From Rhodococcus qingshengii JCM 15477 (GTDB lineage Bacteria; Actinomycetota; Actinomycetes; Mycobacteriales; Mycobacteriaceae), in contig NZ_CP096563.1 of NCBI RefSeq assembly GCF_023221595.1, forward strand, positions 1,842,501-1,906,500: a stretch of 64,000 nucleotides of DNA, written 5' to 3'. How positions within the stretch are numbered: the first letter of the stretch is position 1; every line of letters begins with the position of its first letter. Positions 1-64,000 of this stretch are shown in pieces. The translations under genes and the position numbers were made by a program. The notes under the pieces are model-generated. The model did no database searches. It was not told where the DNA came from and saw nothing but the letters and a program-made list of their open reading frames with translations.

Positions 1-2240
1 CGCTCGCCATGCCGCGTCTGGACATGGTCACGGGTCTGTTCCACCTGACCCGTCTCGACGAGGGTGTCACCGGTGAGCTCGTTGCTCCGACCAACGACGA
101 GGCAGAGCAGGGCGTGTACTCCTCGCCCGCCGAGGCTCAGATGGCAGTCGACCGCGGCGCGCTCTCGGTTCAGGCTCAGATCAAGGTGCGTCTGACGCAG
201 CAGCGTCCGCCGCGCGACCTCGAGAACGAACTGTTCCCCGAGGGCTGGAACTACGGTGACGGCTGGACCGCCACCACGACACTCGGCCGTGTGCTCTTCA
301 ACGAGCTGCTTCCGGCGGACTACCCGTTCGTCAACGAGCAGATGCCGAAGAAGCGCCAGGCGACGATCATCAACGATCTCGCCGAGCGGTACCCGATGAT
401 CGTGGTTGCTCAGACCGTCGACAAGCTCAAGGACGTCGGGTTCTACTGGGCCACCCGTTCGGGTGTCACGGTCTCGATCTCCGACGTGCTCGTGCCGCCG
501 GAGAAGCCTGCCATCATCGAGGACTTCGAGGCTCAGGCCGACAAGATCGAGAAGCAGTACCAGCGTGGTGCTCTGGACAAGAAGGAGCGCAACAGCGCTC
601 TGGTCACCATTTGGCAGGAAGCGACCGACAAGGTCGGCAAGGCCATGGAGGCTCACTTCCCCGACAGCAACCCGATCCCGATGATCGTGAAGTCCGGCGC
701 AGCCGGCAACATGACTCAGGTTCGCTCGCTCGCCGGTATGAAGGGCCTGGTGACAAACCCGAAGGGTGAGTTCATCCCGCGTCCGATCAAGTCTTCCTTC
801 AAGGAAGGCCTGACCGTTCTCGAGTACTTCATCAACACGCACGGTGCTCGTAAGGGTCTGGCCGATACCGCACTCCGCACCGCCGACTCGGGTTACCTGA
901 CCCGTCGTCTGGTGGACGTTTCGCAGGACGTCATCGTCCGCGAGGTCGACTGTGGAACAGAGCGCGGCATCGTCACCACGATCGCCGAGAAGCAGGCCGA
1001 CGGCACGATGATCCGCGATGCTCACGTGGAGACCAGCACGTACGCCCGTACCTTGGCGGCCGATGCAGTCGACGCGAACGGCACCGTCATCGTCGAGCGT
1101 GGCCACGATCTCGGTGACCCCGCGATCGATGCTCTGCTCGAAGCCGGCATCACGACGGTCAAGGTCCGCTCGGTCCTGACCTGCACCACCGGCACCGGCG
1201 TTTGCGCCACTTGCTACGGCCGCTCGATGGCCACCGGCAAGCTGGTCGACATCGGTGAGGCTGTCGGTATCGTCGCCGCACAGTCGATCGGTGAGCCCGG
1301 TACCCAGCTGACCATGCGTACCTTCCACCAGGGTGGTGTCGCAGGAGATGACATCACCGGCGGTCTGCCGCGTGTCCAGGAGCTGTTCGAGGCACGTGTG
1401 CCCAAGGGCAAGGCTCCTATCGCGGACGTCACCGGTCGGGTACAGCTCGAAGACGGCGATCGTTTCTACAAGATCACCATCGTTCCGGACGACGGCGGCG
1501 AAGAGGTTGTCTACGACAAGCTCAGCAAGCGTCAGCGTCTGCGTGTCTTCAAGCACGCCGACGGTCGCGAAAGCCTCTTGGCTGACGGTGACCACGTCGA
1601 GGTCGGACAGCAGCTCATGGAAGGTGCTGCCGATCCCCACGAGGTCCTGCGAGTCATGGGTCCGCGTCAGGTTCAGATCCACTTGGTCAACGAGGTCCAG
1701 GAGGTGTACCGGAGCCAGGGTGTGTCGATCCACGACAAGCACATCGAGGTCATCGTGCGCCAGATGCTTCGTCGCGTGACGATCATCGATTCCGGTGCCA
1801 CCGAGTTCCTGCCCGGTTCGCTCACCGAGCGCGCCGAGTTCGAGTCGGCAAACCGCCGCGTTGTCGCCGAGGGTGGCGAGCCCGCAGCCGGCCGTCCGGT
1901 GCTCATGGGTATCACGAAGGCGTCGCTCGCGACGGATTCGTGGCTGTCCGCGGCATCGTTCCAGGAGACCACTCGTGTCTTGACCGACGCGGCTATCAAC
2001 TGCCGCTCGGACAAGCTGATCGGTCTGAAGGAAAATGTCATCATCGGCAAGCTGATCCCTGCCGGTACCGGTATCAACCGTTACCGCAACATCCAGGTTC
2101 AGCCCACCGAAGAGGCACGCGCCGCTGCTTACGCAGTGCCGTCGTACGACGACCAGTACTACAGCCCGGACGGCTTCGGCCAGAACACCGGTGCTGCAGT
2201 TCCGCTGGACGACTACGGCTTCAGCAACGACTACCGCTAA
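1..2240 (+). CDS. rpoC: DNA-directed RNA polymerase subunit beta' (3' part)
   Basis: C-terminal part of the largest RNA polymerase subunit, entered from outside the window. The reading frame is already open at the first bases, so the ATG at base 9 is internal. About 746 codons remain of a protein of roughly 1,300 residues in actinobacteria. Visible landmarks are the second zinc site (an isolated Cys in DCGTERG, then [13 protein letters not shown]), followed directly by the trigger-loop region [18 protein letters not shown]. The end carries the usual C-terminal GTGINRYRN segment and a short acidic, Tyr-rich tail. A strong intrinsic terminator starts 15 bases after the stop, so the rpoBC transcript ends here. 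Confidence 0.98.
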
Positions 2241-2254
2241 GCGTTAGTTCGTAG

Positions 2255-2290
2255 AAATCCCCCCACTTCGAAAGAGGTGGGGGGATTTTT
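2255..2290 (+). terminator. Intrinsic terminator after rpoC
   Basis: A 15-bp stem (AAATCCCCCCACTTC against GAGGTGGGGGGATTT, with one G-U pair) closes a GAAA tetraloop and runs into a T tract. It lies 15 bases after the rpoC stop. The A-run on the left arm means it could also work for transcripts coming from the right, where the leftward VOC gene ends about 20 bases away. Confidence 0.93.
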
Positions 2291-2311
2291 CATGTCAGGA
2301 GTGGGACGTTT

Positions 2312-2698
2312 TCAGGAGTTGCTGCCGCTGAGGTCCGGGATGACGATCTCCTGGACGGCCCACTTGTTCCCGTCGGGGTCGGCGAAGTAGATGAACCGCC
2401 CCCAGGCCTGGTCGTCGATCGGGCTGATGTCGATGCCGCGGCTCTTGAACTCGCGCTCGGCCTCTTCGATGTCCTTGACCACTACCTGCATGCCGACGAC
2501 CGAGCCGGGCTCGGCGTCGGTGATTCCCTTGCCGATGCAGATCGAGCAGGCCGAACCGGGAGGGGTCAGCTGGACGAATCGCAGGTCTTCGCTGACCGTG
2601 TGATCGTGGTCGGCATTGAATCCGAGGCGGACGTAGAAGTCCTTGGCGCGGTCGATGTCGGTGACGGGAATGGCGACCAGTTCGAGCTTGATGTCCAT
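2312..2698 (-). CDS. VOC (glyoxalase/bleomycin-resistance) family protein
   Basis: A 128-residue single-module vicinal-oxygen-chelate protein. The N-terminus (LELVAIPVTDIDRAKDFYVRLGF) and the ending with the FADPDGN turn followed by VQEIVIP match the paired beta-alpha-beta-beta-beta units of the family. Substrate cannot be read from sequence; members include glyoxalase I-like enzymes, dioxygenases and antibiotic-binding proteins. The start ATG has a GAAGGG ribosome site 6 bases upstream. It is transcribed alone, divergent from the flavin monooxygenase that follows. Confidence 0.88.
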   Translation of the reverse strand: MDIKLELVAIPVTDIDRAKDFYVRLGFNADHDHTVSEDLRFVQLTPPGSACSICIGKGITDAEPGSVVGMQVVVKDIEEAEREFKSRGIDISPIDDQAWGRFIYFADPDGNKWAVQEIVIPDLSGSNS

Positions 2699-2786
2699 GA
2701 CGTGCCCTTCATGTGATGGTGAATTCCGGCGACAGGTCCAGTGTTGCGGGTATTGCGGTCAGAAACGGTCCTCGTTCGGCGTCCGG

Positions 2787-3794
2787 ATGAAACTTTCCGA
2801 ATTCCTTGTTGCTCCGAGGGTGCTTCTCTCACTGCTCGACCGATCCCGAACCAGGAGCGGATACCCCGACTCCGCAGCTCTGACGCATTCCGTCGAACGT
2901 GCCGCGCACGCCGACGCTCTCGGCTACCACCGGTTCTGGGTCGCCGAGCATCACGCGGTGCCCGGGATCGGGAGCGGGTCGCCGGCAGTACTGCTTGCCG
3001 CGATCGGCGCGCATACGCGCGATATCAGACTCGGCAGCGGTGGAGTCATGCTGCCGAATCACCAACCGCTGATCGTCGCCGAGCAGTTCCTGATGCTGGA
3101 GGCTCTCTACCCGGGGCGAATCGATCTCGGCCTCGGCCGATCGCTGGGATTCACGGAGCCCGTACGTCAGGCACTACGACGCAGCAAGGACGCTCCGGAC
3201 ACGTTTGTGTCGGACCTGGACGAGGTGAGGCGTTACCTGGACGGATCCGCCGCAGTGACGGCACGGCCGGCGTCGCAGACTGGGGTGCCGATCTTCGTGC
3301 TGGCGACGCGCACAGGTCTGAAAGTGGCAGCGCAGCTGGGGCTTCCGGTGGTCGTGGGTGGGCCGATACTGGGAATCGGTAGCACCGATCGGGTGGATGC
3401 GTTGGACGAGTACCGCCGAGCTTTCCAGCCCACCGACACACACCCCGAACCCTATGTGGTGGTTTCCCTCGAGGTGGCGGTTGCCGATACCACCGAGGCG
3501 GCCCGTGAGTTGCTGATCCCGGAGGCGTACGCGCTCGCAGAATCGTCACGGACAGGGGAGTTTCCGCCGCTCGTGTCGCCGGACGAGATCAGGCGCGCCC
3601 CGCGCAGTGATCGAAACGCCAGGCGCATCGAGTCGTTCACGGCTTCGGCGCTGCACGGCACACCCGTCGAGGTGAAACAGCAACTTCACTCTCTCGCCGA
3701 ACGGACCGGTGCCGACGAAGTGTTGGCGTCGACATCGACGTACGACCGTGACGCGCTTGCACTTTCGGACCGCCTGCTACGTGAGGTGGTTTAG
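2787..3794 (+). CDS. LLM-class (luciferase-like) flavin oxidoreductase, MsnO8-type
   Basis: A bacterial luciferase-like FMN-dependent monooxygenase of about 335 residues, probably cytosolic. The family signature is clear: LGYHRFWVAEHHAVPG near the N-terminus, GSGGVMLPNHQPLIVAEQF, and LYPGRIDLGLGRSLG. The start is uncertain. ATG 2787 adds 11 residues before the usual family beginning (LLSLLDRSRTR), which fits a GTG at 2820; neither has a good ribosome site. The open frame continues upstream to 2643 but overlaps the VOC gene and is not family-like there. It is convergent with the phosphatase gene, only 13 bases away. Substrate unknown. Confidence 0.88.
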   Translation: MKLSEFLVAPRVLLSLLDRSRTRSGYPDSAALTHSVERAAHADALGYHRFWVAEHHAVPGIGSGSPAVLLAAIGAHTRDIRLGSGGVMLPNHQPLIVAEQFLMLEALYPGRIDLGLGRSLGFTEPVRQALRRSKDAPDTFVSDLDEVRRYLDGSAAVTARPASQTGVPIFVLATRTGLKVAAQLGLPVVVGGPILGIGSTDRVDALDEYRRAFQPTDTHPEPYVVVSLEVAVADTTEAARELLIPEAYALAESSRTGEFPPLVSPDEIRRAPRSDRNARRIESFTASALHGTPVEVKQQLHSLAERTGADEVLASTSTYDRDALALSDRLLREVV

Positions 3795-3807
3795 CGGTGT
3801 GGTTGAT

Positions 3808-4305
3808 CTAACGAGGCACGTGAAACTCGAGCAGAGTGGCGACGGAGTCGTCGAGTTCGGTCCACGGCACCGGTACGGAGAGGACGGCGATCGCCGAAGT
3901 CGGGAACTTGTCGCGGATACGTTGGGCCGCTTCGGAGTTTTCGTTCGATGCGAGATCGAGTGCAGTCCAGGGAATTCCGGGTTCGTGTCCGACGATCAGG
4001 AGCGTCTTGACGTGGTCGGACGTGGTTCGCGCAGCTGCAATGACGTCTGCGGGTGAGCCGCCGTAGATGGACTTCTCGAACCCGGCGGGAGCTTCGATTC
4101 CCGTCGAGGCAAGGGTTTCGACGGTCCGCCGGGAGGTGGAGCACAGAACGGCGTCGACGGGCGGGACGTTTTCGCGGATCCATTCGCCGCCGATGCGGGC
4201 CTCGCGCAGGCCCCGTTCGGCGAGCTGACGCTCGTGATCACGGATGCCCTCGGGGTAACTGGACTTGCCGTGTCGCATGAGGACGAGGGTGCGGTGGTCG
4301 GCCAT
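3808..4305 (-). CDS. SixA-type histidine phosphatase family protein
   Basis: A 165-residue member of the histidine phosphatase (phosphoglycerate mutase-like) superfamily, of the short SixA type. The catalytic RHG triad is at residues 11-13 in LVLMRHGKSS, followed by the family ERQLAERG stretch. The second conserved His is in LLIVGHEPG. SixA enzymes remove phosphate from phosphohistidine, but the physiological partner here is not visible because no phosphorelay gene is adjacent. Monocistronic and convergent with the preceding monooxygenase gene. Confidence 0.87.
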   Translation of the reverse strand: MADHRTLVLMRHGKSSYPEGIRDHERQLAERGLREARIGGEWIRENVPPVDAVLCSTSRRTVETLASTGIEAPAGFEKSIYGGSPADVIAAARTTSDHVKTLLIVGHEPGIPWTALDLASNENSEAAQRIRDKFPTSAIAVLSVPVPWTELDDSVATLLEFHVPR

Positions 4306-4378
4306 GCGTTCACGGTATCCGCTTTGTGCCCGTCAGTCCGGTTACTCTGGATGGTCAGGACCTTGAAGGAGGTTTTCG

Positions 4379-4579
4379 ATGGCCGGTAAGAAGCTCGATC
4401 GAACTAATGCCCGAACTGCACTCGAGGTGGTACGCGAAAGCCCCACCATCGCTTTCATCACCGTTGCCCCGGCAGTGGTCGTGTTCGGCGTGGTGTGGTG
4501 GCTCTTCGGTTTCTGGGCCGCGATTCTTCTTGCGTTGGTGTTCGGTGTCGCGGCTGTCGCGACCCAGAAACTGCGTTAG
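4379..4579 (+). CDS. Small two-helix membrane protein
   Basis: A 66-residue protein with a basic N-terminus (MAGKKLDRTNAR) and a hydrophobic stretch from about residue 23 to 63. That stretch can form two membrane helices broken near the Gly/Phe at 42-44. The ribosome site is strong (AAGGAGG about 6 bases before the ATG), supporting real translation. Its stop codon overlaps the stop of the convergent thioesterase gene: TTAG is read TAG on one strand and TAA on the other. No function assigned; short conserved actinobacterial membrane proteins of this kind are common. Confidence 0.75.
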   Translation: MAGKKLDRTNARTALEVVRESPTIAFITVAPAVVVFGVVWWLFGFWAAILLALVFGVAAVATQKLR

Positions 4580-5334
4580 AGGGCGCTCACCTGCGCAACT
4601 GCGCGGAGCGCTTCGCCGACCAGGAACCAGACCGTGACGGTCTTGTCGTCGACGCGGCTGCGCAGGACGACGTCGTCGCTGGAGACGATGGGGGAGAGGT
4701 ACTCGATCAGTGCTCGATGCGGAACTGTCCGTAGTTCGGTGCGAGCGCTGAGGACCTCTTCGACTGCCTGCCAGTAGACGGCGTTGTTGACGTGGTCGAA
4801 CGGGTCGATATCCGTGGCGCGCAGAGCGAACGGCGTGTCCAGAACACCGGCGTCGTCCGCCTCCGGTGCGTTCTCGGCGAGGACACGCTTCCACTTCAGG
4901 CGATGCTCGTCGGTGGATTCCTCCAGTGGCCGCATGAAGTCGTCACTCATCCGCGTGGGCATGCCCGACTCGGCGCTGATGTTGATCCAGAAGCCTTCGG
5001 TTTCCATCAGCGCGCCGTTGCTGCCGTCGAAGCGCACACGCATGTTCGCCCATCTCGTGGAGAAGCCGGAGCACCAGCGAGTCATCGTCAACTCTTCCGG
5101 CCAGATCGCCGGGCGTACGACGTCGACGACCGTACGACGCACTATCCAGAGCGGATGGGTGTCGATGGCTCCCGCGGCCTCGATGTTGTCGTTGCCGATG
5201 TCCTGCAGGTAGCGGGCGACGGCGTCGAGCCTGACCTGCTTGGCGACGTCGATGTCGCCGGTGCGGACCGGGCGGGACTTGACGAAGATCGGTCCTCGGT
5301 CCGGCTGTTGCGCGAGCGTGAGATCTGGGTTCAC
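4576..5334 (-). CDS. Acyl-ACP thioesterase-like hotdog protein
   Basis: A 252-residue protein with two hotdog-like halves, resembling acyl-[acyl-carrier-protein] thioesterases. The first half has RTGDIDVAKQVRLDAVARYLQDIGNDN. The second has ALRATDIDPFDHVNNAVYWQAVEEVL, whose DxxxHVNNxxY pattern is the thioesterase active-site signature. It probably hydrolyses an acyl thioester in fatty-acid metabolism. The GTG start has AGGAA just upstream. It converges with the small membrane protein and shares its stop bases. The preceding MDR gene on the same strand is 45 bases away, so the two could be co-transcribed. Confidence 0.85.
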   Translation of the reverse strand: MNPDLTLAQQPDRGPIFVKSRPVRTGDIDVAKQVRLDAVARYLQDIGNDNIEAAGAIDTHPLWIVRRTVVDVVRPAIWPEELTMTRWCSGFSTRWANMRVRFDGSNGALMETEGFWINISAESGMPTRMSDDFMRPLEESTDEHRLKWKRVLAENAPEADDAGVLDTPFALRATDIDPFDHVNNAVYWQAVEEVLSARTELRTVPHRALIEYLSPIVSSDDVVLRSRVDDKTVTVWFLVGEALRAVAQVSAL

Positions 5335-5378
5335 GTGAGATTCCTGTTCGCTGGAGTGAGCCGATTCTGTCAGGCTTT

Positions 5379-6368
5379 TCAGCGAGTGGCGATTATCTGC
5401 TTTCCGCAGCCGGAGCCGTCGACCATTCGTGCCACGGCGACGGCGGTGTCGGCAAGGGGGTGAACGGAGTCGATCACCGGGGTGATGTCACCTGCGTCGA
5501 TCATCTGCGTCAGGACCTCCAGATCGTCGGCGTTCTCCGAAGCGATGAAGGTGCCCATTTTCTGAGATATGAACGGAGACAAGCACTGTGCGCGTATTTG
5601 GCGATCGGTTCCGCCGAGCCACCGTCCGCCGTTCTCGCCGCCGACGATCACCAGCGTTCCGGTGCGTGTGAGCGCCCGTCGAAGATCTCGCAGTCGGCGG
5701 TTGCCGCCGGTGTCGATGATGACGTCGTACCGATGCGATCCGTCGGTGGCGTCGTCGACGCGGTAGTCGAGAACCTCGTCGGCACCGATGGAGCGGACGG
5801 TATCGGTTTTCGAGGTGCTGCACACGCCGGTGACGTGAGCGCCCATGGCTTTTGCCACCTGCACCGCGTAGATACCGACGCCACCGGATGCGCCGAGTAC
5901 GAGGACGGATTGGCCCGCCTGCACGCGGCCGTGGTCGCGCACGGCTTGCAACGCTGTGAGGGCGGAGACCGGCACCGCTGCTGCCTGTGCGAACGACAAC
6001 CGGGCAGGTTTTGCGGCAATCTTCGTCTCGAGTGCGCGTGCGTACTCCGCGAACGAACCGACCGCGATCCCGTACACCTCCTGGCCGACTGCCACGCGGG
6101 TCACCGAACTGCCGACGGCCTCGACTCGGCCGGACACGTCCAGTCCGCGAACTCGGTTCCTAGGTCTGCGCAGCCCGAAACCCGCGAGGCGCAACGGATA
6201 TGGCAGTCCGGCCATGAGATGCCATGCCCCGCGGTCGACGGACGCGGCCTCGACGCGTATCAGCACTTCGTTGTCGGCGACAGTGGGGCGCGGAATGTGG
6301 TCGACGTAGAGAACGTCGGCCTCGCCGTAGCGATCCTGTACGACGGCGGTCATCAGTTCCTTCGGCAT
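5379..6368 (-). CDS. Zinc-less MDR-type alcohol dehydrogenase / quinone reductase-like protein
   Basis: A 329-residue NAD(P)-dependent medium-chain dehydrogenase/reductase. It has an N-terminal GroES-like domain ([20 protein letters not shown]) and a Rossmann fold with [21 protein letters not shown] around residues 155-175. The catalytic-zinc Cys/His pattern is not evident, which favours a quinone-reductase-like activity. It is divergently transcribed from a TetR regulator; two copies of a 13-bp palindrome lie between their starts, so that regulator probably controls this gene. Start ATG preceded by GGAG. Substrate unknown. Confidence 0.88.
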
Positions 6369-6390
6369 GCGAGTCTCCGTTCATCGAATG

Positions 6391-6423
6391 CTTACAGCGT
6401 AAGTATTGCACTTACGGTGTAAG
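6391..6423. promoter_or_regulatory. Double palindromic operator between MDR and TetR genes
   Basis: Two near-identical 13-bp palindromes, CTTACAGCGTAAG (6391-6403) and CTTACGGTGTAAG (6411-6423). Their centres are 20 bp apart, about two helical turns, so bound dimers would sit on the same face. The pair fills the 65-bp gap between the divergent starts at 6368 and 6434, the standard arrangement for autoregulation by a TetR repressor that also silences its neighbour. Binding itself is inferred. Confidence 0.8.
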
Positions 6424-6433
6424 TTCTGTCAAC

Positions 6434-7090
6434 GTGGAGAAGCGCGCAAGATTGACCCGAGACGACGTCGTACACGCTGCTGTCGCGCTTGCCGATTCCG
6501 TCGGAATCGATTCGATGACCATGCGGAAGCTGGGCACCGAACTGGGCGTCGAAGCGATGTCTCTGTACAACCATGTTTCGGACAAGGGGGATCTGCTCGA
6601 CGGAATGGTCGATGCGGTCTTCGCGGAGATCGATCTGCCGACGCCGGGACGCCCGTGGCGCACGGAACTTCACGTGCGAGCGGTATCGACAAGGGAAGTG
6701 TTGGGGAGGCACCCGTGGGCAACTCCGTTGATGGAGTCCCGAACGACGCCTGGTCCCGCGACCCTGCGCCACCACGATGCCGTCATCGGAACGCTACGCG
6801 CCGCCGACTTTCCCGTCGCCCTTGCTGCGCATGCCTTTTCGATCATGGATGCGTACATCTACGGCTTCGTGCTGCAAGAAGTGAGCTTGCCGTTCGAAAC
6901 AGCGCAGGAAACGACGGAACTGGCGAAGGCGATCATGGGCTCGTTCGAGAGCGGTCAGTATCCGCACCTGGCCGAGTTGACCACCGAGCACGTCCTTGCT
7001 CCGGGATACAGCTACGCCGCCGAATTCGCTTTCGGTCTCGATCTGATTCTCGACGGACTCGAACGTCTGCACATCGGGAGCGAACGATGA
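6434..7090 (+). CDS. TetR/AcrR family regulator
   Basis: A 218-residue repressor-type regulator. The N-terminal helix-turn-helix is clear ([32 protein letters not shown]), followed by an all-helical ligand domain of the TetR C-terminal type, with conserved [12 protein letters not shown] chose the GTG at 6434 because the open frame upstream runs through the operators and into the divergent gene. It likely represses the neighbouring MDR gene and itself through the two CTTACRGYGTAAG sites. Ligand unknown. Confidence 0.88.
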
Positions 7091-7102
7091 TCTGACGTGA
7101 GT

Positions 7103-7131
7103 ACCGGGTTAAAGTCGAGAAAACCGGGTTA
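7103..7131. repeat. 9-bp direct repeat before the quinone-reductase gene
   Basis: ACCGGGTTA occurs at 7103-7111 and again at 7123-7131, exactly 20 bp apart, in the 79-bp gap before the MDR gene at 7170. The helical-turn spacing suggests a regulator site, but no regulator can be named. Confidence 0.4.
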
Positions 7132-7169
7132 CCGGTCCAGACTTCAGATGTCCCGAAGAGGAGCTTTCT

Positions 7170-8135
7170 GTGCGCGCCATGGTGGTTACGGAACTGTCCG
7201 GTCCCGAAGGAATTGTCGCGCAGGAGGTTCCCGAGCCCGCAGCCGAAGGTCTTGTTCTCATCGATGTGAAGGCAAGTGGCGTCTGCTTTCCGGACCTGCT
7301 CATCACCTACGGCAAGTATCAGATCCGCCCGGAACCGCCGTTCATTCCCGGCGCGGAGATCTCGGGCGTCGTGGTCTCCGCGCCGGAAGGGTCGGGTTTC
7401 GCTCCGGGCGATCGTGTTCTCGCGGCCGCGTATCTGGGTGGGTATGCAGAGCGGATTGCCGTCAACCCGGCGCAGGTACTCCGAATTCCGGACGGACTCG
7501 CCTTCGACGAGGCGGCTTCGCTGATCATCAACTATCAGACGATGGAGTTCGCGCTCGCTCGTCGCGCGAAGATCGTCGCGGGGGAGACAGTCGTCGTGCT
7601 CGGCGCTGCAGGCGGAGTCGGAACGGCAACCATCCAGCTGGCCAAGGCGCACGGTGCCCGGGTGATCGCCGTGGTACGACGCGAGGGCGTCGATGACTTC
7701 TTGCGTGAGCTCGGTGCCGACGAGGTGGTCGCGCTGGCTCCGGGATGGGGAGAGCGGATTCGGGAACTGACCGACGGCGTCGGCGCTCAGATCGTGGTGG
7801 ATCCGGTGGGCGGCGATGCGTTCGACGACGCGGTCCGGGTTCTGGCACCCGAAGGACGACTCGTGGTGATCGGATTCGCCGGCGGCGGTATTCCCGAGAT
7901 AAAGGTGAACCGGGTGCTGTTTCGCAATATCAGCATTGTCGGCGCGGCATGGGGTGAGTTCACGCGTACCAATCCCGAGGCGGTAGCCGAGATACACGCA
8001 TCGCTGGTAGAACACGTCCGAAACGGCTTGCGTCCGCTGGTCAAGGCACGGTATCCGCTTGCCGACGCAGCAGTTGCCCTGGCTGATCTCGAAAGCGGCA
8101 AAGTTCTCGGAAAGGCCATCTTGCTGCAGGAATGA
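7170..8135 (+). CDS. NADPH:quinone oxidoreductase family protein
   Basis: A 321-residue MDR-superfamily reductase: a GroES-like domain (GVCFPDLLITYGKYQ, PFIPGAEISGVV) and a Rossmann domain with VVLGAAGGVGTATIQLAKAHG around residues 140-160. Catalytic zinc ligands are absent, consistent with quinone/enone reduction using NADPH. The GTG start has GAAGAGGAGC upstream. It follows the TetR gene on the same strand by 79 bases, a gap with a direct repeat, so it probably has its own promoter. Physiological substrate unknown. Confidence 0.88.
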   Translation: MRAMVVTELSGPEGIVAQEVPEPAAEGLVLIDVKASGVCFPDLLITYGKYQIRPEPPFIPGAEISGVVVSAPEGSGFAPGDRVLAAAYLGGYAERIAVNPAQVLRIPDGLAFDEAASLIINYQTMEFALARRAKIVAGETVVVLGAAGGVGTATIQLAKAHGARVIAVVRREGVDDFLRELGADEVVALAPGWGERIRELTDGVGAQIVVDPVGGDAFDDAVRVLAPEGRLVVIGFAGGGIPEIKVNRVLFRNISIVGAAWGEFTRTNPEAVAEIHASLVEHVRNGLRPLVKARYPLADAAVALADLESGKVLGKAILLQE

Positions 8136-8170
8136 TTCTTCGCAACGTGATGGTGGTCACCAAATAATAA

Positions 8171-8206
8171 GTTGCAACATGTTTTCATTTGGGCAATAGT
8201 TGCAAC
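8171..8206. promoter_or_regulatory. Paired GTTGCAAC palindromes, likely MarR operator
   Basis: The perfect 8-bp palindrome GTTGCAAC occurs at 8171-8178 and 8199-8206, 28 bp centre to centre, just before the MarR gene that heads the exporter operon. TTGCAA in the first copy, 16 bp and CAATAG (8194-8199) could form the promoter, so the repressor would cover it. The second copy lies inside a theoretical TTG-started extension of the MarR frame, which supports the downstream GTG start. Confidence 0.65.
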
Positions 8207-8224
8207 CGCACTACCATTTGCCAG

Positions 8225-8695
8225 GTGATCGCTTCCGATTCTGATGACCTGTATGGAGCACTCGACGAGTTGTTCACTCGCCTGATGAGCGCCGGTGATT
8301 CGGAGTCGATCGATGCGTTGATCGAACTGGATCTCTCGTTCTCTCAGGTGCGTGTGCTGTTCGTACTTGCACAACGTGATGCGGCGATCCCGATCAACGA
8401 GGTTGCCGACGAGCTTCGGCTCTCGGTGGCAGCTACGGGGCGTAACATCGATCAGCTCGTGAACATGGGTCTGGTCGATCGCCGTGAAGACGAGCGGGAC
8501 CGACGCGTCAAGCGGGTTTCCTTGTCGGAGGCCGGTCGTAAGGTGACGACCAACCACATCGAGTGCAAGCGCGGCCAGCTTCGCGAATTCGCGTCGCGTG
8601 TTCCTGAGCCAGAGCGGATTCGTTTGTTCGAGGCTCTCAAGCCCATTCTCGCGGGTGACTATCTGCGAGCACTTAACCAGGAGACTTCGCGATGA
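8225..8695 (+). CDS. MarR family regulator of the adjacent exporter
   Basis: About 156 residues with a winged helix-turn-helix: ELDLSFSQVRVLFVLAQ, then the recognition region EVADELRLSVAATGRNIDQLVNMGLVDRREDERDRR and the wing. This is the family's DxRxxR signature. I chose GTG 8225 over the TTG at 8189 because the latter would place a GTTGCAAC operator inside the gene; the ribosome site is weak. Its stop overlaps the ATG of the MFS exporter by 4 bases, so the pair forms one operon. Likely a drug- or phenolic-responsive repressor of that exporter. Confidence 0.88.
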   Translation: MIASDSDDLYGALDELFTRLMSAGDSESIDALIELDLSFSQVRVLFVLAQRDAAIPINEVADELRLSVAATGRNIDQLVNMGLVDRREDERDRRVKRVSLSEAGRKVTTNHIECKRGQLREFASRVPEPERIRLFEALKPILAGDYLRALNQETSR

Positions 8696-10224
8696 CATCG
8701 CCGAACGCGCCGGCACCGGCGTCCGACAAACTTGACGGGGCGGTCCTCAAGATCGCTTCCGTGGTGGTGCTCGGCGCCATCATGTCGATTCTCGACGTAA
8801 CCGTGGTGAGCGTCGCGCTCACCACCTTTGCCGAGGACTTCGAAACTTCGTACGCCACCGTCGCGTGGACGATGACGGCCTACACCCTCGCTTTGGCGAC
8901 GGTCATTCCGGTTACCGGTTGGGCTGCCGACCGTTTCGGCACCAAGCGCCTCTACATGACGGCCCTGGTGCTCTTCGTGCTCGGTTCGGTCGCTTGTGCG
9001 ATGGCGTGGGACATCACCTCGCTCATCGGCTTCCGCGTGCTCCAGGGTCTCGGCGGCGGCATGTTGATGCCGCTCGGTATGACGATCATGACCCGGGCCG
9101 CCGGTCCGGACCGTGTCGGTCGTGTCATGGCAGTTCTCGGTATCCCGATGCTGCTCGGTCCTATCGGCGGCCCGATTCTCGGTGGTTGGCTGATCGAGGC
9201 CGCGAGCTGGCACTGGATCTTCCTGATCAACTTGCCGATCGGCATCATCGCTCTGGCTGCTGCGTTCATCATTCTGCCGTCCGACAAGGCGAAGCCTTCG
9301 GAGTCCTTCGACTTCCTCGGCATGATCCTGCTGTCGCCCGGCCTGGCGCTGTTCCTGTTCGGTGTGTCGTCCATCCCTGAGGTGGGAACCGTCGCGTCGG
9401 CTCGGGTTCTGGTGTCGGCCGGTATCGGTCTGGCGCTGATCATCGCCTTCGTGTTCCACGCGCTCAACAAGGATCACCCGCTGATCGACCTGCACCTGTT
9501 CAAGAACCGTCAGTTGACCACCGCCGTCATCACGACGTCGCTGTTCATCGTCGCGTTCATGGGCGCCGGGTTGCTGTTCCCGAGCTACTTCATCCAGGTC
9601 GGCGGTCACACCACGCTCGCGGCCGGATTGTTGATGGCTCCGCAGGGTCTGGGCGCTATGGTCACCATGCCGATCGCTGGTCGACTGGTCGACAAGATCG
9701 GCCCGGGCAAGATCGTCCTGACCGGTTTGCCGCTGATTCTCATCGGTTTGGGTGTGTTCACACAGGTTGCCTCGGATTCCCCGACGTGGCTGCTGATGGG
9801 CGCCTTGTTCGTCATGGGCCTCGGTATGGGTTGCACCATGATGCCGCTGATGACCGCAGCTATCGTGACGCTCTCCAACGAGCAGATCGCTCGCGGCTCC
9901 ACTCTGATGAACATCGTTCAGCAGACCGCAGGTTCGATCGGTACCGCCGTGATGTCGGTGGTCTTGACCAACCAGCTTCTCGATCGTGGCCTCGATACGA
10001 CGATGGTCGGTGCGGCCTCGCACATTCCGACCGAGCCGGGAAGTCCGCAGGAGTCTGCTGCGAATTCGATTCTCAGTGCGGCGTCGGACGCTTTCGGCAA
10101 CACCTTCCTCGTTGCCACTGTGCTGATCGTCCTGACCCTCATCCCGGCGTTCTTCCTGCCGCGGAGCAAGACCACCAGGCCGGTGGCCGAGGGCGAGACG
10201 GCAACGCCGATCGTTATGCACTGA
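8692..10224 (+). CDS. DHA2 family MFS drug:H+ antiporter (EmrB/QacA type)
   Basis: A 510-residue inner-membrane efflux protein with about 14 predicted helices, the DHA2 size. Helix 1 contains MSILDVTVVSVAL (the DHA2 motif around helix 1), motif A is WAADRFGTKRLY, and the antiporter motif C is in GIPMLLGPIGGPILGGW. It probably expels hydrophobic or cationic toxicants in exchange for protons. It overlaps the upstream MarR gene by 4 bp and is followed by a near-perfect terminator, defining a two-gene resistance operon. Confidence 0.93.
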   Translation: MTSPNAPAPASDKLDGAVLKIASVVVLGAIMSILDVTVVSVALTTFAEDFETSYATVAWTMTAYTLALATVIPVTGWAADRFGTKRLYMTALVLFVLGSVACAMAWDITSLIGFRVLQGLGGGMLMPLGMTIMTRAAGPDRVGRVMAVLGIPMLLGPIGGPILGGWLIEAASWHWIFLINLPIGIIALAAAFIILPSDKAKPSESFDFLGMILLSPGLALFLFGVSSIPEVGTVASARVLVSAGIGLALIIAFVFHALNKDHPLIDLHLFKNRQLTTAVITTSLFIVAFMGAGLLFPSYFIQVGGHTTLAAGLLMAPQGLGAMVTMPIAGRLVDKIGPGKIVLTGLPLILIGLGVFTQVASDSPTWLLMGALFVMGLGMGCTMMPLMTAAIVTLSNEQIARGSTLMNIVQQTAGSIGTAVMSVVLTNQLLDRGLDTTMVGAASHIPTEPGSPQESAANSILSAASDAFGNTFLVATVLIVLTLIPAFFLPRSKTTRPVAEGETATPIVMH

Positions 10225-10250
10225 CCGCTTTTCGGTAGATCGTTCGTCCA

Positions 10251-10292
10251 GGTGAGGGCGGCACACATCTTGTGTGCCGCCCTCACCTTTTT
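10251..10292 (+). terminator. Intrinsic terminator of the marR-MFS operon
   Basis: A perfect 17-bp stem, GGTGAGGGCGGCACACA pairing with TGTGTGCCGCCCTCACC, closed by a TCT loop and followed by TTTTT. It starts 26 bases after the exporter stop codon. Confidence 0.95.
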
Positions 10293-10371
10293 GCCGTGGA
10301 ATACAGCTGGATGGTTGAATGTTTGATCAGTTACATGCAAACGCATGGATCTAGTTCGCGGAGGAGCAACC

Positions 10372-11466
10372 ATGCAGTTCGGAATCTTCACGGTCGGTGA
10401 CGTCACCACTGATCCCACGACGGGGGCGACCCCGACAGAGCACGAGCGCATCAAGGCCATGACGACCATCGCCAAGCACGCCGAGGAAGTCGGTCTCGAC
10501 GTCTTCGCGACCGGCGAGCATCACAACAAGCCGTTCGTGCCGTCATCTCCGACCACGATGCTCGGATACATCGCGGCCCAGACCGAGAAGATCACGCTCT
10601 CCACGTCCACGACGCTGATCACCACCAATGACCCGGTGAAGATCGCCGAGGATTACGCGATGCTTCAACACCTCGCCGAGGGGCGCGTCGATCTGATGAT
10701 GGGTCGCGGAAACACCGCGCCTGTGTACCCGTGGTTCGGCAAGGACATTCGCGCCGGTATCCCGTTGGCGCTCGAGAACTATCAACTTCTTCGCCGGCTC
10801 TGGGACGAGGAGGTCGTGAACTGGCAAGGGGAGTACCGCACTCCACTCCAGGGATTCACGTCCACACCGCGCCCGCTGGACGGCGTCGCGCCGTTCGTGT
10901 GGCACGGCTCGATTCGCAGCCCCGAGATCGCGGAGATCGCGGCGTATCACGGCGACGGATTCTTCGCGAACAACATCTTCTGGCCGAAAGAGCACTACAT
11001 CGAGCTGATCAATCTTTACCGCCGGCGTTACGAGCATTACGGCCACGGGTCCGCGGATCAGGCGATCGTCGGTCTCGGTGGTCAGGTCTTCATGCGCAAG
11101 AACAGTCAGGACGCGGTCAAGGAATTCCGTCCGTATTTCGACAATGCTCCGGTGTACGGCCACGGGCCCTCACTCGAAGAGTTCACCGAGCAGACGCCGC
11201 TGACCGTCGGTTCCCCTGAACAGGTCATCGAGAAGACGTTGGCGTTTGCCGATTTCTTCGGCGACTACCAGCGCCAGCTGTTCCTGATGGATCACGCCGG
11301 GCTGCCGCTCAAGACGGTGCTCGAGCAGCTCGATCTGCTCGGTGAGGAAGTTGTTCCGGTTCTGCGCCGTGAGTTCGCGGCCAGGCGGCCAGCACATGTG
11401 CCGGACAACCCGCCCACTCACGCGTCGATGAAGGCGGCTCGTGAGGCAAGCAGTGTCACTGCCTGA
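10372..11466 (+). CDS. LLM-class flavin monooxygenase, CE1758-like
   Basis: A 364-residue luciferase-like FMN-dependent monooxygenase. Characteristic stretches are MQFGIFTVGDVT at the start, GLDVFATGEHHNKPF, STSTTLITTNDPVKIAEDYAM and the GRVDLMMGRGN phosphate-binding region. The ATG at 10372 follows GGAGGAGC by 5 bases and was preferred to the ATG at 10345. Its last 26 bases overlap the start of a MarR-type regulator, indicating co-expression. Substrate is not known; it is distinct from the MsnO8-type protein at 2.8 kb. Confidence 0.88.
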   Translation: MQFGIFTVGDVTTDPTTGATPTEHERIKAMTTIAKHAEEVGLDVFATGEHHNKPFVPSSPTTMLGYIAAQTEKITLSTSTTLITTNDPVKIAEDYAMLQHLAEGRVDLMMGRGNTAPVYPWFGKDIRAGIPLALENYQLLRRLWDEEVVNWQGEYRTPLQGFTSTPRPLDGVAPFVWHGSIRSPEIAEIAAYHGDGFFANNIFWPKEHYIELINLYRRRYEHYGHGSADQAIVGLGGQVFMRKNSQDAVKEFRPYFDNAPVYGHGPSLEEFTEQTPLTVGSPEQVIEKTLAFADFFGDYQRQLFLMDHAGLPLKTVLEQLDLLGEEVVPVLRREFAARRPAHVPDNPPTHASMKAAREASSVTA

Positions 11467-11926
11467 CGAGCAACCGCCTGAGGTTCCGGTCAGCACCACC
11501 GAACTCGCCACCGACGCCTGGGAAGCCTTGTTTCGCGCCCAGGTGTCGGTGATGCGGCGGCTCTCTGCCGATGACGTCTGGGATCAGGTGTCGATGCGCG
11601 AGTACGACGTGCTGTTCACGCTGAGTCTTGCGCCGAGTAGTTCCCTTCGCTTGCATGACCTGAATCGGGAGATATTGCTGAGCCAGCCTTCGCTCAGTCG
11701 CCTGGTGGAACGGTTGGAGGGCGAAGGTCTGGTAACGAGAAGTGTTGATCCACAGGATCGCCGCGGGACGATCGTGCAACTCACCGAAACGGGTGCAGCG
11801 CTGCAGAAATCAGTGGGTCGCCGTCATGCCGCGAGCATCCGCCGCCACGTCGGACCGGCCCTGGACGCGGATGAACTTCGACTGTTGGCCGAATTGTGCA
11901 CGCGTCTGCGTCTCGCGCAGTCATGA
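11441..11926 (+). CDS. MarR family transcriptional regulator
   Basis: A 161-residue winged-helix regulator: VSMREYDVLFTLS, then LNREILLSQPSLSRLVERLEGEGLVTRSVDPQDRRGT, which holds the recognition helix and the family DxRxxx wing. The GTG at 11441 overlaps the preceding monooxygenase gene by 26 bases; a second in-frame GTG at 11453 is an alternative. It probably regulates the monooxygenase operon, and no palindrome of comparable quality was found nearby. The downstream pirin gene follows within about 11 bases. Confidence 0.86.
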   Translation: MRQAVSLPDEQPPEVPVSTTELATDAWEALFRAQVSVMRRLSADDVWDQVSMREYDVLFTLSLAPSSSLRLHDLNREILLSQPSLSRLVERLEGEGLVTRSVDPQDRRGTIVQLTETGAALQKSVGRRHAASIRRHVGPALDADELRLLAELCTRLRLAQS

Positions 11927-11937
11927 CTGGAGGCAGG

Positions 11938-12933
11938 ATGGACGATATGAGCAACCTCGAAGCGCAGCCCGTCGAGCAGGAATGCGAAGGCCATCCGGCG
12001 GAGAGCGAGATTCAGATCCTCACCCCGCGCGACGTACCGCTCGGTGGCCCGCGGGCCATGCGAGTGCGACGCACCCTCCCGCAACGCGAGCGTTCGCTGA
12101 TCGGGGGATGGTGTTTTGCAGATCATTACGGTCCGGATGACGTCGGCTCAGGACCGGGCATGCATGTGCCGCCGCATCCGCATACCGGTTTGCAGACGGT
12201 GAGTTGGCTGTTCACCGGAGAGATCGAGCACCGTGACAGCATCGGTTCCCATGCGATGGTGCGGCCGGGTGAACTGAATCTGATGACGGCCGGGAGTGGG
12301 ATCGCGCACTCCGAGGTGTCGACGCCGAATACGAAGGTTCTGCACGGGATGCAGTTGTGGGTGGCCCTGCCGGATGCGGCGCGCGATACCGCACCCGCGT
12401 TCGTTCACTATCGACCGGAGCCGGTGACCACCGATGGTGTCACGCTCAGTGTGTTCCTCGGTTCGCTCGCCGGTGAAACGTCTCCGGTGTCTACCTTCAC
12501 CGAATTACTCGGTGCCGAGGTGATTCTCGATCCTGGGGCCGAGATCGCCCTCGATGTCGATCGTTCACATGAGCACGGCGTGATCGTCGATCAAGGATCG
12601 GTTGTTCTGCGTGGTACCACTGTCGGCTGGGCCGAGTTGGGTTATCAAGCACCGGGTTTCGGAAAACTGACTTTGCGCAATCCGGGATCCGAACCGGCTC
12701 GACTGCTACTTCTCGGCGGGAAACCGTTGGGCGAGCAGGTCATCATGTGGTGGAACTTCATGGGCCGTACACACGCAGAGATCGTCGAGTATCGACGCAA
12801 GTGGCAGGCCGAGCTTGCCTCCGGATTCGACGGCAGCGTCCCGGACCGGCGTTTCGGCGTCGTGCCGGGATACGACGGTCCGGCGCTCCCGGCACCCGAG
12901 TTGCCGAACAGTACGTTGCGGCCCCGAGGCTAG
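11938..12933 (+). CDS. Pirin family protein
   Basis: A 331-residue bicupin of the pirin family. The N-terminal cupin shows GPGMHVPPHPHTGLQTVSWLF (metal-site His residues), GELNLMTAGSGIAHSE and GMQLWVALP, the family's conserved Fe-binding region. The C-terminal cupin ends with the usual FMGRTHAEIVEYR. Pirins bind iron; some show quercetinase activity, others act as transcriptional cofactors. GGAGG lies 4 bases before ATG 11938; another in-frame ATG at 11947 is possible. Probably the third gene of the LLM-MarR-pirin operon. Confidence 0.9.
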   Translation: MDDMSNLEAQPVEQECEGHPAESEIQILTPRDVPLGGPRAMRVRRTLPQRERSLIGGWCFADHYGPDDVGSGPGMHVPPHPHTGLQTVSWLFTGEIEHRDSIGSHAMVRPGELNLMTAGSGIAHSEVSTPNTKVLHGMQLWVALPDAARDTAPAFVHYRPEPVTTDGVTLSVFLGSLAGETSPVSTFTELLGAEVILDPGAEIALDVDRSHEHGVIVDQGSVVLRGTTVGWAELGYQAPGFGKLTLRNPGSEPARLLLLGGKPLGEQVIMWWNFMGRTHAEIVEYRRKWQAELASGFDGSVPDRRFGVVPGYDGPALPAPELPNSTLRPRG

Positions 12934-12973
12934 TCGTTGCTCTTGCTGCTACCGGCCGCGAGCGTCGTTTCGA

Positions 12974-13501
12974 TCAGGCTTGTTCGATGTCCTGGTGAGC
13001 CTTCGCGAGCATGATGTAGCCGGCGCCGTTGGCGGTGATACCGGCCTTTTCGCCTTCGGAGAGTTCACGTTTGACCTTGGCGGGCACGCCGGCGACCAGT
13101 GATCCAGGTGGGATTTGCATCCCCTGAGACACGACGGCGCCGGCTGCAATCAGTGACCCCGAGCCGATGTGTGCGCCGTTGAGCACCACGGCACCCATGC
13201 CGACGAGAACGTCGTCTTCGACGGTGCACCCGTGCAGCACTGCGTTGTGGCCGACCGAGATTCGTTCGCCCAGCACTGCGGGGAACGTCGGGTCGGCGTG
13301 CACGGTGCAGTTGTCCTGAATGTTGGTGTCAGCGCCGATGGAGATCGATTCTGCGTCGCCGCGGATAACCGCGCCGTACCAGATGCTGGCTCCCGCAGCG
13401 ATGGTCACCGCGCCGACAACGGTGGCGTTGGGTGCGATGAACGCACTTTCGTCGATCTGCGGGGTGTTACCGAGAACGGTGGCGATGATCGGGTTGGTCA
13501 T
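12974..13501 (-). CDS. Gamma-class carbonic anhydrase family protein
   Basis: A 175-residue left-handed beta-helix protein with hexapeptide repeats through most of its length. The three metal-binding His of gamma-carbonic anhydrases appear at residues 68 (CTVHAD), 85 and 90 (VGHNAVLHG). Homologues are trimeric with one Zn or Fe site per interface. The ATG at 13501 has AGGAGA upstream; the longer frame to 13735 runs into the next gene and is not family-like. Activity as a true carbonic anhydrase is not certain in this family. Confidence 0.92.
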   Translation of the reverse strand: MTNPIIATVLGNTPQIDESAFIAPNATVVGAVTIAAGASIWYGAVIRGDAESISIGADTNIQDNCTVHADPTFPAVLGERISVGHNAVLHGCTVEDDVLVGMGAVVLNGAHIGSGSLIAAGAVVSQGMQIPPGSLVAGVPAKVKRELSEGEKAGITANGAGYIMLAKAHQDIEQA

Positions 13502-13545
13502 GGTTCTCCTGTGCGTTGGAATGACGTGCTCTGACGGTACCTGGA

Positions 13546-14406
13546 CTACTTCGCTGTGGGTTTTCGATTCATGACGACTGTGCCGACGCCCGCGGTCACC
13601 ACCAGTGCGATGGCCACGAGTGTGAACGCGTCGAGCGTTTGCCCGATCACGAGGACTCCGGCCAGTGCGGCCGCTGCGGGTTCGAGGGCGATGAGGACGG
13701 CAAAGACTTTCTTGGCTAGAGAGCGCAGCGCCCACATTTCCAAGCTGTACGGGATGACGGACGAGAGGACGGCGACGGCTGCGCCTGCGGCGAGCATCGT
13801 CGGATCCAGCAGTTCACTTCCTCCCGAGACGACGCCGAAGGGCAGCGTCAATACGGCCGCGACGATGCTTGCGCCTGCCAACCCGTCGGCGCTCGGGAGC
13901 GTCGCGGCCAGGTGGGAACCGGCCACGATGTATCCGGCCCACGCAGTAGCGGCGATCAACGCGAACATCACCCCGATCGGGTCCAAGCCGGATTCGCCGT
14001 GATCGCCCAACCCGAGCAGCAACACTCCGCCGAAGGCGAGCAGCACCCATGCTCCGTCGGCCCACCGACGAGACAGAACTGCGGCCAGGGTGAGCGGTCC
14101 GAGGAACTCGATGGTGACGGCCGTTCCGATGGGCACCGTGTCGAGGGCGAGGTAGAAGGCGCCGTTCATCACGGCGAGGGCGATGCCCAGCGCGAAGATG
14201 CCTTTGCGCTGCCGGTTCGACCATCTGCTCCATCGCGGGCGGACGATTACGCCGAGGATGATCGCGGCGATCGTCAGCCGCAGCGTCGTGGCTCCGGCCG
14301 GCCCGATCTGCGAGAACAGTGTCGTCGCGAATGCCGCTCCGAACTGGAGCGACAGTATCGACGTGAGGACTGCTCCGACCGGCAGTAGCTGACTGCCGGC
14401 CTTCAT
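13546..14406 (-). CDS. EamA/RhtA-like DMT family exporter
   Basis: A 286-residue membrane protein with ten predicted helices in two EamA repeats. The second repeat holds SVIPYSLEMWALRSLAKKVFAVL, strongly reminiscent of RhtA (threonine/homoserine exporter), so amino-acid or metabolite efflux is the best guess. Its start overlaps the stop of the crotonase gene by 4 bp (ATGA), so the two are translated from one message. Confidence 0.87.
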   Translation of the reverse strand: MKAGSQLLPVGAVLTSILSLQFGAAFATTLFSQIGPAGATTLRLTIAAIILGVIVRPRWSRWSNRQRKGIFALGIALAVMNGAFYLALDTVPIGTAVTIEFLGPLTLAAVLSRRWADGAWVLLAFGGVLLLGLGDHGESGLDPIGVMFALIAATAWAGYIVAGSHLAATLPSADGLAGASIVAAVLTLPFGVVSGGSELLDPTMLAAGAAVAVLSSVIPYSLEMWALRSLAKKVFAVLIALEPAAAALAGVLVIGQTLDAFTLVAIALVVTAGVGTVVMNRKPTAK

Positions 14407-15203
14407 TCTCCGGTGAACTCGGGACTTCGACGCTCGAGCATCGCGGCGACGGCTTCGTGGTGATCTCGGGTGTGGTGGGCGATCGACTGCATGGCGGCCG
14501 AGAGTTCGAGCAAGCTCTCGAGGCTCTGGTGCTGGCCCTCGCGGAGGAGCTTTTTGGTCATGCGGAGTACCTGCGGGGGATTGGCGGCTACTCGAGCTGC
14601 CAAAGCGTGCGCAGCGGAAAGCAATTCCTCGGGCTCGGTCACCTGCGAGACCAGACCCCAGTCGAGTGCCTTCGCAGCATCGATCGGTTCACCGGTGAAC
14701 GCCATCTCGGCCGCGCGGGCGTTGCCGATCGCGCGGGGGAGCAGCCACGCTCCGCCGTCGCCGGGAATGAGTCCTACCTTGACGAAACTCTCGGCGAAGA
14801 CTGCGGCGGTCGAGGCGATGCGGAGGTCGCACATGAGTGAGAGGTCGCAGCCCGCTCCGATGGCCGGGCCGTTGACCGCCGCGATGGTCGGCACCTCACA
14901 CGTGTACAGCGCGAGCGGGATGCGTTGGATGCCGTGCCGGTAGCCCTGGCGGATCTCGCCGGGTGCGCCACCGAACATGCCCTCCTTGTCTCGCATGTGC
15001 TTGACGTTGCCGCCGGAGGAGAAGGCCGATCCGGCCCCCGTCAGAATGACCGTGCGCACACTCTGATCTCGGTTGACCGCGGTGACTGCGTCTTCGAGGG
15101 CCTCGATCATGTCGATCTCGGAGATCGCATTGCGGGTGTCCGGGCGATTGAGGGTCCACGTGACCACATCGCCGGTTCGCGAGATCAGTACGGCGTCGCT
15201 CAT
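14403..15203 (-). CDS. Enoyl-CoA hydratase/isomerase (crotonase) family protein
   Basis: A 266-residue crotonase-fold protein. The oxyanion-hole regions are present: GAGSAFSSGGNVKHM, and AVNGPAIGAGCDLSLMCDLRIAS with GLIPGDGGAWLLPRAIG. The acid residues of classical hydratases sit near the second region, so hydratase or isomerase activity on an acyl-CoA is likely. It is the first gene of a leftward two-gene unit with the EamA exporter, and is divergent from the carboxylase operon that starts 110 bases away. Confidence 0.9.
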   Translation of the reverse strand: MSDAVLISRTGDVVTWTLNRPDTRNAISEIDMIEALEDAVTAVNRDQSVRTVILTGAGSAFSSGGNVKHMRDKEGMFGGAPGEIRQGYRHGIQRIPLALYTCEVPTIAAVNGPAIGAGCDLSLMCDLRIASTAAVFAESFVKVGLIPGDGGAWLLPRAIGNARAAEMAFTGEPIDAAKALDWGLVSQVTEPEELLSAAHALAARVAANPPQVLRMTKKLLREGQHQSLESLLELSAAMQSIAHHTRDHHEAVAAMLERRSPEFTGE

Positions 15204-15312
15204 GGGTGCTCCTGGTTGTCGATGGCAGTTGAGCTCAGTCTCTCACCACAGGATTTCGCAATAACAATCATTCGTGCTTGATTTTTATGGATGTGAGTGT
15301 GATGCTGGTCGC

Positions 15313-16134
15313 ATGGCCGAACTTCAGACGTTCATCGATGACTTGCGGGCCGAAGGCGAGAGCCTCGACGCCCTGGTTGCGGATCTGCCCGAGGAGAAAT
15401 GGGCGACAATGACGCCTGCGGAAGGGTGGACCATCGCACATCAGATCGGGCACCTGCACTGGACGGACAGTGCAGCGATCCTGGCGATCACCGACCCGGA
15501 CGGGTTCGCGGAGCAGTTGAAGGCGGCGTTCGTGAACCCGGCAGGGTTTGTCGACGACGGTGCTGCCGAACAGGCGGCCCGCCAGCCGGCGGAGTTGCTC
15601 GCCGATTGGCGAGCGGGGCGCACCGCTCTCGTCGAGGCGCTCACCGCCGCCCCGGCCGGAACCAAGTTCCCCTGGTACGGCCCGCCCATGGGCGGTGTCT
15701 CCATGGCTACCGCGCGACTGATGGAGACGTGGGCGCACGGGCAGGACGTTGCCGACGCACTCGGCGTCGAACGCGCTCCGACGGCGCGCATCAAGAACAT
15801 CGCTCACCTGGGTGTGCGGACGCGAAACTTCGCGTACTCGGTCAACGAGAAGACGCCGCCCGCCGACGATTTCCGGGTTGAGTTGACCGCGCCGGACGGG
15901 TCGCTCTGGACCTGGGGGCCGGAAGATGCGCCGCAGAAGGTCACCGGGCCGGCGTTGGACTTCTGCTTGCTGGTCACCCAGCGTGCCAATCGCGCCGATC
16001 TCGATCTGGTCGCCGTGGGTGCCGATGCGGACGAGTGGCTCGGGTTCGCGCAGGCCTTTGCCGGACCCAGCGGTGAGGGACGAGCCGCCGTCGGATCCAG
16101 CGGTGAGGGACGAGCATCGAAGGTGGGCAAATGA
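15313..16134 (+). CDS. TIGR03084-like metal-binding (DinB/maleylpyruvate isomerase fold) protein
   Basis: About 273 residues. The N-terminal half is a DinB-like four-helix bundle with the metal-ligand pattern of mycothiol-dependent maleylpyruvate isomerases: [14 protein letters not shown] and [15 protein letters not shown] wHTH-like/SCP-type C-terminal half follows, as in TIGR03084 proteins. I chose ATG 15313 ([11 protein letters not shown]). The last 23 residues are an oddity: SGEGRA occurs twice, encoded by a 30-bp tandem repeat. The stop overlaps the AtuA-like gene by 4 bp, making this the first gene of the acyl-CoA operon. Function unknown. Confidence 0.82.
16067..16115. repeat. Tandem 30-bp-period repeat at a gene 3' end
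   Basis: CCAGCGGTGAGGGACGAGC occurs at 16067-16085 and 16097-16115 (identical 19-mers, period 30). It lies in the last codons of the TIGR03084-like gene and encodes SGEGRA twice, just before the ATGA overlap with the next gene. It looks like a duplicated junction segment or a REP-like unit rather than a protein domain. Confidence 0.85.
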
Positions 16135-17852
16135 GTTCGGTACGGATTGGTACCTGCTCCGGGTTCTACGGCGACCGCGTCTCGGCGATGCGCGAGATGC
16201 TCGAGGGCGGCGAACTCGACTACCTGACCGGCGACTACCTGGCCGAACTGACGATGTTGATCCTCGGGCGGGATCGGATGAAGGACCCGTCGCTCGGCTA
16301 CGCGAAGACGTTCCTGCGGCAGGTGGAGGACACGCTCGGCCTTGCGCTCGACAAGGGGGTGAAGATCGTCGCGAATGCAGGCGGTCTCAATCCCGCCGGA
16401 CTGGCCGACGCGTTGCGCGAGGTCAACACCAAGCTGGGGTTGAACGCGAAGATCGCCCACGTCGAGGGCGACGATTTGATCTCTCGGGCAGACGAACTCG
16501 GACTCGGCTCCCCACTGACGGCCAATGCGTACCTCGGCGCCTGGGGCATCGTCGAAGCATTGTCGGCCGACGCCGATGTCGTGGTCACCGGACGGGTCAC
16601 CGATGCGTCGGTGATCGTCGGTCCGGCCGCTCACCATTTCGGTTGGAAGCGAGATGATTTCGATCAGCTTGCCGGTGCTGTCGCGGCGGGCCACGTCATC
16701 GAGTGCGGAACCCAGGCCACCGGCGGCAACTACGCGTTCTTCACAGAGATTCCCAATCTGGGCCGGCCTGGCTTCCCGATCGCCGAGATCAACGCGGACG
16801 GAACCTCGGTCATCACCAAGCACGCCGGAACGGACGGCGAGGTGAGCGTCGGCACGGTGACGGCGCAGCTGCTGTACGAGATCACCGGTGGACGCTATGC
16901 AGGCCCGGACGTGACGACCCGCATCGACAACGCAGTGCTCACCCAGGAAGGCCCGGACCGGGTGTTGATCAGCGGCGTCACGGGCGAGGCTCCGCCGCCG
17001 CAGTACAAGGTCTCCCTGAACACGCTGGCCGGGTTCCGTAACGAGGCCACCTTCATCCTCACGGGTCTCGACATCGAGGCCAAGGCCGATCTGGCGAAGA
17101 CTCAGCTCGAATCCTGGCTGACGAAGAAGCCCGCCGAACTGGTCTGGACTCTCGCTCGCACGGATCATCCGGATTCCGACACCGAGGAAACCGCGAGTGC
17201 GTTGCTGCGCTGCGTGGTTCGCGATTCCGACCCCAAGGTGATCGGTCGCCCTTTCTCCGCGGTTGCGGTGGAAATGGCACTTGCCAGCTACCCCGGCTTC
17301 TCGCTGACGGCTCCGCCGAGCAACGGCCAACCGTACGGAGTGTTCACCCCCGGCTACGTCGACGCGGGATCGGTGCCGCACGTGGCCGTACTGCCGGACG
17401 GCACGCGCGTGGACATCGCTCCGTCCACGTTGACGCAGGACCTCGAACCCGTCGGCGAACCGGAGCGTCCGGAGCCGTTGCCGCCACAGACGTCGCTTTC
17501 AGTACCACTCGGCACGATCGCCGGTGCCCGTAGCGGCGACAAGGGCGGAAATGCCAACGTCGGCGTCTGGGTTCGCACGGACGATCAGTGGAAGTGGTTG
17601 GCGCACACACTGACCGTCGAGATGCTCAAGGAACTGCTACCGGAAGCAGCAGACCTGAACGTCACTCGCTACCAGCTTCCGCACCTTCGTGCCGTCAACT
17701 TCGTGATCGAGGGAATTCTCGGTCAGGGTGTCGCCTCGCAGGCGCGGTTCGATCCGCAGGCCAAGGGAATTGGTGAATGGCTGCGTTCGCGCCACATCGA
17801 CATCCCGATTTCGCTACTCCCCGTAACTGACGAGAAAGAGGATTCACGGTGA
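16131..17852 (+). CDS. AtuA family protein (DUF1446, acyclic terpene utilisation-like)
   Basis: A 573-residue protein. The N-terminal domain is the AtuA/DUF1446 type ([68 protein letters not shown]). A C-terminal part beginning near [21 protein letters not shown] corresponds to the separate small AtuA C-terminal domain found fused in many actinobacteria. AtuA is required for acyclic terpene catabolism in Pseudomonas, but its reaction is unknown. It sits in a carboxylase/dehydrogenase operon with 4-bp overlaps on both sides. Substrate here is open. Confidence 0.88.
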
Positions 17853-18997
17853 CCGTGTGGACCACACCGGAAAGGCTTGCGCTTCGCGAGACCGTACGCG
17901 GATTCGTGAACCAGGAGATTCTGCCGCATCTGACGCAGTGGGAGCGAGACGGCGAGATTCCGCGCGAATTGCACCGCAAGGCAGGCGCTCTCGGACTCCT
18001 CGGGGCCAGCGCACCCGAATCGGCCGGTGGTGAGGGCGGCGACGCCGTCGACTCCATCGTGATCTGTGAGGAGATGCATCAGGCAGGTGCGTCGGGCGGG
18101 CTGTTCGCATCGCTCTTCACCTGCGGCATCGCGGTGCCGCACCTGATCGCGGCCGGCGACGAGGCGCAGATCGAGAAGTGGGTCAAGCCGACCCTGCGCG
18201 GCGACAAGATCGGCTCGCTCGCCATCACCGAGCCCGGCGGAGGCAGCGACGTCGGGCACCTGACAACTACAGCCAAGCGCGACGGCGATCATTACGTCGT
18301 GAACGGCGCCAAGACGTTCATCACCTCCGGCGTTCGAGCGGACTTCGTCGTTACAGCGGTGCGCACCGGTGGTCCCGGCGCGGGTGGTGTATCACTGCTC
18401 GTGATCGAGAAGGGCACACCGGGATTCACCGTCTCGCGCAAACTCGAGAAGATGGGCTGGCGCGCATCCGATACCGCGGAACTCTCCTTTGTCGACGCCC
18501 GGGTTCCGGTGGAGAATCTGGTCGGTGCAGAGAACAGCGGCTTCGCGCAGATCGCCCAGGCATTTGTCTCCGAGCGGGTAGCGCTCGCCGCGCAGGCGTA
18601 TGCCAGTGCAGAACGTTGCCTGGAGCTGACGCTCGAATGGTGCCGCGCCCGTGAGACTTTCGGTCGCCCCCTGATCAGTCGGCAGGCCGTCCAGAACACC
18701 GTCACCGAGATGGCCCGCAAGATCGACGTCGCCAAGGTGTACACGCACTCGGTGATCGAGCGGTACATGGCCGGTGACGGCGATCTGATCGCCGAGGTGT
18801 GCTTTGCGAAGAACACGGCAGTCGAGACGGGCGAATGGGTTGCGAACCAAGCTGTTCAGCTGTTCGGCGGCCTCGGATACATGCAGGAAAGCGAAGTGGA
18901 GAGGCAGTACCGGGACATGCGAATTCTGGGAATCGGTGGCGGAACCACCGAAATCCTCACCGGCCTCGCGGCCAAGCGATTGGGGTATCAGTCATGA
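17849..18997 (+). CDS. Acyl-CoA dehydrogenase (fadE13-like)
   Basis: A 382-residue FAD acyl-CoA dehydrogenase: LGLLGASAPESAGGEGGD, SLAITEPGGGSDVGHLTTTAKRDG (flavin/substrate loop), the ARETFGRPL helix and QLFGGLGYMQESEVERQYRD near the C-terminus. The GTG start overlaps atuA-like by 4 bp, and its stop overlaps the carboxylase beta gene by 4 bp. By position it matches the dehydrogenase between the AtuA homologue and accD2 in mycobacteria, as I recall it. Presumably makes the alpha,beta-unsaturated acyl-CoA that the carboxylase uses. Confidence 0.9.
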   Translation: MTVWTTPERLALRETVRGFVNQEILPHLTQWERDGEIPRELHRKAGALGLLGASAPESAGGEGGDAVDSIVICEEMHQAGASGGLFASLFTCGIAVPHLIAAGDEAQIEKWVKPTLRGDKIGSLAITEPGGGSDVGHLTTTAKRDGDHYVVNGAKTFITSGVRADFVVTAVRTGGPGAGGVSLLVIEKGTPGFTVSRKLEKMGWRASDTAELSFVDARVPVENLVGAENSGFAQIAQAFVSERVALAAQAYASAERCLELTLEWCRARETFGRPLISRQAVQNTVTEMARKIDVAKVYTHSVIERYMAGDGDLIAEVCFAKNTAVETGEWVANQAVQLFGGLGYMQESEVERQYRDMRILGIGGGTTEILTGLAAKRLGYQS

Positions 18998-20592
18998 GTG
19001 TCATCCGGTCAACACTGGACACCAATTCCGAGGTGTACAAGACCGCAACATCGACCATGAACACCAAGCTCGCCGAGATCGAGGTCGAGCACGCCAAGGC
19101 GTTGGCGGGTGGCGGCGAGAAGTACACCGAGCGGCACCACAAGCGGGGAAAGCTCCTGGCACGCGAGCGGATCGAACTCCTGCTCGATCAGGATTCACCG
19201 TTCCTCGAACTGTGTCCCCTCGCTGCGTGGGGGAGTGACTTCCCGGTCGGCGCCAGCACCGTGGTCGGTATCGGCGTCGTCGAAGGTGTCGAATGCCTGA
19301 TCGTCGCCAACGATCCCACCGTGCGCGGCGGCGCCAGCAACCCGTGGACGCTGCGTAAGGGTTTCCGCGCCAACGACATCGCCATGCAGAACCGACTCCC
19401 GGTGATCTCCCTCGTAGAGTCCGGCGGCGCAGACTTGCCGACGCAGAAAGAGGTGTTCATCCCGGGCGGGCGTATGTTCCGTGACCTCACTCAGCTGTCC
19501 GCAGCCGGAATCCCCACCATTGCACTGGTCTTCGGTAACTCGACGGCCGGCGGTGCGTACATCCCGGGCATGTCCGACCACGTCGTGATGATCAAGGAAC
19601 GCTCCAAGGTGTTCCTCGCAGGCCCGCCGCTGGTCAAGATGGCCACCGGTGAGGAATCCGACGACGAGGCACTCGGCGGCGCCGAAATGCACGCTCGCAA
19701 GTCCGGGTTGGCCGACTACTTCGCCGCCGACGAGCAGGACGCGATCCGCATCGGGCGCTCGATCGTCAAGCGGCTCAACTGGACCAAGAAGGGGCCGGCG
19801 CCGCGCGCGGAGATCATCGAACCGCTCGAGGATCCGGAAGAGTTGCTCGGCATCGTTCCGGCCGACCTGAAGATCCCGTTCGATCCGCGTGAGGTCATCG
19901 CCCGTATCGTCGACGGTTCCGACTTCGACGAGTTCAAGCCGCTCTACGGTTCCTCCCTCGTGACCGGGTGGGCAGAGCTCAACGGCTACCCGATCGGCAT
20001 CCTGGCGAACGCACGTGGAGTGCTCTTCAGTGAGGAATCACAGAAGGCCACGCAGTTCATCCAGCTCGCCAATCGTTCCAACACGCCGTTGCTGTTCCTG
20101 CACAACACCACCGGCTACATGGTGGGTAAGGAATACGAGGAGGGCGGCATGATCAAGCACGGATCGATGATGATCAATGCGGTTGCCAACTCCAAAGTTC
20201 CGCACATCTCGATCCTGCTCGGAGCGTCGTACGGCGCCGGTCACTACGGCATGTGCGGACGGGCGTTCGATCCGCGATTCCTCTTTGCCTGGCCCAGTTC
20301 CAAGTCCGCCGTCATGGGCGGTGCGCAGCTCGCCGGCGTCATCTCCATCGTGGGACGCGCTGCTGCCGAGGCGCGCGGCCAGGTCTTCGACGAGCAGGCC
20401 GACGCCGGCATGCGCGCGATGATCGAGAACCAGATCGAGGCCGAGTCACTTCCGATGTTCCTGTCGGGTCGTCTGTACGACGACGGCGTCATCGATCCCC
20501 GAGACACCCGCACCGTGGTGGGAATGTGCCTGTCGGCCATCGCCACCGCCCCGATCGAAGGCACCGAGAACTTCGGCGTCTTCCGTATGTGA
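18994..20592 (+). CDS. Acyl-CoA carboxylase beta subunit (carboxyltransferase; accD2/MccB-like)
   Basis: A 532-residue carboxyltransferase with two crotonase-like halves. GGGEKYTERHHKRGKLLARERI starts the N-terminal half, PVISLVESGGADLPTQKEVF and GNSTAGGAYIPGMSDH form the acyl-CoA side, and LLFLHNTTGYMVGKEYEEGGMIKHG with GASYGAGHYGMCGRAFDPRF form the biotin side. These match 3-methylcrotonyl-CoA and geranyl-CoA carboxylase beta subunits better than propionyl-CoA types. ATG 18994 overlaps the previous stop; the longer frame upstream is an overlap artefact. Partner alpha subunit is 8 bases downstream. Confidence 0.92.
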   Translation: MSVIRSTLDTNSEVYKTATSTMNTKLAEIEVEHAKALAGGGEKYTERHHKRGKLLARERIELLLDQDSPFLELCPLAAWGSDFPVGASTVVGIGVVEGVECLIVANDPTVRGGASNPWTLRKGFRANDIAMQNRLPVISLVESGGADLPTQKEVFIPGGRMFRDLTQLSAAGIPTIALVFGNSTAGGAYIPGMSDHVVMIKERSKVFLAGPPLVKMATGEESDDEALGGAEMHARKSGLADYFAADEQDAIRIGRSIVKRLNWTKKGPAPRAEIIEPLEDPEELLGIVPADLKIPFDPREVIARIVDGSDFDEFKPLYGSSLVTGWAELNGYPIGILANARGVLFSEESQKATQFIQLANRSNTPLLFLHNTTGYMVGKEYEEGGMIKHGSMMINAVANSKVPHISILLGASYGAGHYGMCGRAFDPRFLFAWPSSKSAVMGGAQLAGVISIVGRAAAEARGQVFDEQADAGMRAMIENQIEAESLPMFLSGRLYDDGVIDPRDTRTVVGMCLSAIATAPIEGTENFGVFRM

Positions 20593-20600
20593 GGCACGCC

Positions 20601-22586
20601 GTGACAATCACTTCAGTACTGGTCGCCAATCGTGGCGAAATCGCCCGCCGTGTCTTTGCAACCTGCCGCAAGAACGGAATCGGCACGGTCGCGGTATTTT
20701 CCGACGCAGATGCCGACAGCCCGCACGTCGCCGAAGCCGATGCTTCGGTTCGCCTACCGGGTAACACGCCTGCCGAGACCTACTTGCGGGGTGAGCTCGT
20801 CATCGCCGCCGCCAAGGCTTCGGGCGCCGACGCGATTCACCCCGGATACGGATTCCTCTCCGAGAACGCGGAGTTCGCGCGCAGCGTCATCGACGCGGGA
20901 CTGACGTGGATCGGCCCGCCCGTCGAATCCATCGAGCTCATGGGGTCGAAGGTCGAGTCCAAGAAGATCATGGACGCCGCCGGAGTGCCGGTGCTCTCCG
21001 AACTCGATCCCGCCGCGGTGACCGAGGCTCATCTGCCGGTGCTGATCAAGGCGTCGGCGGGCGGCGGCGGACGCGGAATGCGTGTCGTTCGTGAATTGTC
21101 GGCGCTGGACGGCGAACTGGAAGCGGCGCGGCGTGAGGCGCAGTCCGCTTTCGGCGACCCGACAGTCTTCTGTGAGCGTTACCTCGAGACCGGTCGGCAC
21201 ATCGAGGTTCAGGTCATGGCCGACCGCCACGGTGCGGTGTGGGCGGTGGGGGAGCGCGAGTGCTCGATCCAGCGTCGGCATCAGAAGGTGGTCGAAGAGG
21301 CCCCGTCGCCGCTCGTGCAACGCATCCCCGCCATGCGCGACAAGCTGTTCGACGCCTCGCGGCTCGCAGCCAACGCCATCGGTTACGAGGGGGCAGGAAC
21401 CGTTGAATTCCTGGCTGACGAAAAAGGCGACTTCTTCTTCCTGGAAATGAACACGCGTTTGCAGGTGGAGCATCCGGTCACCGAGTGCACCACTGGACTC
21501 GATCTGGTGGAACTGCAATTGCAGGTCGCTTCAGGTGAAGCACTTCCGGACGATCAGCCGGAGATCCGTGGGCATTCGATCGAAGTGCGCCTGTACGCCG
21601 AGGACCCCGCCAAGAACTGGCAGCCGCAGAGCGGAACCGTCCACCACATCGAGTTGCCCGGTGACCCGCAAGAATTCAGTGTTCTGCGTGAGCAGGGCGT
21701 TCGCCTCGACTCCGGCGTCGTCGACGGCAGTGTTGTCGGCGTCCACTACGACCCGATGTTGGCCAAGGTCATCTCGTACGCGCCGACGCGGACCGCAGCT
21801 GCCCGGCTGCTCGCATCGACGCTGGCGCGCACCAGGATTCACGGGCTGCGCACCAACCGCGACCTGCTCGTCAACGTCCTGGCCCACCCCGCCTTCATTG
21901 CCGGAGACACCGACACTGCCTTCTTCGAGACTCACGACCTCGAGAAGCTGTCTACGCCCTTGGCCGATACCGACGCCGAAAGACTCTCGGCGCTGGCGGC
22001 GGCACTTGCCGATGCCGCGCACAACCGGGCGTCGGCCCGCGTCATCGGCCGCTTGCCCAGCGGGTGGCGCAACCTCCCGTCGCAGCCGCAGAGCAAGAGC
22101 TATTCCACTGCGTCGGGCGACTACGACGTCCGCTACTCCCTGAGCCGAAGCGGCGTGCTGAGTGCAGAAGGCTTCGACGACGTGCGCCTGGTATCGGCAA
22201 CTGCGACCCGGGTAGTGCTCGAGCAGAGCGGAGTACAGCGCTCGTTCGACGTTGCGGCCTACGGGAGTGAGATTTTTGTCGACTCCTCGCTCGGACCCGT
22301 CGCGTTGACGGCAGCACCGCGCTTCGTGGATCCGTCGGCAGAAGTCGCCGCCGGTTCGTTGCTCGCTCCGATGCCGGGATCGGTCATCCGCCTCGGTGCC
22401 GCACTCGGTGACACCGTCACCGCCGGCCAGCCGATTCTGTGGCTGGAGGCCATGAAGATGGAACACACCGTCACCGCGCCGACTGCCGGTGTCCTGGTGG
22501 AACTTCCGGTCGCCGTCGGCCAGCAGGTCGAGGTCGGATCGGTACTCGCACGTGTGGAAGAACCCGCTACAGAAGAGGAAGCATGA
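20601..22586 (+). CDS. Acyl-CoA carboxylase alpha subunit (biotin carboxylase + BCCP)
   Basis: A 661-residue subunit with a biotin carboxylase N-terminal part: VLVANRGEIARRVFATCRKNG, HPGYGFLSENAEFA, the ATP-grasp glycine loop KASAGGGGRGMRVV, and EMNTRLQVEHPVTE. A linker follows, then a C-terminal biotinyl domain with the attachment Lys in EAMKMEH, about 45 residues from the end. It carboxylates biotin with ATP and bicarbonate for the beta subunit. The start is GTG 20601. Its stop overlaps the next acyl-CoA dehydrogenase start. Matches mycobacterial accA2 by position. Confidence 0.93.
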   Translation: MTITSVLVANRGEIARRVFATCRKNGIGTVAVFSDADADSPHVAEADASVRLPGNTPAETYLRGELVIAAAKASGADAIHPGYGFLSENAEFARSVIDAGLTWIGPPVESIELMGSKVESKKIMDAAGVPVLSELDPAAVTEAHLPVLIKASAGGGGRGMRVVRELSALDGELEAARREAQSAFGDPTVFCERYLETGRHIEVQVMADRHGAVWAVGERECSIQRRHQKVVEEAPSPLVQRIPAMRDKLFDASRLAANAIGYEGAGTVEFLADEKGDFFFLEMNTRLQVEHPVTECTTGLDLVELQLQVASGEALPDDQPEIRGHSIEVRLYAEDPAKNWQPQSGTVHHIELPGDPQEFSVLREQGVRLDSGVVDGSVVGVHYDPMLAKVISYAPTRTAAARLLASTLARTRIHGLRTNRDLLVNVLAHPAFIAGDTDTAFFETHDLEKLSTPLADTDAERLSALAAALADAAHNRASARVIGRLPSGWRNLPSQPQSKSYSTASGDYDVRYSLSRSGVLSAEGFDDVRLVSATATRVVLEQSGVQRSFDVAAYGSEIFVDSSLGPVALTAAPRFVDPSAEVAAGSLLAPMPGSVIRLGAALGDTVTAGQPILWLEAMKMEHTVTAPTAGVLVELPVAVGQQVEVGSVLARVEEPATEEEA

Positions 22587-23746
22587 TGAGTTTCATCGAA
22601 ACCGAAGAGCAGAAGGAACTGCGGGCATCCGTTTCCAAACTGGGTGAGCGCTTCAACTACGTCGACTACGTGCTGCCCAAGGCGCGAAAGGGGGAGCCGC
22701 TCACCGAATTGTGGAACGAGGCGGGCAAACTCGGATTCCTGGGCGTCAACCTGCCGGAGGAATACGGCGGCGGCGGTGCAGGCATCTACGAACTCGCGCT
22801 GGTGCAGGAGGAATTGGCGGCGCAGGGTGCCGGTCTGCTCCTGGTTGTCGTATCCCCGGCCATCTGCGGCACCATCATCGGCAAGTACGGCACGGCGGAG
22901 CAGAAGCAGCAGTGGCTACCCAGCCTCGCCGACGGCTCCAAGATCATGGCGTTCGGAATCACCGAGGCCGACGCTGGTTCCAACTCTCATCAGATCACCA
23001 CGACGGCACGCAGGGATGGCGACGACTGGATCCTGAGCGGCAACAAGATCTACATCTCGGGTGTCGATCAGGCTGACGCGGTCCTCGTCGTTGCGCGGAC
23101 CGAGGACTCCAAGACGGGCAAGCTCAAGCCCGCTCTGTTCATCGTCCCCACGGATTCTCCCGGATTCGTGAAGACGCAGATGGAGATGGACATCATCGAA
23201 CCGGACCACCAGTTCATCCTCTTCCTCGACGACGTCCGTCTGCCGGCCGACGCTCTGGTCGGCGAAGCCGATGCCGCCCTGATGCAGTTGTTCGCCGGCC
23301 TCAACCCCGAGCGCATCCTGGGTGCGTCGATGGCCATCGGCATGGGCCGTTACGCCCTGAACGCCGCAGTGAAGTTCGCCAACGAGCGCACGGTGTGGAA
23401 GACGCCGATCGGTGCGCACCAAGGCATTTCGCATCCACTCGCGCAGGTGAAGATCGAACTCGAGCTCGCCAAGCTGATGATGCAGAAGGCCGCGGTGCTC
23501 TACGACAGCGGTGACGATTTCGGTGCTGCCGAAGCCGCGAACATGGCCAAGTACGCCGCCGCCGAAGCCAGCATCAAGGCGCTCGATCAGGCGATCCAGA
23601 CGCATGGCGGCGCAGGACTGACGAAGGAATACGGACTGGCCGCCATGCTCGGTGCGGCTCGTATCGCCCGTGTCGCGCCGGTGAGCCGCGAGATGATCCT
23701 CAACTTCGTCTCACAGCATTCCCTCGGTCTGCCACGGTCCTACTAG
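22583..23746 (+). CDS. Acyl-CoA dehydrogenase (fadE12-like)
   Basis: A 387-residue acyl-CoA dehydrogenase. Landmarks: GFLGVNLPEEYGGGGAGIYEL, MAFGITEADAGSNSHQITTTARRDGD and QTHGGAGLTKEYGLAAMLGAARIARVAPVSREMILN. Two consecutive ATG codons (22583 and 22586) are possible starts; the first overlaps the carboxylase stop by 4 bp and follows an AGAGGAAG ribosome site. Its distance in sequence from the other dehydrogenase of this operon suggests a second, different acyl-CoA step. Confidence 0.9.
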   Translation: MMSFIETEEQKELRASVSKLGERFNYVDYVLPKARKGEPLTELWNEAGKLGFLGVNLPEEYGGGGAGIYELALVQEELAAQGAGLLLVVVSPAICGTIIGKYGTAEQKQQWLPSLADGSKIMAFGITEADAGSNSHQITTTARRDGDDWILSGNKIYISGVDQADAVLVVARTEDSKTGKLKPALFIVPTDSPGFVKTQMEMDIIEPDHQFILFLDDVRLPADALVGEADAALMQLFAGLNPERILGASMAIGMGRYALNAAVKFANERTVWKTPIGAHQGISHPLAQVKIELELAKLMMQKAAVLYDSGDDFGAAEAANMAKYAAAEASIKALDQAIQTHGGAGLTKEYGLAAMLGAARIARVAPVSREMILNFVSQHSLGLPRSY

Positions 23747-23759
23747 GAAGAGGCGACTC

Positions 23760-24545
23760 ATGACGGATCAGGACAAGCCATACGTACGGTACGAAGTATC
23801 GGGCGGTGCTGCCACGATCACTCTCGACTCACCCCACAACCGCAACGCGATTTCGACGCGGTTGGTCACGGAGTTGCAGGCTGGGTTGACGTCGGCTGCC
23901 GCCGATCCGGCAGTTCGAGCGGTGGTACTCACCCACACCGGTGGAACATTCTGTGCGGGAGCCGATCTCAGTGAGGCCTCCGGTTCGTCCGCATCACCGG
24001 AGGACGCCGTCAAGGAGCGAGGACGGGGGATGCTGACACTCTTGCGCAGCATTCTCGAGCTTCCCAAGCCGGTGATCGGGCGGATCGACGGTCACGTCCG
24101 GGCCGGAGGCATGGGTCTTGTCGGGGCGTGCGACATCGTCGTCGCCGGACCGGCGAGCACCTTCGCGGTGACGGAATCACGGTTGGGTTTGGCAGCGTCC
24201 ATCATTTCGCTCACGGTCCTACCGAGGCTCGACCAGCGATCTGCGAGCCGCTATCTGCTCACCGGCGAGAAGTTCGGCCAGCACGAGGCCGAATCCATCG
24301 GACTCGTCACCTCCGCGTCGCAGGACACGGAGGAGTCGATCACCGAACTGCTCGGCACCTTGCGCCAATGTTCACCGCAGGGACTTGCCGAATCGAAGTG
24401 GATCACGACGCGTTCGGTCCTGGCTGGATTCGACCGGGACGGCGAGGAGATGATCGCGCAGTCGGCTCGGCTGTTTTCCTCTGACGAGGCTCGTGAGGGC
24501 ATGATGTCTTTCTTGCAGAAGCGTCCAGCGGCCTGGGCGCAGTAG
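23760..24545 (+). CDS. Enoyl-CoA hydratase (echA7-like)
   Basis: A 261-residue crotonase: AVVLTHTGGTFCAGADLSEASG is the first oxyanion region, and IGRIDGHVRAGGMGLVGACDIVVAG the second. The C-terminal helical part starts after LARLDQRSASRYLLTGEKF-like sequence. AGGAAGAGG lies just before the ATG. As last enzyme of the operon it would hydrate the carboxylated enoyl-CoA, as AtuE/LiuC-type hydratases do. Followed by a short repeat and a TetR gene on the same strand. Confidence 0.9.
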   Translation: MTDQDKPYVRYEVSGGAATITLDSPHNRNAISTRLVTELQAGLTSAAADPAVRAVVLTHTGGTFCAGADLSEASGSSASPEDAVKERGRGMLTLLRSILELPKPVIGRIDGHVRAGGMGLVGACDIVVAGPASTFAVTESRLGLAASIISLTVLPRLDQRSASRYLLTGEKFGQHEAESIGLVTSASQDTEESITELLGTLRQCSPQGLAESKWITTRSVLAGFDRDGEEMIAQSARLFSSDEAREGMMSFLQKRPAAWAQ

Positions 24546-24555
24546 AAACTGCGCA

Positions 24556-24586
24556 GCTGGGACACAGAAGCGCTGGAACACAGAAG
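24556..24586. repeat. Short direct repeat upstream of tetR
   Basis: GCTGGGACACAGAAG (24556-24570) is repeated as GCTGGAACACAGAAG (24572-24586), one base different with a 16-bp period, in the 60-bp gap between the hydratase and the TetR gene. It could be a regulator site or a small tandem duplication. Confidence 0.6.
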
Positions 24587-24605
24587 TAGAAGGGATGGCG
24601 GCGCG

Positions 24606-25217
24606 ATGACTCGAGAGCCCAAGCAGGACCGAAGTCGAGTCACGCGCTCCCACCTGCTCGAAGTGACTGTGGAGTGTCTCGCCGAACTCGGGTGGAGCGC
24701 AACGACGATGAGCGTCGTCGCGCAGCGTGCCGGGGTGTCCAGAGGCGCCATGCAGCATCACTTCCCGACCCGCGAGGACCTCATCACCGCGGCGCTCGAG
24801 GTGATGTTCGACGCCCGGATGGATCAGGCACGAAAGGAATCGACCGACCTTCCGGTGGGTGCCGGACGAACCGAGGCGATCATTTCGCGGTTGGTGGAGT
24901 ACTACACCGGGACTCTGTTCAAAGCAGCACTGCAGGTGTGGACGGCCGCTGCCTCCGACCCCGACCTGCGTGCCCGCGTACTGCCCCTCGAGGAACGATT
25001 CGGGCGCATCGCGCACCGCATGGCCGTCGAGAGTCTGGGTGTCGACGACTCCGACCCGGTGACGCACCGCTTGGTACAGGCGACCCTGGACCTGGCCCGC
25101 GGGCTGGGGCTGGCTGATGTCTTGACAGACGACTCGCGCCGACGCACCGAGGTGGTCAAACAGTGGGCGGCGCAATTGGATTCCACACTTGTTCGGGTAC
25201 CGGTGGCAACTCCCTGA
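24606..25217 (+). CDS. TetR family regulator of the acyl-CoA operon
   Basis: A 203-residue regulator with a typical TetR N-terminus: SRVTRSHLLEVTVECLAELGWSATTMSVVAQRAGVSRGAMQHHFPTREDLI, read in pieces along residues 10-60. The helical C-terminal domain has WTAASDPDLRARVLPLEE-like sequence. It is the last gene of the carboxylase locus and is the natural candidate to control it, probably with an acyl-CoA ligand, as for KstR/FadR-like TetR proteins. That control is inferred from position only. Confidence 0.87.
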   Translation: MTREPKQDRSRVTRSHLLEVTVECLAELGWSATTMSVVAQRAGVSRGAMQHHFPTREDLITAALEVMFDARMDQARKESTDLPVGAGRTEAIISRLVEYYTGTLFKAALQVWTAAASDPDLRARVLPLEERFGRIAHRMAVESLGVDDSDPVTHRLVQATLDLARGLGLADVLTDDSRRRTEVVKQWAAQLDSTLVRVPVATP

Positions 25218-25300
25218 ATCGGTAGCGGCGGGGCCGGCGCCGGTGCTCTCGACGCGCACGTGGCGTGTGTCGGGGGCCACCGAGAAGTACAGTCGGCTCC

Positions 25301-25849
25301 ATGGCCGCACGCACTCTCACTTCGATCGGGACTTCGGTATTGGTCTCGGCTGCCGTGCTCTCGGCCGTGGTCGGCTGCAGCTCCGGCGACGGGTCCGTCG
25401 ATCAGCCGGGCGACGGTGCGGGTTCGCAGGCACTCGCACCTACGGATCCGGGCCCGATGTTCGCCGAATGCGGCTCGGTGACCGACGAGGAAGTTGTCAA
25501 CGCCTTCAATCTCGGCACTTTTGCGACGACGACGCGCAACGGCGTCGGTTGCCAGTGGGAAGTCGCCGGTTCGAACGGTCCGAGCGTCAGTTTCTCCTGG
25601 TACCGCGGTAGCCCGATCGGCCGCGAACGGGCCGGGTCCGACCTGCTCGGACGTCCTGCCGACGACATCACGATCGGTGGACACCAGGGCTTCATCGCGT
25701 CCACGGCAGGTTCGTTGTGCGAGTTGGGTATCGCGTTCGGCGGAGACTTCGTGCACTGGTCGATCACCTACGGTTTGCTGCCACCGACCGCGGATCCATG
25801 CACGGTGGCGCGGGATCTGATGGAAAAAACAGTTTCGAGGGCACAGTGA
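25301..25849 (+). CDS. DUF3558-type lipoprotein
   Basis: A 182-residue predicted secreted lipoprotein: a signal peptide with a hydrophobic core (SIGTSVLVSAAVLSAVV) ends at a lipobox VVGC, followed by a Ser/Gly-rich tether. The mature part has the DUF3558 pattern: AECGSVTDEEV, VGCQWEV, a central strand region, and a final ADPCTVARDLM with paired cysteines. It is attached to the outer face of the plasma membrane. ATG 25301 starts the signal peptide. Its paralogue begins at its stop codon. Role unknown. Confidence 0.87.
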   Translation: MAARTLTSIGTSVLVSAAVLSAVVGCSSGDGSVDQPGDGAGSQALAPTDPGPMFAECGSVTDEEVVNAFNLGTFATTTRNGVGCQWEVAGSNGPSVSFSWYRGSPIGRERAGSDLLGRPADDITIGGHQGFIASTAGSLCELGIAFGGDFVHWSITYGLLPPTADPCTVARDLMEKTVSRAQ

Positions 25850-25869
25850 AGTTCGAGGGCGCCGTGAAG
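25834..25869. repeat. 18-bp tandem duplication of a translation start
   Basis: TTCGAGGGCACAGTGAAG (25834-25851) is followed directly by TTCGAGGGCGCCGTGAAG (25852-25869), two differences in 18. Each unit carries a GAGGG ribosome-site-like stretch and a GTG. The second lipoprotein therefore has two possible starts, 25846 and 25864, each with its own copy of the signal. Confidence 0.85.
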
Positions 25870-26391
25870 CGCATAAGGATCGGACTCGCCTTGGCGGGGT
25901 CGCTGGTTCTGCTGACAGGCTGCGGCTCGGTGGTCACCGGGACTCCCCGTGCGGAGGGCAGCTACGGCGGTAGTGACAGCCAGGAATTCGCGAACGTCCT
26001 CCAAGAATGCGAAGCCGTCACCGACGAGCAGATCGCCGGTGCCGTGGGTGCCGACGCCGTCGGGCGTGGGTTCTTCGGCGCTATCTGCCGTTGGGACGGC
26101 ATCGGGACCGCGGGTCCGATCAAGATCACCTTCAACTGGTTCGAGACGGGCACCCTCGATCACGAGCGCGCTGCATTCGAGCACCTGGGATACGTGGTGG
26201 CGAAAATCGACATCAACGGCAGTGGCGGGTACCAGGTTCGCCAGCCGGCCGATCCGCAGAGCTGCGGGGTGAGCGCGAGCGCACCGGCCGGGGGAGTGTT
26301 CGGTTGGTGGGTCACCGAGCCGCAAGGCGGCGCGGATCCGTGCGAGGCTGCGGCAAAGCTCGGCGCGTTGACGTTGAACCGCAGCATCTGA
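25846..26391 (+). CDS. DUF3558-type lipoprotein (paralogue)
   Basis: A 181-residue lipoprotein (175 if the GTG at 25864 is used). A basic start (KRIRIG) leads into LALAGSLVLLTGC, where TGC supplies the lipobox Cys. The mature part parallels the preceding gene: LQECEAVTDEQIAGAVG, AICRWDG, FNWFETGTLDHERAAFEHLGY and ADPCEAAAKLG. The two genes overlap by 4 bp (GTGA), so they are co-translated tandem paralogues. DUF3558 proteins are largely actinobacterial and functionally undefined; no partner system is visible beside them. Confidence 0.87.
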   Translation: MKFEGAVKRIRIGLALAGSLVLLTGCGSVVTGTPRAEGSYGGSDSQEFANVLQECEAVTDEQIAGAVGADAVGRGFFGAICRWDGIGTAGPIKITFNWFETGTLDHERAAFEHLGYVVAKIDINGSGGYQVRQPADPQSCGVSASAPAGGVFGWWVTEPQGGADPCEAAAKLGALTLNRSI

Positions 26392-26475
26392 TCGCGACCG
26401 GTCCGGCTGCGTGGTCTGAGTGTGCAGCCAGAGTGTCTGGTCAGAGCGTGAGGTCACTATCACCGTGGCCTCGCT

Positions 26476-26505
26476 TTGACCTCGTGGCGCGCCGACAGGT
26501 ATCGT
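26476..26505 (+). promoter_or_regulatory. Predicted promoter of the str (rpsL) operon
   Basis: TTGACC (26476-26481) and TATCGT (26500-26505) separated by 18 bp match the housekeeping sigma consensus well. The predicted start of transcription near 26511-26513 gives a leader of nearly 290 bases before rpsL. Apart from the short reading frame at 26514 and scattered small stems such as GGAGCA/TGCTCC around 26690-26710, I see no gene in 26392-26800. Confidence 0.6.
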
Positions 26506-26513
26506 TATGGGTC

Positions 26514-26552
26514 GTGTCCGGCATGCCCGGGCCGATCTGTGTGCCTAGCTAG
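26514..26552 (+). CDS. Possible leaderless 12-residue upstream peptide
   Basis: A GTG at 26514 lies 8 bases after the predicted -10 element, where transcription should begin, so it could be translated as a leaderless ORF. It encodes VSGMPGPICVPS and stops at TAG inside a CTAGCTAG palindrome. Leaderless short upstream ORFs are common in mycobacteria and rhodococci. Whether it is translated, or tunes the str operon, is unknown. Confidence 0.3.
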   Translation: MSGMPGPICVPS

Positions 26553-26800
26553 GTATTGCCGTGCGCGCGTTCGAGCAGAAACTGCTGATGAACGAGCATC
26601 CGGCTGCCTGTGTGGGGGTATGCGACACGCCCGACCTCGGGGGCAGTGCGCGGCATGAAAGTGCTGAGTACAGACTCTGAGGTGGGTGAGGAGCAGCAGC
26701 TCTCTTGCTCCAACTGCTAGATCCCTAATTTCAGAACAGCCACGTTTTCGAACGGCCCGAGTTCGCTCGAGCAGTCTGTTCGTCACAAGAAAGCCGGTAA

Positions 26801-27175
26801 ATGCCAACCATCAACCAGCTGGTCCGCAAGGGTCGCCGCGACAAGACCGCCAAGGTCAAGACGGCAGCCCTCAAGGGCAGCCCGCAGCGTCGTGGCGTGT
26901 GCACTCGCGTGTACACCACCACCCCCAAGAAGCCGAACTCCGCGCTCCGTAAGGTCGCACGTGTTCGCCTCACGACTTCGGTCGAGGTCACCGCGTACAT
27001 CCCCGGTGAAGGTCACAACCTTCAGGAGCACTCCATGGTGCTCGTCCGTGGCGGTCGTGTGAAGGACCTCCCGGGTGTCCGTTACAAGATCATCCGCGGC
27101 TCCCTCGACACCCAGGGTGTCAAGGGTCGCAAGCAGGCACGCAGCCGCTACGGCGCCAAGAAGGAGAAGAGCTAA
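26801..27175 (+). CDS. rpsL: 30S ribosomal protein S12
   Basis: A 124-residue S12, full length, decoding-centre protein of the small subunit. The two loops involved in streptomycin resistance read [12 protein letters not shown] (Lys43) and GGRVKDLPG (Lys88). Both lysines are present, so the allele looks wild type for streptomycin susceptibility at these positions. The start of rpsG shares its stop base (TAATG). Confidence 0.99.
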
Positions 27176-27645
27176 TGCCACGTAAGGGCCCCGCTCCGAA
27201 GCGCCCGCTCATCAACGACCCGGTTTACGGTTCCCCGTTGGTGACGCAGCTCGTCAACAAGATCCTGCTGGACGGCAAGAAGTCCACCGCAGAGCGAATC
27301 GTGTACCAGGCTCTCGAGCAGGCACGCGAGAAGACCGGCACCGATCCGGTCGTCACCCTCAAGCGCGCCCTGGACAACGTCAAGCCTGCACTCGAGGTTC
27401 GTAGCCGCCGCGTCGGTGGCGCTACCTACCAGGTGCCGGTCGAGGTTCGCCCCGGTCGTTCCACCACGCTGGCACTGCGCTGGCTGGTCACCTTCTCGCG
27501 TGCACGTCGTGAGAAGACCATGGTCGAGCGTCTCGCCAACGAGCTCCTCGATGCCAGCAATGGCCTCGGTGCAGCTGTGAAGCGTCGCGAAGACACTCAC
27601 AAGATGGCCGAAGCCAACAAGGCATTCGCCCACTACCGCTGGTGA
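27175..27645 (+). CDS. rpsG: 30S ribosomal protein S7
   Basis: A 156-residue S7, standard length, which nucleates folding of the 3' major domain of 16S r[14 protein letters not shown] at the N-terminus and the [16 protein letters not shown] and ALRWLV stretches are family hallmarks. Its ATG uses the last base of the rpsL stop codon, so the two are translationally coupled. A hairpin follows its stop. Confidence 0.99.
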
Positions 27646-27649
27646 TGTA

Positions 27650-27690
27650 AAGCGTCGGAGCAACTGCCATCGGGTGGGGCTCCGACGCTT
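27650..27690 (+). terminator. Hairpin between rpsG and fusA
   Basis: AAGCGTCGGAGC (27650-27661) pairs perfectly with GCTCCGACGCTT (27679-27690) across a 17-base loop, 5 bases after the rpsG stop. There is no T tract, so it may be a partial terminator or attenuator that sets the ratio of S12/S7 to EF-G, or an RNA processing/stability element. Confidence 0.55.
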
Positions 27691-27845
27691 GTCGCCGTTG
27701 GCGGCCTGATCATCGCGACCGATTCCGGACGCAGGTGGCCAGGTTCGCCTCGGCAGAGACATAATTGAAAGACCATGGCCCTGACGGTGGAACACACCGA
27801 TAAGGCCGACACCCGAAAACCAAGCAACGAGCGGGGAAGAAACCT

Positions 27846-29948
27846 GTGGCACAGGAAGTGCTGACTGACCTGAACAAGGTCCGCAACATCGGCATCATGG
27901 CGCACATCGATGCCGGCAAGACCACCACCACCGAGCGCATCCTGTTCTACACCGGTGTCAATTACAAGATCGGTGAGACGCACGACGGTGCGTCGACGAC
28001 GGACTGGATGGAGCAGGAGAAGGAACGCGGCATCACGATCACGTCTGCCGCCGTGACTTGCTTCTGGAACAACAACCAGATCAACATCATCGACACCCCC
28101 GGCCACGTCGACTTCACGGTCGAGGTGGAGCGGTCGCTGCGCGTGCTCGACGGCGCAGTTGCTGTCTTCGACGGTAAAGAGGGTGTCGAGCCGCAGTCCG
28201 AGCAGGTTTGGCGTCAGGCTGCCAAGTACGACGTTCCGCGCATCTGCTTCGTCAACAAGATGGACAAGATGGGCGCGGACTTCTACTTCACAGTCCAGAC
28301 CATCATCGACCGCTTGGGCGCGAAGCCGCTCGTTCTCCAGCTGCCCATCGGCGCTGAGGACGACTTCGACGGCGTCGTCGACCTGGTCGAGATGAAGGCC
28401 ATCACCTGGCGCGGCGTGGTCCCGACGGGAACCGCTCCGACCATCGAGGAGATCCCCGCGGATCTCGTCGAGAAGGCTGCCGAGTACCGCGAGAAGCTGC
28501 TCGAGACGGTTGCAGAGTCCGACGAAGCTCTCATGGAGAAGTACTTCGGCGGCGAAGAGCTCACCATCGAGGAGATCAAGGGCGCCATCCGCAAGATGAC
28601 GGTCGCCTCCGAGCTGTACCCGGTTCTCTGTGGCTCCGCGTTCAAGAACAAGGGCGTTCAGCCCATGCTCGACGCGGTCATCGACTACCTTCCGAACCCG
28701 CTGGACATCGGCGAGGTCATCGGCCACAAGCTCGGTGACGAAGAAGTAGAGATCACTCGCAAGCCGAGCAAGGACGAGCCGTTCTCGGCTCTCGCCTTCA
28801 AGATCGCTGCTCACCCGTTCTTCGGCAAGCTGACCTTCGTCCGCGTGTACTCGGGTCGTATCGATCCGGGTGCTCAGGTGCTCAACGCAACCAAGGGCAA
28901 GAAGGAGCGCATCGGAAAGCTCTTCCAGATGCACGCCAACAAGGAGAACCCGGTAGACGAGGCCGTAGCCGGCCACATCTACGCAATGATCGGCCTCAAG
29001 GACACCACCACCGGTGACACCTTGTGCGATCAGGCGAGCCCCATCGTCCTCGAGTCGATGTCGTTCCCCGCGCCGGTCATCCAGGTCTCCATCGAGCCCA
29101 AGACCAAGTCCGACCAGGAAAAGCTGGGCGTCGCGATCCAGAAGCTCGCCGAAGAGGACCCGACCTTCTCGGTCGAGCTCGACGAAGAGACCGGTCAGAC
29201 CGTCATCGGCGGTATGGGCGAGCTCCACCTCGATATCCTCGTCGACCGCATGCGTCGCGAGTTCAAGGTCGAGGCGAACGTCGGTAAGCCGCAGGTTGCG
29301 TACCGCGAGACCATCACCAAGAAGGTCGAGAAGCACGACTACACCCACAAGAAGCAGACGGGTGGCTCGGGCCAGTTCGCAAAGGTCATCATCGCTCTGG
29401 AGCCTTTCGTGGGCGAAGACGGTGCTACCTACGAGTTCGAGAACAAGGTCTCCGGTGGACGTATCCCGCGCGAGTACATCCCCTCCGTGGATGCCGGTGC
29501 GCAGGACGCGATGCAGTACGGTGTTCTCGCCGGCTACCCGCTCGTGAACCTGAAGCTGTCGCTGCTCGATGGTGCTTACCACGACGTCGACTCCTCGGAA
29601 ATGGCGTTCAAGGTTGCCGGTTCGCAGGCACTGAAGGAAGCCGCCCGCAAGGCCGGCCCCGTCATTCTCGAGCCGCTCATGGCTGTCGAGGTCACAACGC
29701 CCGAGGAGTACATGGGCGACGTGATCGGCGACCTCAACTCCCGCCGTGGCCAGATCCAGGCCATGGAGGAACGCAGTGGTGCCCGTGTCGTGAAGGCGCT
29801 GGTTCCGCTCTCGGAGATGTTCGGTTACATCGGTGACCTGCGGTCGAAGACCCAGGGCCGAGCGAACTTCTCCATGGTGTTCGATTCCTACGCAGAGGTT
29901 CCCGCGAACGTCTCGAAGGAAATCATCGCCAAGGCGACGGGCGAGTAA
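27846..29948 (+). CDS. fusA: Elongation factor G
   Basis: A 700-residue translocation GTPase. G1 motif AHIDAGKT at residues 19-26, G3 DTPGHVD and G4 NKMD are intact, followed by domains II-V including [11 protein letters not shown] and [10 protein letters not shown]. Start is GTG 27846, with GGGGAAGAAA upstream. The preceding 200-base gap holds the rpsG hairpin and a CATAAT hexamer (27760-27765) that could be a -10 element without a convincing -35. Confidence 0.99.
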
Positions 29949-30073
29949 GCACAGCGAGCTCCCCAGCCCGCGCCGGCAAGTAACCTCGGTTTCTTCCGGC
30001 ACGAAGCACGACCTAGTAACAACCAACCGCACTGCTGCATACGGCAAGCAACAACAGTCCAGGAGGACACAAA

Positions 30074-31264
30074 GTGGCGAAGGCGAAGTTCGAGCGGACG
30101 AAGCCGCACGTGAACATCGGCACCATTGGTCACGTCGACCACGGCAAGACCACGACGACGGCGGCCATCACCAAGGTTCTCGCGGATGCATTCCCCGACC
30201 TGAACGAGGCTTCGGCCTTCGATCAGATCGACAAGGCTCCCGAGGAAAAGGCTCGTGGCATCACGATCAACATCTCGCATGTTGAGTACCAGACGGAAAA
30301 GCGCCACTACGCGCACGTCGATGCACCGGGTCACGCCGACTACATCAAGAACATGATCACCGGCGCAGCTCAGATGGACGGCGCTATCCTCGTCGTCGCA
30401 GCTACCGACGGCCCGATGCCCCAGACGCGCGAGCATGTCCTGCTCGCTCGCCAGGTTGGCGTTCCTTACATCCTCGTCGCCCTGAACAAGGCCGACATGG
30501 TTGACGACGACGAGATCCTCGAGCTCGTCGAGATGGAGGTCCGCGAACTGCTGGCCGCTCAGGAATTCGACGAGGAAGCCCCCGTCATTCCGATCTCGGC
30601 ACTCAAGGCACTCGAGGGTGACCCGAAGTGGACGCAGTCCATCCTCGACCTGATGGCTGCTGTCGACGAGTCCATCCCGGACCCGATTCGTGAGACCGAG
30701 AAGCCCTTCCTCATGCCCGTCGAGGACGTCTTCACGATCACCGGCCGTGGCACCGTTGTCACCGGTCGTATCGAGCGTGGCGTTGTCAACGTCAACGAAG
30801 AGGTCGAGATCGTCGGCATCAAGGAAACCTCGACCAAGACCACGGTCACGGGTATCGAGATGTTCCGCAAGCTGCTCGACTCGGGCCAGGCCGGCGACAA
30901 CGTCGGACTGCTCGTTCGTGGCATCAAGCGCGAAGATGTCGAGCGTGGACAGGTTGTCGTCAAGCCGGGCACCACGACTCCCCACACGGAGTTCGAGGGC
31001 CAGGCATACATCCTGTCGAAGGACGAGGGCGGCCGCCACACCCCGTTCTTCAACAACTACCGCCCGCAGTTCTACTTCCGTACCACGGACGTTACGGGCG
31101 TCGTGACGCTGCCTGAGGGCACCGAGATGGTCATGCCCGGTGACAACACCGAGATGTCCGTCAAGCTGATCCAGCCTGTCGCCATGGACGAGGGCCTGCG
31201 CTTCGCAATTCGCGAAGGCGGCCGTACGGTCGGCGCCGGCAAGGTTGCCAAGATCATCAAGTGA
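30074..31264 (+). CDS. tuf: Elongation factor Tu
   Basis: A 396-residue EF-Tu delivering aminoacyl-tRNA to the ribosome. GTP-binding motifs GHVDHGKT (residues 19-26), DAPGHADY and NKAD are present, and the C-terminal barrels end in [10 protein letters not shown]. The GTG start follows a perfect AGGAGG by 7 bases. It is the last gene of the str operon, with a terminator 34 bases after the stop. Confidence 0.99.
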
Positions 31265-31298
31265 GACTCTTGTCTCGCTAGCTGATTCACAGCACTGA

Positions 31299-31336
31299 AA
31301 AAGGCGCTCATTCCCTTCGGGGAGTGAGCGCCTTTT
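31299..31336 (+). terminator. Intrinsic terminator after tuf
   Basis: AAAAGGCGCTCATTCCC (31299-31315) pairs with GGGAGTGAGCGCCTTTT (31320-31336), one G-U pair, around a short TTCG-containing loop. It ends in four T. The A-run on the left arm makes it potentially bidirectional, serving the leftward amaP operon ending at 31402. Confidence 0.92.
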
Positions 31337-31401
31337 CTGTGTCTTCCATCGGTTGGCCTGTGATCGAGTGTTCGGTGATCGGGTGCCTGCGTGGTTCTTA
31401 C

Positions 31402-31965
31402 TTACTTGTTGGCTTCCACCCGGTCGAGGTGCAGCAGAACCTGTACTGCGACGGTCGAGCCGTCCAGGCTGCGCCTGGTTGCGCCGGCGATACGTTCGGC
31501 CGAAGCGGTGAATCCGGCGACGTCGATCGACGGATCTGCAGTGACGACAATCGACAGCGTCGGCAGTCCGCGATCGACCGTCGCTTTGCTCTTGGTGCTC
31601 CGCACGCCGGTCAGCTGAGCGAGCTCGGCCGCTACGCCGTCTGCGACGGGTCCGAGATCCACGCTGACGTCGGTACCGGATTCGTTGTGCCGCAATGTGA
31701 CTGCGCTTGTGCGGCGCCGGCGAAGGTTCAGGTACAACAGCCCGAAACCGGCGAAGACACAGAGGACGAAGGTGCCCGACAGTACCCAGTGCCACCACGG
31801 CTCCTCCGGAAGGCCGAAGAGGACCTCCCGATCGAAGCGTGACACCCAGGTTCGAATCAGCGACGCGCCCGCGTCCCACGCGATGGCGTATGCGCCCGCC
31901 GCGAGGAGTGCGATTCCGACGATGAGGACGATGATCCGATCGACCGCGGAGATCCAACGGTTCAC
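31402..31965 (-). CDS. amaP: Alkaline shock response membrane anchor protein AmaP
   Basis: A 187-residue protein with two N-terminal membrane helices (IIVLIVGIALLAAGAYAIA and WVLSGTFVLCVFAGFGLLYL). A cytosolic part of beta/alpha type follows, which in AmaP anchors Asp23 to the membrane. It is the last gene of a five-gene leftward Asp23 operon and overlaps the upstream gene by 4 bp. Envelope stress role is by family. Confidence 0.85.
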   Translation of the reverse strand: MNRWISAVDRIIVLIVGIALLAAGAYAIAWDAGASLIRTWVSRFDREVLFGLPEEPWWHWVLSGTFVLCVFAGFGLLYLNLRRRRTSAVTLRHNESGTDVSVDLGPVADGVAAELAQLTGVRSTKSKATVDRGLPTLSIVVTADPSIDVAGFTASAERIAGATRRSLDGSTVAVQVLLHLDRVEANK

Positions 31966-32936
31966 GAGGCGTCCTTTCGTCGTACTACAGTTTCTCGCAC
32001 GACAACCGAAAGTTGCAGTGGCCGCTGCAGTATCGCGAGGTGGGGCCGAACCGCCGCGTCGACGGCTGCGGCAAGTTCAGCTCGATCGCCACCGGTCGAT
32101 TCGATGTGGACCTTGACGTGTTTACGGTCGACGCTGGTGTGAGCCGAGCCGACGCCGGGAACGACCGCTGCGTGGCTACTGCACAGACGTGCAATGTCAG
32201 TCGGCCGCATCCACACCGTCGATGCGCTCGGGTTCCCGAGTGGGACATGGGTTTTCGCACGGCGTTTGATCGCCGACATTATCAGGACAACACCCGCGAC
32301 AACGGCAGCGATTGCCACCGGAAGTAGCCACGGTTGCCAGTGCAGACGAGACGTCCACTCCACGGAGTTTCGGATCCAGGGTGCCGATTCGAAAGTTCCA
32401 CGGTTGATGAACCATTCGCGCGAGACGACGAAGGCGAGTGCGAGTAGACCACACGCGATGACGACGGCCGAAACCGCGGCCGCCGGGTTCGCAGAGGGGA
32501 CCCGCGGCGGAATCGGATCCGAGAGTGCCTGCTGTGCCGGGCCCTCCGCGATCTCGACGCCGGAAACACAGGAGTCGTCAGAACCCTCGGTTGCCGCGAT
32601 CATCACGTTCATGTCGTGGAGTGGAAGCCCGGTCAGCGATTCGACGCTGCGACCGACTTCCGTTCGCACCCGGCCGGTCAACTCGGTGACCGAACACGGC
32701 CAGGACACGGCGAGGAAGAGATTGATCGCGACGGCGTCGCTACCCATCGAGATGTCGGCTCGCGGAAGATCGCGTCCGGTCAGGCGGGTCAAGCCACCGG
32801 ACTGGCGGACCACCCCCGGGACGTTCACCGCTGCGGCCGTGGCGATCTTGGCCATCGCACGGTCCTTGATGACCAAGGAGCCGCGTAGGCCAGGATCGTC
32901 CGCTGCGCTGGGATCGGACGGCTCAGCCACGGCCAC
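31962..32936 (-). CDS. Asp23-like / DUF6286 membrane protein
   Basis: About 324 residues. The N-terminal third resembles Asp23/Gls24 (GSLVIKDRAMAKIATAAAVNVPGVV, then AINLFLAVSWPCSVTELTGRVRTEV). Two membrane helices follow (VSAVVIACGLLALAFVV and WLLPVAIAAVVAGVVLIM), then a C-terminal DUF6286-type domain. The start is uncertain: GTG 32936 or GTG 32930, both slightly overlapping the upstream small gene; the longer frame to 33041 overlaps that gene fully and was rejected. It combines the cytosolic and membrane elements of the Asp23 system in one chain. Confidence 0.78.
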   Translation of the reverse strand: MAVAEPSDPSAADDPGLRGSLVIKDRAMAKIATAAAVNVPGVVRQSGGLTRLTGRDLPRADISMGSDAVAINLFLAVSWPCSVTELTGRVRTEVGRSVESLTGLPLHDMNVMIAATEGSDDSCVSGVEIAEGPAQQALSDPIPPRVPSANPAAAVSAVVIACGLLALAFVVSREWFINRGTFESAPWIRNSVEWTSRLHWQPWLLPVAIAAVVAGVVLIMSAIKRRAKTHVPLGNPSASTVWMRPTDIARLCSSHAAVVPGVGSAHTSVDRKHVKVHIESTGGDRAELAAAVDAAVRPHLAILQRPLQLSVVVRETVVRRKDAS

Positions 32937-33102
32937 GGCTTCGGAGGATCGCGCCGAGGTCGAGATGTCCGTCGCGGTGTGCTCCGATCGCCATACCGGC
33001 GGCGCCGAGCAGGACTGCGAAGACGAAACCGCTGAACCCACCCATGATTCCGGCGAGTGCGAGGAGCAGACCGACCAGCAGTCCGACGGTGGTGCTGTTC
33101 AT
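32923..33102 (-). CDS. Small membrane protein of the Asp23 operon (DUF2273-like)
   Basis: A 59-residue protein: MNSTTVGLLVGLLLALAG and GFSGFVFAVLLGAAGMAIGA form two close hydrophobic helices, followed by a short basic tail (RSRGRG). It resembles the small DUF2273 proteins found beside asp23 genes. GAAGGGA precedes the ATG at 33102. It begins one base after the stop of the upstream Asp23-like gene. Confidence 0.78.
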   Translation of the reverse strand: MNSTTVGLLVGLLLALAGIMGGFSGFVFAVLLGAAGMAIGAHRDGHLDLGAILRSRGRG

Positions 33103-33103
33103 G

Positions 33104-33481
33104 TCAGTTCCCTTCTCGAATGTTCGGTGCAATGTCTGTGACGGTGGCAGGCTCGGTGACTGCGTTTTCGGCATCAACGGGTAGATATCCCGCTGTCGAC
33201 AGGTCGCCGACGGTCACGTTCACCGGTACGTCGACCAATCTCGCCACCACCGCTCGTACGCGCTCGGCGACGCTGCGAACGTCGGCCGGATAGTGAACGG
33301 AAATGTGTACAGCACAGGAGTTTTCGTCGACGACGACGCCGGTGATGCGGCGTCCGGGGAGGTAGGTTCCGACTTCGCCGAACTGTCCTCCGTGCAGATC
33401 TGCCACTTCCGGGATGGCAAGAACCGCGTCGGCGACTACCTCGGCCGCGTCGATCTCGCGGCCGGCGTCGGCGGTACTCAC
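33104..33481 (-). CDS. Asp23/Gls24-like protein (short)
   Basis: A 125-residue soluble protein with the alternating beta/alpha pattern of Asp23/Gls24: EVVADAVLAIPEVADLHGG, GRRITGVVVDENSCAVHISVHY and VAERVRAVVARLVDVPVNVTV. It is divergent from the longer Asp23 protein upstream, whose stop it overlaps by 4 bp, suggesting a hetero-oligomeric layer at the membrane. Confidence 0.78.
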   Translation of the reverse strand: MSTADAGREIDAAEVVADAVLAIPEVADLHGGQFGEVGTYLPGRRITGVVVDENSCAVHISVHYPADVRSVAERVRAVVARLVDVPVNVTVGDLSTAGYLPVDAENAVTEPATVTDIAPNIREGN

Positions 33482-33945
33482 TGAACCCTCGGCTTGGCTT
33501 CCGGATCGGTACTGCCGCCGCTCTCTGCATCCTCGAAGAGCATGACGTCGAAGACGGTGATGTTGACCTCGGTGACCTCGAGACCCGTCATGCTTTCCAC
33601 TGCGGCAATGACGTTGCGGCGGATACCTACCGCCAGTTCGTGGAGTGCGACGCCGTACTCGGCGACAATGCCGATGTCGATGGCGGCTTGTTTCTCGCCT
33701 ACCTCCACCGCCACGCCCTGGGCATGGTTGACGCGGGCGCCCGGTATGCGGTCGCGAAGTGCCCCCACCGCACGCGCTGTGCCCCCGCCGACGTCGTACA
33801 CGCCGTTGATCTCGCGGGTCGCGATACCGGCGATCTTGGCGACCACGGCGTCGGCGATGATCGTCTTACCCTGGGTGCTGACTAGTTCCGCGCCACCGTC
33901 GGCGCCGAATCGGACGCTGTTCTTTTCACTGGAATCGCTGGTCAT
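33478..33945 (-). CDS. Asp23/Gls24 family envelope stress response protein
   Basis: A 155-residue canonical family member: TIIADAVVAKIAGIATREINGVYDVGG, EVGEKQAAIDIGIVAEYGVALHELAVGIRRNVIAAVESMTGLEV and the closing VNITVFDV strand, each seen in order. The ATG at 33945 has CAGGGAG upstream. First gene of the operon Asp23 - Asp23-like - small membrane protein - Asp23/DUF6286 - AmaP, probably expressed under cell-wall or alkaline stress. Confidence 0.88.
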   Translation of the reverse strand: MTSDSSEKNSVRFGADGGAELVSTQGKTIIADAVVAKIAGIATREINGVYDVGGGTARAVGALRDRIPGARVNHAQGVAVEVGEKQAAIDIGIVAEYGVALHELAVGIRRNVIAAVESMTGLEVTEVNITVFDVMLFEDAESGGSTDPEAKPRVQ

Positions 33946-34129
33946 GGGGGCTCCCTGCTCATGTGTCAGTGCGTGCGTCTGAAGTACCTCCAACTGTAGT
34001 GACTGGTAGGTGACCATGCGGGATGCACCACACCTACTCCGGCATTTGGTATGGCAGAGTCGGAGGCAAATAGTGACGGCGTTCATAGTGAGCGCTGCAA
34101 GTGACGTGGGTCGGACAGGGTGGTACGTG

Positions 34130-35308
34130 GTGGCACGGATAGTGATCGTGGGTGCGGGTTTGTCGGGACTGCGGACCGTCGAGGAACTGCGACGAGCGGG
34201 TTTCGAAGGTGAATTGACGCTCGCGGGTGGGGAAACGCATCTGCCCTACGACAGGCCTCCGTTGTCGAAGGAAGTGATCCGCGGCGACAAGGACGAGACG
34301 ACCTTGCGTCCGGCCGAGTTCTACGTCGAGAACAAGGTCGATCTCAAGCTCGGTTCGCCGGCAACCTCGGTGGACACGGTCGCCAAGTCGGTGGCGTTCG
34401 CCGACGGATCCACCCTGGACTACGACGAGTTGGTCATCGCGACCGGACTGACTCCGCGTCGCATCGCCGGCCTTCCGGAGTTGTCCGGAGTGCACGTTCT
34501 GCGCTCCATCGAGGAAGCGTTGGCCCTCCGCGCCGACCTTGCTCCCGGTAAGCGTGCGCTGATCGTCGGGGCCGGCTTCATCGGCTGCGAACTGGCCGCG
34601 AGCATGAAGTCTCACGGCGTCGACGTCGTGTTGCTCGAACCCCAGCCGACGCCGCTGGCGTCGGTGCTCGGCCCCACCGTCGGCGCCCTCGTCGAACGTC
34701 TGCATCGGAACGAGGGCATCGACGTCCGAGTCGGTACGGGCTTGACCTCGTTGTCCGGCGACGGAGCGGTTGCCGCTGCGACCTTGAGTGACGGTTCGGA
34801 AATCCCGGTCGACGTGGTCGCGATCGGAGTCGGTTCGGTGCCGGTCACGGAATGGCTCGACGGTTCGGGGATCGAACTCGACAACGGAGTGCTCTGCGAC
34901 GGCGTCGGCCGCACCAGCACCGAACACGTCTGGGCGGTCGGCGACGTCGCGTCCTGGCAGATCGGAGATCGACGCAAGCGTGTCGAACACTGGACCAATG
35001 CTGGGGACCAGGCCAAGATCCTGGCGGGAGCGATCACCGGAACGGGTGATCCGGACGCGCCGGCGCAGGTTCCGTACTTCTGGAGCGATCAGTACGACGT
35101 CAAGATCCAGGCATTGGGGACCGTCGCACCCACGGACACCGTTCACATCGTGAAGGACGACGGCCGAAAGTTCGTCGCCTACTACGAGCGCGACGGTGTG
35201 CTGGCAGCTGTCGTCGGCGGCGGTAGCGCGGGAGCTGTGATGAAGATGCGCGCGAAGATCGCAGCCGGCACGCCCATCTCGGACGTGTTGGAGTCCACAC
35301 CGGCCTGA
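34130..35308 (+). CDS. FAD-dependent ferredoxin reductase (rhodocoxin-reductase-like)
   Basis: A 392-residue NAD(P)H:ferredoxin reductase of the putidaredoxin/rhodocoxin reductase family. FAD site IVIVGAGLSGLRTVEEL near the start, PYDRPPLSKEVI, NAD site ALIVGAGFIGCELAASMKSHG at about residues 145-165, and the FAD contact VWAVGDVASW near residue 270. It passes electrons from NAD(P)H to a ferredoxin for a P450 or ring hydroxylase; no ferredoxin gene is adjacent. GTG 34130 has ACAGGG upstream; GTG 34127 is an alternative. Confidence 0.9.
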   Translation: MARIVIVGAGLSGLRTVEELRRAGFEGELTLAGGETHLPYDRPPLSKEVIRGDKDETTLRPAEFYVENKVDLKLGSPATSVDTVAKSVAFADGSTLDYDELVIATGLTPRRIAGLPELSGVHVLRSIEEALALRADLAPGKRALIVGAGFIGCELAASMKSHGVDVVLLEPQPTPLASVLGPTVGALVERLHRNEGIDVRVGTGLTSLSGDGAVAAATLSDGSEIPVDVVAIGVGSVPVTEWLDGSGIELDNGVLCDGVGRTSTEHVWAVGDVASWQIGDRRKRVEHWTNAGDQAKILAGAITGTGDPDAPAQVPYFWSDQYDVKIQALGTVAPTDTVHIVKDDGRKFVAYYERDGVLAAVVGGGSAGAVMKMRAKIAAGTPISDVLESTPA

Positions 35309-35350
35309 ACGGATGAGGCAGGACCGGTTCCGAGACGATAGATTTGTGCG

Positions 35351-36115
35351 GTGATCGTTGCACTCATCGACTCGGGACTGGGCCTGCTCCCTACCTCTGC
35401 GTGGCTCAGACGCCTGCGCCCGGATCTCGATCTTGTGCTGTCCCTCGATCCGGACGGCGCCCCCTGGGGGCCCAAGCCCGAGGAGTGGGTCGTCGACCGG
35501 GTACTCGGTGCGGTGCGGCGGAGCCTCGATCGTGGGGCTCAGGTCATCGTTCTTCCATGCAATACCGCGAGCGTCACCGCTCTCCCACACGTCCGCGAAC
35601 TGGTCGGACCGGGTGTGCCGGTCATCGGAACGGTGCCCGCGATCAAGCCCGCGGCCGCCGCGTGCGATTCAGTGGCGATCTGGGCTACCGCCGCGACGAC
35701 TGCCAGCCGGTACCAAGCCGATCTGATCGAACAGTTCGGCAACGGCGCCAAGGTCGTCGGGGTGCCGTGCCACGGCCTGGCCGATTCGATAGACCTCGGT
35801 GATCGTGCAGCCGCACTTGCAGCCATCGAATCCGCAGTGGCCCGGACGCCGGACGACGTCAACGGCGTTGTCCTCGGCTGCACGCACTACCCACTGCTCG
35901 CGGACGAAATCGCAGCGCGGCTACCCGCCGGTGTCACACTCTTCGACAGTGCCGAAGCCGTTGCACGACAGACCCTGCGGCGGATCGACGGGCTCGGTGA
36001 CGCGGGTGAAGGATCGGGAACCGTCGAGGTTTTCGTGAGTGGTCGTCCGGGCGCGCTACCGCCCAGCGCCGAAGCCTTCGACGCCGGGCGGTTGTTGGGC
36101 GCGATCAAAGCCTGA
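35351..36115 (+). CDS. Glutamate racemase-like protein (Asp/Glu racemase family)
   Basis: A 254-residue member of the MurI superfamily. Both catalytic cysteines are present: VLPCNTASVTALPHV and GVVLGCTHYPLLADEI. The N-terminal DSGxGG motif of MurI is altered (LIDSGLGLLPTSAWL) and the region after it diverges. It may therefore be a second, specialised racemase rather than the essential MurI, which in rhodococci I would expect near rph elsewhere. GTG start. It would interconvert L- and D-glutamate, or a related amino acid, without a cofactor. Confidence 0.78.
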   Translation: MIVALIDSGLGLLPTSAWLRRLRPDLDLVLSLDPDGAPWGPKPEEWVVDRVLGAVRRSLDRGAQVIVLPCNTASVTALPHVRELVGPGVPVIGTVPAIKPAAAACDSVAIWATAATTASRYQADLIEQFGNGAKVVGVPCHGLADSIDLGDRAAALAAIESAVARTPDDVNGVVLGCTHYPLLADEIAARLPAGVTLFDSAEAVARQTLRRIDGLGDAGEGSGTVEVFVSGRPGALPPSAEAFDAGRLLGAIKA

Positions 36116-36138
36116 TCCAACCTGTATTCAGCCATTCA

Positions 36139-36210
36139 TCAACGGGCAGCTACTCCGCTCTGTCAATGGGCGGCTACGCCGCTCCGTCAATGTGCGGCTA
36201 CGCCGCCGTG
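36139..36210. repeat. Three 24-bp REP-like tandem repeats
   Basis: Three direct units of 24 bp (36139-36162, 36163-36186, 36187-36210) with consensus TCAATGGGCGGCTACGCCGC plus four variable bases. Units 2 and 3 contain the palindrome GCGGCTACGCCGC (GCGGC-TAC-GCCGC); unit 1 is the most diverged. They lie between the convergent racemase and SPW genes, and unit 3 forms the last codons of the SPW gene. Read leftward each unit would encode xSGVAAH/R followed by TGA. Confidence 0.88.
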
Positions 36211-36555
36211 ACCCCCGTGATGCATCCGCGCACTCATCACCGGCATCGCACTCACCGCGACCACAACGGTCAGGACCCCGACCACCCAGGCCGTCCACGA
36301 CGCACCGCGTAGAGCGTCGAAGCTCATGACCCAGGGTGAAATGAACATCAAGACGCCGAAAACGCCCATCGCGTAATCCGCCATGGCCATGTCCGGACGT
36401 GCCATGTGCGCCAGACCCGACAGTGCAACCAGGACACCCAGGACGACGAGTGACCACATTGCCCGATCGGTGGTGTCGAGCCACATCGGCGAGAGAGCCG
36501 CAAAGACGCCGAGAACCACCGCGACGGCATCTTGCATTCGATTCCACGACTTCAT
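36187..36555 (-). CDS. SPW repeat membrane protein
   Basis: A 122-residue integral membrane protein with four helices in two repeats, each bearing the SPW signature: LSPMWLD near residue 23 and ISPWVMSF near 73. This family has no known biochemical role. The C-terminus is Met/His/Gly-rich (SARMHHGGHGG), which might bind metal, and its final GGVAAH is encoded by a copy of the 24-bp repeat. Confidence 0.86.
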   Translation of the reverse strand: MKSWNRMQDAVAVVLGVFAALSPMWLDTTDRAMWSLVVLGVLVALSGLAHMARPDMAMADYAMGVFGVLMFISPWVMSFDALRGASWTAWVVGVLTVVVAVSAMPVMSARMHHGGHGGVAAH

Positions 36556-36674
36556 GACGAGACCTCCAAAGACGAGAGTGTGTCCACCTGTAGTACACGC
36601 CCGCGGCAGATCGAGATCAACTCTCCGCCAATTGCATTCGCGTTGCAGTTAGAGGCGATGTGGAGGCTCGAATA

Positions 36675-36791
36675 TCAAGATTTGTGACTATTCGTCCGGA
36701 TTGCCACGAGCCCGCGCGGAGCGCTGGCCGCGATATGTCCCGAGAGTGCCATGAGGGTGAGAGTGGTGAATGCGATAGCGGCGGTGATCAT
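36675..36791 (-). CDS. Possible 38-residue small protein
   Basis: ATG 36791 follows AAAGGA by 7 bases and opens 38 codons: MITAAIAFTTLTLMALSGHI then a more polar, basic half. It could be a small membrane-associated peptide with a signal-like first half. No homologue recognised. It is the only coding candidate I see in the 361-base gap 36556-36916. Confidence 0.35.
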   Translation of the reverse strand: MITAAIAFTTLTLMALSGHIAASAPRGLVAIRTNSHKS

Positions 36792-36916
36792 GGGTGGTCC
36801 TTTCACTGACTGTCCTCGAGTGTCGTCTGCCGACCTGTGGCCGAGCAGGGCACACGGTGTGAGGACGCTGAGAGAATCGAAGAGTCCGCACAGACGACCC
36901 GTGAGAAGGTTCTGGG

Positions 36917-37654
36917 GTGACGCAATCGAGTGCTCAGGACGTGATCGAACAGTTGGCCGACCTCGCGGATCCCGCGGATGCCGTCCAGCTACAGAAGTTC
37001 TTCAAGACAGCGCCGGGGGAGTACGGCGAGGGTGACGTCTTCATCGGCGTGCGAGTACCGAAGACGCGTTCGGTGGTGAAGAAGCATGTCGGTCTCGAGT
37101 TGCCTCAGGTACGCCTCCTTCTCGACAGCGACGTCCACGAGCATCGCTTGGCCGGTCTGTTGATCCTGGTTGCTCGATTCGAAAAGGTCAGTCGCCCAAG
37201 TTTTTTCGACGACGAGAGTCGCGCCCGCATCGCCGACTTCTATCTCAGCGCTGTCGAGGACGGGCGGGTGAACAATTGGGATCTCGTGGATTCGTCCGCC
37301 GGACAGATCCTCGGCGGCTGGCTGTACGACCGAGATCGCCGGCTGATCTTCGAGCTTTCCGATTCGGGTGACCTGTGGCGACGACGGGTGGCGCTGCTGA
37401 CGACGTACGGATTCATCACTCGCGGCGACGGGTCGACCACGCTCGAGCTTGCCGCGCAGGTGCTGGGTGATCGACGAGACTTGACCCAGAAAGCGATGGG
37501 CTGGATGCTCCGCGAGGTGGGCAAGCGGGTGGACCGGGATTTGTTGACCGGTTTCCTCGCGAAGAATGCAGCAGACATGGGACGCACGGCACTGAGCTAC
37601 GCGTGCGAACACCTGACCGCAGACGAGCGAGCGCACTTCCGGGCGGCCCGCTAG
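36917..37654 (+). CDS. AlkD-like DNA alkylation repair protein
   Basis: A 245-residue all-helical HEAT-repeat-like protein. Family features: GVRVPKTRSVVKKH near residue 40, a run of helices including NNWDLVDSSAGQILGGWL, and QKAMGWMLREVGKR near residue 200. AlkD homologues excise positively charged alkylated purines (3-methyl/7-methyl) without base flipping. GTG start. It is followed within 38 bases by the glycosyltransferase gene on the same strand. Confidence 0.88.
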   Translation: MTQSSAQDVIEQLADLADPADAVQLQKFFKTAPGEYGEGDVFIGVRVPKTRSVVKKHVGLELPQVRLLLDSDVHEHRLAGLLILVARFEKVSRPSFFDDESRARIADFYLSAVEDGRVNNWDLVDSSAGQILGGWLYDRDRRLIFELSDSGDLWRRRVALLTTYGFITRGDGSTTLELAAQVLGDRRDLTQKAMGWMLREVGKRVDRDLLTGFLAKNAADMGRTALSYACEHLTADERAHFRAAR

Positions 37655-37692
37655 CGAAGTACCGCTCGGTAGGTTGTGGGACGATTCTCGGT

Positions 37693-39021
37693 ATGCCCGC
37701 CACCCGTGTCGAGGCGTCTCGAATTGTGACGATCGGTTCACTGATCGCTGCCGGCGTCGCAGCTCTGTGTTATCTCGTGTACTCCGTTCGAGCCGTCGAA
37801 CCCGTTGATTTTCTCGTCTACCGCTACGCTGCCCAGGCGTTCGCAGCGGGATCGAACATCTACGAGGGCAATCTGACCGGCCCGTTGATCGTCGACGAGG
37901 GTATGCCGTTCACCTACACCCCATTCGCGGTGATCTTCCTCTGGCCGACTGTCCTCTTCGACTGGTGGACTGCCTATCTGCTGTGGTCGGGATTGTGCAT
38001 CGCGGCGTTGGTGTGGACGGTTGCGAGGTTCACTCCCGCTCGCGTCCCCAAGCGGCCGCTCGTCATGGCGGCATTGGTCCTGGCCGTGTCGGTGACCCCC
38101 ATCGTCAGTGCGCACATCTCATTCGGCCAGGTGAACTTGGTGCTGATGGTGCTCGTACTGCTCGACGTGACTCGCCGAGAGGATTCGAGATTCGGCCGGT
38201 GGTTTCCGCGAGGACTGCTGATCGGCGTCGCGGCCGCGATCAAGCTGACTCCGGCTCTCTTCATCGTCTACTTCGTCGTCACGAAGCAGTGGCGACTCGC
38301 GATCTGGAGTTCGATCGGATTTGCCGCGGCGACCGCCGTCGCAGCAGTGGTGGACCCGGCCGTCAGCTGGACCTTCTGGTCGGACGTCGTCTGGAACCTC
38401 AGCGACCGGGTGGATTTGAGCGGGCAGGCGATCGCGAGTGCCGGTAACAGTTCGCTGCAGGGCGGACTTGCCGCGCTGGGCCCATGGACAGCGTCTCTGG
38501 CGATGCCGTCGACCGTGCTGTGCGCGGGGGTAGCGCTATGGATCGCCCGAGATGTCTATCGCGTCGGGCGAGCGGTCGATGCGGCGTTGGTGATCGGCTT
38601 GAGCGCGCCGATTCTTTCGCCGATCAGCTGGATTCACCACTGGGTGTATCTCGTGCCTGCTGCCGTCACGGTTCTCTTTCGGCTTCGATCGCCGCTGCAG
38701 TTCGGTGCGGCCGCTCTGGGGTTGGCCATCGTCTACTGCGGGCCGAGTATGGGACAGCAGTTCATCGAGACGTCGCCGCTCCTGCTGCCGTTCGGGTTGC
38801 TCCTTCGTGAGGGCTTCCTGATCGTGACCCTGGTGCTGATTCTTGCGCTGTGGCGGTTGCCCACAACGGCGCCTGCGTGGGTTTCGCGGCGGGACTCGGA
38901 AGATGACTCGGGAGATGACTCGGGAGACTCCGAACATGACAAAGCCCCCGATTCCGCAGGGAATCAGGGGCCGTCATGCATCGAAGCAGGGTTCAGAACT
39001 CGATCTTCAGGTGATCGGTGA
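37693..39021 (+). CDS. GT87 (DUF2029)-type polyprenol-linked glycosyltransferase
   Basis: A 442-residue membrane protein with about ten helices. Early extracytoplasmic DFLVYRYAAQAFAAGSNIYEG contains the acidic residue typical of GT-C enzymes; SFGQVNLVLMVLVLLDVTRR and GVAAAIKLTPALF are family segments, and SWIHHWVYLVPAAV lies late in the chain. GT87 enzymes in mycolata transfer mannose or arabinose from polyprenyl donors in envelope glycolipid synthesis. The C-terminal ~45 residues are an acidic repeat tail (DDSGDDSGDS) and then sequence antisense to the next gene, so the true end may be atypical. Confidence 0.84.
   Translation: MPATRVEASRIVTIGSLIAAGVAALCYLVYSVRAVEPVDFLVYRYAAQAFAAGSNIYEGNLTGPLIVDEGMPFTYTPFAVIFLWPTVLFDWWTAYLLWSGLCIAALVWTVARFTPARVPKRPLVMAALVLAVSVTPIVSAHISFGQVNLVLMVLVLLDVTRREDSRFGRWFPRGLLIGVAAAIKLTPALFIVYFVVTKQWRLAIWSSIGFAAATAVAAVVDPAVSWTFWSDVVWNLSDRVDLSGQAIASAGNSSLQGGLAALGPWTASLAMPSTVLCAGVALWIARDVYRVGRAVDAALVIGLSAPILSPISWIHHWVYLVPAAVTVLFRLRSPLQFGAAALGLAIVYCGPSMGQQFIETSPLLLPFGLLLREGFLIVTLVLILALWRLPTTAPAWVSRRDSEDDSGDDSGDSEHDKAPDSAGNQGPSCIEAGFRTRSSGDR
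38902..38925 (+). repeat. 12-bp in-frame tandem repeat
   Basis: GATGACTCGGGA occurs twice in direct succession (38902-38913, 38914-38925) and begins a partial third copy (GACTCCGAA). It encodes the DDSG DDSG DSE tail of the glycosyltransferase. Similar short duplications occur at other gene ends in this window. Confidence 0.8.
38944..38971 (-). terminator. Terminator of kshB, inside the opposing glycosyltransferase gene
   Basis: Read leftward, GCCCCTGATTCC pairs with GGAATCGGGGGC (one mismatch) around a CTGC loop and is followed by TTT. It lies 22 bases beyond the leftward reductase stop and within the last codons of the rightward glycosyltransferase gene. Confidence 0.82.
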
Positions 39022-40048
39022 TCGGCTTCGCCTGGCAACCGAGGATGTAGCCGTTCGCCACGTCCTCGGCGTCGAGGATCTCGGAGTTGTCCATCTGAAC
39101 TTCGCCTTCGGTGACGGTGCAGGCACACGACCCGCACTCGCCTTCCTGGCAGGAGTACGGCACGTCGAGGCCCTTGGCGAGCATGATGTCGACGAGCGTC
39201 TGCTTGCGCGGCCAGACGAGGGTGTGGGTTTCACCGTCCAGTTCGACCTCGACGGTTGCGGCGTCGGCTGCTTCCTCGTCGGAGACCTCGGCTACCTCGA
39301 CGTCACGGAACGGGTCACCCGCGAGTGAATTGAAGACCTCGGCGTGAACCTGCGTGCGGGGCATGCCGGCCTCTGCCAGTGCCTTGTGGACGGCGTCCAT
39401 GAAGGGGCCCGGACCGCACATGAAGGCCTCGTACGCGACAAATGGCTTGGACAGTGTCGCCAACTGTGAGACGGCGGGGAGTCCCTGCACGGTTTCGATC
39501 CAGTGGACAACGGTGAGGCGGCCGGGGTGTTGCGCTGCCAATTCGCGAAGTTCGGCGCCGAAGATGACGGACTTCTCGTCGCGATTCGCGTAGATCAGCA
39601 CGACGTTGCCGCTGCCCTGCGTGAGGGCGGACTTGAGGATCGAGATCACCGGAGTGATACCGCTGCCTGCACCGAAGAGCAGGAAGTCGTGATCGAGCGA
39701 CTTGGGCGTGAAGACACCTGACGGCGGCAGCACCTCGATGGTGTCGCCGACCTGGAGCTTGTCGCACAACCAGTTGGAGCCGTAGCCGTCGACGGTTCGC
39801 TTGACGGTCACCTTGGGGGCGTCGTCGGTGAAGGGTGAACTGGCCAGCGAGTAGCAGCGTGCGACCGAGCCGGTCTGATCACTCGGGATGCGCAGGGTCA
39901 GGAATTGACCTGGCTTGTAGTCGAACTTGTCCTTCAGTTCTGCGGGAATCTCGAACACCAGCGACCGGGCGTCGGAAGTCTCTTCGATGACTCCGGACAC
40001 GGTGAGTACCGCCGATCGCGAGCTGTGCGGTACCTCGACTGTCGTCAT
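38993..40048 (-). CDS. kshB: 3-ketosteroid 9-alpha-hydroxylase reductase-like protein (KshB)
   Basis: A 351-residue oxygenase reductase: an FAD domain (RCYSLASSPF, FAD-binding RxYS), an NAD domain (LLFGAGSGITPVISILKSAL and AFMCGPGPFM), and a C-terminal plant-type [2Fe-2S] domain with CQEGECGSCAC and a later single Cys in ILGCQAKP. This order is that of KshB/PaaE. It would feed electrons to a Rieske oxygenase such as KshA, which is not in the window. The ATG at 40048 has GAGAGGA upstream. A KstR-type operator lies about 60 bases upstream, supporting a steroid role. Confidence 0.9.
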   Translation of the reverse strand: MTTVEVPHSSRSAVLTVSGVIEETSDARSLVFEIPAELKDKFDYKPGQFLTLRIPSDQTGSVARCYSLASSPFTDDAPKVTVKRTVDGYGSNWLCDKLQVGDTIEVLPPSGVFTPKSLDHDFLLFGAGSGITPVISILKSALTQGSGNVVLIYANRDEKSVIFGAELRELAAQHPGRLTVVHWIETVQGLPAVSQLATLSKPFVAYEAFMCGPGPFMDAVHKALAEAGMPRTQVHAEVFNSLAGDPFRDVEVAEVSDEEAADAATVEVELDGETHTLVWPRKQTLVDIMLAKGLDVPYSCQEGECGSCACTVTEGEVQMDNSEILDAEDVANGYILGCQAKPITDHLKIEF

Positions 40049-40105
40049 CGCGAAGCTAGTCCTCTCGTGAAGCTGGGTAAAGCGCAGGTCAGTGAAGTGC
40101 AACAT

Positions 40106-40121
40106 CTAGAACGTGTTCTAG
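40106..40121. promoter_or_regulatory. KstR-type operator upstream of kshB
   Basis: CTAGAACGTGTTCTAG is a 7-bp inverted repeat with a 2-bp centre and fits the published KstR pattern TnnAACnnGTTnnA. It stands 57-73 bases before the reductase start on the leftward strand, where it would cover the promoter. KstR represses cholesterol/steroid catabolism genes in rhodococci and mycobacteria until a steroid acyl-CoA binds. Confidence 0.85.
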
Positions 40122-40145
40122 TTCAATGTTAGCAGTGATGAAAAG

Positions 40146-40349
40146 CTACTGGGGATCGTAGTCGCCGAGCAACACGTTCCCGATCAGCGGGAACCATGGC
40201 GGTCTGATCCAGCCGTCCTGGCAGTCCGGGGTGGCGTCGACCTGCCCGAACGGGCGGTTCGTGAGCGGCGTCCGGGCGGTTGAGCTGCCGAAGTCTGTGC
40301 ACGGGCTGTTTGTCGGTACACAGTGGGAACCAGGTGAGACGCCGGTCAC
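40146..40349 (-). CDS. Coding-like 67-codon frame, possible gene fragment
   Basis: A leftward frame of 67 codons in the 361-base gap between kshB and mno, with strongly G/C-biased third positions. It reads like a real protein end: HCVPTNSPCTDFGSS ... NRPFGQVDATPDC ... IRPPWFPLIGNVL. Four cysteines are present. No convincing ribosome site or membrane/signal start is visible; the GTG at 40349 is arbitrary. It could be the 3' remnant of a gene whose front was lost, or a short secreted protein. Not identified. Confidence 0.35.
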   Translation of the reverse strand: MTGVSPGSHCVPTNSPCTDFGSSTARTPLTNRPFGQVDATPDCQDGWIRPPWFPLIGNVLLGDYDPQ

Positions 40350-40409
40350 AAAGATTCGGCTCGAATCCCTCCCGCAGTCACATTCGTGCACATCCCTGAG
40401 GAGATACCG

Positions 40410-41684
40410 ATGGCTATCGAGCTCAACCAGATCTGGGACTTTCCCATCAAGGAGTTCCACCCCTTCCCTCGCGCCCTGATGGGTGTGGGCGCTCACGACA
40501 TCATCGGGGTGGAGGCCAAGAACCTCGGCTTCAAGCGCACCCTTCTGATGACGACCGGTCTGCGCGGTTCGGGCATCATCGAGGAACTCGTCGGCAAGAT
40601 CGAGTACCAGGGTGTCGAGGTCGTGCTCTACGACAAGGTCGAGTCGAATCCCAAGGACTACAACGTCATGGAGGCCGCGGCTCTCTACCAGAAGGAGAAG
40701 TGCGACTCGATCATCTCGATCGGCGGTGGTTCGAGCCACGACGCCGCCAAGGGCGCTCGCGTCGTGATCGCACACGACGGTCGCAACATCAACGAGTTCG
40801 AGGGCTTCGCCAAGTCCACCAACAAGGAGAACCCGCCCCATATCGCCGTATCCACCACGGCCGGAACGGGTTCCGAGACGTCGTGGGCGTACGTCATCAC
40901 CGACACGTCGGACATGAACAACCCGCACAAGTGGGTGGGCTTCGACGAGGCGACCATCGTCACCCTGGCGATCGACGATCCGCTGCTCTACTACACCTGC
41001 CCTCAGCATTTCACCGCGTACTGCGGCTTCGACGTACTCGCGCACGGCAGTGAGCCTTTCGTGTCTCGTCTCGATTTCGCGCCTTCGCTCGGTAACGCGA
41101 TCTACTCGGTCGAGTTGGTCGCGAAGAACCTGCGCGAGGCCGTCTTCGAGCCGCGCAACCTCAAGGCCCGCGAGGGAATGATGAACGCGCAGTACATTGC
41201 CGGGCAGGCCTTCAACTCCGGTGGCCTCGGCATCGTTCACTCGATCTCGCACGCGGTCAGTGCCTTCTTCGACAGCCACCACGGTCTGAACAACGCCATC
41301 GCGTTGCCGCGTGTGTGGGAGTACAACCTGCCTTCGCGCTACGAGCGCTACGCCCAGTTGGCCGGCGCACTCGGTGTCGACACTCGCAACCTCACCACAG
41401 TTCAGGCCGCGGATGCTGCCGTCGAGGCTGCCATCCGTCTGGCCAAGGACGTCGGTATCCCCGACAACTTCGGTCAAGTTCGCACCGACTCGTACGCGAA
41501 GAACCAGATGAACACCAAGAAGTACGAGGGCCGTGGTGATGTCATCAAGGGTGACGAGAAGACTGTGCGCGCCATCTCCGAGCACATTCAGGACGACTGG
41601 TGCACCCCGGGCAATCCCCGTGAGGTCACCGTGGAGTCGATGATCCCGGTTGTCGATCACGCGATCAACAAGTCGTACTTCTAG
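40410..41684 (+). CDS. mno: NDMA-dependent methanol dehydrogenase (mycofactocin-dependent Fe-type ADH)
   Basis: A 424-residue type III (Fe/Zn) alcohol dehydrogenase closely resembling Rhodococcus/Mycobacterium methanol:NDMA oxidoreductase (Mno/MDO, ThcE). NAD-binding loop IGGGSSHDAAKGA is near residue 100; metal ligands appear in DVLAHGSEP and in HSISHAVSAFFDSHHGLNNA. Unlike ordinary NAD-ADHs these enzymes keep tightly bound NAD(H), and in mycobacteria need mycofactocin as the external electron acceptor. GAGGAGA lies 4 bases before the ATG at 40410. Followed by a large hairpin and an AAA+/VWA gene pair on the same strand; the mft locus is 16-23 kb downstream. Confidence 0.93.
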   Translation: MAIELNQIWDFPIKEFHPFPRALMGVGAHDIIGVEAKNLGFKRTLLMTTGLRGSGIIEELVGKIEYQGVEVVLYDKVESNPKDYNVMEAAALYQKEKCDSIISIGGGSSHDAAKGARVVIAHDGRNINEFEGFAKSTNKENPPHIAVSTTAGTGSETSWAYVITDTSDMNNPHKWVGFDEATIVTLAIDDPLLYYTCPQHFTAYCGFDVLAHGSEPFVSRLDFAPSLGNAIYSVELVAKNLREAVFEPRNLKAREGMMNAQYIAGQAFNSGGLGIVHSISHAVSAFFDSHHGLNNAIALPRVWEYNLPSRYERYAQLAGALGVDTRNLTTVQAADAAVEAAIRLAKDVGIPDNFGQVRTDSYAKNQMNTKKYEGRGDVIKGDEKTVRAISEHIQDDWCTPGNPREVTVESMIPVVDHAINKSYF

Positions 41685-41686
41685 CA

Positions 41687-41740
41687 GGGCCTTCGGCCCC
41701 GTGCGCCTTTTTGGTAGCCCGCACTACCAAAAAGGCGCAC
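41687..41740 (+). terminator. Large hairpin between mno and the MoxR gene
   Basis: GTGCGCCTTTTTGGTAG (41701-41717) pairs perfectly with CTACCAAAAAGGCGCAC (41724-41740) across a 6-base loop. The flanking CCCC and GGGG extend it past a one-base bulge. A smaller stem GGGCC/GGCCC (41687-41699) shares those CCCC bases and is followed by CGTGCGCCTTTTT, so two mutually exclusive folds exist. Likely a partial terminator or mRNA end-protector that makes mno more abundant than the downstream pair. Confidence 0.75.
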
Positions 41741-41769
41741 AGGGGCTTGCCCCCCATGAAAGGTGTTCC

Positions 41770-42852
41770 ATGTCCGGTCGCAGTTTCTCCAGCGGAATCG
41801 AAGTGAAAGATGCTCTGCGAGAGCAGGACTACATTGCCGATGACGAGTTCGCGGTAGTCGTTCATCTGGCGACGGCGCTGGGGCGTCCGCTCCTGCTCGA
41901 AGGGCCGGCCGGTGTCGGCAAGACGGAACTGGCGAAGTCTCTGGCTGCGATCGGGGGCCGCAAACTGGTGCGATTGCAGTGCTACGAAGGGCTGGACGAC
42001 AATCGCGCGCTGTACGAATGGGACTACGCGAAGCAACTCCTGCACGTGCAGATGCTCCGCGACCGGATCAGCGATCAGGTTTCCGAATTCGACAGCGTCG
42101 CCGAAGCGTCCAAGTTTCTGGCCGATCAGGATTTCGGTTTGTACTCCGAGAACTTCCTGTCCGTACGACCGCTGCTCGAAGCAATCCTCTCACCCGATCC
42201 GGTAGTGCTTCTGGTCGACGAGGTAGACCGCACCGAGGAGTCGATGGAAGCACTGCTCCTCGAGATTCTCGCCGAACAGCAGATCACCATTCCCGAGGTC
42301 GGTACGTTCGTTGCCCGCTCGCAGCCCTGGGTCATCCTGACGTCCAACGACACCCGCGAGCTCTCACCCGCACTCAAGCGTCGTTGTCTGCATTACCATC
42401 TCGGCTATCCGACGTCGGAGCGTGAACGCGAGATCGTCACGGCCCGAGCGCCGGAGGTGGATTCGGCTACGGCCACCGAGGTCGTCGAATTGGCTCGCAT
42501 CCTGCGTGACCTCCCGCTGCGCAAGAGTCCGTCCATCTCGGAGGTCATCGACGCGGCCAGAGCGGCAACAGTGCTCGCGGCCGGCGGATTCGACACCGCT
42601 TCCGACGCCAAGGTGCGCGACATCCTGCTCACGGCGTTGCTCAAGTACTCGTCCGATGTGACGCTGGCCAAGGAACGATTCGACGGAAAGCGTTTCGAAT
42701 CATCGTCGCGTGACGGTGGCGAGCCGATCGAGCGGGCCACGGTGGCAAGCAAACCCGCCAACACGACGACGGCCGTGTTCCGGGGCACGGGTGGACGTGA
42801 CCCTCATCAACAGGGAATCCGCGGCGGCAGCGGAATCCGTTCGACGCGATGA
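41770..42852 (+). CDS. MoxR-type AAA+ ATPase
   Basis: A 360-residue AAA+ ATPase of the MoxR/CoxD-like group. Walker A LLLEGPAGVGKTELAKSLA is near residue 50, Walker B VVLLVDEVDR near 145, sensor 1 VILTSNDTRELSPALKRRC follows, and a C-terminal lid helical region ends the core. The last ~40 residues are low-complexity and basic. ATG 41770 (MSGRSF) follows AAAGG. It overlaps the VWA gene by 4 bp. MoxR/VWA pairs act as chaperone-like machines that insert metals or activate enzymes (MoxR, CoxD/CoxE, NorQ/NorD); sitting behind mno, its client may be Mno. That client is inferred. Confidence 0.9.
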   Translation: MSGRSFSSGIEVKDALREQDYIADDEFAVVVHLATALGRPLLLEGPAGVGKTELAKSLAAIGGRKLVRLQCYEGLDDNRALYEWDYAKQLLHVQMLRDRISDQVSEFDSVAEASKFLADQDFGLYSENFLSVRPLLEAILSPDPVVLLVDEVDRTEESMEALLLEILAEQQITIPEVGTFVARSQPWVILTSNDTRELSPALKRRCLHYHLGYPTSEREREIVTARAPEVDSATATEVVELARILRDLPLRKSPSISEVIDAARAATVLAAGGFDTASDAKVRDILLTALLKYSSDVTLAKERFDGKRFESSSRDGGEPIERATVASKPANTTTAVFRGTGGRDPHQQGIRGGSGIRSTR

Positions 42853-44372
42853 CGACGCTCGGTGGCCTTGCCGTGTGGCAACCGTCCTTTGTTCTCGACG
42901 TGGTGTCCGCGAGTTTCGGCCGATTGCTGAGGGCGGCCGGAGTTTCCGCGTCACCGGCCGAGGTCATCGAGGTTCGGCGTGTTCTCGCGATGGTCGGCGC
43001 TTCGGATCGTGAGACGTTGCGAGCATGTCTTCGGGCAGTGTGCGCCAAGTACTCTCACGAGCAGGCCGGTTTCGATCGGGCGTTCGACGCGCTGTTCCGG
43101 CCGGCCGCAGGCAAAGCGCACGGCGAGCGGATGGGTTCGCGCGCCGAGGTGGCGGACGGTCTGCCCACCGCGCTGGGGATCGACGAGGATCAAGAAGTTG
43201 GTCGGTACGCCGAGTACAACGAGCGTGCGGCCGAGGTCGGCGACTACTTCGACACTCCGGAAGCGGAGAAGGGCTTCAACCCGCACAAGGACGACGACGA
43301 TGTGTCGATGACGTCGAGCGATGCCGAACTGTCGGTAGATACCGGTTCGGAGACCGGTCGACGCGGAGTCAGTTACACGGTCGACGTGGACCGTGCAGCA
43401 TCGGCGGTGGTCGGTGACCTGAGCACCAGTGTTGCTGCAGCAGTGGTCGGCTCGCTGTCCTGGGACGATCCGACGTCGATCCTCGCCTGGTTGGATGCCT
43501 ACGACCCGAGCAAAGCGTATGCAGATGTCTCCGACGACGGGCCGTTGACGCAAGCACAATTGAACCGGCTCGTCGAGGCGGTCGAAGCGTTCGTGCAAGC
43601 ACTCTCGGCAGCTGCACTCGCCGAAACCGCTCCCGATGCGCCCGACAGTGAATCTGCAGCGGGCGCAACGCACAACGACATCGAACTCGCGTGCCACGAA
43701 GTGCTTCGGCGGATGAGAGGACCGTCCAGACCTCGGCCCCGTGAGCGCTCTCGTGGGCATCTCGACATGCGACGCACGGTGCGTTCGAGTCTGCGCACCG
43801 ACGGAATTCCCTTCCATCTGGTCGTGAAAGCTCCTCGCCCCGATCGTGTTCGACTACTTCTCATCGCCGACGTGTCGCTGTCCGTGCGCCCCATCACCGC
43901 GTTCACTCTGCGCTTGGCTCAGGCAATGCATCGCCGAGCAGATCGTTGTGAAGTCCTCGCCTTCGTCGATCGTCCGGTCGACGTGACCGACACCCTTCTC
44001 GCCAGTAGTGGTGACGGCGCACTGGCCGCGGTACTCGCGCACCCGGTTCTGGATCTGGAAGCCAGCAGCGATTACGGGCGGGTGCTCACAGAATTGTTGG
44101 ACGAGCACGGAAACACCTTGAACTCACGGACGTCTGTCATCATCGTGGGCGACGGTCGGTGCAACGGGTTGCCCCCGCAGGCGGACAAGCTCGAGGAACT
44201 CCGCCGAAAGGTCCACCGTCTGGCCTGGATCACGCCTGAACCACAGCGTTACTGGAACCAGGCATCGTGCGCGATGCCGGAGTATTCGGAGATCTGCGAC
44301 GAGGTTGTTGTTGCCCGAGATGCCGCGCAACTGATGGCAAAGGCCGCCGAGCTGGGGCACGCACTTCGCTGA
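42849..44372 (+). CDS. VWA domain protein, CoxE-like
   Basis: A 507-residue protein. A helical N-terminal half (with acidic linker around residues 110-180) precedes a CoxE-type von Willebrand A domain from about residue 310, with an intact MIDAS start in LLIADVSLSVRP (DxSxS) and a later VIIVGDGRCN. It ends with the CoxE-like WITPEPQRYWNQASCAMPEYSEICDEV. The ATG overlaps the ATPase stop by 4 bp, so a stoichiometric complex is likely. By analogy with CoxE, CbbO and NorD it would bridge the ATPase to a target enzyme. Confidence 0.9.
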   Translation: MTTLGGLAVWQPSFVLDVVSASFGRLLRAAGVSASPAEVIEVRRVLAMVGASDRETLRACLRAVCAKYSHEQAGFDRAFDALFRPAAGKAHGERMGSRAEVADGLPTALGIDEDQEVGRYAEYNERAAEVGDYFDTPEAEKGFNPHKDDDDVSMTSSDAELSVDTGSETGRRGVSYTVDVDRAASAVVGDLSTSVAAAVVGSLSWDDPTSILAWLDAYDPSKAYADVSDDGPLTQAQLNRLVEAVEAFVQALSAAALAETAPDAPDSESAAGATHNDIELACHEVLRRMRGPSRPRPRERSRGHLDMRRTVRSSLRTDGIPFHLVVKAPRPDRVRLLLIADVSLSVRPITAFTLRLAQAMHRRADRCEVLAFVDRPVDVTDTLLASSGDGALAAVLAHPVLDLEASSDYGRVLTELLDEHGNTLNSRTSVIIVGDGRCNGLPPQADKLEELRRKVHRLAWITPEPQRYWNQASCAMPEYSEICDEVVVARDAAQLMAKAAELGHALR

Positions 44373-44428
44373 TGTCAGTGCACTTCACCGATGTCACTGC
44401 GCGATCTGTCGTGAACTAGTTTGATCTC

Positions 44429-44776
44429 ATGTCCGAAATCAGGGGATCGATCTGGCGACCGATCGCGGCGCTGACAGTGCTCGGCGCCGTGTGTGGGGTT
44501 GTGGCGCTCGGCGTGTTTCAGTGGTGGTGGAAGTCGTTGGCGTCACCGCACATTCTCACCGGAGGATCCTATCGGGAGCCGTTTTCCGAACCGACATACA
44601 CCGGACCCATATTCATGGACCTCTTTCCGGCAGAACCTGCCCCGTGGTTGTACTCGGGACTGGTCCTCGGACCGACTGTGGTCGGCTTGCTCGCCGGGAT
44701 CGTGTTCGTGGTCTTCGTCCGGTGTAATCGTGCGCAGAACCGCGCGAGTACACCGGACGAATCATCAGAGCGCTAG
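44429..44776 (+). CDS. Small two-helix membrane protein
   Basis: A 115-residue protein with an N-terminal membrane helix (PIAALTVLGAVCGVVALGVF), about 40 residues outside (rich in Pro and aromatic residues: PHILTGGSYREPFSEPTYTGP), and a second helix (GLVLGPTVVGLLAGIVFVVFV) followed by a short basic/polar tail. It resembles DUF2567-like actinobacterial membrane proteins, weakly. It follows the VWA gene by 56 bases and converges, with a 12-base overlap, on an RNHCP gene. Confidence 0.7.
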   Translation: MSEIRGSIWRPIAALTVLGAVCGVVALGVFQWWWKSLASPHILTGGSYREPFSEPTYTGPIFMDLFPAEPAPWLYSGLVLGPTVVGLLAGIVFVVFVRCNRAQNRASTPDESSER

Positions 44777-45184
44777 CAACGCGCGCGAGCGCAGGCGGGG
44801 GTCTGCCAACGGACGTAGCGCCAAGCGCAGCAGGACCAAGACGTTGTCGTCGCCGGCAATCCTGTTGACTTTCAACGTATTGCACTCGACACACTGGTGA
44901 ACGAGCATCCATTCACCGTCTTGACGGACCGACAGGCACAGCGCCGCCATGGCACCTCGGCACTGTTGTGCTCGGTCGCCCGGAACGCGACCGTCCACGT
45001 GGCGGCTGGCCAGACAGTTCGGGCAGTGGTTCCGATGAGCGGTACCCGGCGCCGCAGTGGAGATGTCCAAACGGCATGTGAGACAACGGAAGCTCGATCC
45101 TTGTTCTCCGCCGATTCCGTGCAGTACGTGCTTGGCCCGTTGCGGTGCCCGCCGCGCGCGGGTGCTGGGATTCCTACGTGGCAT
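44765..45184 (-). CDS. RNHCP domain protein (copy 1)
   Basis: A 139-residue Cys-rich protein. The basic N-terminus (MPRRNPSTRARR) is followed by FRCLTCRLDIS, the domain-naming HRNHCPNCLASRHVD, and VHQCVECNTLKVNRIAGDDN. The three CxxC pairs suggest one or two zinc sites, as in a small zinc ribbon. No enzymatic motif. The family has no described role. The longer frame to 45445 overlaps its paralogue and was rejected. The second copy lies 11 bases upstream, so they are tandem duplicates. Confidence 0.85.
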   Translation of the reverse strand: MPRRNPSTRARRAPQRAKHVLHGIGGEQGSSFRCLTCRLDISTAAPGTAHRNHCPNCLASRHVDGRVPGDRAQQCRGAMAALCLSVRQDGEWMLVHQCVECNTLKVNRIAGDDNVLVLLRLALRPLADPRLRSRALLAL

Positions 45185-45195
45185 CTGATTCCCCC

Positions 45196-45558
45196 TCACA
45201 AGTCGCCGAAGGCTTCGAGCGGGAAGGGCGGTTGCGCGAGCGGTCGCACTGCCATTCTCATCAACAACAACTGGTTGTCGTCTCGGCTGACGGGGTTGGA
45301 GGTGAGCTCGAGGCACTGTGCGCAGCGGTGGATGATCATCCAATCGCCACTGCGCAGTACTGCGATCGAAATGGGAGCCATCCGCATTCCGCAGTCCGAC
45401 GGTCCACCTTCCACCTGGTCGAACAGGTGTCGGGAATGCAGGCAACTGGGGCAGTGGTTTCGGCGATCACCATCGGGGCCGTACGTCATGACTGTGAGTC
45501 CGCACTGAATGCACGAGAAGGTGTCGGTTTTCGAGATGGAATTGTGTGATTGAGGCAC
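45196..45558 (-). CDS. RNHCP domain protein (copy 2)
   Basis: A 120-residue paralogue of the neighbouring gene: FSCIQCGLTVM, DRRNHCPSCLHSRHLFD and IHRCAQCLELTSNPVSRDDNQ correspond one to one. It lacks the long basic N-terminus of copy 1. The GTG start follows AGGAG by 7 bases, the strongest signal in the pair, so this is the first gene of the unit. Probable zinc-binding protein; function unknown. Confidence 0.86.
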   Translation of the reverse strand: MPQSHNSISKTDTFSCIQCGLTVMTYGPDGDRRNHCPSCLHSRHLFDQVEGGPSDCGMRMAPISIAVLRSGDWMIIHRCAQCLELTSNPVSRDDNQLLLMRMAVRPLAQPPFPLEAFGDL

Positions 45559-45993
45559 TGGAGAACTCCTAGCTGAGTGAACAAAGCAGTAGGAGCAGGC
45601 CGAGGGGGCCTCGCGGCTGTCAGTCCGACGTTTCGAGGATCAGCATGTGACCCTCGAGGTTGCCGGCAGTGCAGGGGCGGGAGGCGCGCTCGGCGCGGGC
45701 TGGGTCATAAACACCTTCTGAATCGGTTCTACGGGCCACTCTGGCCGCAACCGAAAGTACAGCGGGACCTTCTCGCCGCGCCATTCATTTTCCCGAGACG
45801 CCTTACCTGCCCGAACGGGTAGGTAAGCGCCTCTCCTTCGGTGGGTGTGCCCCGACTGCTGTCCGCGTAGGCTCGGGGCCAGCGATTGTAAGGTGGATCA
45901 CACCAGTTTGTGCACGTGGGAGTTGATGCGCTGAGAGCGACGGATGCGAAATCCCGACCGGAGATCTCAGAGCAGCGAGAGGAGAGTGGGGTC
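45559..45993. other. 435-base intergenic region before the ErcA-like gene
   Basis: Divergent promoter region for the RNHCP pair (leftward) and the ErcA-like operon (rightward). It holds one strong inverted repeat (45802-45827). A short rightward frame at 45577-45822 has poor codon character and no family resemblance and was not accepted. No tRNA or riboswitch structure was recognised. Confidence 0.6.
45802..45827. promoter_or_regulatory. 12-bp inverted repeat, probable operator
   Basis: CTTACCTGCCCG (45802-45813) and CGGGTAGGTAAG (45816-45827) form arms with one mismatch across two bases (AA). The compact form suggests a dimeric regulator site rather than a terminator; no T tract follows. 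It lies 167 bases before the ErcA-like start. A candidate binder is the LuxR-type regulator of the same operon, or a TetR protein elsewhere. Confidence 0.6.
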
Positions 45994-47199
45994 GTGTCCG
46001 TGGCATACCCGGATGCTGTGAACCACGGTGTTCATCGCCGCGGCACTGCTGCTCGACTGGTCAAATTTCACGCCCCCGAGATCGTCTTCGGTATCGGTTC
46101 CCTGGTCGAGGCAGCACACGCGACTCTGAGGTTCGGCGGGTTCCGACCATTCCTGGTCACCGATCCCGGTCTGATCGACGCGGGATGGGTCAGCGAACTC
46201 GAAGACCATCTCACGGAGCAGGGATTGACGGCGACGGTGTGGTCAGGGCTGACGCCCAATCCCAAGGACTTCGAGATCGCGGCCGGTTTCGAGGTGTACC
46301 AGGAAGGTGAGTGTGACGTCATCATCGCGCTCGGCGGCGGTTCCGTCATCGACGCGGCTAAGGGTGTAGCCGTCCTCGCTGCCAACGGTGGCAACATACT
46401 CGACTACGAGGGGGTAGATCAGGCGACCAAACCGATCCCGCCGTTGGTGATGGTTCCCACCACGTCCGGCACGGGCGCGGACGTGTCGCAGTTCTGCATC
46501 GTCACGGACACGACCCGCGGCACCAAGATCACCATCATCGGCCGGGCGCTGGTGCCAGATGTGACGGTCATCGATCCGCGGTTGCTCACGACGATGCCCG
46601 AGTGGCTCAATGCGGCAACAGGATTGGACGCACTGACGCACGGAATCGAAGCCTTCGTCTCACTGGCGCACAATCCGTTGACCGATCATCACGCGCTCCG
46701 CGCTGTCGGCCTAGTGACCGAGAATCTGGTGCACACGATCCAGGACCCGATGGAGATGGAAGCTCGATCGGTGATGGCGCAGGCGAGCCTCGAGGCCGGG
46801 TTGGCGTTCACCAACGCGATACTCGGAGCCGCGCACGCCATGAGTCATCAGGTGGGCGGCATGCTCGACCTTCCGCACGGCGTCATCAACGGAATTCTCT
46901 TGCCCCACGTCATCCGGTTCAATTCCACCACGGACGCCGCCCCCTTTGTCGCCATCGCTGCGGCACTGAGTCTTCCCGAGCAACGCGGCACCCCGGAGGA
47001 AGCAGCGCTGGCAGTGGCCGACCGTGTCGAACGTCTCGCACGGGAGGTCGGTGTGCCGAAGGGGCTGGGGGAGTTGGGTGTTCGCGAGGAAGACCTGAGT
47101 AGGCTCGCCAGCTTCGCGTTGCTCGACGCCTGCATGTCCACCAATCCCAGGGAAGCGACGCAGGAACAGATGGTGGCGTTGTTCCGAGGTGCCTTGTGA
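45994..47199 (+). CDS. ErcA-like iron-containing alcohol dehydrogenase
   Basis: A 401-residue type III Fe-ADH, clearly distinct from Mno. NAD loop IIALGGGSVIDAAKG; metal ligands in LDALTHGIEAF and GAAHAMSHQVGGMLDLPHG; VPTTSGTGADVSQF typical of the family. It resembles ErcA, an Fe-ADH-like protein of the Pseudomonas ethanol-oxidation regulon encoded beside a soluble sensor kinase. GTG 45994 follows GAGAGGAGAG by 8 bases. Immediate downstream neighbours are a GAF histidine kinase and a LuxR-type regulator, so a sensing or signal-tuning role is likely; a catalytic role in alcohol oxidation remains possible. Confidence 0.88.
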   Translation: MSVAYPDAVNHGVHRRGTAARLVKFHAPEIVFGIGSLVEAAHATLRFGGFRPFLVTDPGLIDAGWVSELEDHLTEQGLTATVWSGLTPNPKDFEIAAGFEVYQEGECDVIIALGGGSVIDAAKGVAVLAANGGNILDYEGVDQATKPIPPLVMVPTTSGTGADVSQFCIVTDTTRGTKITIIGRALVPDVTVIDPRLLTTMPEWLNAATGLDALTHGIEAFVSLAHNPLTDHHALRAVGLVTENLVHTIQDPMEMEARSVMAQASLEAGLAFTNAILGAAHAMSHQVGGMLDLPHGVINGILLPHVIRFNSTTDAAPFVAIAAALSLPEQRGTPEEAALAVADRVERLAREVGVPKGLGELGVREEDLSRLASFALLDACMSTNPREATQEQMVALFRGAL

Positions 47200-47245
47200 A
47201 GATGGACGCTGTGAAGATGGACGCTGTGAAGAGGGCCGCTGTGAA
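47196..47245. repeat. 15-bp tandem repeat at the ErcA/kinase junction
   Basis: GTGAAGATGGACGCT (47196-47210) is repeated exactly at 47211-47225, imperfectly at 47226-47240 (GTGAAGAGGGCCGCT) and begins again (GTGAA) at 47241. In the kinase frame it would encode CEDGR three times if translation starts at GTG 47189. It starts one base before the ErcA-like stop codon. Confidence 0.88.
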
Positions 47246-47257
47246 TTGGTGCAGGCG

Positions 47258-48631
47258 ATGACCGCGGACCTGTCCCGGCTCACCGGATTACGATCGGGTA
47301 AGAGTTCGTTCTACCCGCAGTATCGCGGTGCGGCCGAGCGCCTCGAACGCGTCGTGCATGCCTTGGAGTTGATCTCGCGGGCTTTGGTGCGCACCGTCGA
47401 GGGGCCGGAAACCCTCGTCTGCGCGGTCGCGGAAGCTGCCCGTGCGCATCTGAGTGCCAACTGGATTGTCTTCGCCTTGGCTGACGGAACTTTGCCCGAC
47501 GCCGGACCACGGCGACTGGTTCTCGGCCCGGACGCCACCCCTTTTCTGGTCGACAACGTCGAGGGGCCGCCACTTCCGGAGGATGTCGTCGAATGCCTCG
47601 ACGACATCCGGTACGGAAGAATCGAATCCAACTCGGTGATCGACGCGCACTACGCGTTTGTGCCGATCGTGCTCGGTGGCGGCGTGGTAGGTGCCTTTGC
47701 AGCCTGGACGCCGGCCAACCGAACCCTCGACACGACGGACGGAGCCGTGCTCAGCATTCTGGCCAGCCAGACTGCTGTGGCTCTGCAGAATTCGGCGCTC
47801 TATCAGCGCGGACAACTACTGCTCGAGCGTGCCGAAGATGCGTATGCGGAGGCCAATCGTACTGCAGCCGACCTTGCGGTGCGCAACAGCGAATTGGAGT
47901 CCACTCAGCGTCAACTCGGAGTGGCGCACCGGCACCAAGTGGTCGACGACGAACGTCACCGGATCGCCCGCGAACTGCACGACAGTGTGACACAGGCGGT
48001 GTTGTCGGCGGGCATGCAGATCGAGGTCTGCCGGAGCGACATCCCGGAGGCTGAACGCAGTGAAAGACTGGACTTGGCAAAGGATTTGACCAGGAGGGCG
48101 GTCGAGCAGCTTCGTTCGGCGATCTATGCGCTCAATCATTCGTCGGACGCGGACCGGACGTCGTTGCCCGAGATGCTCGAGCAACTCGGCGTGGTTCACA
48201 TGCCGGACGAGTTGGCGGTGAGCGTTCGCGTCGGCGGTACCCCGACCGAACTTCCGGGCGATGCCGAACACGCTCTTCTCCGGATCGCTGGGGAAGCTCT
48301 CTTCAATGCAGCGGTCCATGCTCACGCGAATCGGGCGGTGCTACGTCTGACCTATCGGGCGGACTCCGTGTTGCTGTCGGTCTCCGACGACGGTGACGGC
48401 GACCCTGCGCGAATGCGTCTGATCCTCAAACTCGCAGCCACCAACGACGTCGACGGCCGCCATCGCGGTCTCGCGAACATGCAGGCGCGAACACTCGAGT
48501 TGGGTGGTGCGCTCGAAGTACGGCGCGCGCGGATCGGTGGGATTCAGATTCTCGTGCGACTACCACTGCCGTTCGACTCGGGCATGGAAAACCTTTGCTC
48601 CACCACTGAAATCGAGAGCGAGGAATCATGA
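47258..48631 (+). CDS. Soluble GAF-domain sensor histidine kinase
   Basis: About 457 residues without membrane segments. An N-terminal GAF-like domain runs from about residue 35 to 180 (VFALADGTLPDAG, GGGVVGAFAAWTP, LSILASQTAVALQNSALYQRG). A coiled-coil linker (ERAEDAYAEANRTAADLAVRNSELE) follows, then HisKA_3 with the phospho-His in RIARELHDSVTQAVL, and a HATPase domain ending in GLANMQARTLELGGALEV. ATG 47258 is a conservative start; GTG 47249 or GTG 47189 (including the CEDGR repeats) are possible. Forms a two-component pair with the next gene, overlapping by 4 bp. Confidence 0.88.
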   Translation: MTADLSRLTGLRSGKSSFYPQYRGAAERLERVVHALELISRALVRTVEGPETLVCAVAEAARAHLSANWIVFALADGTLPDAGPRRLVLGPDATPFLVDNVEGPPLPEDVVECLDDIRYGRIESNSVIDAHYAFVPIVLGGGVVGAFAAWTPANRTLDTTDGAVLSILASQTAVALQNSALYQRGQLLLERAEDAYAEANRTAADLAVRNSELESTQRQLGVAHRHQVVDDERHRIARELHDSVTQAVLSAGMQIEVCRSDIPEAERSERLDLAKDLTRRAVEQLRSAIYALNHSSDADRTSLPEMLEQLGVVHMPDELAVSVRVGGTPTELPGDAEHALLRIAGEALFNAAVHAHANRAVLRLTYRADSVLLSVSDDGDGDPARMRLILKLAATNDVDGRHRGLANMQARTLELGGALEVRRARIGGIQILVRLPLPFDSGMENLCSTTEIESEES

Positions 48632-49311
48632 CCACTGCGCGTCCCGTCATCACCCGCGGAGCATCGCCGGTTCAGGGATTGGTTCGAATCGTCCTGGTCG
48701 ACGACCATGCAATTCTGCGGCAAGGGCTCCGCTCGGTTCTCGAGCGCGAAAGCGATCTCGAGATCGTGGGGGAGGCGTCGTCCCTCGCCGAGGCCCTCGC
48801 CGTGGTCGACAAGGTCGGCCCGGACATCGTCCTGATGGATCTCAAACTCTCCGCCAGTTCCGACTACGAGGGACTGACCCTGTGTGGCCAGCTGTCCTCG
48901 GCGCATCCCGGCCTCGGACTGTTGGTTCTCACCACGTTTCTCGACGATCAACTGGTGGTGCGAGCGGTGCACGCGGGTGCTCGCGGCTATGTCGTCAAAG
49001 ACGTCGACACCACCGAATTGGTGCGTGCGATCAGGGCGGTCTCGCGGGGTGAGAGTGCGTTCGATTCGCGCAGCGCGTCAGCTGTCGTGCGATCGCTCAA
49101 CGGGCAGTCGTCGTCGAAAGAACGATTGACCGATCGCGAACTCGAAGTGCTCAGACTCCTCGCAAACGGCTTGTCCAACATCAAGATCGGTGAGAGATTG
49201 TTCATCTCACCGACCACCGTCAAATTTCACGTCAGCAACATCATGCGCAAACTCGAGGTGAGCCGTCGAGCAGAGGCCGTCTACGCCGCGAGTAAGCAAG
49301 GTCTGATCTAG
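48628..49311 (+). CDS. LuxR/NarL-type response regulator
   Basis: A 227-residue regulator with an N-terminal receiver (IVLVDDHAILRQGL, phospho-acceptor Asp in DIVLMDLKLS, Thr in LVLTTFLDD, Lys in GYVVKDV). The C-terminal LuxR helix-turn-helix is LTDRELEVLRLLANGLSNIKIGERLFISPTTVKFHVSNI in order. It overlaps the kinase gene by 4 bp. Probably activates alcohol-oxidation genes; targets might include the ErcA-like operon itself and mno, which is inferred from the neighbourhood. Confidence 0.92.
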   Translation: MTTARPVITRGASPVQGLVRIVLVDDHAILRQGLRSVLERESDLEIVGEASSLAEALAVVDKVGPDIVLMDLKLSASSDYEGLTLCGQLSSAHPGLGLLVLTTFLDDQLVVRAVHAGARGYVVKDVDTTELVRAIRAVSRGESAFDSRSASAVVRSLNGQSSSKERLTDRELEVLRLLANGLSNIKIGERLFISPTTVKFHVSNIMRKLEVSRRAEAVYAASKQGLI

Positions 49312-49847
49312 CTCCGCTCGGAGACCGTCCAGGCGCGCAGCGCTTGATGCTGTACGAGGAGCACGCTCGAACGAGTTGTGCGCAGAGTCGACGCGGTCAT
49401 CTCGGCAGTCAGACCCACTGCGATTCGTAGTACCAGAACCTCACGTTGGTCGTCGGTCAGGCGACGCGGGCGTTTGAATTGTCCGTCGATGTTGCGTGAC
49501 TGGGGAATTGACGCAATTCGTCGAGAGGCCAACTCGTACGCGAAGGTCTCGATGCGTGTGTCGGCCGAGATCGTGTCGGACATTCGTGTGACGACGTCCA
49601 GGGTGCATTGGTGGGCGAGATCGTCGGCGAATGTCGCGACGGGCGTCCCGAGGAGTCTGGCGCGATAGTAGAGAACGACGCGAGGGTGCAACCGGGCCAG
49701 TAGTTTCGACAGTGCATGGTGATCACCGGCGAATGCCTCGGCGGCGGTGCGATTCAGGGAAATCGATCGTTCACAGGTTTCGGGTGAAGCGGTACGCGCG
49801 AAGGGTGGAGTCGGTGAAGTGTTCGCGCCCCTGATCGACAGCTTCAT
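49308..49847 (-). CDS. ECF-like sigma factor (SigD/ShbA-like)
   Basis: A 179-residue sigma-70-family protein. Region 2-like FAGDHHALSKLLARLHPRVVLYYRARLL and DDLAHQCTLDVVTRM, and region 4-like LTDDQREVLVLRIAVGLTAEMTASTLRTTRSSVLLVQHQAL, are visible. The linker is short and the region 4 end is compact. ATG 49847 follows GAGGAG by 6 bases, better than TTG 49853. It converges with the response regulator with a 4-base overlap; no anti-sigma gene is adjacent, so its control is not visible. Confidence 0.75.
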   Translation of the reverse strand: MKLSIRGANTSPTPPFARTASPETCERSISLNRTAAEAFAGDHHALSKLLARLHPRVVLYYRARLLGTPVATFADDLAHQCTLDVVTRMSDTISADTRIETFAYELASRRIASIPQSRNIDGQFKRPRRLTDDQREVLVLRIAVGLTAEMTASTLRTTRSSVLLVQHQALRAWTVSERS

Positions 49848-49930
49848 CAGCAACTCCTCGATTACACCGCACCTGACCGTGCTGGAACGAGAATTGAGGT
49901 ACCCCGCCGAAATTGCGGGTAAACCTGAAG

Positions 49931-50425
49931 TTACCTGCCAGGTGTCCGGTCTTTTCGCCGGGAGCGCCAGTCCGCGAGCATTCGCGGCATTTCCGCGGCC
50001 ATGAAGTCGAAGAAGTCGCGCAGATCTGCCATTCGATCGCCGGCTGTGGTTCCTTCACCGAGGACTCGTATGCCCTCGTCCGCAACTGCCGAGACCTGGT
50101 AGAGCGAGGACTGTTTCGTGACAAACGCGTCGGCCCACATGTCGACGCTGACGCAGTAGTGCTGACGCCGCGATCCGGGGACGGCCACACGCTCGATCAA
50201 TCCGACTTGCTGGAGGTATCTGACGGCTCCGGAAATGGCGGCGGGGCTCACTCCCAACCGAGATCCGAGATCTCCTGGCGTGGACGAGGGTGTCTCGCTG
50301 GTCATCAACGCGGCCCAGACGCGGGCGGGCATCGGCGGAAAACCCATGTCGCTCAGTACGAGTGAGAGTCGCTCGACATAGTGTCGGCTCTCGTCCGGTG
50401 CAACGGTGTGGCTGGTGTCGGTCAT
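49931..50425 (-). CDS. GbsR/MarR-type regulator of the ABC exporter
   Basis: A 164-residue winged-helix regulator: DMGFPPMPARVWAALMTSE, then TPGDLGSRLGVSPAAISGAVRYLQQVGLIERVAVPGSRRQHY (HTH and wing), and a helical C-terminus (DFFDFMAAEMPRMLADW). It is divergent from an ABC exporter with a TTCACA-N4-TGTGAA inverted repeat between them, so it most likely represses that exporter and itself. Confidence 0.87.
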   Translation of the reverse strand: MTDTSHTVAPDESRHYVERLSLVLSDMGFPPMPARVWAALMTSETPSSTPGDLGSRLGVSPAAISGAVRYLQQVGLIERVAVPGSRRQHYCVSVDMWADAFVTKQSSLYQVSAVADEGIRVLGEGTTAGDRMADLRDFFDFMAAEMPRMLADWRSRRKDRTPGR

Positions 50426-50457
50426 CGGAACCTTTCGATCTTTCCGTCTTTTCTATC

Positions 50458-50473
50458 TTCACACATTTGTGAA
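50458..50473. promoter_or_regulatory. Inverted repeat operator between regulator and ABC exporter
   Basis: TTCACA (50458-50463) and TGTGAA (50468-50473) separated by four bases, in the 68-bp gap between the divergent starts at 50425 and 50494. The surrounding strand is unusually T/C-rich for this genome. Probable binding site of the GbsR/MarR-type protein. Confidence 0.68.
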
Positions 50474-50493
50474 ATCGGCGTACGGTCAAATTC

Positions 50494-51429
50494 ATGGGTG
50501 CGGCAATTTCAGTGAAAAGCCTCGTCAAGACCTTCGGTACCACCCGCGCGCTGGACGGCCTCGACCTCGACGTCTCGACGGGTGAAGTGCACGGATTCCT
50601 GGGGCCGAACGGTTCCGGAAAGTCCACCACTATTCGGGTGCTCCTCGGCCTGCTCCGCTCGGACTCCGGAGACGCAACCGTTCTCGGCGGCGATCCGTGG
50701 CGAGACGCTGTTACTTTGCATCGACGTCTCGCCTATGTGCCTGGCGACGTGAATCTGTGGCCCAACCTCACCGGCGGTGAGGCTATCGATCTGTTGGCGG
50801 GCCTGCGCGGTGGCCTGGACCGAAAACGCCGCAGCGAGTTGCTCGATCGCTTCGAATTGGACCCGACCAAGAAGGCGCGTACGTACTCGAAAGGTAACCG
50901 GCAGAAGGTTGCACTCGTGGCCGCGTTCTCGTCCGACGTCGACCTTTACGTCCTCGACGAACCCACATCGGGGCTCGACCCGTTGATGGAGGCGGTATTC
51001 CAGGACTGCGTCGAGGAGGTGGCTCACGCCGGAAAGACGGTACTGCTGTCGAGCCATATCCTCGCCGAGGTCGAAGCGCTGTGCGATCGCGTGAGCATCA
51101 TCCGCGACGGGCGGACGGTGGAAGAGGGAACACTGTCCGAACTCAGGCATCTCACGCGCACGTCCGTCGCGGCGGAGACGCAGCGTCCGATCGGTGGACT
51201 CGACGGACTCGGCGGTGTCCACGACGCGGTGATCGACGGTAACCACGTCACCTGCGAAGTCGACAGCGCGCAACTCGGACCACTCATGACGTACTTGGTC
51301 GGATTCGGAATCGTGGCGCTCACTTCCACTCCGCCGACTCTCGAAGAACTTTTCTTGCGGCATTACGGTGACGAACGGGCCAGGGAGACTTCGGTACACC
51401 TGCGAGCCGAGACCGGAGTACGGCCGTGA
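50494..51429 (+). CDS. ABC exporter ATP-binding protein
   Basis: A 311-residue nucleotide-binding subunit: Walker [20 protein letters not shown] (around residue 40), signature [15 protein letters not shown] (YSKGN replacing the usual LSGGQ), Walker [15 protein letters not shown], and a switch His in [12 protein letters not shown] drug-resistance-type C-terminal part follows. Its stop overlaps the permease start by 4 bp. Likely exports an antibiotic-like or lipid compound under GbsR/MarR control. Confidence 0.93.
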
Positions 51430-53096
51430 CCGTTGTTGTCGAGGCCGCTCCACCGGTACCGGCCTCGGCAAGTCAATTCACCGGCACACGCCGACTGGTT
51501 CGGCTGGCTTTGCGGCGGGACCGAATTCAGCTCTCCGTGTGGGTTATCTCCATCGTCTTGTTCATGCTGCTGGTTGTCGCCAGTGTGACCGGGCTGTACT
51601 CGACACCCGAGGAATTACGAAACATCGCAGTCAGTTCCGCGGTATCGCCGGTCGCGCTGGCGACCAACGGGATCGTGTCCGGTGATTCGCAGGGCGCGAT
51701 AGTCGCCAGTCAGTCGGTGCTCGTGTTCGCGTTGGTGGCCGCATTGATGAGCACCCTTGCGGTGGTTCGCCATACGCGACAGAACGAGGAGACCGGCCGA
51801 GCCGAGATGATCGGTGCAGCGGTGGTAGGTCGACGAGCGCTCCTGACCTCCGCATTGATCGTAACCGTCGGTGCGAACGTCGTTCTTGCACTGGGAATTG
51901 CACTGGGATCGATCGCCGTCGGTTTGCCTGTCGTCGGTTCGTTCGCGTTGGGCGCCTCGATAGGTGGGACCGGAATCGCGTTTGCCGGAGTGGCAGCCGT
52001 GACGGCGCAGATCACCGACGGTGCTCGTACGGCCAACGGCCTGGCGGGTGCCGCGATCGGCGTTGCGTTCATGCTGCGCGCGATCGGCGACGTGAACAGT
52101 ACGGTCGTCGACGACGGAACTCGCGTGGTCAGTGGCTGGTTGTCGTGGCTCTCGCCGATCGGATGGGCACAACAGATCAGACCTTTCGACGACGACGCCT
52201 GGTGGATCCTGTTGTTGCTGATCGGATTCGCGGCTGTGCACGTGGTGGTGGCTTTTGTTCTCATCGGCCATCGCGATCAGGGAGCGGGACTCGTTCAGCC
52301 CCGACCCGGCCCGCCAGTCGCGGCATCGTGGCTACCGTCGGCTTGGGGCCTGGCGTGGCGCATGCAGCGAATGACGATGTTCTGGTGGATCTTTGCCGTT
52401 GTCATACTCGGGTTCGCGTACGGCGCTGTGGGCAACGAGATCGACGCGATGGTGGGATCGTCGCAGCAGACCGCGGAGATGTTCGCGAAACTTGGCGGCG
52501 GCGGATCGGATCTGGTGGATTCCTACTTGGCCACTGCTCTGGGGCTCACGTCGATAGTCATCGCGGCGTATTCGGTCCAGAGTCTTCTCCGGATGCGGGG
52601 CGAGGAAACTTCGGGACGGCTCGAACCGTTGCTGGCAACGTCTTTGTCGCGGTGGAGGTGGATGCTTTCCCACCTGGGTGTGGTTGTGGGCGGCGTGATC
52701 CTCGCGCACGTCTTGATGGGTGCCTTCACCGGTTTTGCCTTCGGGCTCGTCACGGACGACATCGGCGGCAACACACTTCGCATGACTGGCGCCGCGTTGG
52801 CCTATCTGCCTGCGGTGCTCGTAGTCGTGGGGTTGGTGTCGTTGGCTTTCGGACTGTTTCCGACGTACGCGTCGGCGCTCTCCTGGGGAATCTTGGCGGC
52901 ATGCATCGTGCTCGGGCAACTCGGCACGTTGCTGAAGCTTCCGCAGGTAGTGCTGGATCTGTCGCCCTACACTCACGTGCCGGGTGCCCCTGCCGAGCCG
53001 GTGACAGTTCTGCCACTGCTGGCAATGATCGTTGTGGCAGTAGCACTTTCGACAGCATCACTTGTTGCGTTCCGTGCTCGCGACCTCCAGGTGTAG
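51426..53096 (+). CDS. ABC exporter permease (polyketide antibiotic transporter type)
   Basis: A 556-residue membrane protein with about twelve helices in two similar halves. The first begins [29 protein letters not shown] and the second [48 protein letters not shown] is a typical cytosolic loop of the family. Such fused permeases work with one ATP-binding subunit to expel polyketide-like antibiotics. GTG start inside the previous gene's end. Confidence 0.92.
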
Positions 53097-53107
53097 GAGA
53101 GCTGAAC

Positions 53108-53896
53108 TCAACTAAGAATTCGACGAAGCTGGCGAGCCCGAGCAGCAAGTCGTCCGGTCGAGTCGAATAGTTCGGATTCGTCAACACAGAGAGTGTCCGT
53201 CGCCCAGGCAGTCCCGTGGCGTAGGCGATACCACGGTGACAGCGTTCGGGGATCTGCCGTGAGGTGCTCCGGTGTGAAATGCGCGGTGAACTCGATGGTC
53301 GGTATGGCCACGGGCATCGTCAGTGTCGCGAACAGTCCGGGCGGAAGCGCGTCGAGAAGGACCGCGGCACGCTCTTGGGCCGTGAAATCGAGGTCTGTGA
53401 GCAGGCGGATCCAGACGTCGAATTCAGGGGAGTCGCCACCGGCGAACGGCCTCGCGGAATTGATCGGCCGGATGTCGAGGTGCTGGGCGAACGGCACAAA
53501 ATCCACCGGGATCTCCAGCGGCGGCAGGGTTGACGGGTCGGCCGGAGCCGGTTCGGCGACAGGGGCGGACATTGTTGTAGCTCCTATGTCGCGGGCCAAC
53601 CGAACGAGAGCGGATCCCGAACCGGTCAGCGTGACGTGGCAACTGACGGTCCGCCCGCCCCGCATCTCGCCGACAGTCAACTCGGCCGGCCCAGGAGGAA
53701 CGGGGCGGTCCAGATGCGCCGTGACTGCCAGCGGTTCGGCTCCGGACGCGTCGGCCGCCACCCGCAGCATCCGTGCAATTGCGAGTCCGCCCTGGATGCC
53801 GTCGAAACTCCGCCAACTGGAGTCGAATTCGGTGTGATGACGCGCTGCGTCGGTCGACGGCGCGGCCGCCACTGATGCCTGACTAGTAATTGCCAT
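53108..53896 (-). CDS. Double-hotdog acyl-CoA thioesterase family protein
   Basis: A 262-residue protein with two hotdog domains: FDSSWRSFDGIQGGLAIARMLRVAAD in the first half (the family's N-terminal helix), and PTIEFTAHFTPEHLTADPRTLSPWYRLRHGTAWATDTLCVDESELFDSTGRL in pieces in the second. Such TesB-like proteins hydrolyse acyl-CoAs. ATG 53896 is preferred to GTG 53905. The start lies within the left arm of a perfect 13-bp inverted repeat. It converges, 11 bases apart, with the ABC permease. Confidence 0.85.
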   Translation of the reverse strand: MAITSQASVAAAPSTDAARHHTEFDSSWRSFDGIQGGLAIARMLRVAADASGAEPLAVTAHLDRPVPPGPAELTVGEMRGGRTVSCHVTLTGSGSALVRLARDIGATTMSAPVAEPAPADPSTLPPLEIPVDFVPFAQHLDIRPINSARPFAGGDSPEFDVWIRLLTDLDFTAQERAAVLLDALPPGLFATLTMPVAIPTIEFTAHFTPEHLTADPRTLSPWYRLRHGTAWATDTLCVDESELFDSTGRLAARARQLRRILS

Positions 53897-53924
53897 AGTC
53901 AGCACCCTAGATGCTGACTATGGC
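53892..53924. promoter_or_regulatory. Perfect 13-bp inverted repeat over the thioesterase start codon
   Basis: GCCATAGTCAGCA (53892-53904) and TGCTGACTATGGC (53912-53924) flank CCCTAGA. The left arm contains the thioesterase start codon (53894-53896, leftward strand), so a bound regulator or an RNA hairpin would block initiation. The stop codon of the small gene at 53941 is 17 bases beyond the right arm. Operator or translational control element; the length and exactness argue against chance. Confidence 0.75.
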
Positions 53925-53940
53925 TATGGCAAGCTAGGGT

Positions 53941-54030
53941 CTATTCGGGAGTGCTGGACGACCCACCGAAGAGCATGTAGATGAGGATCTGAAGAATGCC
54001 GAGAGGATTGATCTCGCCGAGGCTGCTCAT
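53941..54030 (-). CDS. 29-residue hydrophobic peptide gene
   Basis: ATG 54030 opens a 29-codon frame: MSSLGEINPLGILQILIYML, then FGGSSSTPE. AGGAG lies 11 bases upstream. A short amphipathic or membrane-inserting helix (LGILQILIYMLFG) is flanked by polar ends. It is upstream of the thioesterase on the same strand, with the 13-bp inverted repeat between them. A GTTGCGTCGCAAC palindrome lies 34 bases before it. No known family. Candidate small membrane protein or leader peptide. Confidence 0.5.
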   Translation of the reverse strand: MSSLGEINPLGILQILIYMLFGGSSSTPE

Positions 54031-54064
54031 GTGTGAGGAACTCCTGATTGCAGGGATGGGTATT

Positions 54065-54077
54065 GTTGCGTCGCAAC
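54065..54077. promoter_or_regulatory. 13-bp palindrome upstream of the small peptide gene
   Basis: GTTGCGTCGCAAC is perfectly palindromic about its central T. It resembles in form the GTTGCAAC operators at 8.2 kb but has a longer centre. It lies between the divergent-looking peptide gene (53941-54030) and the end of the maoC-like gene. Confidence 0.45.
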
Positions 54078-54129
54078 GTCACTGAAAGTACGGCAATTCG
54101 AACAGTGTGGTGCGAAATTTACCGATAAT

Positions 54130-54606
54130 TCACTGTCCGCGAGTCGAGCGGCAGTGCAGGTAGGCGTCAGTGACCACGTCGAGAACGCGATTGCCGTGTG
54201 CATCGACCAATTTCGCTGTGATGGTCACCAATCCTCGCGCGCGATTGTCGAACACGACGTTGTCGACGGTGACCTTTCCGCTCAGGGTGTCACCGGGGCG
54301 AAGCGGACGGAGGAAGCTCACGTCGCGCATGGTTTTCCCGGCGATCACGTTCCACTGGTCGTAGAGACTGGCGACCACCAACTTCTGGCAGATCGACAGG
54401 GTGTGCAGCCCGCTGGCGATCAACCCGCCGAAGACGCCGGACTCGGCGGCTTCCTTGTCGACGTGAAACCACTGGGGATCCCACTGAGTTGCGAACTCGA
54501 CGATTTCCTCTTCGGTCACCGAATACGAACCCAATGGGATCACTTGGCCGATCTCGAGATCCTCGGCGAACACTGCGCGTTTGTGAAGGGCGGCCGAATC
54601 GTTCAT
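54130..54606 (-). CDS. MaoC-like dehydratase (R-specific enoyl-CoA hydratase fold)
   Basis: A 158-residue single-hotdog protein: AEDLEIGQVIPLGSYSVTEEEIVEFATQWDPQWFHVDKEAA contains the Asp-x4-His catalytic pair in DPQWFH, followed by GVFGGLIASGLHTLSI and MRDVSFLRPLRPGDTLSGKV. The family hydrates trans-2-enoyl-CoA to (R)-3-hydroxyacyl-CoA. ATG 54606 follows a GGAGA site; a longer frame to 54693 adds non-family residues. Substrate unknown. Confidence 0.87.
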   Translation of the reverse strand: MNDSAALHKRAVFAEDLEIGQVIPLGSYSVTEEEIVEFATQWDPQWFHVDKEAAESGVFGGLIASGLHTLSICQKLVVASLYDQWNVIAGKTMRDVSFLRPLRPGDTLSGKVTVDNVVFDNRARGLVTITAKLVDAHGNRVLDVVTDAYLHCRSTRGQ

Positions 54607-54716
54607 GGTTGTGAAAATCTCCTGCGTGTTCCGGGTGTACTCGGAACATACTCTCGCAGTGTGTTCGAGTCGGTCTCCGGTGTCGTCGGGCAATGCAGGG
54701 TCACTAGAATCGCCAC

Positions 54717-55142
54717 ATGGTCTACGACGCGAAAATCGAGCCGAGGGCGCTGGTAGGAAAGTGGCACTTCGAGCGGGACATCGTCGACCGCCTTTCCGGT
54801 TCCACCAAGCATGTATTCGGCGAGACCACTATCTCCGACGCCGGTGACGGTCGGATGCGCTGGTACGAGAGCGGCACGCTGCGTGACGGCGACCTGGAAT
54901 TACCCGTGTTCCGAACTCTGTTCGTTGCCGAGCGCGGCCTCGAGTGGGCCGTGACATTCGAAGACGGCAGAGAGTTCCACGACTGGGCGCCGGGGGAGGA
55001 AGTCGAGCACCTGTGCGGTGCGGATACCTACCGCGGGCGAATCGACGTCACTGCCGGAGATCGATCGACCTGGACTGTCGTCTGGACCGTGACGGGGCCG
55101 AGCAAGGACTACACGATGACCACGCATCTCACCCGGCCCTGA
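54717..55142 (+). CDS. DUF6314 family protein
   Basis: A 141-residue soluble protein that begins LVGKWHFERDIVDRLSG and ends WTVVWTVTGPSKDYTMTTHLTR. In between, MRWYESGTLR, FRTLFVAERG and FEDGREFHDW give a beta-barrel-like (lipocalin-type) pattern; it matches what I know as DUF6314. No function is described. Divergent from maoC-like and convergent with the Mop gene. Confidence 0.75.
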   Translation: MVYDAKIEPRALVGKWHFERDIVDRLSGSTKHVFGETTISDAGDGRMRWYESGTLRDGDLELPVFRTLFVAERGLEWAVTFEDGREFHDWAPGEEVEHLCGADTYRGRIDVTAGDRSTWTVVWTVTGPSKDYTMTTHLTRP

Positions 55143-55158
55143 TCACATCGCTCGCCAG

Positions 55159-55371
55159 TTACTCGACGCCGATCGTCACCTCGGTGGACTTCACGAATAC
55201 CGTTGCGGCTTGGCCTGGTTCAAGATCGAGATCCAGTGCGGCATCGCGGGTGATCGACGAGGTCACAATCTGATTCCCGCCGTCCAACTTCACCTTGACC
55301 GTCGCCATGACGGTGCCGAGGTTGACCTCGGTGATGGTGCCGGTGAGTTGATTTCGTGTGGACAGTCGCAT
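55159..55371 (-). CDS. Mop/TOBE-domain molybdate-binding protein
   Basis: A 70-residue single molbindin domain: MRLSTRNQLTGTITEVNLGT, VMATVKVKLDGGNQIVTSSIT, and AVFVKSTEVTIGVE-like ending. Molbindins store or buffer molybdate/tungstate as hexamers. ATG 55371 has AGGAG upstream. A CGACCAT-N6-ATGGTCG inverted repeat lies 35-54 bases before it. No molybdate transporter is adjacent in the window. Confidence 0.88.
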   Translation of the reverse strand: MRLSTRNQLTGTITEVNLGTVMATVKVKLDGGNQIVTSSITRDAALDLDLEPGQAATVFVKSTEVTIGVE

Positions 55372-55405
55372 CGCTGAACTCCTGTGCTCTCGGGTGGGTG
55401 TTCTT

Positions 55406-55425
55406 CGACCATAATGCGATGGTCG
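55406..55425. promoter_or_regulatory. Inverted repeat upstream of the molbindin gene
   Basis: CGACCAT (55406-55412) and ATGGTCG (55419-55425) around AATGCG. On the leftward strand the centre gives CATTAT, which could be the -10 element of the molbindin promoter, so the repeat may be a repressor site. Confidence 0.5.
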
Positions 55426-55512
55426 CGTGTCTACCCAGCGATTCCGCAGGTGCGGACATGCGGGCGCCGCCGGTGCGCGAATATTGTCGGGCGGTGGAGG
55501 TAGATTCCGGTC

Positions 55513-55716
55513 ATGACTGAACCCGTGAAAGGCCCGGCGTCGTATTTTCCGTCGATCGAGAAGAAGTACGGTCGGCCGATCGGTGAATGGCAAGAGCTGA
55601 TCAGAAGCTCAGACCTCACGAAGCACATGGAATTGGTCAACTGGTTGAAGTCGGAGCACGGTATGGGTCATGGGCACGCGAATGCGCTTGTCGCCCATAC
55701 ACTGAAAGAAGGCTAG
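55513..55716 (+). CDS. DUF4287 domain protein
   Basis: A 67-residue protein consisting only of the DUF4287 unit: YFPSIEKKYGRPIGEWQELI, then HMELVNWLKSEHGMGHGHANALVAHTL. The pattern resembles a short DNA-binding-like helical bundle but no function is established. GGAGG lies about 14 bases upstream, rather distant. It converges with mftM six bases away. Confidence 0.83.
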   Translation: MTEPVKGPASYFPSIEKKYGRPIGEWQELIRSSDLTKHMELVNWLKSEHGMGHGHANALVAHTLKEG

Positions 55717-55722
55717 TTCTTT

Positions 55723-56556
55723 TCAGGCGGCCGATGCGTCCAGCACCAACCAGCCGCCGTGATGCTCGAATACCTCGAACGGCACACGGCTCTGCCGGCC
55801 GACCGCACGCAGTGACTCGAGATCGAAAGTGCGGATGTGGCCGTGGCACGCGGTGGCTTCGTCTTCGAAGGGGACTGCAATGACGACCCGTTGACGCGCG
55901 ATCCGGAGTGCTTGCGCGATCACGGCCTCGCCGACTGCGTCGTCGACGTGTTCGAGGAGATGAATCGCGGTGACGGTGTCGGCGCTGTTGTCCGGTGCCG
56001 GTACTTCACCCGCGTCGCAGATCACCGTGTCGATCGTGATGCCGAGTTCGGGGGCAACCGCGTCGAGCAGGATCATCGTTCCGGGCAGGATGTCCGTGGC
56101 GGTCACGTCCATTCCGGCGCGCGCGAGCCGCAGGGGCAGGAAACCGAAGCAGGAACCCAGATCGAGCACGGAACCGCGGACCAGCTCTTCGGCTTTGTCG
56201 TGAATCGGCGCGAAATCTGCAGTGCCGTCCAGTAGTTCGGCAAGGGAGTTCCGGTAGTAGGTGGTCCAGGATTCGAGAGCGCCGTCCACGGTGGAGCGAA
56301 CCAGGCCGACCATCGTCAACTCGAATTCGTCCTGACCGAACTCCGCGTCCTGGATCGACGAGGTGACTCCGGCGACGAGTCGCTCACTCAGATCGGCGGG
56401 AGTGAGGGAGTGCTTGACGTGGAGGCGACCGCCTCGGCGATCGAGCGAGATCGGACCGGACTCGACGCGTTCGACGGTGACATGCCCGAACGACCACAAG
56501 CCCGGCGTCGACGGCGCCAGGGAATCCAGGACGGGTTCGTTCGTGATGGTGGACAT
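55723..56556 (-). CDS. mftM: Mycofactocin oligosaccharide methyltransferase MftM
   Basis: A 277-residue SAM-dependent methyltransferase. N-terminal region GLWSFGHVTVERVESGPISLDRRGGRLHV is typical of MftM; the SAM site is VLDLGSCFGFLPLRLARAGM, with DTVTAIHLLEHVDD as motif for the Rossmann core. MftM methylates the glucose chain of glycosylated mycofactocin. ATG 56556 (MSTITNEP) is preferred; the frame to 56784 overlaps mftR. It lies 29 bases after the mftR stop and belongs to the leftward arm of the mycofactocin locus. Confidence 0.87.
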   Translation of the reverse strand: MSTITNEPVLDSLAPSTPGLWSFGHVTVERVESGPISLDRRGGRLHVKHSLTPADLSERLVAGVTSSIQDAEFGQDEFELTMVGLVRSTVDGALESWTTYYRNSLAELLDGTADFAPIHDKAEELVRGSVLDLGSCFGFLPLRLARAGMDVTATDILPGTMILLDAVAPELGITIDTVICDAGEVPAPDNSADTVTAIHLLEHVDDAVGEAVIAQALRIARQRVVIAVPFEDEATACHGHIRTFDLESLRAVGRQSRVPFEVFEHHGGWLVLDASAA

Positions 56557-56585
56557 GATCGCCTTTCTCAGGTGGTGATGCTTTC

Positions 56586-57185
56586 TCAGGTGCTGATACC
56601 GGTCCGCAGGGACTGCGTACCTGTTTTCAAGAGTTCCGGTAGCTCGAGTGAATCGTCGGTGAGCCACTGCTCGTACGCCGACATCGCGACCCCGAGCAGA
56701 AGATAGCCGACCGTGCGCGGGCCGTGATCGGTCGGCTCGAGATTCATTCGGCGTGCGACGTAGTCGGCGACCACCTGCCGCCAACCTTCGTACATCACCA
56801 CAGAGTATGCCTGAAGCGTCGGAACTTCGAGGATCAATTCCATCCGTTTGCGATGTACCGCAGTCTCTTCCGGTGGGAAGGTGTTGAACGTCAACAATGC
56901 GGATTCGAGTGCGTCGACCAACGGAATATCAGCGGGCAGTGAATCCAGGTGCTCGCGCATCTCGTCGAGATGTCCGTCGAAGTCTCCCCAGGGGACGGCG
57001 TTCTTGGACGGGAAGTAGCGAAAGAAGGTCCGACGCGCGATTCCGGCGGCATCGGCTATCTGGTCGACGCTCACCTCGTTGAAGCCGACTGTCGAGAACA
57101 GTTCGATCCCGATCGTGCTGATTCCCTCCTTCGTTGTGGAGGGGCGACGACCTATCCGAGCGGACGGTTTCTTGCGGCTACGCAT
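56586..57185 (-). CDS. mftR: Mycofactocin locus TetR regulator MftR
   Basis: A 199-residue TetR regulator: IGIELFSTVGFNEVSVDQIADAAGIARRTFFRYFPSKNAVPWGDF is the classical MftR N-terminal HTH followed by its conserved FPSKNAVPWGDFD stretch; HRKRMELILEVPTLQAYS follows in the ligand domain. MftR of mycobacteria represses mftA and responds to acyl-CoA. It is divergent from mftA, with a 150-bp gap holding an inverted repeat. Confidence 0.93.
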   Translation of the reverse strand: MRSRKKPSARIGRRPSTTKEGISTIGIELFSTVGFNEVSVDQIADAAGIARRTFFRYFPSKNAVPWGDFDGHLDEMREHLDSLPADIPLVDALESALLTFNTFPPEETAVHRKRMELILEVPTLQAYSVVMYEGWRQVVADYVARRMNLEPTDHGPRTVGYLLLGVAMSAYEQWLTDDSLELPELLKTGTQSLRTGIST

Positions 57186-57284
57186 ACTTTTTTCGCTCCA
57201 TGTGTGTCATTCTGCACTCGATGCCATTACAGTGGTGAACCGAGTCACAGTGAAGTCCCACTAGTGACCACCAACTCCCAGGTT

Positions 57285-57307
57285 GGAAGTCTGATCTACA
57301 GACTTCC
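57285..57307. promoter_or_regulatory. 9-bp inverted repeat upstream of mftA
   Basis: GGAAGTCTG (57285-57293) and CAGACTTCC (57299-57307) flank ATCTA, 28 bases before mftA. A weaker arrangement, GTCACAGTG ... CACTAGTGAC, lies at about 57244-57268. Either could be the MftR site; the first could also fold in the mftA leader RNA. Confidence 0.7.
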
Positions 57308-57335
57308 AGACGGAGTGCGACCGCAGGAGGAATCC

Positions 57336-57431
57336 ATGTCAGATCGTGACAACAAGGCGCTCGAGAACGACCTCGTCGAGGAGTCCCTCGTGGAGGAAGT
57401 TTCCATCGACGGCATGTGCGGCGTGTACTGA
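57336..57431 (+). CDS. mftA: Mycofactocin precursor peptide MftA
   Basis: A 31-residue precursor ending in IDGMCGVY, the invariant core: the last Val-Tyr pair is decarboxylated, cross-linked and excised to form premycofactocin. The acidic leader (LENDLVEESLVEEVS) is the docking site for MftB. A perfect AGGAGG lies 5 bases before the ATG, matching the need for abundant substrate. Too short for most gene callers but unambiguous by its end and context. Confidence 0.97.
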   Translation: MSDRDNKALENDLVEESLVEEVSIDGMCGVY

Positions 57432-57433
57432 CC

Positions 57434-57703
57434 GTGTCTGCTTTGGATCTCGATGCGGGGTGGAAACTCCACCCGCAGGTAGCGCTTCGCCCCGAACCTT
57501 TCGGGGCGTTGCTCTACCACTTCGGAACACGCAAGCTGTCGTTCCTGAAGAACACGACCATCGTTGCGGTGGTCAAGGCGTTGCCAGACCATCCTGATGT
57601 CCGGTCCGCACTACGTGCGCAAGGCATCGAAGATGACGCGGCTCCCCAATATGCCCGCGCGCTGAGCACTCTCGCCGACTCGCACATGATCGTGCCTGTC
57701 TGA
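57434..57703 (+). CDS. mftB: Mycofactocin peptide chaperone MftB
   Basis: An 89-residue PqqD-like RiPP recognition protein: LDAGWKLHPQVALRPEPFGALLYHFGTRKLSFLKN, read in two parts, is the conserved beta-sheet that binds the leader of MftA and presents it to MftC. GTG 57434 begins two bases after the mftA stop; a GTG at 57416 inside mftA is the alternative. Followed by a perfect hairpin before mftC. Confidence 0.93.
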   Translation: MSALDLDAGWKLHPQVALRPEPFGALLYHFGTRKLSFLKNTTIVAVVKALPDHPDVRSALRAQGIEDDAAPQYARALSTLADSHMIVPV

Positions 57704-57720
57704 GCCAGACGCTCGCCCCC

Positions 57721-57746
57721 ACGTGCGGAACAGCCCTTCCGCACGT
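57721..57746 (+). terminator. Perfect hairpin between mftB and mftC
   Basis: ACGTGCGGAA (57721-57730) pairs exactly with TTCCGCACGT (57737-57746) across a CAGCCC loop, in the 76-bp gap between mftB and mftC. There is no T tract, so it is more likely a partial terminator or processing/stability hairpin that keeps the peptide and chaperone mRNA above the radical SAM mRNA. Confidence 0.65.
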
Positions 57747-57779
57747 TCGCCCGCTTCATTTCTTCGCGAGGACACAGCC

Positions 57780-58997
57780 ATGACCTCAGTTCTTGAACAG
57801 CCCTCCCCGCCCGCCAAGGTGGGTCGCCTCGTCGATCAGTTCGAACTCGGACTCGACGCCCCCATCTGCCTGACGTGGGAACTCACCTACGCCTGCAACC
57901 TGTCCTGCGTGCACTGCCTTTCGTCGTCGGGTCGTCGTGACCCCAACGAGCTGAGCACCGAACAGTGCAAGTCCATCATCGACGAGCTGCAGCGTATGCA
58001 GGTTTTCTACGTCAACATCGGTGGCGGCGAGCCGACGGTACGCTCCGACTTCTGGGAGCTCGTCGACTACGCGACCGACCACCAGGTTGGTGTGAAGTTC
58101 TCCACCAACGGCGTGAAGATCGACAAGAAGGTCGCGGCGCGCCTCGCAGCCAGTGACTACGTCGACGTGCAGATTTCCATCGACGGTGCCACCGCTGAGG
58201 TCAATGACGCTGTGCGCGGGCCTGGTTCGTTCGCGATGGCCGAGCGCGCTCTCGCGAACCTGAAGGAAGCCGGCTTCAAGGACGCCAAGATTTCGGTGGT
58301 CGTCACGCGGCACAACGTCAGTCAGCTCGACGAGTTCAAGGCTCTCGCGGACAAGTACGACGCGACCCTGCGCATCACTCGACTGCGTCCTTCGGGCCGC
58401 GGCGCCGACGTGTGGGACGACCTGCACCCGCGTCCGGAGCAGCAGCGTGAGCTCTACAACTGGCTGGTCGCCAATGGCGAAGGCGTCCTGACCGGCGACT
58501 CGTTCTTCCACCTCTCCGCCTTCGGCGATGCACTGCCCGGTCTCAATCTCTGTGGCGCGGGCCGCGTCGTGTGCCTGATCGACCCGGTCGGTGACGTGTA
58601 CGCATGCCCCTTCGCGATTCACGAGCAGTTCCTCGCCGGAAACATCGTGAAAGACGGTGGATTCCAGGAAGTCTGGCAGCACTCGGACCTGTTCGAGGAG
58701 CTGCGCTCGCCCCAAACCGGTGGCGCCTGCAGCAAGTGCAACCACTACGACTCCTGCCGCGGCGGCTGCATGGCGGCCAAGTTCTTCACCGGACTGCCGA
58801 TGGACGGACCTGACCCCGAGTGCGTCATCGGTAACGGTGAAATGGCACTGGCGTCGGCGGGCGAGGTCCCGAAGTCCAGTGTCGACCACTCCCGTTCCGG
58901 TCAACGTAAGACCCCACGCGCATCGGTGCCACTGACACTGATGATGCGTCCGCCCGCCAAGATTTGTGACGAAAACCCGCTTGCGGGAATGCAGTAA
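57780..58997 (+). CDS. mftC: Mycofactocin radical SAM maturase MftC
   Basis: A 405-residue radical SAM/SPASM enzyme. The SAM-cluster motif CxxxCxxC is at residues 39, 43 and 46 (ACNLSCVHC); GGGEPTVRSDFW follows. Auxiliary cluster cysteines appear in ACPFAIHE, GACSKCNHYDSCRGGCMAAKFF and DPECV. It decarboxylates the C-terminal Tyr of MftA and forms the Val-Tyr cross-link. ATG 57780 (MTSVLEQP) has GAGGA upstream. The last ~35 residues are a divergent basic/polar tail ending KICDENPLAG. Confidence 0.97.
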   Translation: MTSVLEQPSPPAKVGRLVDQFELGLDAPICLTWELTYACNLSCVHCLSSSGRRDPNELSTEQCKSIIDELQRMQVFYVNIGGGEPTVRSDFWELVDYATDHQVGVKFSTNGVKIDKKVAARLAASDYVDVQISIDGATAEVNDAVRGPGSFAMAERALANLKEAGFKDAKISVVVTRHNVSQLDEFKALADKYDATLRITRLRPSGRGADVWDDLHPRPEQQRELYNWLVANGEGVLTGDSFFHLSAFGDALPGLNLCGAGRVVCLIDPVGDVYACPFAIHEQFLAGNIVKDGGFQEVWQHSDLFEELRSPQTGGACSKCNHYDSCRGGCMAAKFFTGLPMDGPDPECVIGNGEMALASAGEVPKSSVDHSRSGQRKTPRASVPLTLMMRPPAKICDENPLAGMQ

Positions 58998-59052
58998 CTA
59001 CTGCGCGATACCGACAGTGCGGCGAAAGCTGCACCCCAGAGAGGTCAGTTCA

Positions 59053-60231
59053 ATGGCTAAGAATGCTTTCTTCGAGACGGTGGCAGAAGCACAGCGCCGT
59101 GCGAAGAAGAGGTTGCCCAAGTCCGTGTACGCGGCGTTGGTGGCGGGATCCGAGAAAGGGCTGACGGTCGACGACAACGTCGCGGCATTCAGCGAATTGG
59201 GTTTCGCTCCCCACGCTGCCGGGCTGTCGGACAAGCGCGAGATGTCCACCACCATTATGGGCCAGGACATTTCGTTGCCCGTCATGATTTCACCGACCGG
59301 TGTGCAGGCAGTGCACCCCGACGGTGAAGTAGCGGTAGCCCGTGCGGCTGCAGCACGGGGAACAGCCATCGGACTGAGTTCTTTTGCCAGCAAGTCCATC
59401 GAAGAAGTTGCCGCGGCCAACCCGCAGGTCTTCTTCCAGATGTATTGGGTCGGCAGCCGCGACGTGCTCCTGCAGCGTATGGAGCGCGCTCGCGCTGCCG
59501 GTGCCAAGGGCCTGATCATCACCACCGACTGGTCCTTCTCGTACGGTCGCGACTGGGGCAGCCCGTCCATCCCCGAAAAGATGGACCTCAAGGCGATGTT
59601 CCAGTTCGCACCCGAGGGAATCATGCGCCCGAAGTGGTTGCTCGAGTTCGCCAAGACCGGCAAGATCCCGGACCTGACCACCCCCAACCTCGCGGCTCCC
59701 GGCCAGCCTGCACCGACGTTCTTCGGCGCATACGGCGAGTGGATGCAGACTCCGCTTCCGACGTGGGAAGACATCGCCTGGCTTCGTGAGCAGTGGGGTG
59801 GACCGTTCATGCTCAAGGGCATCATGCGCATCGACGACGCCAAGCGAGCTGTCGACGCCGGTGTCTCCGCTATCTCGGTCTCCAACCACGGTGGTAACAA
59901 CCTCGACGGCACCCCGGCGCCGATCCGTGTGCTCCCGGGCATTGCCGAGGCCGTGGGCGATCAGGTGGAAGTTGTTCTCGACGGCGGCATTCGACGCGGC
60001 GGCGACGTCGTCAAGGCGCTCGCACTCGGAGCCAAGGCCGTCATGCTCGGGCGCGCCTACCTGTGGGGCCTCTCGGCCAACGGCCAGGCCGGTGTCGAGA
60101 ACGTGCTCGACCTCATGCGGATGGGCATCGACTCGGGGCTGATGGGCCTCGGCCACTCGTCCATCACCGAACTGAGCCCGGCGGACCTGGTGATACCGGA
60201 AGGCTTCACACGCACATTGGGTGCCAGCTGA
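59053..60231 (+). CDS. mftD: Premycofactocin synthase MftD
   Basis: A 392-residue FMN-dependent protein of the alpha-hydroxyacid oxidase (LldD-like) fold. KNAFFETVAEAQRRAKKRLPKSVYAAL is the MftD-specific start; MISPTGVQAVHPDGEVAVARAA, SVSNHGGNNLDGTPAPIRVL and the phosphate site LDGGIRRGGDVVKALALGAKAVMLGR follow in order. It oxidatively deaminates the excised cyclised dipeptide to premycofactocin. GAGAGG precedes the ATG at 59053. Next gene of the mft operon. Confidence 0.95.
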   Translation: MAKNAFFETVAEAQRRAKKRLPKSVYAALVAGSEKGLTVDDNVAAFSELGFAPHAAGLSDKREMSTTIMGQDISLPVMISPTGVQAVHPDGEVAVARAAAARGTAIGLSSFASKSIEEVAAANPQVFFQMYWVGSRDVLLQRMERARAAGAKGLIITTDWSFSYGRDWGSPSIPEKMDLKAMFQFAPEGIMRPKWLLEFAKTGKIPDLTTPNLAAPGQPAPTFFGAYGEWMQTPLPTWEDIAWLREQWGGPFMLKGIMRIDDAKRAVDAGVSAISVSNHGGNNLDGTPAPIRVLPGIAEAVGDQVEVVLDGGIRRGGDVVKALALGAKAVMLGRAYLWGLSANGQAGVENVLDLMRMGIDSGLMGLGHSSITELSPADLVIPEGFTRTLGAS

Positions 60232-60257
60232 GATTACGGCTCCGATAGAGCTGTGAG

Positions 60258-62189
60258 TTGACACTCGACGAACACACGACCCTGGCCGGACGCCTCGTCC
60301 GGTCCAGGGTTGTTTTCGGTCCGCACGAGACCAATCTTGCTGTGGGACGCTCGCTTTCCGATCGGCACCGTGCGTACTACCAGCGCCGCGCCGAGGGCGG
60401 AACCGGGATCGTCGTCACCGAAGTGGCCTCGGTATCGGAGAACGACTGGCCGTACGAGCGGGCGCCGTTGGCGTCGCAATGTGGCCCGGGGTGGCAGTCG
60501 ATCGCGGCTGCATGTGCTCCGTACGGAACGCTGGTTCTGGCCGGGCTCGGTCATACCGGGATGCAGGGATCGAGCGCATACTCCCAGTCGGTGCTGTGGG
60601 GACCGTCCAGAGTGGCCGACCCGGCGACGCGTGAGTTGCCGATGGCAATGGGGCAGGCGCAAATCGACCAGTTGATAGCCGGCTTCCGTGAGGCGTCGGC
60701 GCTGGCCGTCGCTTCGGGAATGGACGGAGTGGAACTCGATGCCGGTCCTCGAAGCATTCTGCGACAATTCCTTTCGGGTCTGACCAACACTCGGCAAGAC
60801 CGATACGGTAGCGATCGCGTTGCTCTTGTTCGCGAGGTCATCTCGGCAGTGCGCGAGGAAGTCGGGTCGGATCACGTTGTCTCCCTGCGGTTGTCCTGTG
60901 ACGAGGAAGCTCCATGGGCGGGCCTGACGCCCGATCTTGCCTTCGGTATCGCGCGTGAAGTGTCTCCGTTCCTCGATCTCCTTGTCGTCGTTCGTGGCGG
61001 ACTCTATTCGTCTGACCGGTACCGCCCCGATTTTCACTGCCCGCCGAACTTCAACCTCGATCTGTGCCGTGTGATCAAGGCCGCTCTGTCGATTCCTGTT
61101 GTCGTGCAGGGGAGCGTCGTGGACATCGCCGACGCTCACGCGGCGCTGGAAGTAGGTGAGTTCGTCGAGATGACCCGGGCCCAGATCGCAGACCCGGACC
61201 TGGTCGTGAAAGCCGCGCGCGGCGATCGTCCCCGGCCGTGTGTGCTCTGCAATCAGACGTGCCTCGTGCGTGATCCTCGCAATCCTGTCGTGACGTGCGT
61301 CGGGAATCCGAGCGCGGGTTTCGAGACGGTGGACCCCGATGAGCGAGAGCAGATTTCGACACCGGGAGCCGTGCTGGTCGTGGGGGGTGGCCCCGCTGGG
61401 ATGGAAGCCGCACGGATCTCGGCGGTGGCGGGGCACTCGGTCACACTCGTCGAGAGTTCATCGCAGTTCGGCGGCATGATCCGAACTTTTGCGCGAGGTG
61501 ACGGCCGTAGCCGGTTCGCACTCCTCGCGCAGTGGTTGGAGGACGAATGCCGTCGTAGCGGCGTGACGATGCGGACCGGGGCGGCGCTCGACGCCCAAGA
61601 CCTGGGTGACGCACGCAGCCGGGGCGAGTTTGTTGTCGTTGCCACCGGTAGTGCTGCGAGGCCGCCGACGTATCCGGTCGACGATTCGGTTCGGTGGTTG
61701 GATGCGTCGGAAGCCTTCGAGAAGTTGAGCACCGTGGGGCCGGGTCCGGTCGCGCTGATCGATCCCCTCGGTGGACCGATCGCGGTGGCGCTCGCAGAAG
61801 CACTCGCGGCCCATGGCATCTCCGTCTCGATTGTGACTCCCGACAGCATCGTCGGTTCGAGGCTCGGTGCGAGTGGGGATCTGGTCGGTGCCAACACGCG
61901 CATCCAGCAGGCCGGGGTCACCAGGGTGCTCGCGTCACGTGTCACCGAAATCGCTCGAGGGGCCGTCTGCGTCGAACACGTCCATACCGGCGAGCGGTCG
62001 CAGCTCGAGTGCGAAGTGGTGATCGACTGCTCGCCTCGTCTGCCGAACGAAACGCTGAAGGAAGAGGCCGACATTCAGGTGGGCGACTCGGTTGCCCCGA
62101 GAACTGTTCTCGAATCCATCCGCGAAGGGCGCTTTGCAGGGTTTACTACTAGAACGAGTTTCAATTCTGCAGAGAGGGCTATCTCATGA
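60258..62189 (+). CDS. Mycofactocin-system FadH/OYE family oxidoreductase
   Basis: A 643-residue old-yellow-enzyme/FadH-type protein. An N-terminal FMN barrel (VVFGPHETNLAVGRSLSDRHRAYY, LDAGPRSILRQFLSG) is followed by a [4Fe-4S] cysteine cluster (CVLCNQTCLVRDP ... VVTCVGNP) and a C-terminal FAD/NAD domain (AVLVVGGGPAGMEAARISAVAG). Its OYE active-site pattern differs from the next OYE. The start is an uncommon TTG at 60258, 26 bases after mftD; no ATG/GTG fits the family start. Seems to be the type 1 OYE of mycofactocin loci. Exact reaction unknown. Confidence 0.88.
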   Translation: MTLDEHTTLAGRLVRSRVVFGPHETNLAVGRSLSDRHRAYYQRRAEGGTGIVVTEVASVSENDWPYERAPLASQCGPGWQSIAAACAPYGTLVLAGLGHTGMQGSSAYSQSVLWGPSRVADPATRELPMAMGQAQIDQLIAGFREASALAVASGMDGVELDAGPRSILRQFLSGLTNTRQDRYGSDRVALVREVISAVREEVGSDHVVSLRLSCDEEAPWAGLTPDLAFGIAREVSPFLDLLVVVRGGLYSSDRYRPDFHCPPNFNLDLCRVIKAALSIPVVVQGSVVDIADAHAALEVGEFVEMTRAQIADPDLVVKAARGDRPRPCVLCNQTCLVRDPRNPVVTCVGNPSAGFETVDPDEREQISTPGAVLVVGGGPAGMEAARISAVAGHSVTLVESSSQFGGMIRTFARGDGRSRFALLAQWLEDECRRSGVTMRTGAALDAQDLGDARSRGEFVVVATGSAARPPTYPVDDSVRWLDASEAFEKLSTVGPGPVALIDPLGGPIAVALAEALAAHGISVSIVTPDSIVGSRLGASGDLVGANTRIQQAGVTRVLASRVTEIARGAVCVEHVHTGERSQLECEVVIDCSPRLPNETLKEEADIQVGDSVAPRTVLESIREGRFAGFTTRTSFNSAERAIS

Positions 62190-63013
62190 CACAGGGTTCA
62201 GTTCGTTCGCTCGAAGGTCGCGTTGCTTTCATCACCGGCGCAGCGCGCGGTCAAGGACGTGCGCACGCGGTCAAGATGGCGCGCGAGGGAGCAGCGATCA
62301 TCGCGGTCGACGTATGCGCGTCGGTGGCGTCGGACAATTCCTACGACGCAGCAACTTCCGAGGACTTTGCCGAGACGATACGTCTGGTGGAAGCGGAGGG
62401 CGGGAAGATCCTCGCCCGCGAGGTCGATGTCCGTGACGGCGCAGCGCTCACCGCGGTGGTCAAGGACGGCGTCGAACAGTTCGGACGTCTCGACATCGTG
62501 GTCGCCAACGCCGGGGTCTGCAACTGGAATCGATTCTGGGAAATGTCGGACGAGCAGTGGGAAACTCTGATCGACATCAACCTGACCGGAGTCTGGAAAA
62601 CCCTCAAGGCCTCGGTGCCGGCGATCATCGAGGGTGGGCGCGGTGGATCGATCATCGTGGTCAGTTCGGTGGCCGGGCTCAAGGCGCTGCCCGGACAGGC
62701 GCACTACGCGAGCGCCAAGTTCGGTCTCGTCGGTCTGACGCAGGCCGCGGCAAAGGAACTGGGGGAGTACAAGATCAGGGTCAACTCGATCCATCCTTAC
62801 GGAGTGAATACGCCGATGGGGGTCGACCAGGGCGCGCTCGAGGTATTTGCAAAGTTTCCGCAGTACCTTCCCAACTTCACTCCGATCCTCTCCGACATCG
62901 CTTTCGCCGAACCTGACGAGATCGCCGATACCGTCCTGTGGCTCGCCGGTGACGGTTCCCGCACCGTCACGGCAAGTCATATCGCGCTCGATCAAGGAAA
63001 CTCCAAGGTCTGA
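62186..63013 (+). CDS. Mycofactocin-coupled SDR family oxidoreductase
   Basis: A 275-residue short-chain dehydrogenase: cofactor motif FITGAARGQGRAHAVKMARE (TGxxxGxG), the mycofactocin-SDR insert around residues 30-60, NAGVCNWNRF, and the catalytic Ser and YASAKFG (YxxxK). Such SDRs bind NAD(H) without exchanging it, so mycofactocin acts as the external acceptor. Overlaps the OYE genes on both sides (ATGA and TGATG). Alcohol substrate unknown. Confidence 0.93.
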   Translation: MTQGSVRSLEGRVAFITGAARGQGRAHAVKMAREGAAIIAVDVCASVASDNSYDAATSEDFAETIRLVEAEGGKILAREVDVRDGAALTAVVKDGVEQFGRLDIVVANAGVCNWNRFWEMSDEQWETLIDINLTGVWKTLKASVPAIIEGGRGGSIIVVSSVAGLKALPGQAHYASAKFGLVGLTQAAAKELGEYKIRVNSIHPYGVNTPMGVDQGALEVFAKFPQYLPNFTPILSDIAFAEPDEIADTVLWLAGDGSRTVTASHIALDQGNSKV

Positions 63014-64000
63014 TGACGCCGTACCCGCGCCTCTTCGCGCCACTGCGCCTGGGCAACCTGACACTCCGCAATCGGGTGGTGTTCTCCGCACACCTGACCA
63101 ATTACGCGGAGAACGGGTTGCCGACGGAGCAGCACGCGAGCTATTACGAGGCGCGGGCACGCGGCGGTGCGGGTCTGATCATCACCGAGGAACACTCGAC
63201 GCATCCTTCGGATCGACCGTACGAGAAGATGATTGCGGGCTATCGGCCCGAAGCGATCGAGGGATACCGGCGGATCACCGACGCCGTTCATGCGCATGGT
63301 TCGTCGATTCTCGCGCAGATCAACCACAATGGGGGTCAGGGCGCTGGAACCTATTCGCGATCGCCGCTGTTGGCGCCGAGCGCCGTTGCGGATCCGTTGT
63401 TCCGCGAGGTGCCCAAGGCTGTCGACGACGCGGACATCGCCGAGATTCTCGCAGGGTTCGCCCTTGTTGCGCGCAACTGCGTTGCCGGTGGCTTCGACGG
63501 GGTGGAATTGCAGGCGTCGCAGTCGTCCATCGTGCGCGCGTTTCTCGCACCCTCGACCAACCTGCGCACTGATCGCTACGGCGGGGGCGTGGCACATCGT
63601 GCACGGTTCCTTCTCGAAGTGCTCGGGGTACTGCGTAAGGCCATCGGCCCGGATCGTGCCCTCGGTGTGCGCCTGAGTGGATACGAAGGAACGCGGGGTG
63701 GCATCGAACTGTCCGACGCAGTAGCCACCGCTCAACTCATCGAAGCTGACGGTTACGTCGACTACATCAACACCACCGTCGGAATGGCCACGGAAACACT
63801 GCATCTGGTCGAAGCATCGATGGCTGTACCCACCGGCTACGCCAACTTCGTCCCGTCTGCGATCAGGGAGGTCGTCGATCTTCCAGTCGTCGGAGTCGGC
63901 CGTTTCAAGACGCCGGAGCAAGCCGAAGCCGCACTCGAGGACGGTGTATGCGATCTGGTGGGAGTAGTTCGCGGGCAGATCGCCGATCCGGATTTTGTGA
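63013..64000 (+). CDS. Second mycofactocin-system FadH/OYE oxidoreductase (5' part)
   Basis: An open frame of 329 codons cut by the window end. It starts RLFAPLRLGNLTLRNRVVFSAHLTNY (the family FMN-barrel start) and continues with HASYYEARARGGAGLIITEEHSTHPSDRP, QINHNGGQGAGTYSRS and GFDGVELQASQSSIVRAFLAPSTNLRTDRYGG, in order. The start ATG uses the last base of the SDR stop. It is probably the type 2 OYE; the iron-sulfur and FAD parts would follow outside. mftE, mftF and related genes are expected further right but not seen. Confidence 0.9.
   Translation, partial: MTPYPRLFAPLRLGNLTLRNRVVFSAHLTNYAENGLPTEQHASYYEARARGGAGLIITEEHSTHPSDRPYEKMIAGYRPEAIEGYRRITDAVHAHGSSILAQINHNGGQGAGTYSRSPLLAPSAVADPLFREVPKAVDDADIAEILAGFALVARNCVAGGFDGVELQASQSSIVRAFLAPSTNLRTDRYGGGVAHRARFLLEVLGVLRKAIGPDRALGVRLSGYEGTRGGIELSDAVATAQLIEADGYVDYINTTVGMATETLHLVEASMAVPTGYANFVPSAIREVVDLPVVGVGRFKTPEQAEAALEDGVCDLVGVVRGQIADPDFV

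Follow-up and report, generated by a model that had tools for sequence, protein, structure and literature searches.

MadB and MadC, a MoxR-type ATPase and VWA protein pair tied to the methanol dehydrogenase Mno, as a candidate metal-insertion motor

The AAA+ and VWA proteins encoded behind the NDMA-type methanol dehydrogenase gene mno of Rhodococcus qingshengii JCM 15477 are, as judged from gene order and co-occurrence, tied to Mno. We propose that this pair, MadB and MadC, is a motor of the MoxR-AAA+/VWA kind that serves Mno-type Fe-ADH specifically and installs the active-site metal, a reading by analogy that we consider moderately probable. It is based on the pairing with Mno, the matching of types, the architecture of the models, histidine motifs and neighbouring genes. 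From these we infer the physical complex, the ATP-driven remodelling, the insertion of metal, the identity of that metal and a type-1 pair that works like the other types.

The mno-madB-madC locus

The window, i.e. the whole stretch of 64,000 nucleotides analysed, carries the following features.

40410-41684, + strand: mno, NDMA-type methanol dehydrogenase of the Fe-ADH family (TIGR04266, 974 bits, cut-off 625)
41770-42852, + strand: madB, MoxR-type AAA+ ATPase (NF047784, 537 bits, cut-off 475; alignments; model m6ec160277e34)
42849-44372, + strand: madC, VWA protein (NF047783, 798 bits, cut-off 600; PF05762 VWA_CoxE, 115 bits; model m21bfb12971c6)
42849-42852, + strand: 4-bp overlap of the madB stop and the madC start
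45910-47199, + strand: ErcA-like Fe-ADH (NF041833, 472 bits, under the cut-off of 550)
47189-48631, + strand: madS, sensor kinase (NF047786, 671 bits)
48628-49311, + strand: madR, response regulator (NF047785, 365 bits)
55723-63013: mycofactocin cluster, with mftM on the - strand and mftA, mftB, mftC, mftD and OYE-family and SDR oxidoreductases on the + strand (NCBIfam)

An earlier note on this DNA had placed overlapping AAA+ and VWA genes behind mno, and the coordinates of the three genes agree with it. The mno ATG at 40410 lies within an ORF opening at GTG 40386. The madB ORF opens at 41650, and the start consistent with the family is ATG 41770, 85 bp behind mno. Window MadB has its Walker A motif at residues 45-52 and its Walker B motif at 147-151. 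The predicted metal ligands of Mno are D208, H212, H277 and H291 (numbered from ATG 40410), their roles being transferred from related enzymes (PMC3602061), and all four are identical in 41/41 Mno rows from a chosen subset of loci. The same kind of subset supplied the rows for residue conservation, histidine motifs and trees below.

The coordinates of the earlier note ended at madC, and the locus runs on through the ErcA-like gene, madS and madR to the mft cluster. Four ORFs in the 1.5 kb that separate madC from the ErcA-like gene match no NCBIfam or Pfam family. The ErcA-like Fe-ADH is probably a member of the alcohol-sensing module, and madS and madR would be equivalent, by locus, to MnoS and MnoR of M. 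smegmatis (PMC11303327). A search for a regulator box upstream of type-1 mno genes found no 12-mer common to at least 25 of 71 upstream regions; that of the window contains local palindromes only.

NCBIfam already names the two families MadB (NF047784) and MadC (NF047783), and both window proteins score above the curated cut-offs. On these names the earlier note needs correcting. No function for either family was found in the literature searched, which did not include the papers on MadA/EgaA of Rhodococcus RHA1 and on mno of M. smegmatis.

Co-occurrence of MadBC with Mno

Profile searches for Mno, MadC, MadS and mftC were run on a class sample of 394 Actinomycetes genomes, with only the best candidates scored per genome (three for MadC, four for Mno and MadS, five for mftC) and a MadC match list reaching down to about 130 bits. 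The order mno-madB-madC repeats at 16/16 Mno copies, each with a full-length MadC on the same strand whose start lies 2.3-2.8 kb from that of Mno, whereas MadC matches in the 379 Mno-free genomes reach 158 bits at most (Fisher p 2e-27, a value that ignores kinship among the sampled genomes, which are not phylogenetically independent). Some NF047783 match is present in 255/394 genomes, those below full length being mostly partial among the matches listed. Scores fall to at most 158 bits below the 16 full-length MadC matches, and a generic CoxE-like identity of the pair was rejected on this ground. The named loci are the top 80 among 415; the Mno matched in them is type 1 throughout, and four of them (L091, L095, L100 and L124) repeat class-sample loci. 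They have MadB in 80/80 and MadC in 79/80, the contig ending in the remaining one. Mno, previously proposed as client from adjacency, is on these counts the likely client of MadB/MadC, and the pair, which might have been widespread away from mno, is not so in the class sample.

Copy number points the same way: genome G139 carries two triads, and locus L117 has a type-1 and a type-2 triad in tandem. A few loci depart from the pattern. At L164 (genome G513) MadB but no MadC adjoins Mno, and MadC lies on another contig behind the end of a MadB. No full-length MadC was seen in G543, whose Mno is at a contig end. The spacing between madB and madC is 1.1-1.5 kb in L172, L173 and L178.

The triads fall into types 1, 2, 2b and 3, and the trees of all three proteins (quick trees, chosen rows) recover each type as a single clade. 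At 103 Mno places, 95 are type-matched in all three proteins and two more are matched without a MadC call; the remaining six are ambiguous or incomplete in type, all in families f58 or f69, with no clear swap. This count missed the MadC of L114, which is present in the named-locus survey. All type-3 loci come from family f58. The type-3 set comprises 21 loci, leaving out L161 (contig end), L164 (MadC not adjacent) and L190 (contig end inside MadC) and counting L162 and L191, the same locus, once. Mno lies upstream of madC in 16 of them and the contig ends first in four (L168, L173, L184 and L189); the exception, L187, has a 5′-truncated MadC with neither MadB nor Mno in the preceding 2.9 kb.

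MadBC might belong to the alcohol-sensing system (ErcA-MadS-MadR) rather than to the enzyme. The two share a locus in most type-1 loci, and MadS scores above its cut-off in 14/15 Mno genomes and in none other of the 394. However, 11/80 named loci have MadBC behind Mno and no ErcA, MadS or MadR within the region examined, the regulators are located elsewhere in G266 and G373, and in L056, L057 and L060 they are on the strand opposite mno-madBC. Moreover, in G139 the copy number of MadBC tracks that of Mno whereas MadS is single. We regard this role as very improbable.

A role in coupling Mno to mycofactocin, by docking or cofactor exchange, appears very improbable too. It would account for mftC in 15/15 class-sample genomes with Mno above the cut-off, and for mft genes near the pair in the window and in type-2b loci; Mno above the TIGR04266 cut-off and mftC also occur together in G442 and G463. 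However, mftC above the cut-off was absent from 21/21 searched genomes with type-3 Mno and/or MadC (completeness 75-100%, eight at 95% or more; G590 and G598, which have MadC fragments, lay outside the mftC search), and 98 mftC-positive genomes among the 394 have neither Mno above the cut-off nor full-length MadC. The cofactor exchange with mycofactocin suggested in the earlier note is disfavoured because of these type-3 genomes. The same genomes, together with the loci that lack regulators, led us to reject the idea that MadBC merely travels with mycofactocin or with the regulators.

Predicted architecture of MadB and MadC

The MadC model comprises a helical N-terminal domain (residues 13-83), a disordered linker (about 85-232), helices and a VWA domain (about 335-507). 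The pLDDT is about 80-91 for residues 11-80, below 50 for residues 86-212 and 215-231, and about 80-96 from residue 331; the helices at 235-290 and the strands and helix at 294-330, before the VWA core, have medium or low values. The VWA motif DxSxS is at 341-345, with D435 in addition, and D341, S343, S345, S407 and D435 are present in 45/45 rows of the chosen subset. By our reading, the T of DxSxS-T-D is apparently replaced by serine. The AAA+ module of MadB matches PF07728/PF00004, and its Walker residues are invariant in 67 rows.

The best Foldseek match of the MadB model was NorQ (E 1.3e-11), followed by CbbQ (E 1.1e-10). That of the MadC model was NorD (9qhe_G), with Midasin close behind; using VIA-align, Midasin and generic VWA domains came top and NorD was absent among the 50 matches listed. 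A sequence search of the PDB gave Midasin and a weak NorQ match for MadB and no relevant match for the MadC profile. The pair, as modelled, shows these features of the MoxR AAA+/VWA class: an AAA+ protein with Walker A and B motifs and an adjacent MIDAS VWA partner with an N-terminal domain and a disordered linker.

Histidine motifs

A HxH or longer motif is found at residues 64-88 of MadC, near the start of the disordered linker, in 27/27 rows of types 2, 2b and 3 versus 0/16 type-1 rows. In the former, HxHxH is present in MadC (26/27) and in MadB (24/27, a count that includes L087, whose MadB has a wrong ORF call of 884 aa). The unbiased class sample agrees: HxHxH occurs in 9/9 type-2 MadC proteins and at least 8 His in 20 aa in 8/9 type-2 MadB proteins, the ninth (L062) having 4. 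Among database proteins, at least 5 His per 20 aa occur in 118/120 type-2 MadB proteins versus 0/80 of type 1, the type-2 sets (120 MadB and 120 MadC) being biased as best matches to His-rich queries, and HxHxH occurs in 1/79 type-1 MadC proteins. The window's own pair, one of the 16 type-1 rows, has no HxHxH or poly-His stretch, and its MadB has no His-rich tail. L165, on a long branch, has the triad and no HxHxH. Type 1 joins types 2 and 2b in the tree with a support of 81; type 1 may have lost the motifs, or the other types may have gained them twice.

A general chaperone that assembles the large Mno oligomer or controls its quality, with no metal role, would predict neither these His clusters nor the linkage to nickel genes described below, and we consider it quite improbable.

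Nickel module and metal hints

Behind madC, the 21 type-3 loci carry genes for a Nudix protein (20), a NicO nickel/cobalt transporter (18), FUR (8) and a SCO4226-like nickel-responsive protein (7). These were found by similarity to the genes of L162, L163, L166 and L168, part of them with a Pfam check. L179 has no module gene, and L166 and L178 have no NicO. NicO scored above the cut-off in 11/13 type-3 genomes searched, adjoining madC in 11/11 and being the sole copy in nine. Parts of the module also lie near mft genes in 3/3 type-2b genomes. No such module was found in the window or in a search of 95 further loci of types 1 and 2, among them those of the His-rich type 2; the exceptions were a single weak match to Nudix and another to FUR. 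NicO is present in 3/4 searched f58 genomes without a MadC match; the module may be peculiar to this family, and it could serve detoxification, as the NicO family includes exporters.

The Nudix genes bear on another explanation, in which MadBC acts as a CbbQO-like activase and pulls an inhibitory nucleotide (ADP-ribose or dead-end NADH) from Mno with no metal insertion. The related Mdh of B. methanolicus binds NAD(H) tightly (PMC3602061), its MDH is relieved of ADP-ribose inhibition by the Nudix protein ACT (PMC12926040), and the match of the MadB model to CbbQ would fit. However, the type-3 Nudix enzyme could perform nucleotide removal alone, and the His motifs of both partners, NicO, FUR and the nickel-responsive genes are left unexplained. 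We judge an activase unlikely, though not negligible.

The metals reported for Fe-ADH members include zinc, cobalt, manganese and magnesium, some members respond best to nickel, and reports conflict on the effect of each ion (PMC8741260, PMC12093947, PMC12926040). A response to Ni or Co is seen in some methanol dehydrogenases of the family (PMC8741260, PMC12093947); according to a review, NAD-dependent Mdh activity is mostly inhibited by Co and Zn and mostly raised by Mg, Fe or Mn (PMC8741260). In M. smegmatis, the transcripts MSMEG_6240-6242, which we read from order and annotation as madC, madB and mno, drop with excess zinc and in a zur deletion mutant (PMC7174638); this zinc repression could be indirect. 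In the literature searched, neither a solved structure nor a metal analysis was found for a Mno from these loci.

Proposed mechanism

The metal-insertion model follows NorQ/NorD. MadC would hold Mno through its MIDAS site and would itself be gripped by the MadB ring, whose ATP use would turn the VWA domain and pull out the disordered linker of MadC. This remodelling would open the Mno active site and let the right divalent metal enter. Our best guess for this metal in types 2, 2b and 3 is nickel or cobalt. There it would be held by the His clusters of MadB and by those where the MadC linker begins, and in types 2b and 3 it may be supplied by the clustered NicO transporter. The window's type-1 pair, having no His clusters, would draw on another pool. 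That the pair could install metal, one of the options raised in the earlier note, is favoured by the His motifs of the sister types and the nickel genes of f58, but not by the window pair itself. For the latter we infer the metal role from its relatives, since the His motifs are missing from type-1 pairs and the nickel genes from loci of types 1 and 2.

More tentatively, and with some doubt, Mno-family dehydrogenases, mycofactocin-dependent ones included, could be nickel (or cobalt) enzymes, with MadB/MadC as their ATP-driven insertase. The poly-His reservoirs of the motor would feed an active site that otherwise takes the wrong ion, and type 1 would have lost the reservoir or changed its metal.

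A dedicated loading motor, if true, would explain the otherwise unsettled metal specificity of Fe-ADH and might bear on the activation of Mno-type enzymes in other hosts; the gene pair provides named candidates for engineered methanol- or glycol-using strains. The proposal separates Mno maturation from the mycofactocin electron carrier and gives a candidate job to two actinobacterial families that are named but have no function in the literature searched.

Comparison with known systems

HypB, UreE and SlyD are poly-His metallochaperones with His-rich stretches suited to Ni, Zn or Co. MadBC of types 2, 2b and 3 resembles them in these stretches, whereas the folds are, to our knowledge, unrelated. 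The NorQ/NorD pair, which inserts non-heme iron into cNOR, shares with MadBC a MoxR AAA+ protein and a VWA partner that has an N-terminal domain, a disordered linker and a MIDAS site. The linker and finger of NorD are required for iron insertion (PMC13036017). However, its client is a membrane reductase rather than a soluble Fe-ADH, identity is 14-19% in the structural matches, and the His clusters of types 2, 2b and 3 set MadBC apart. CbbQ/CbbO, the Rubisco activase, is likewise a MoxR AAA+/VWA pair dedicated to one enzyme, but client and sequences differ, as would the task if the metal reading is right. ACT of B. methanolicus is also an accessory protein of a Fe-ADH methanol dehydrogenase, and Nudix genes occur in type-3 and type-2b loci; yet ACT is a small hydrolase and MadBC an ATPase motor, and the window has no match to the type-3 and type-2b Nudix genes. 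Finally, the window pair passes both the MadB and the MadC cut-offs of NCBIfam, families whose titles give no function, whereas the type-2, 2b and 3 proteins scanned score 240-375 bits, under the cut-offs, and yet belong to the same triad.

Organization of the mno locus

The AAA+ and VWA genes behind mno overlap by 4 bp, and both this overlap and the span from mno to the VWA gene agree with the earlier note. The features of the locus are as follows.

38993-40105, divergent from mno: PaaE-like ferredoxin-type reductase
40410-41684, + strand: mno, NDMA-type methanol dehydrogenase gene (TIGR04266, 974 bits)
41770-42852, + strand: madB, MoxR-type AAA+ ATPase (NCBIfam MadB, 537 bits, over cut-off)
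42849-44372, + strand: madC, VWA protein (NCBIfam MadC, 798 bits, over cut-off)
Downstream of madC: ErcA-like Fe-ADH, below its family cut-off
Downstream of madC: MadS and MadR (family matches)
55723-63013: mft cluster (mftM, mftA, mftB, mftC, mftD and two oxidoreductases)

Curated NCBIfam families thus already exist for both proteins; they carry names only, and no function for MadB or MadC was found in the literature searched. The Mno is 100% identical to that of named loci including Rhodococcus globerulus, R. erythropolis and R. qingshengii. The PaaE-like reductase adjoins mno in many Rhodococcus loci, not in the window alone. A family scan of the roughly 1.5 kb between madC and the ErcA-like gene (44373-45909) gave no match, and the length of this gap differs between close Rhodococcus relatives.

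Linkage of MadBC to Mno

In a single set of 394 Actinomycetes genomes (the class sample), Mno scored over the cut-off in 16 copies from 15 genomes. The earlier note had asked whether the pair co-occurs with mno; full-length MadC is confined to these same 15 genomes, with 16 matches, of which 7 exceed the cut-off and 9 score 250-294 bits, and the next scores are at most 158 bits. Each full-length MadC lies on the strand of Mno at a start-to-start distance of 2.3-2.8 kb, and MadB is found between the two in the window and in 15/15 loci fetched. Among the named Mno loci (the best 80 of 415), MadB is present in all 80 and MadC in 79, the sole exception being L130, where the contig ends. Mno is therefore very probably the client of MadBC, an assignment that the genomics supports well.

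In genome G513 the expected place of madC (L164:5953-7203) is taken by an unrelated ORF that overlaps madB at its end; madC is on another contig (L168). Some MadC-profile match occurs in 255/394 genomes. The window's own genome carries a second AAA+/CoxE-like VWA pair (L169:7839-10222, around position 4,000,000 of contig C1), whose neighbours are presumably proA and nadD; the partial matches in other genomes may largely be such pairs.

The regulators ErcA, MadS and MadR are not in the fetched region of 11 of the best 80 of 415 named loci, and in genomes G266 and G373 they are located elsewhere. Across the 394 genomes MadS reached its cut-off 14 times, each time in one of the 15 genomes with Mno.

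Matching of sequence types

The trees of Mno, MadB and MadC show the same clade division: type 1 (the window, Rhodococcus, Mycolicibacterium, Gordonia and kin), type 2 (Nocardioides and others), types 2b and 3, which come from family f58 in another part of the phylum, and a lone long branch, L165. The type agrees in all three proteins at 95/103 Mno places, with no clear swap. In a Pseudonocardia MAG (L117:9400-17940) a type 1 mno-madB-madC triad is directly followed by a type 2 triad, and genome G139 holds one triad of each type on separate contigs; thus each Mno copy in these two genomes comes with a pair of its own.

Mycofactocin

The earlier note had raised a link of the pair to mycofactocin, and this link did not hold in the type 3 genomes searched. 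Within the class sample, mftC is present in 113/394 genomes, including all 15 with Mno. It was not found over cut-off in any of 21 genomes with type 3 Mno and/or MadC, namely G543, G572, G453, G513 and G533 together with 16 of the 17 of a second set, the 17th (G594) being type 2b. These 21 genomes are 75-100% complete (8 at 95% or above), and the 21/21 result is hard to explain by gaps, though single absences mean little. By contrast, mftC is present in all three type 2b genomes (G442, G463, G594) and in G537, the genome of L165. Judged from gene content, MadBC as part of the mycofactocin system is disfavoured. The type 3 genomes, G572 and its kin, encode Mno-like enzymes, and mftC does not reach its cut-off in them.

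Nickel-handling neighbours

Behind madC, 21 evaluable type 3 loci carry Nudix (20/21), NicO (18/21), FUR (8/21) and SCO4226-like nickel-responsive protein (7/21) genes. NicO is over cut-off in 11 of the 13 type 3 genomes searched; a copy adjoins madC in all 11 and is the single copy in 9. In the type 2b genome G463, mftB-C-D-E-F (mftE just under cut-off) is followed on one strand by Nudix, FUR, NicO and the nickel-responsive gene. In G594, Nudix, NicO and the nickel-responsive gene lie 2-4 kb past mftB on the opposite strand, and in G442 the mft genes are near Nudix, FUR, a NikL-like gene (whose relative in L166 scores below the family cut-off) and the nickel-responsive gene, without NicO.

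Two results count against reading these neighbours as a sign of metal handling by the pair. A search of the window, the 80 named loci and the 15 class-sample loci, with the His-rich type 2 among them, did not recover the module, and gave just one weak Nudix match (L090) and one weak FUR match (L100); on this search the module is known from f58 alone. Further, three of the four f58 genomes searched that gave no MadC match carry NicO as well (G431, G403 and G473, not G417).

Genes facing the module at L168:311-2987 and L192:13674-16845 read like L-aspartate oxidase and cysteine desulfurase. The window's genome has a NicO-family match (G000:C1:4999965-5000831, 302 bits) with an in-frame TGA inside.

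Possible role of MadBC

His motifs separate the types. HxH or longer is present at MadC residues 64-88 in 27/27 rows of types 2, 2b and 3 (HxHxH in 26) and HxHxH in MadB in 24/27; neither protein has the motif in the 16 type 1 rows. At least 5 His per 20 aa were counted in 118/120 type 2 MadB, chosen by similarity to a His-rich query, versus 0/80 of type 1. For MadC, HxHxHDDL is present in 116/120 of type 2 versus HxHxH in 1/79 of type 1. At L160:3924-7176, one mno-madB is followed by two tandem madC, the second without the motif.

The four predicted Mno metal ligands are identical in 41/41 rows and the MadC MIDAS residues in 45/45. Two papers describe a Ni or Co response in some related enzymes (PMC8741260, PMC12093947); the former, a review, gives Co and Zn as mostly inhibitory. 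In M. smegmatis, deletion of zur lowers MSMEG_6240-6242 by 24- to 28-fold, and excess zinc lowers them by 3- to 4.6-fold (PMC7174638). We read these genes as madC, madB and mno; on that reading the operon senses metal status there too.

The main rival reading is that MadBC removes an inhibitory nucleotide from Mno. The His motifs and nickel-handling neighbours of the sister types, together with structural matches, residue conservation, the Ni/Co response of relatives and the MSMEG_6240-6242 response, favour metal insertion into Mno, towards which we lean with some reserve; that the metal is nickel or cobalt specifically seems rather unlikely. For the type 1 of the window, we infer metal insertion from the sister types.

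Among known systems, the modelled MadB matches NorQ best and CbbQ next. The MadC model matches NorD best (E 2.2e-6) with Midasin close (7.1e-6); by VIA-align, Midasin and generic VWA domains rank highest. The disordered linker of the MadC model starts at about residue 85, and the NorD linker is required for iron insertion (PMC13036017).
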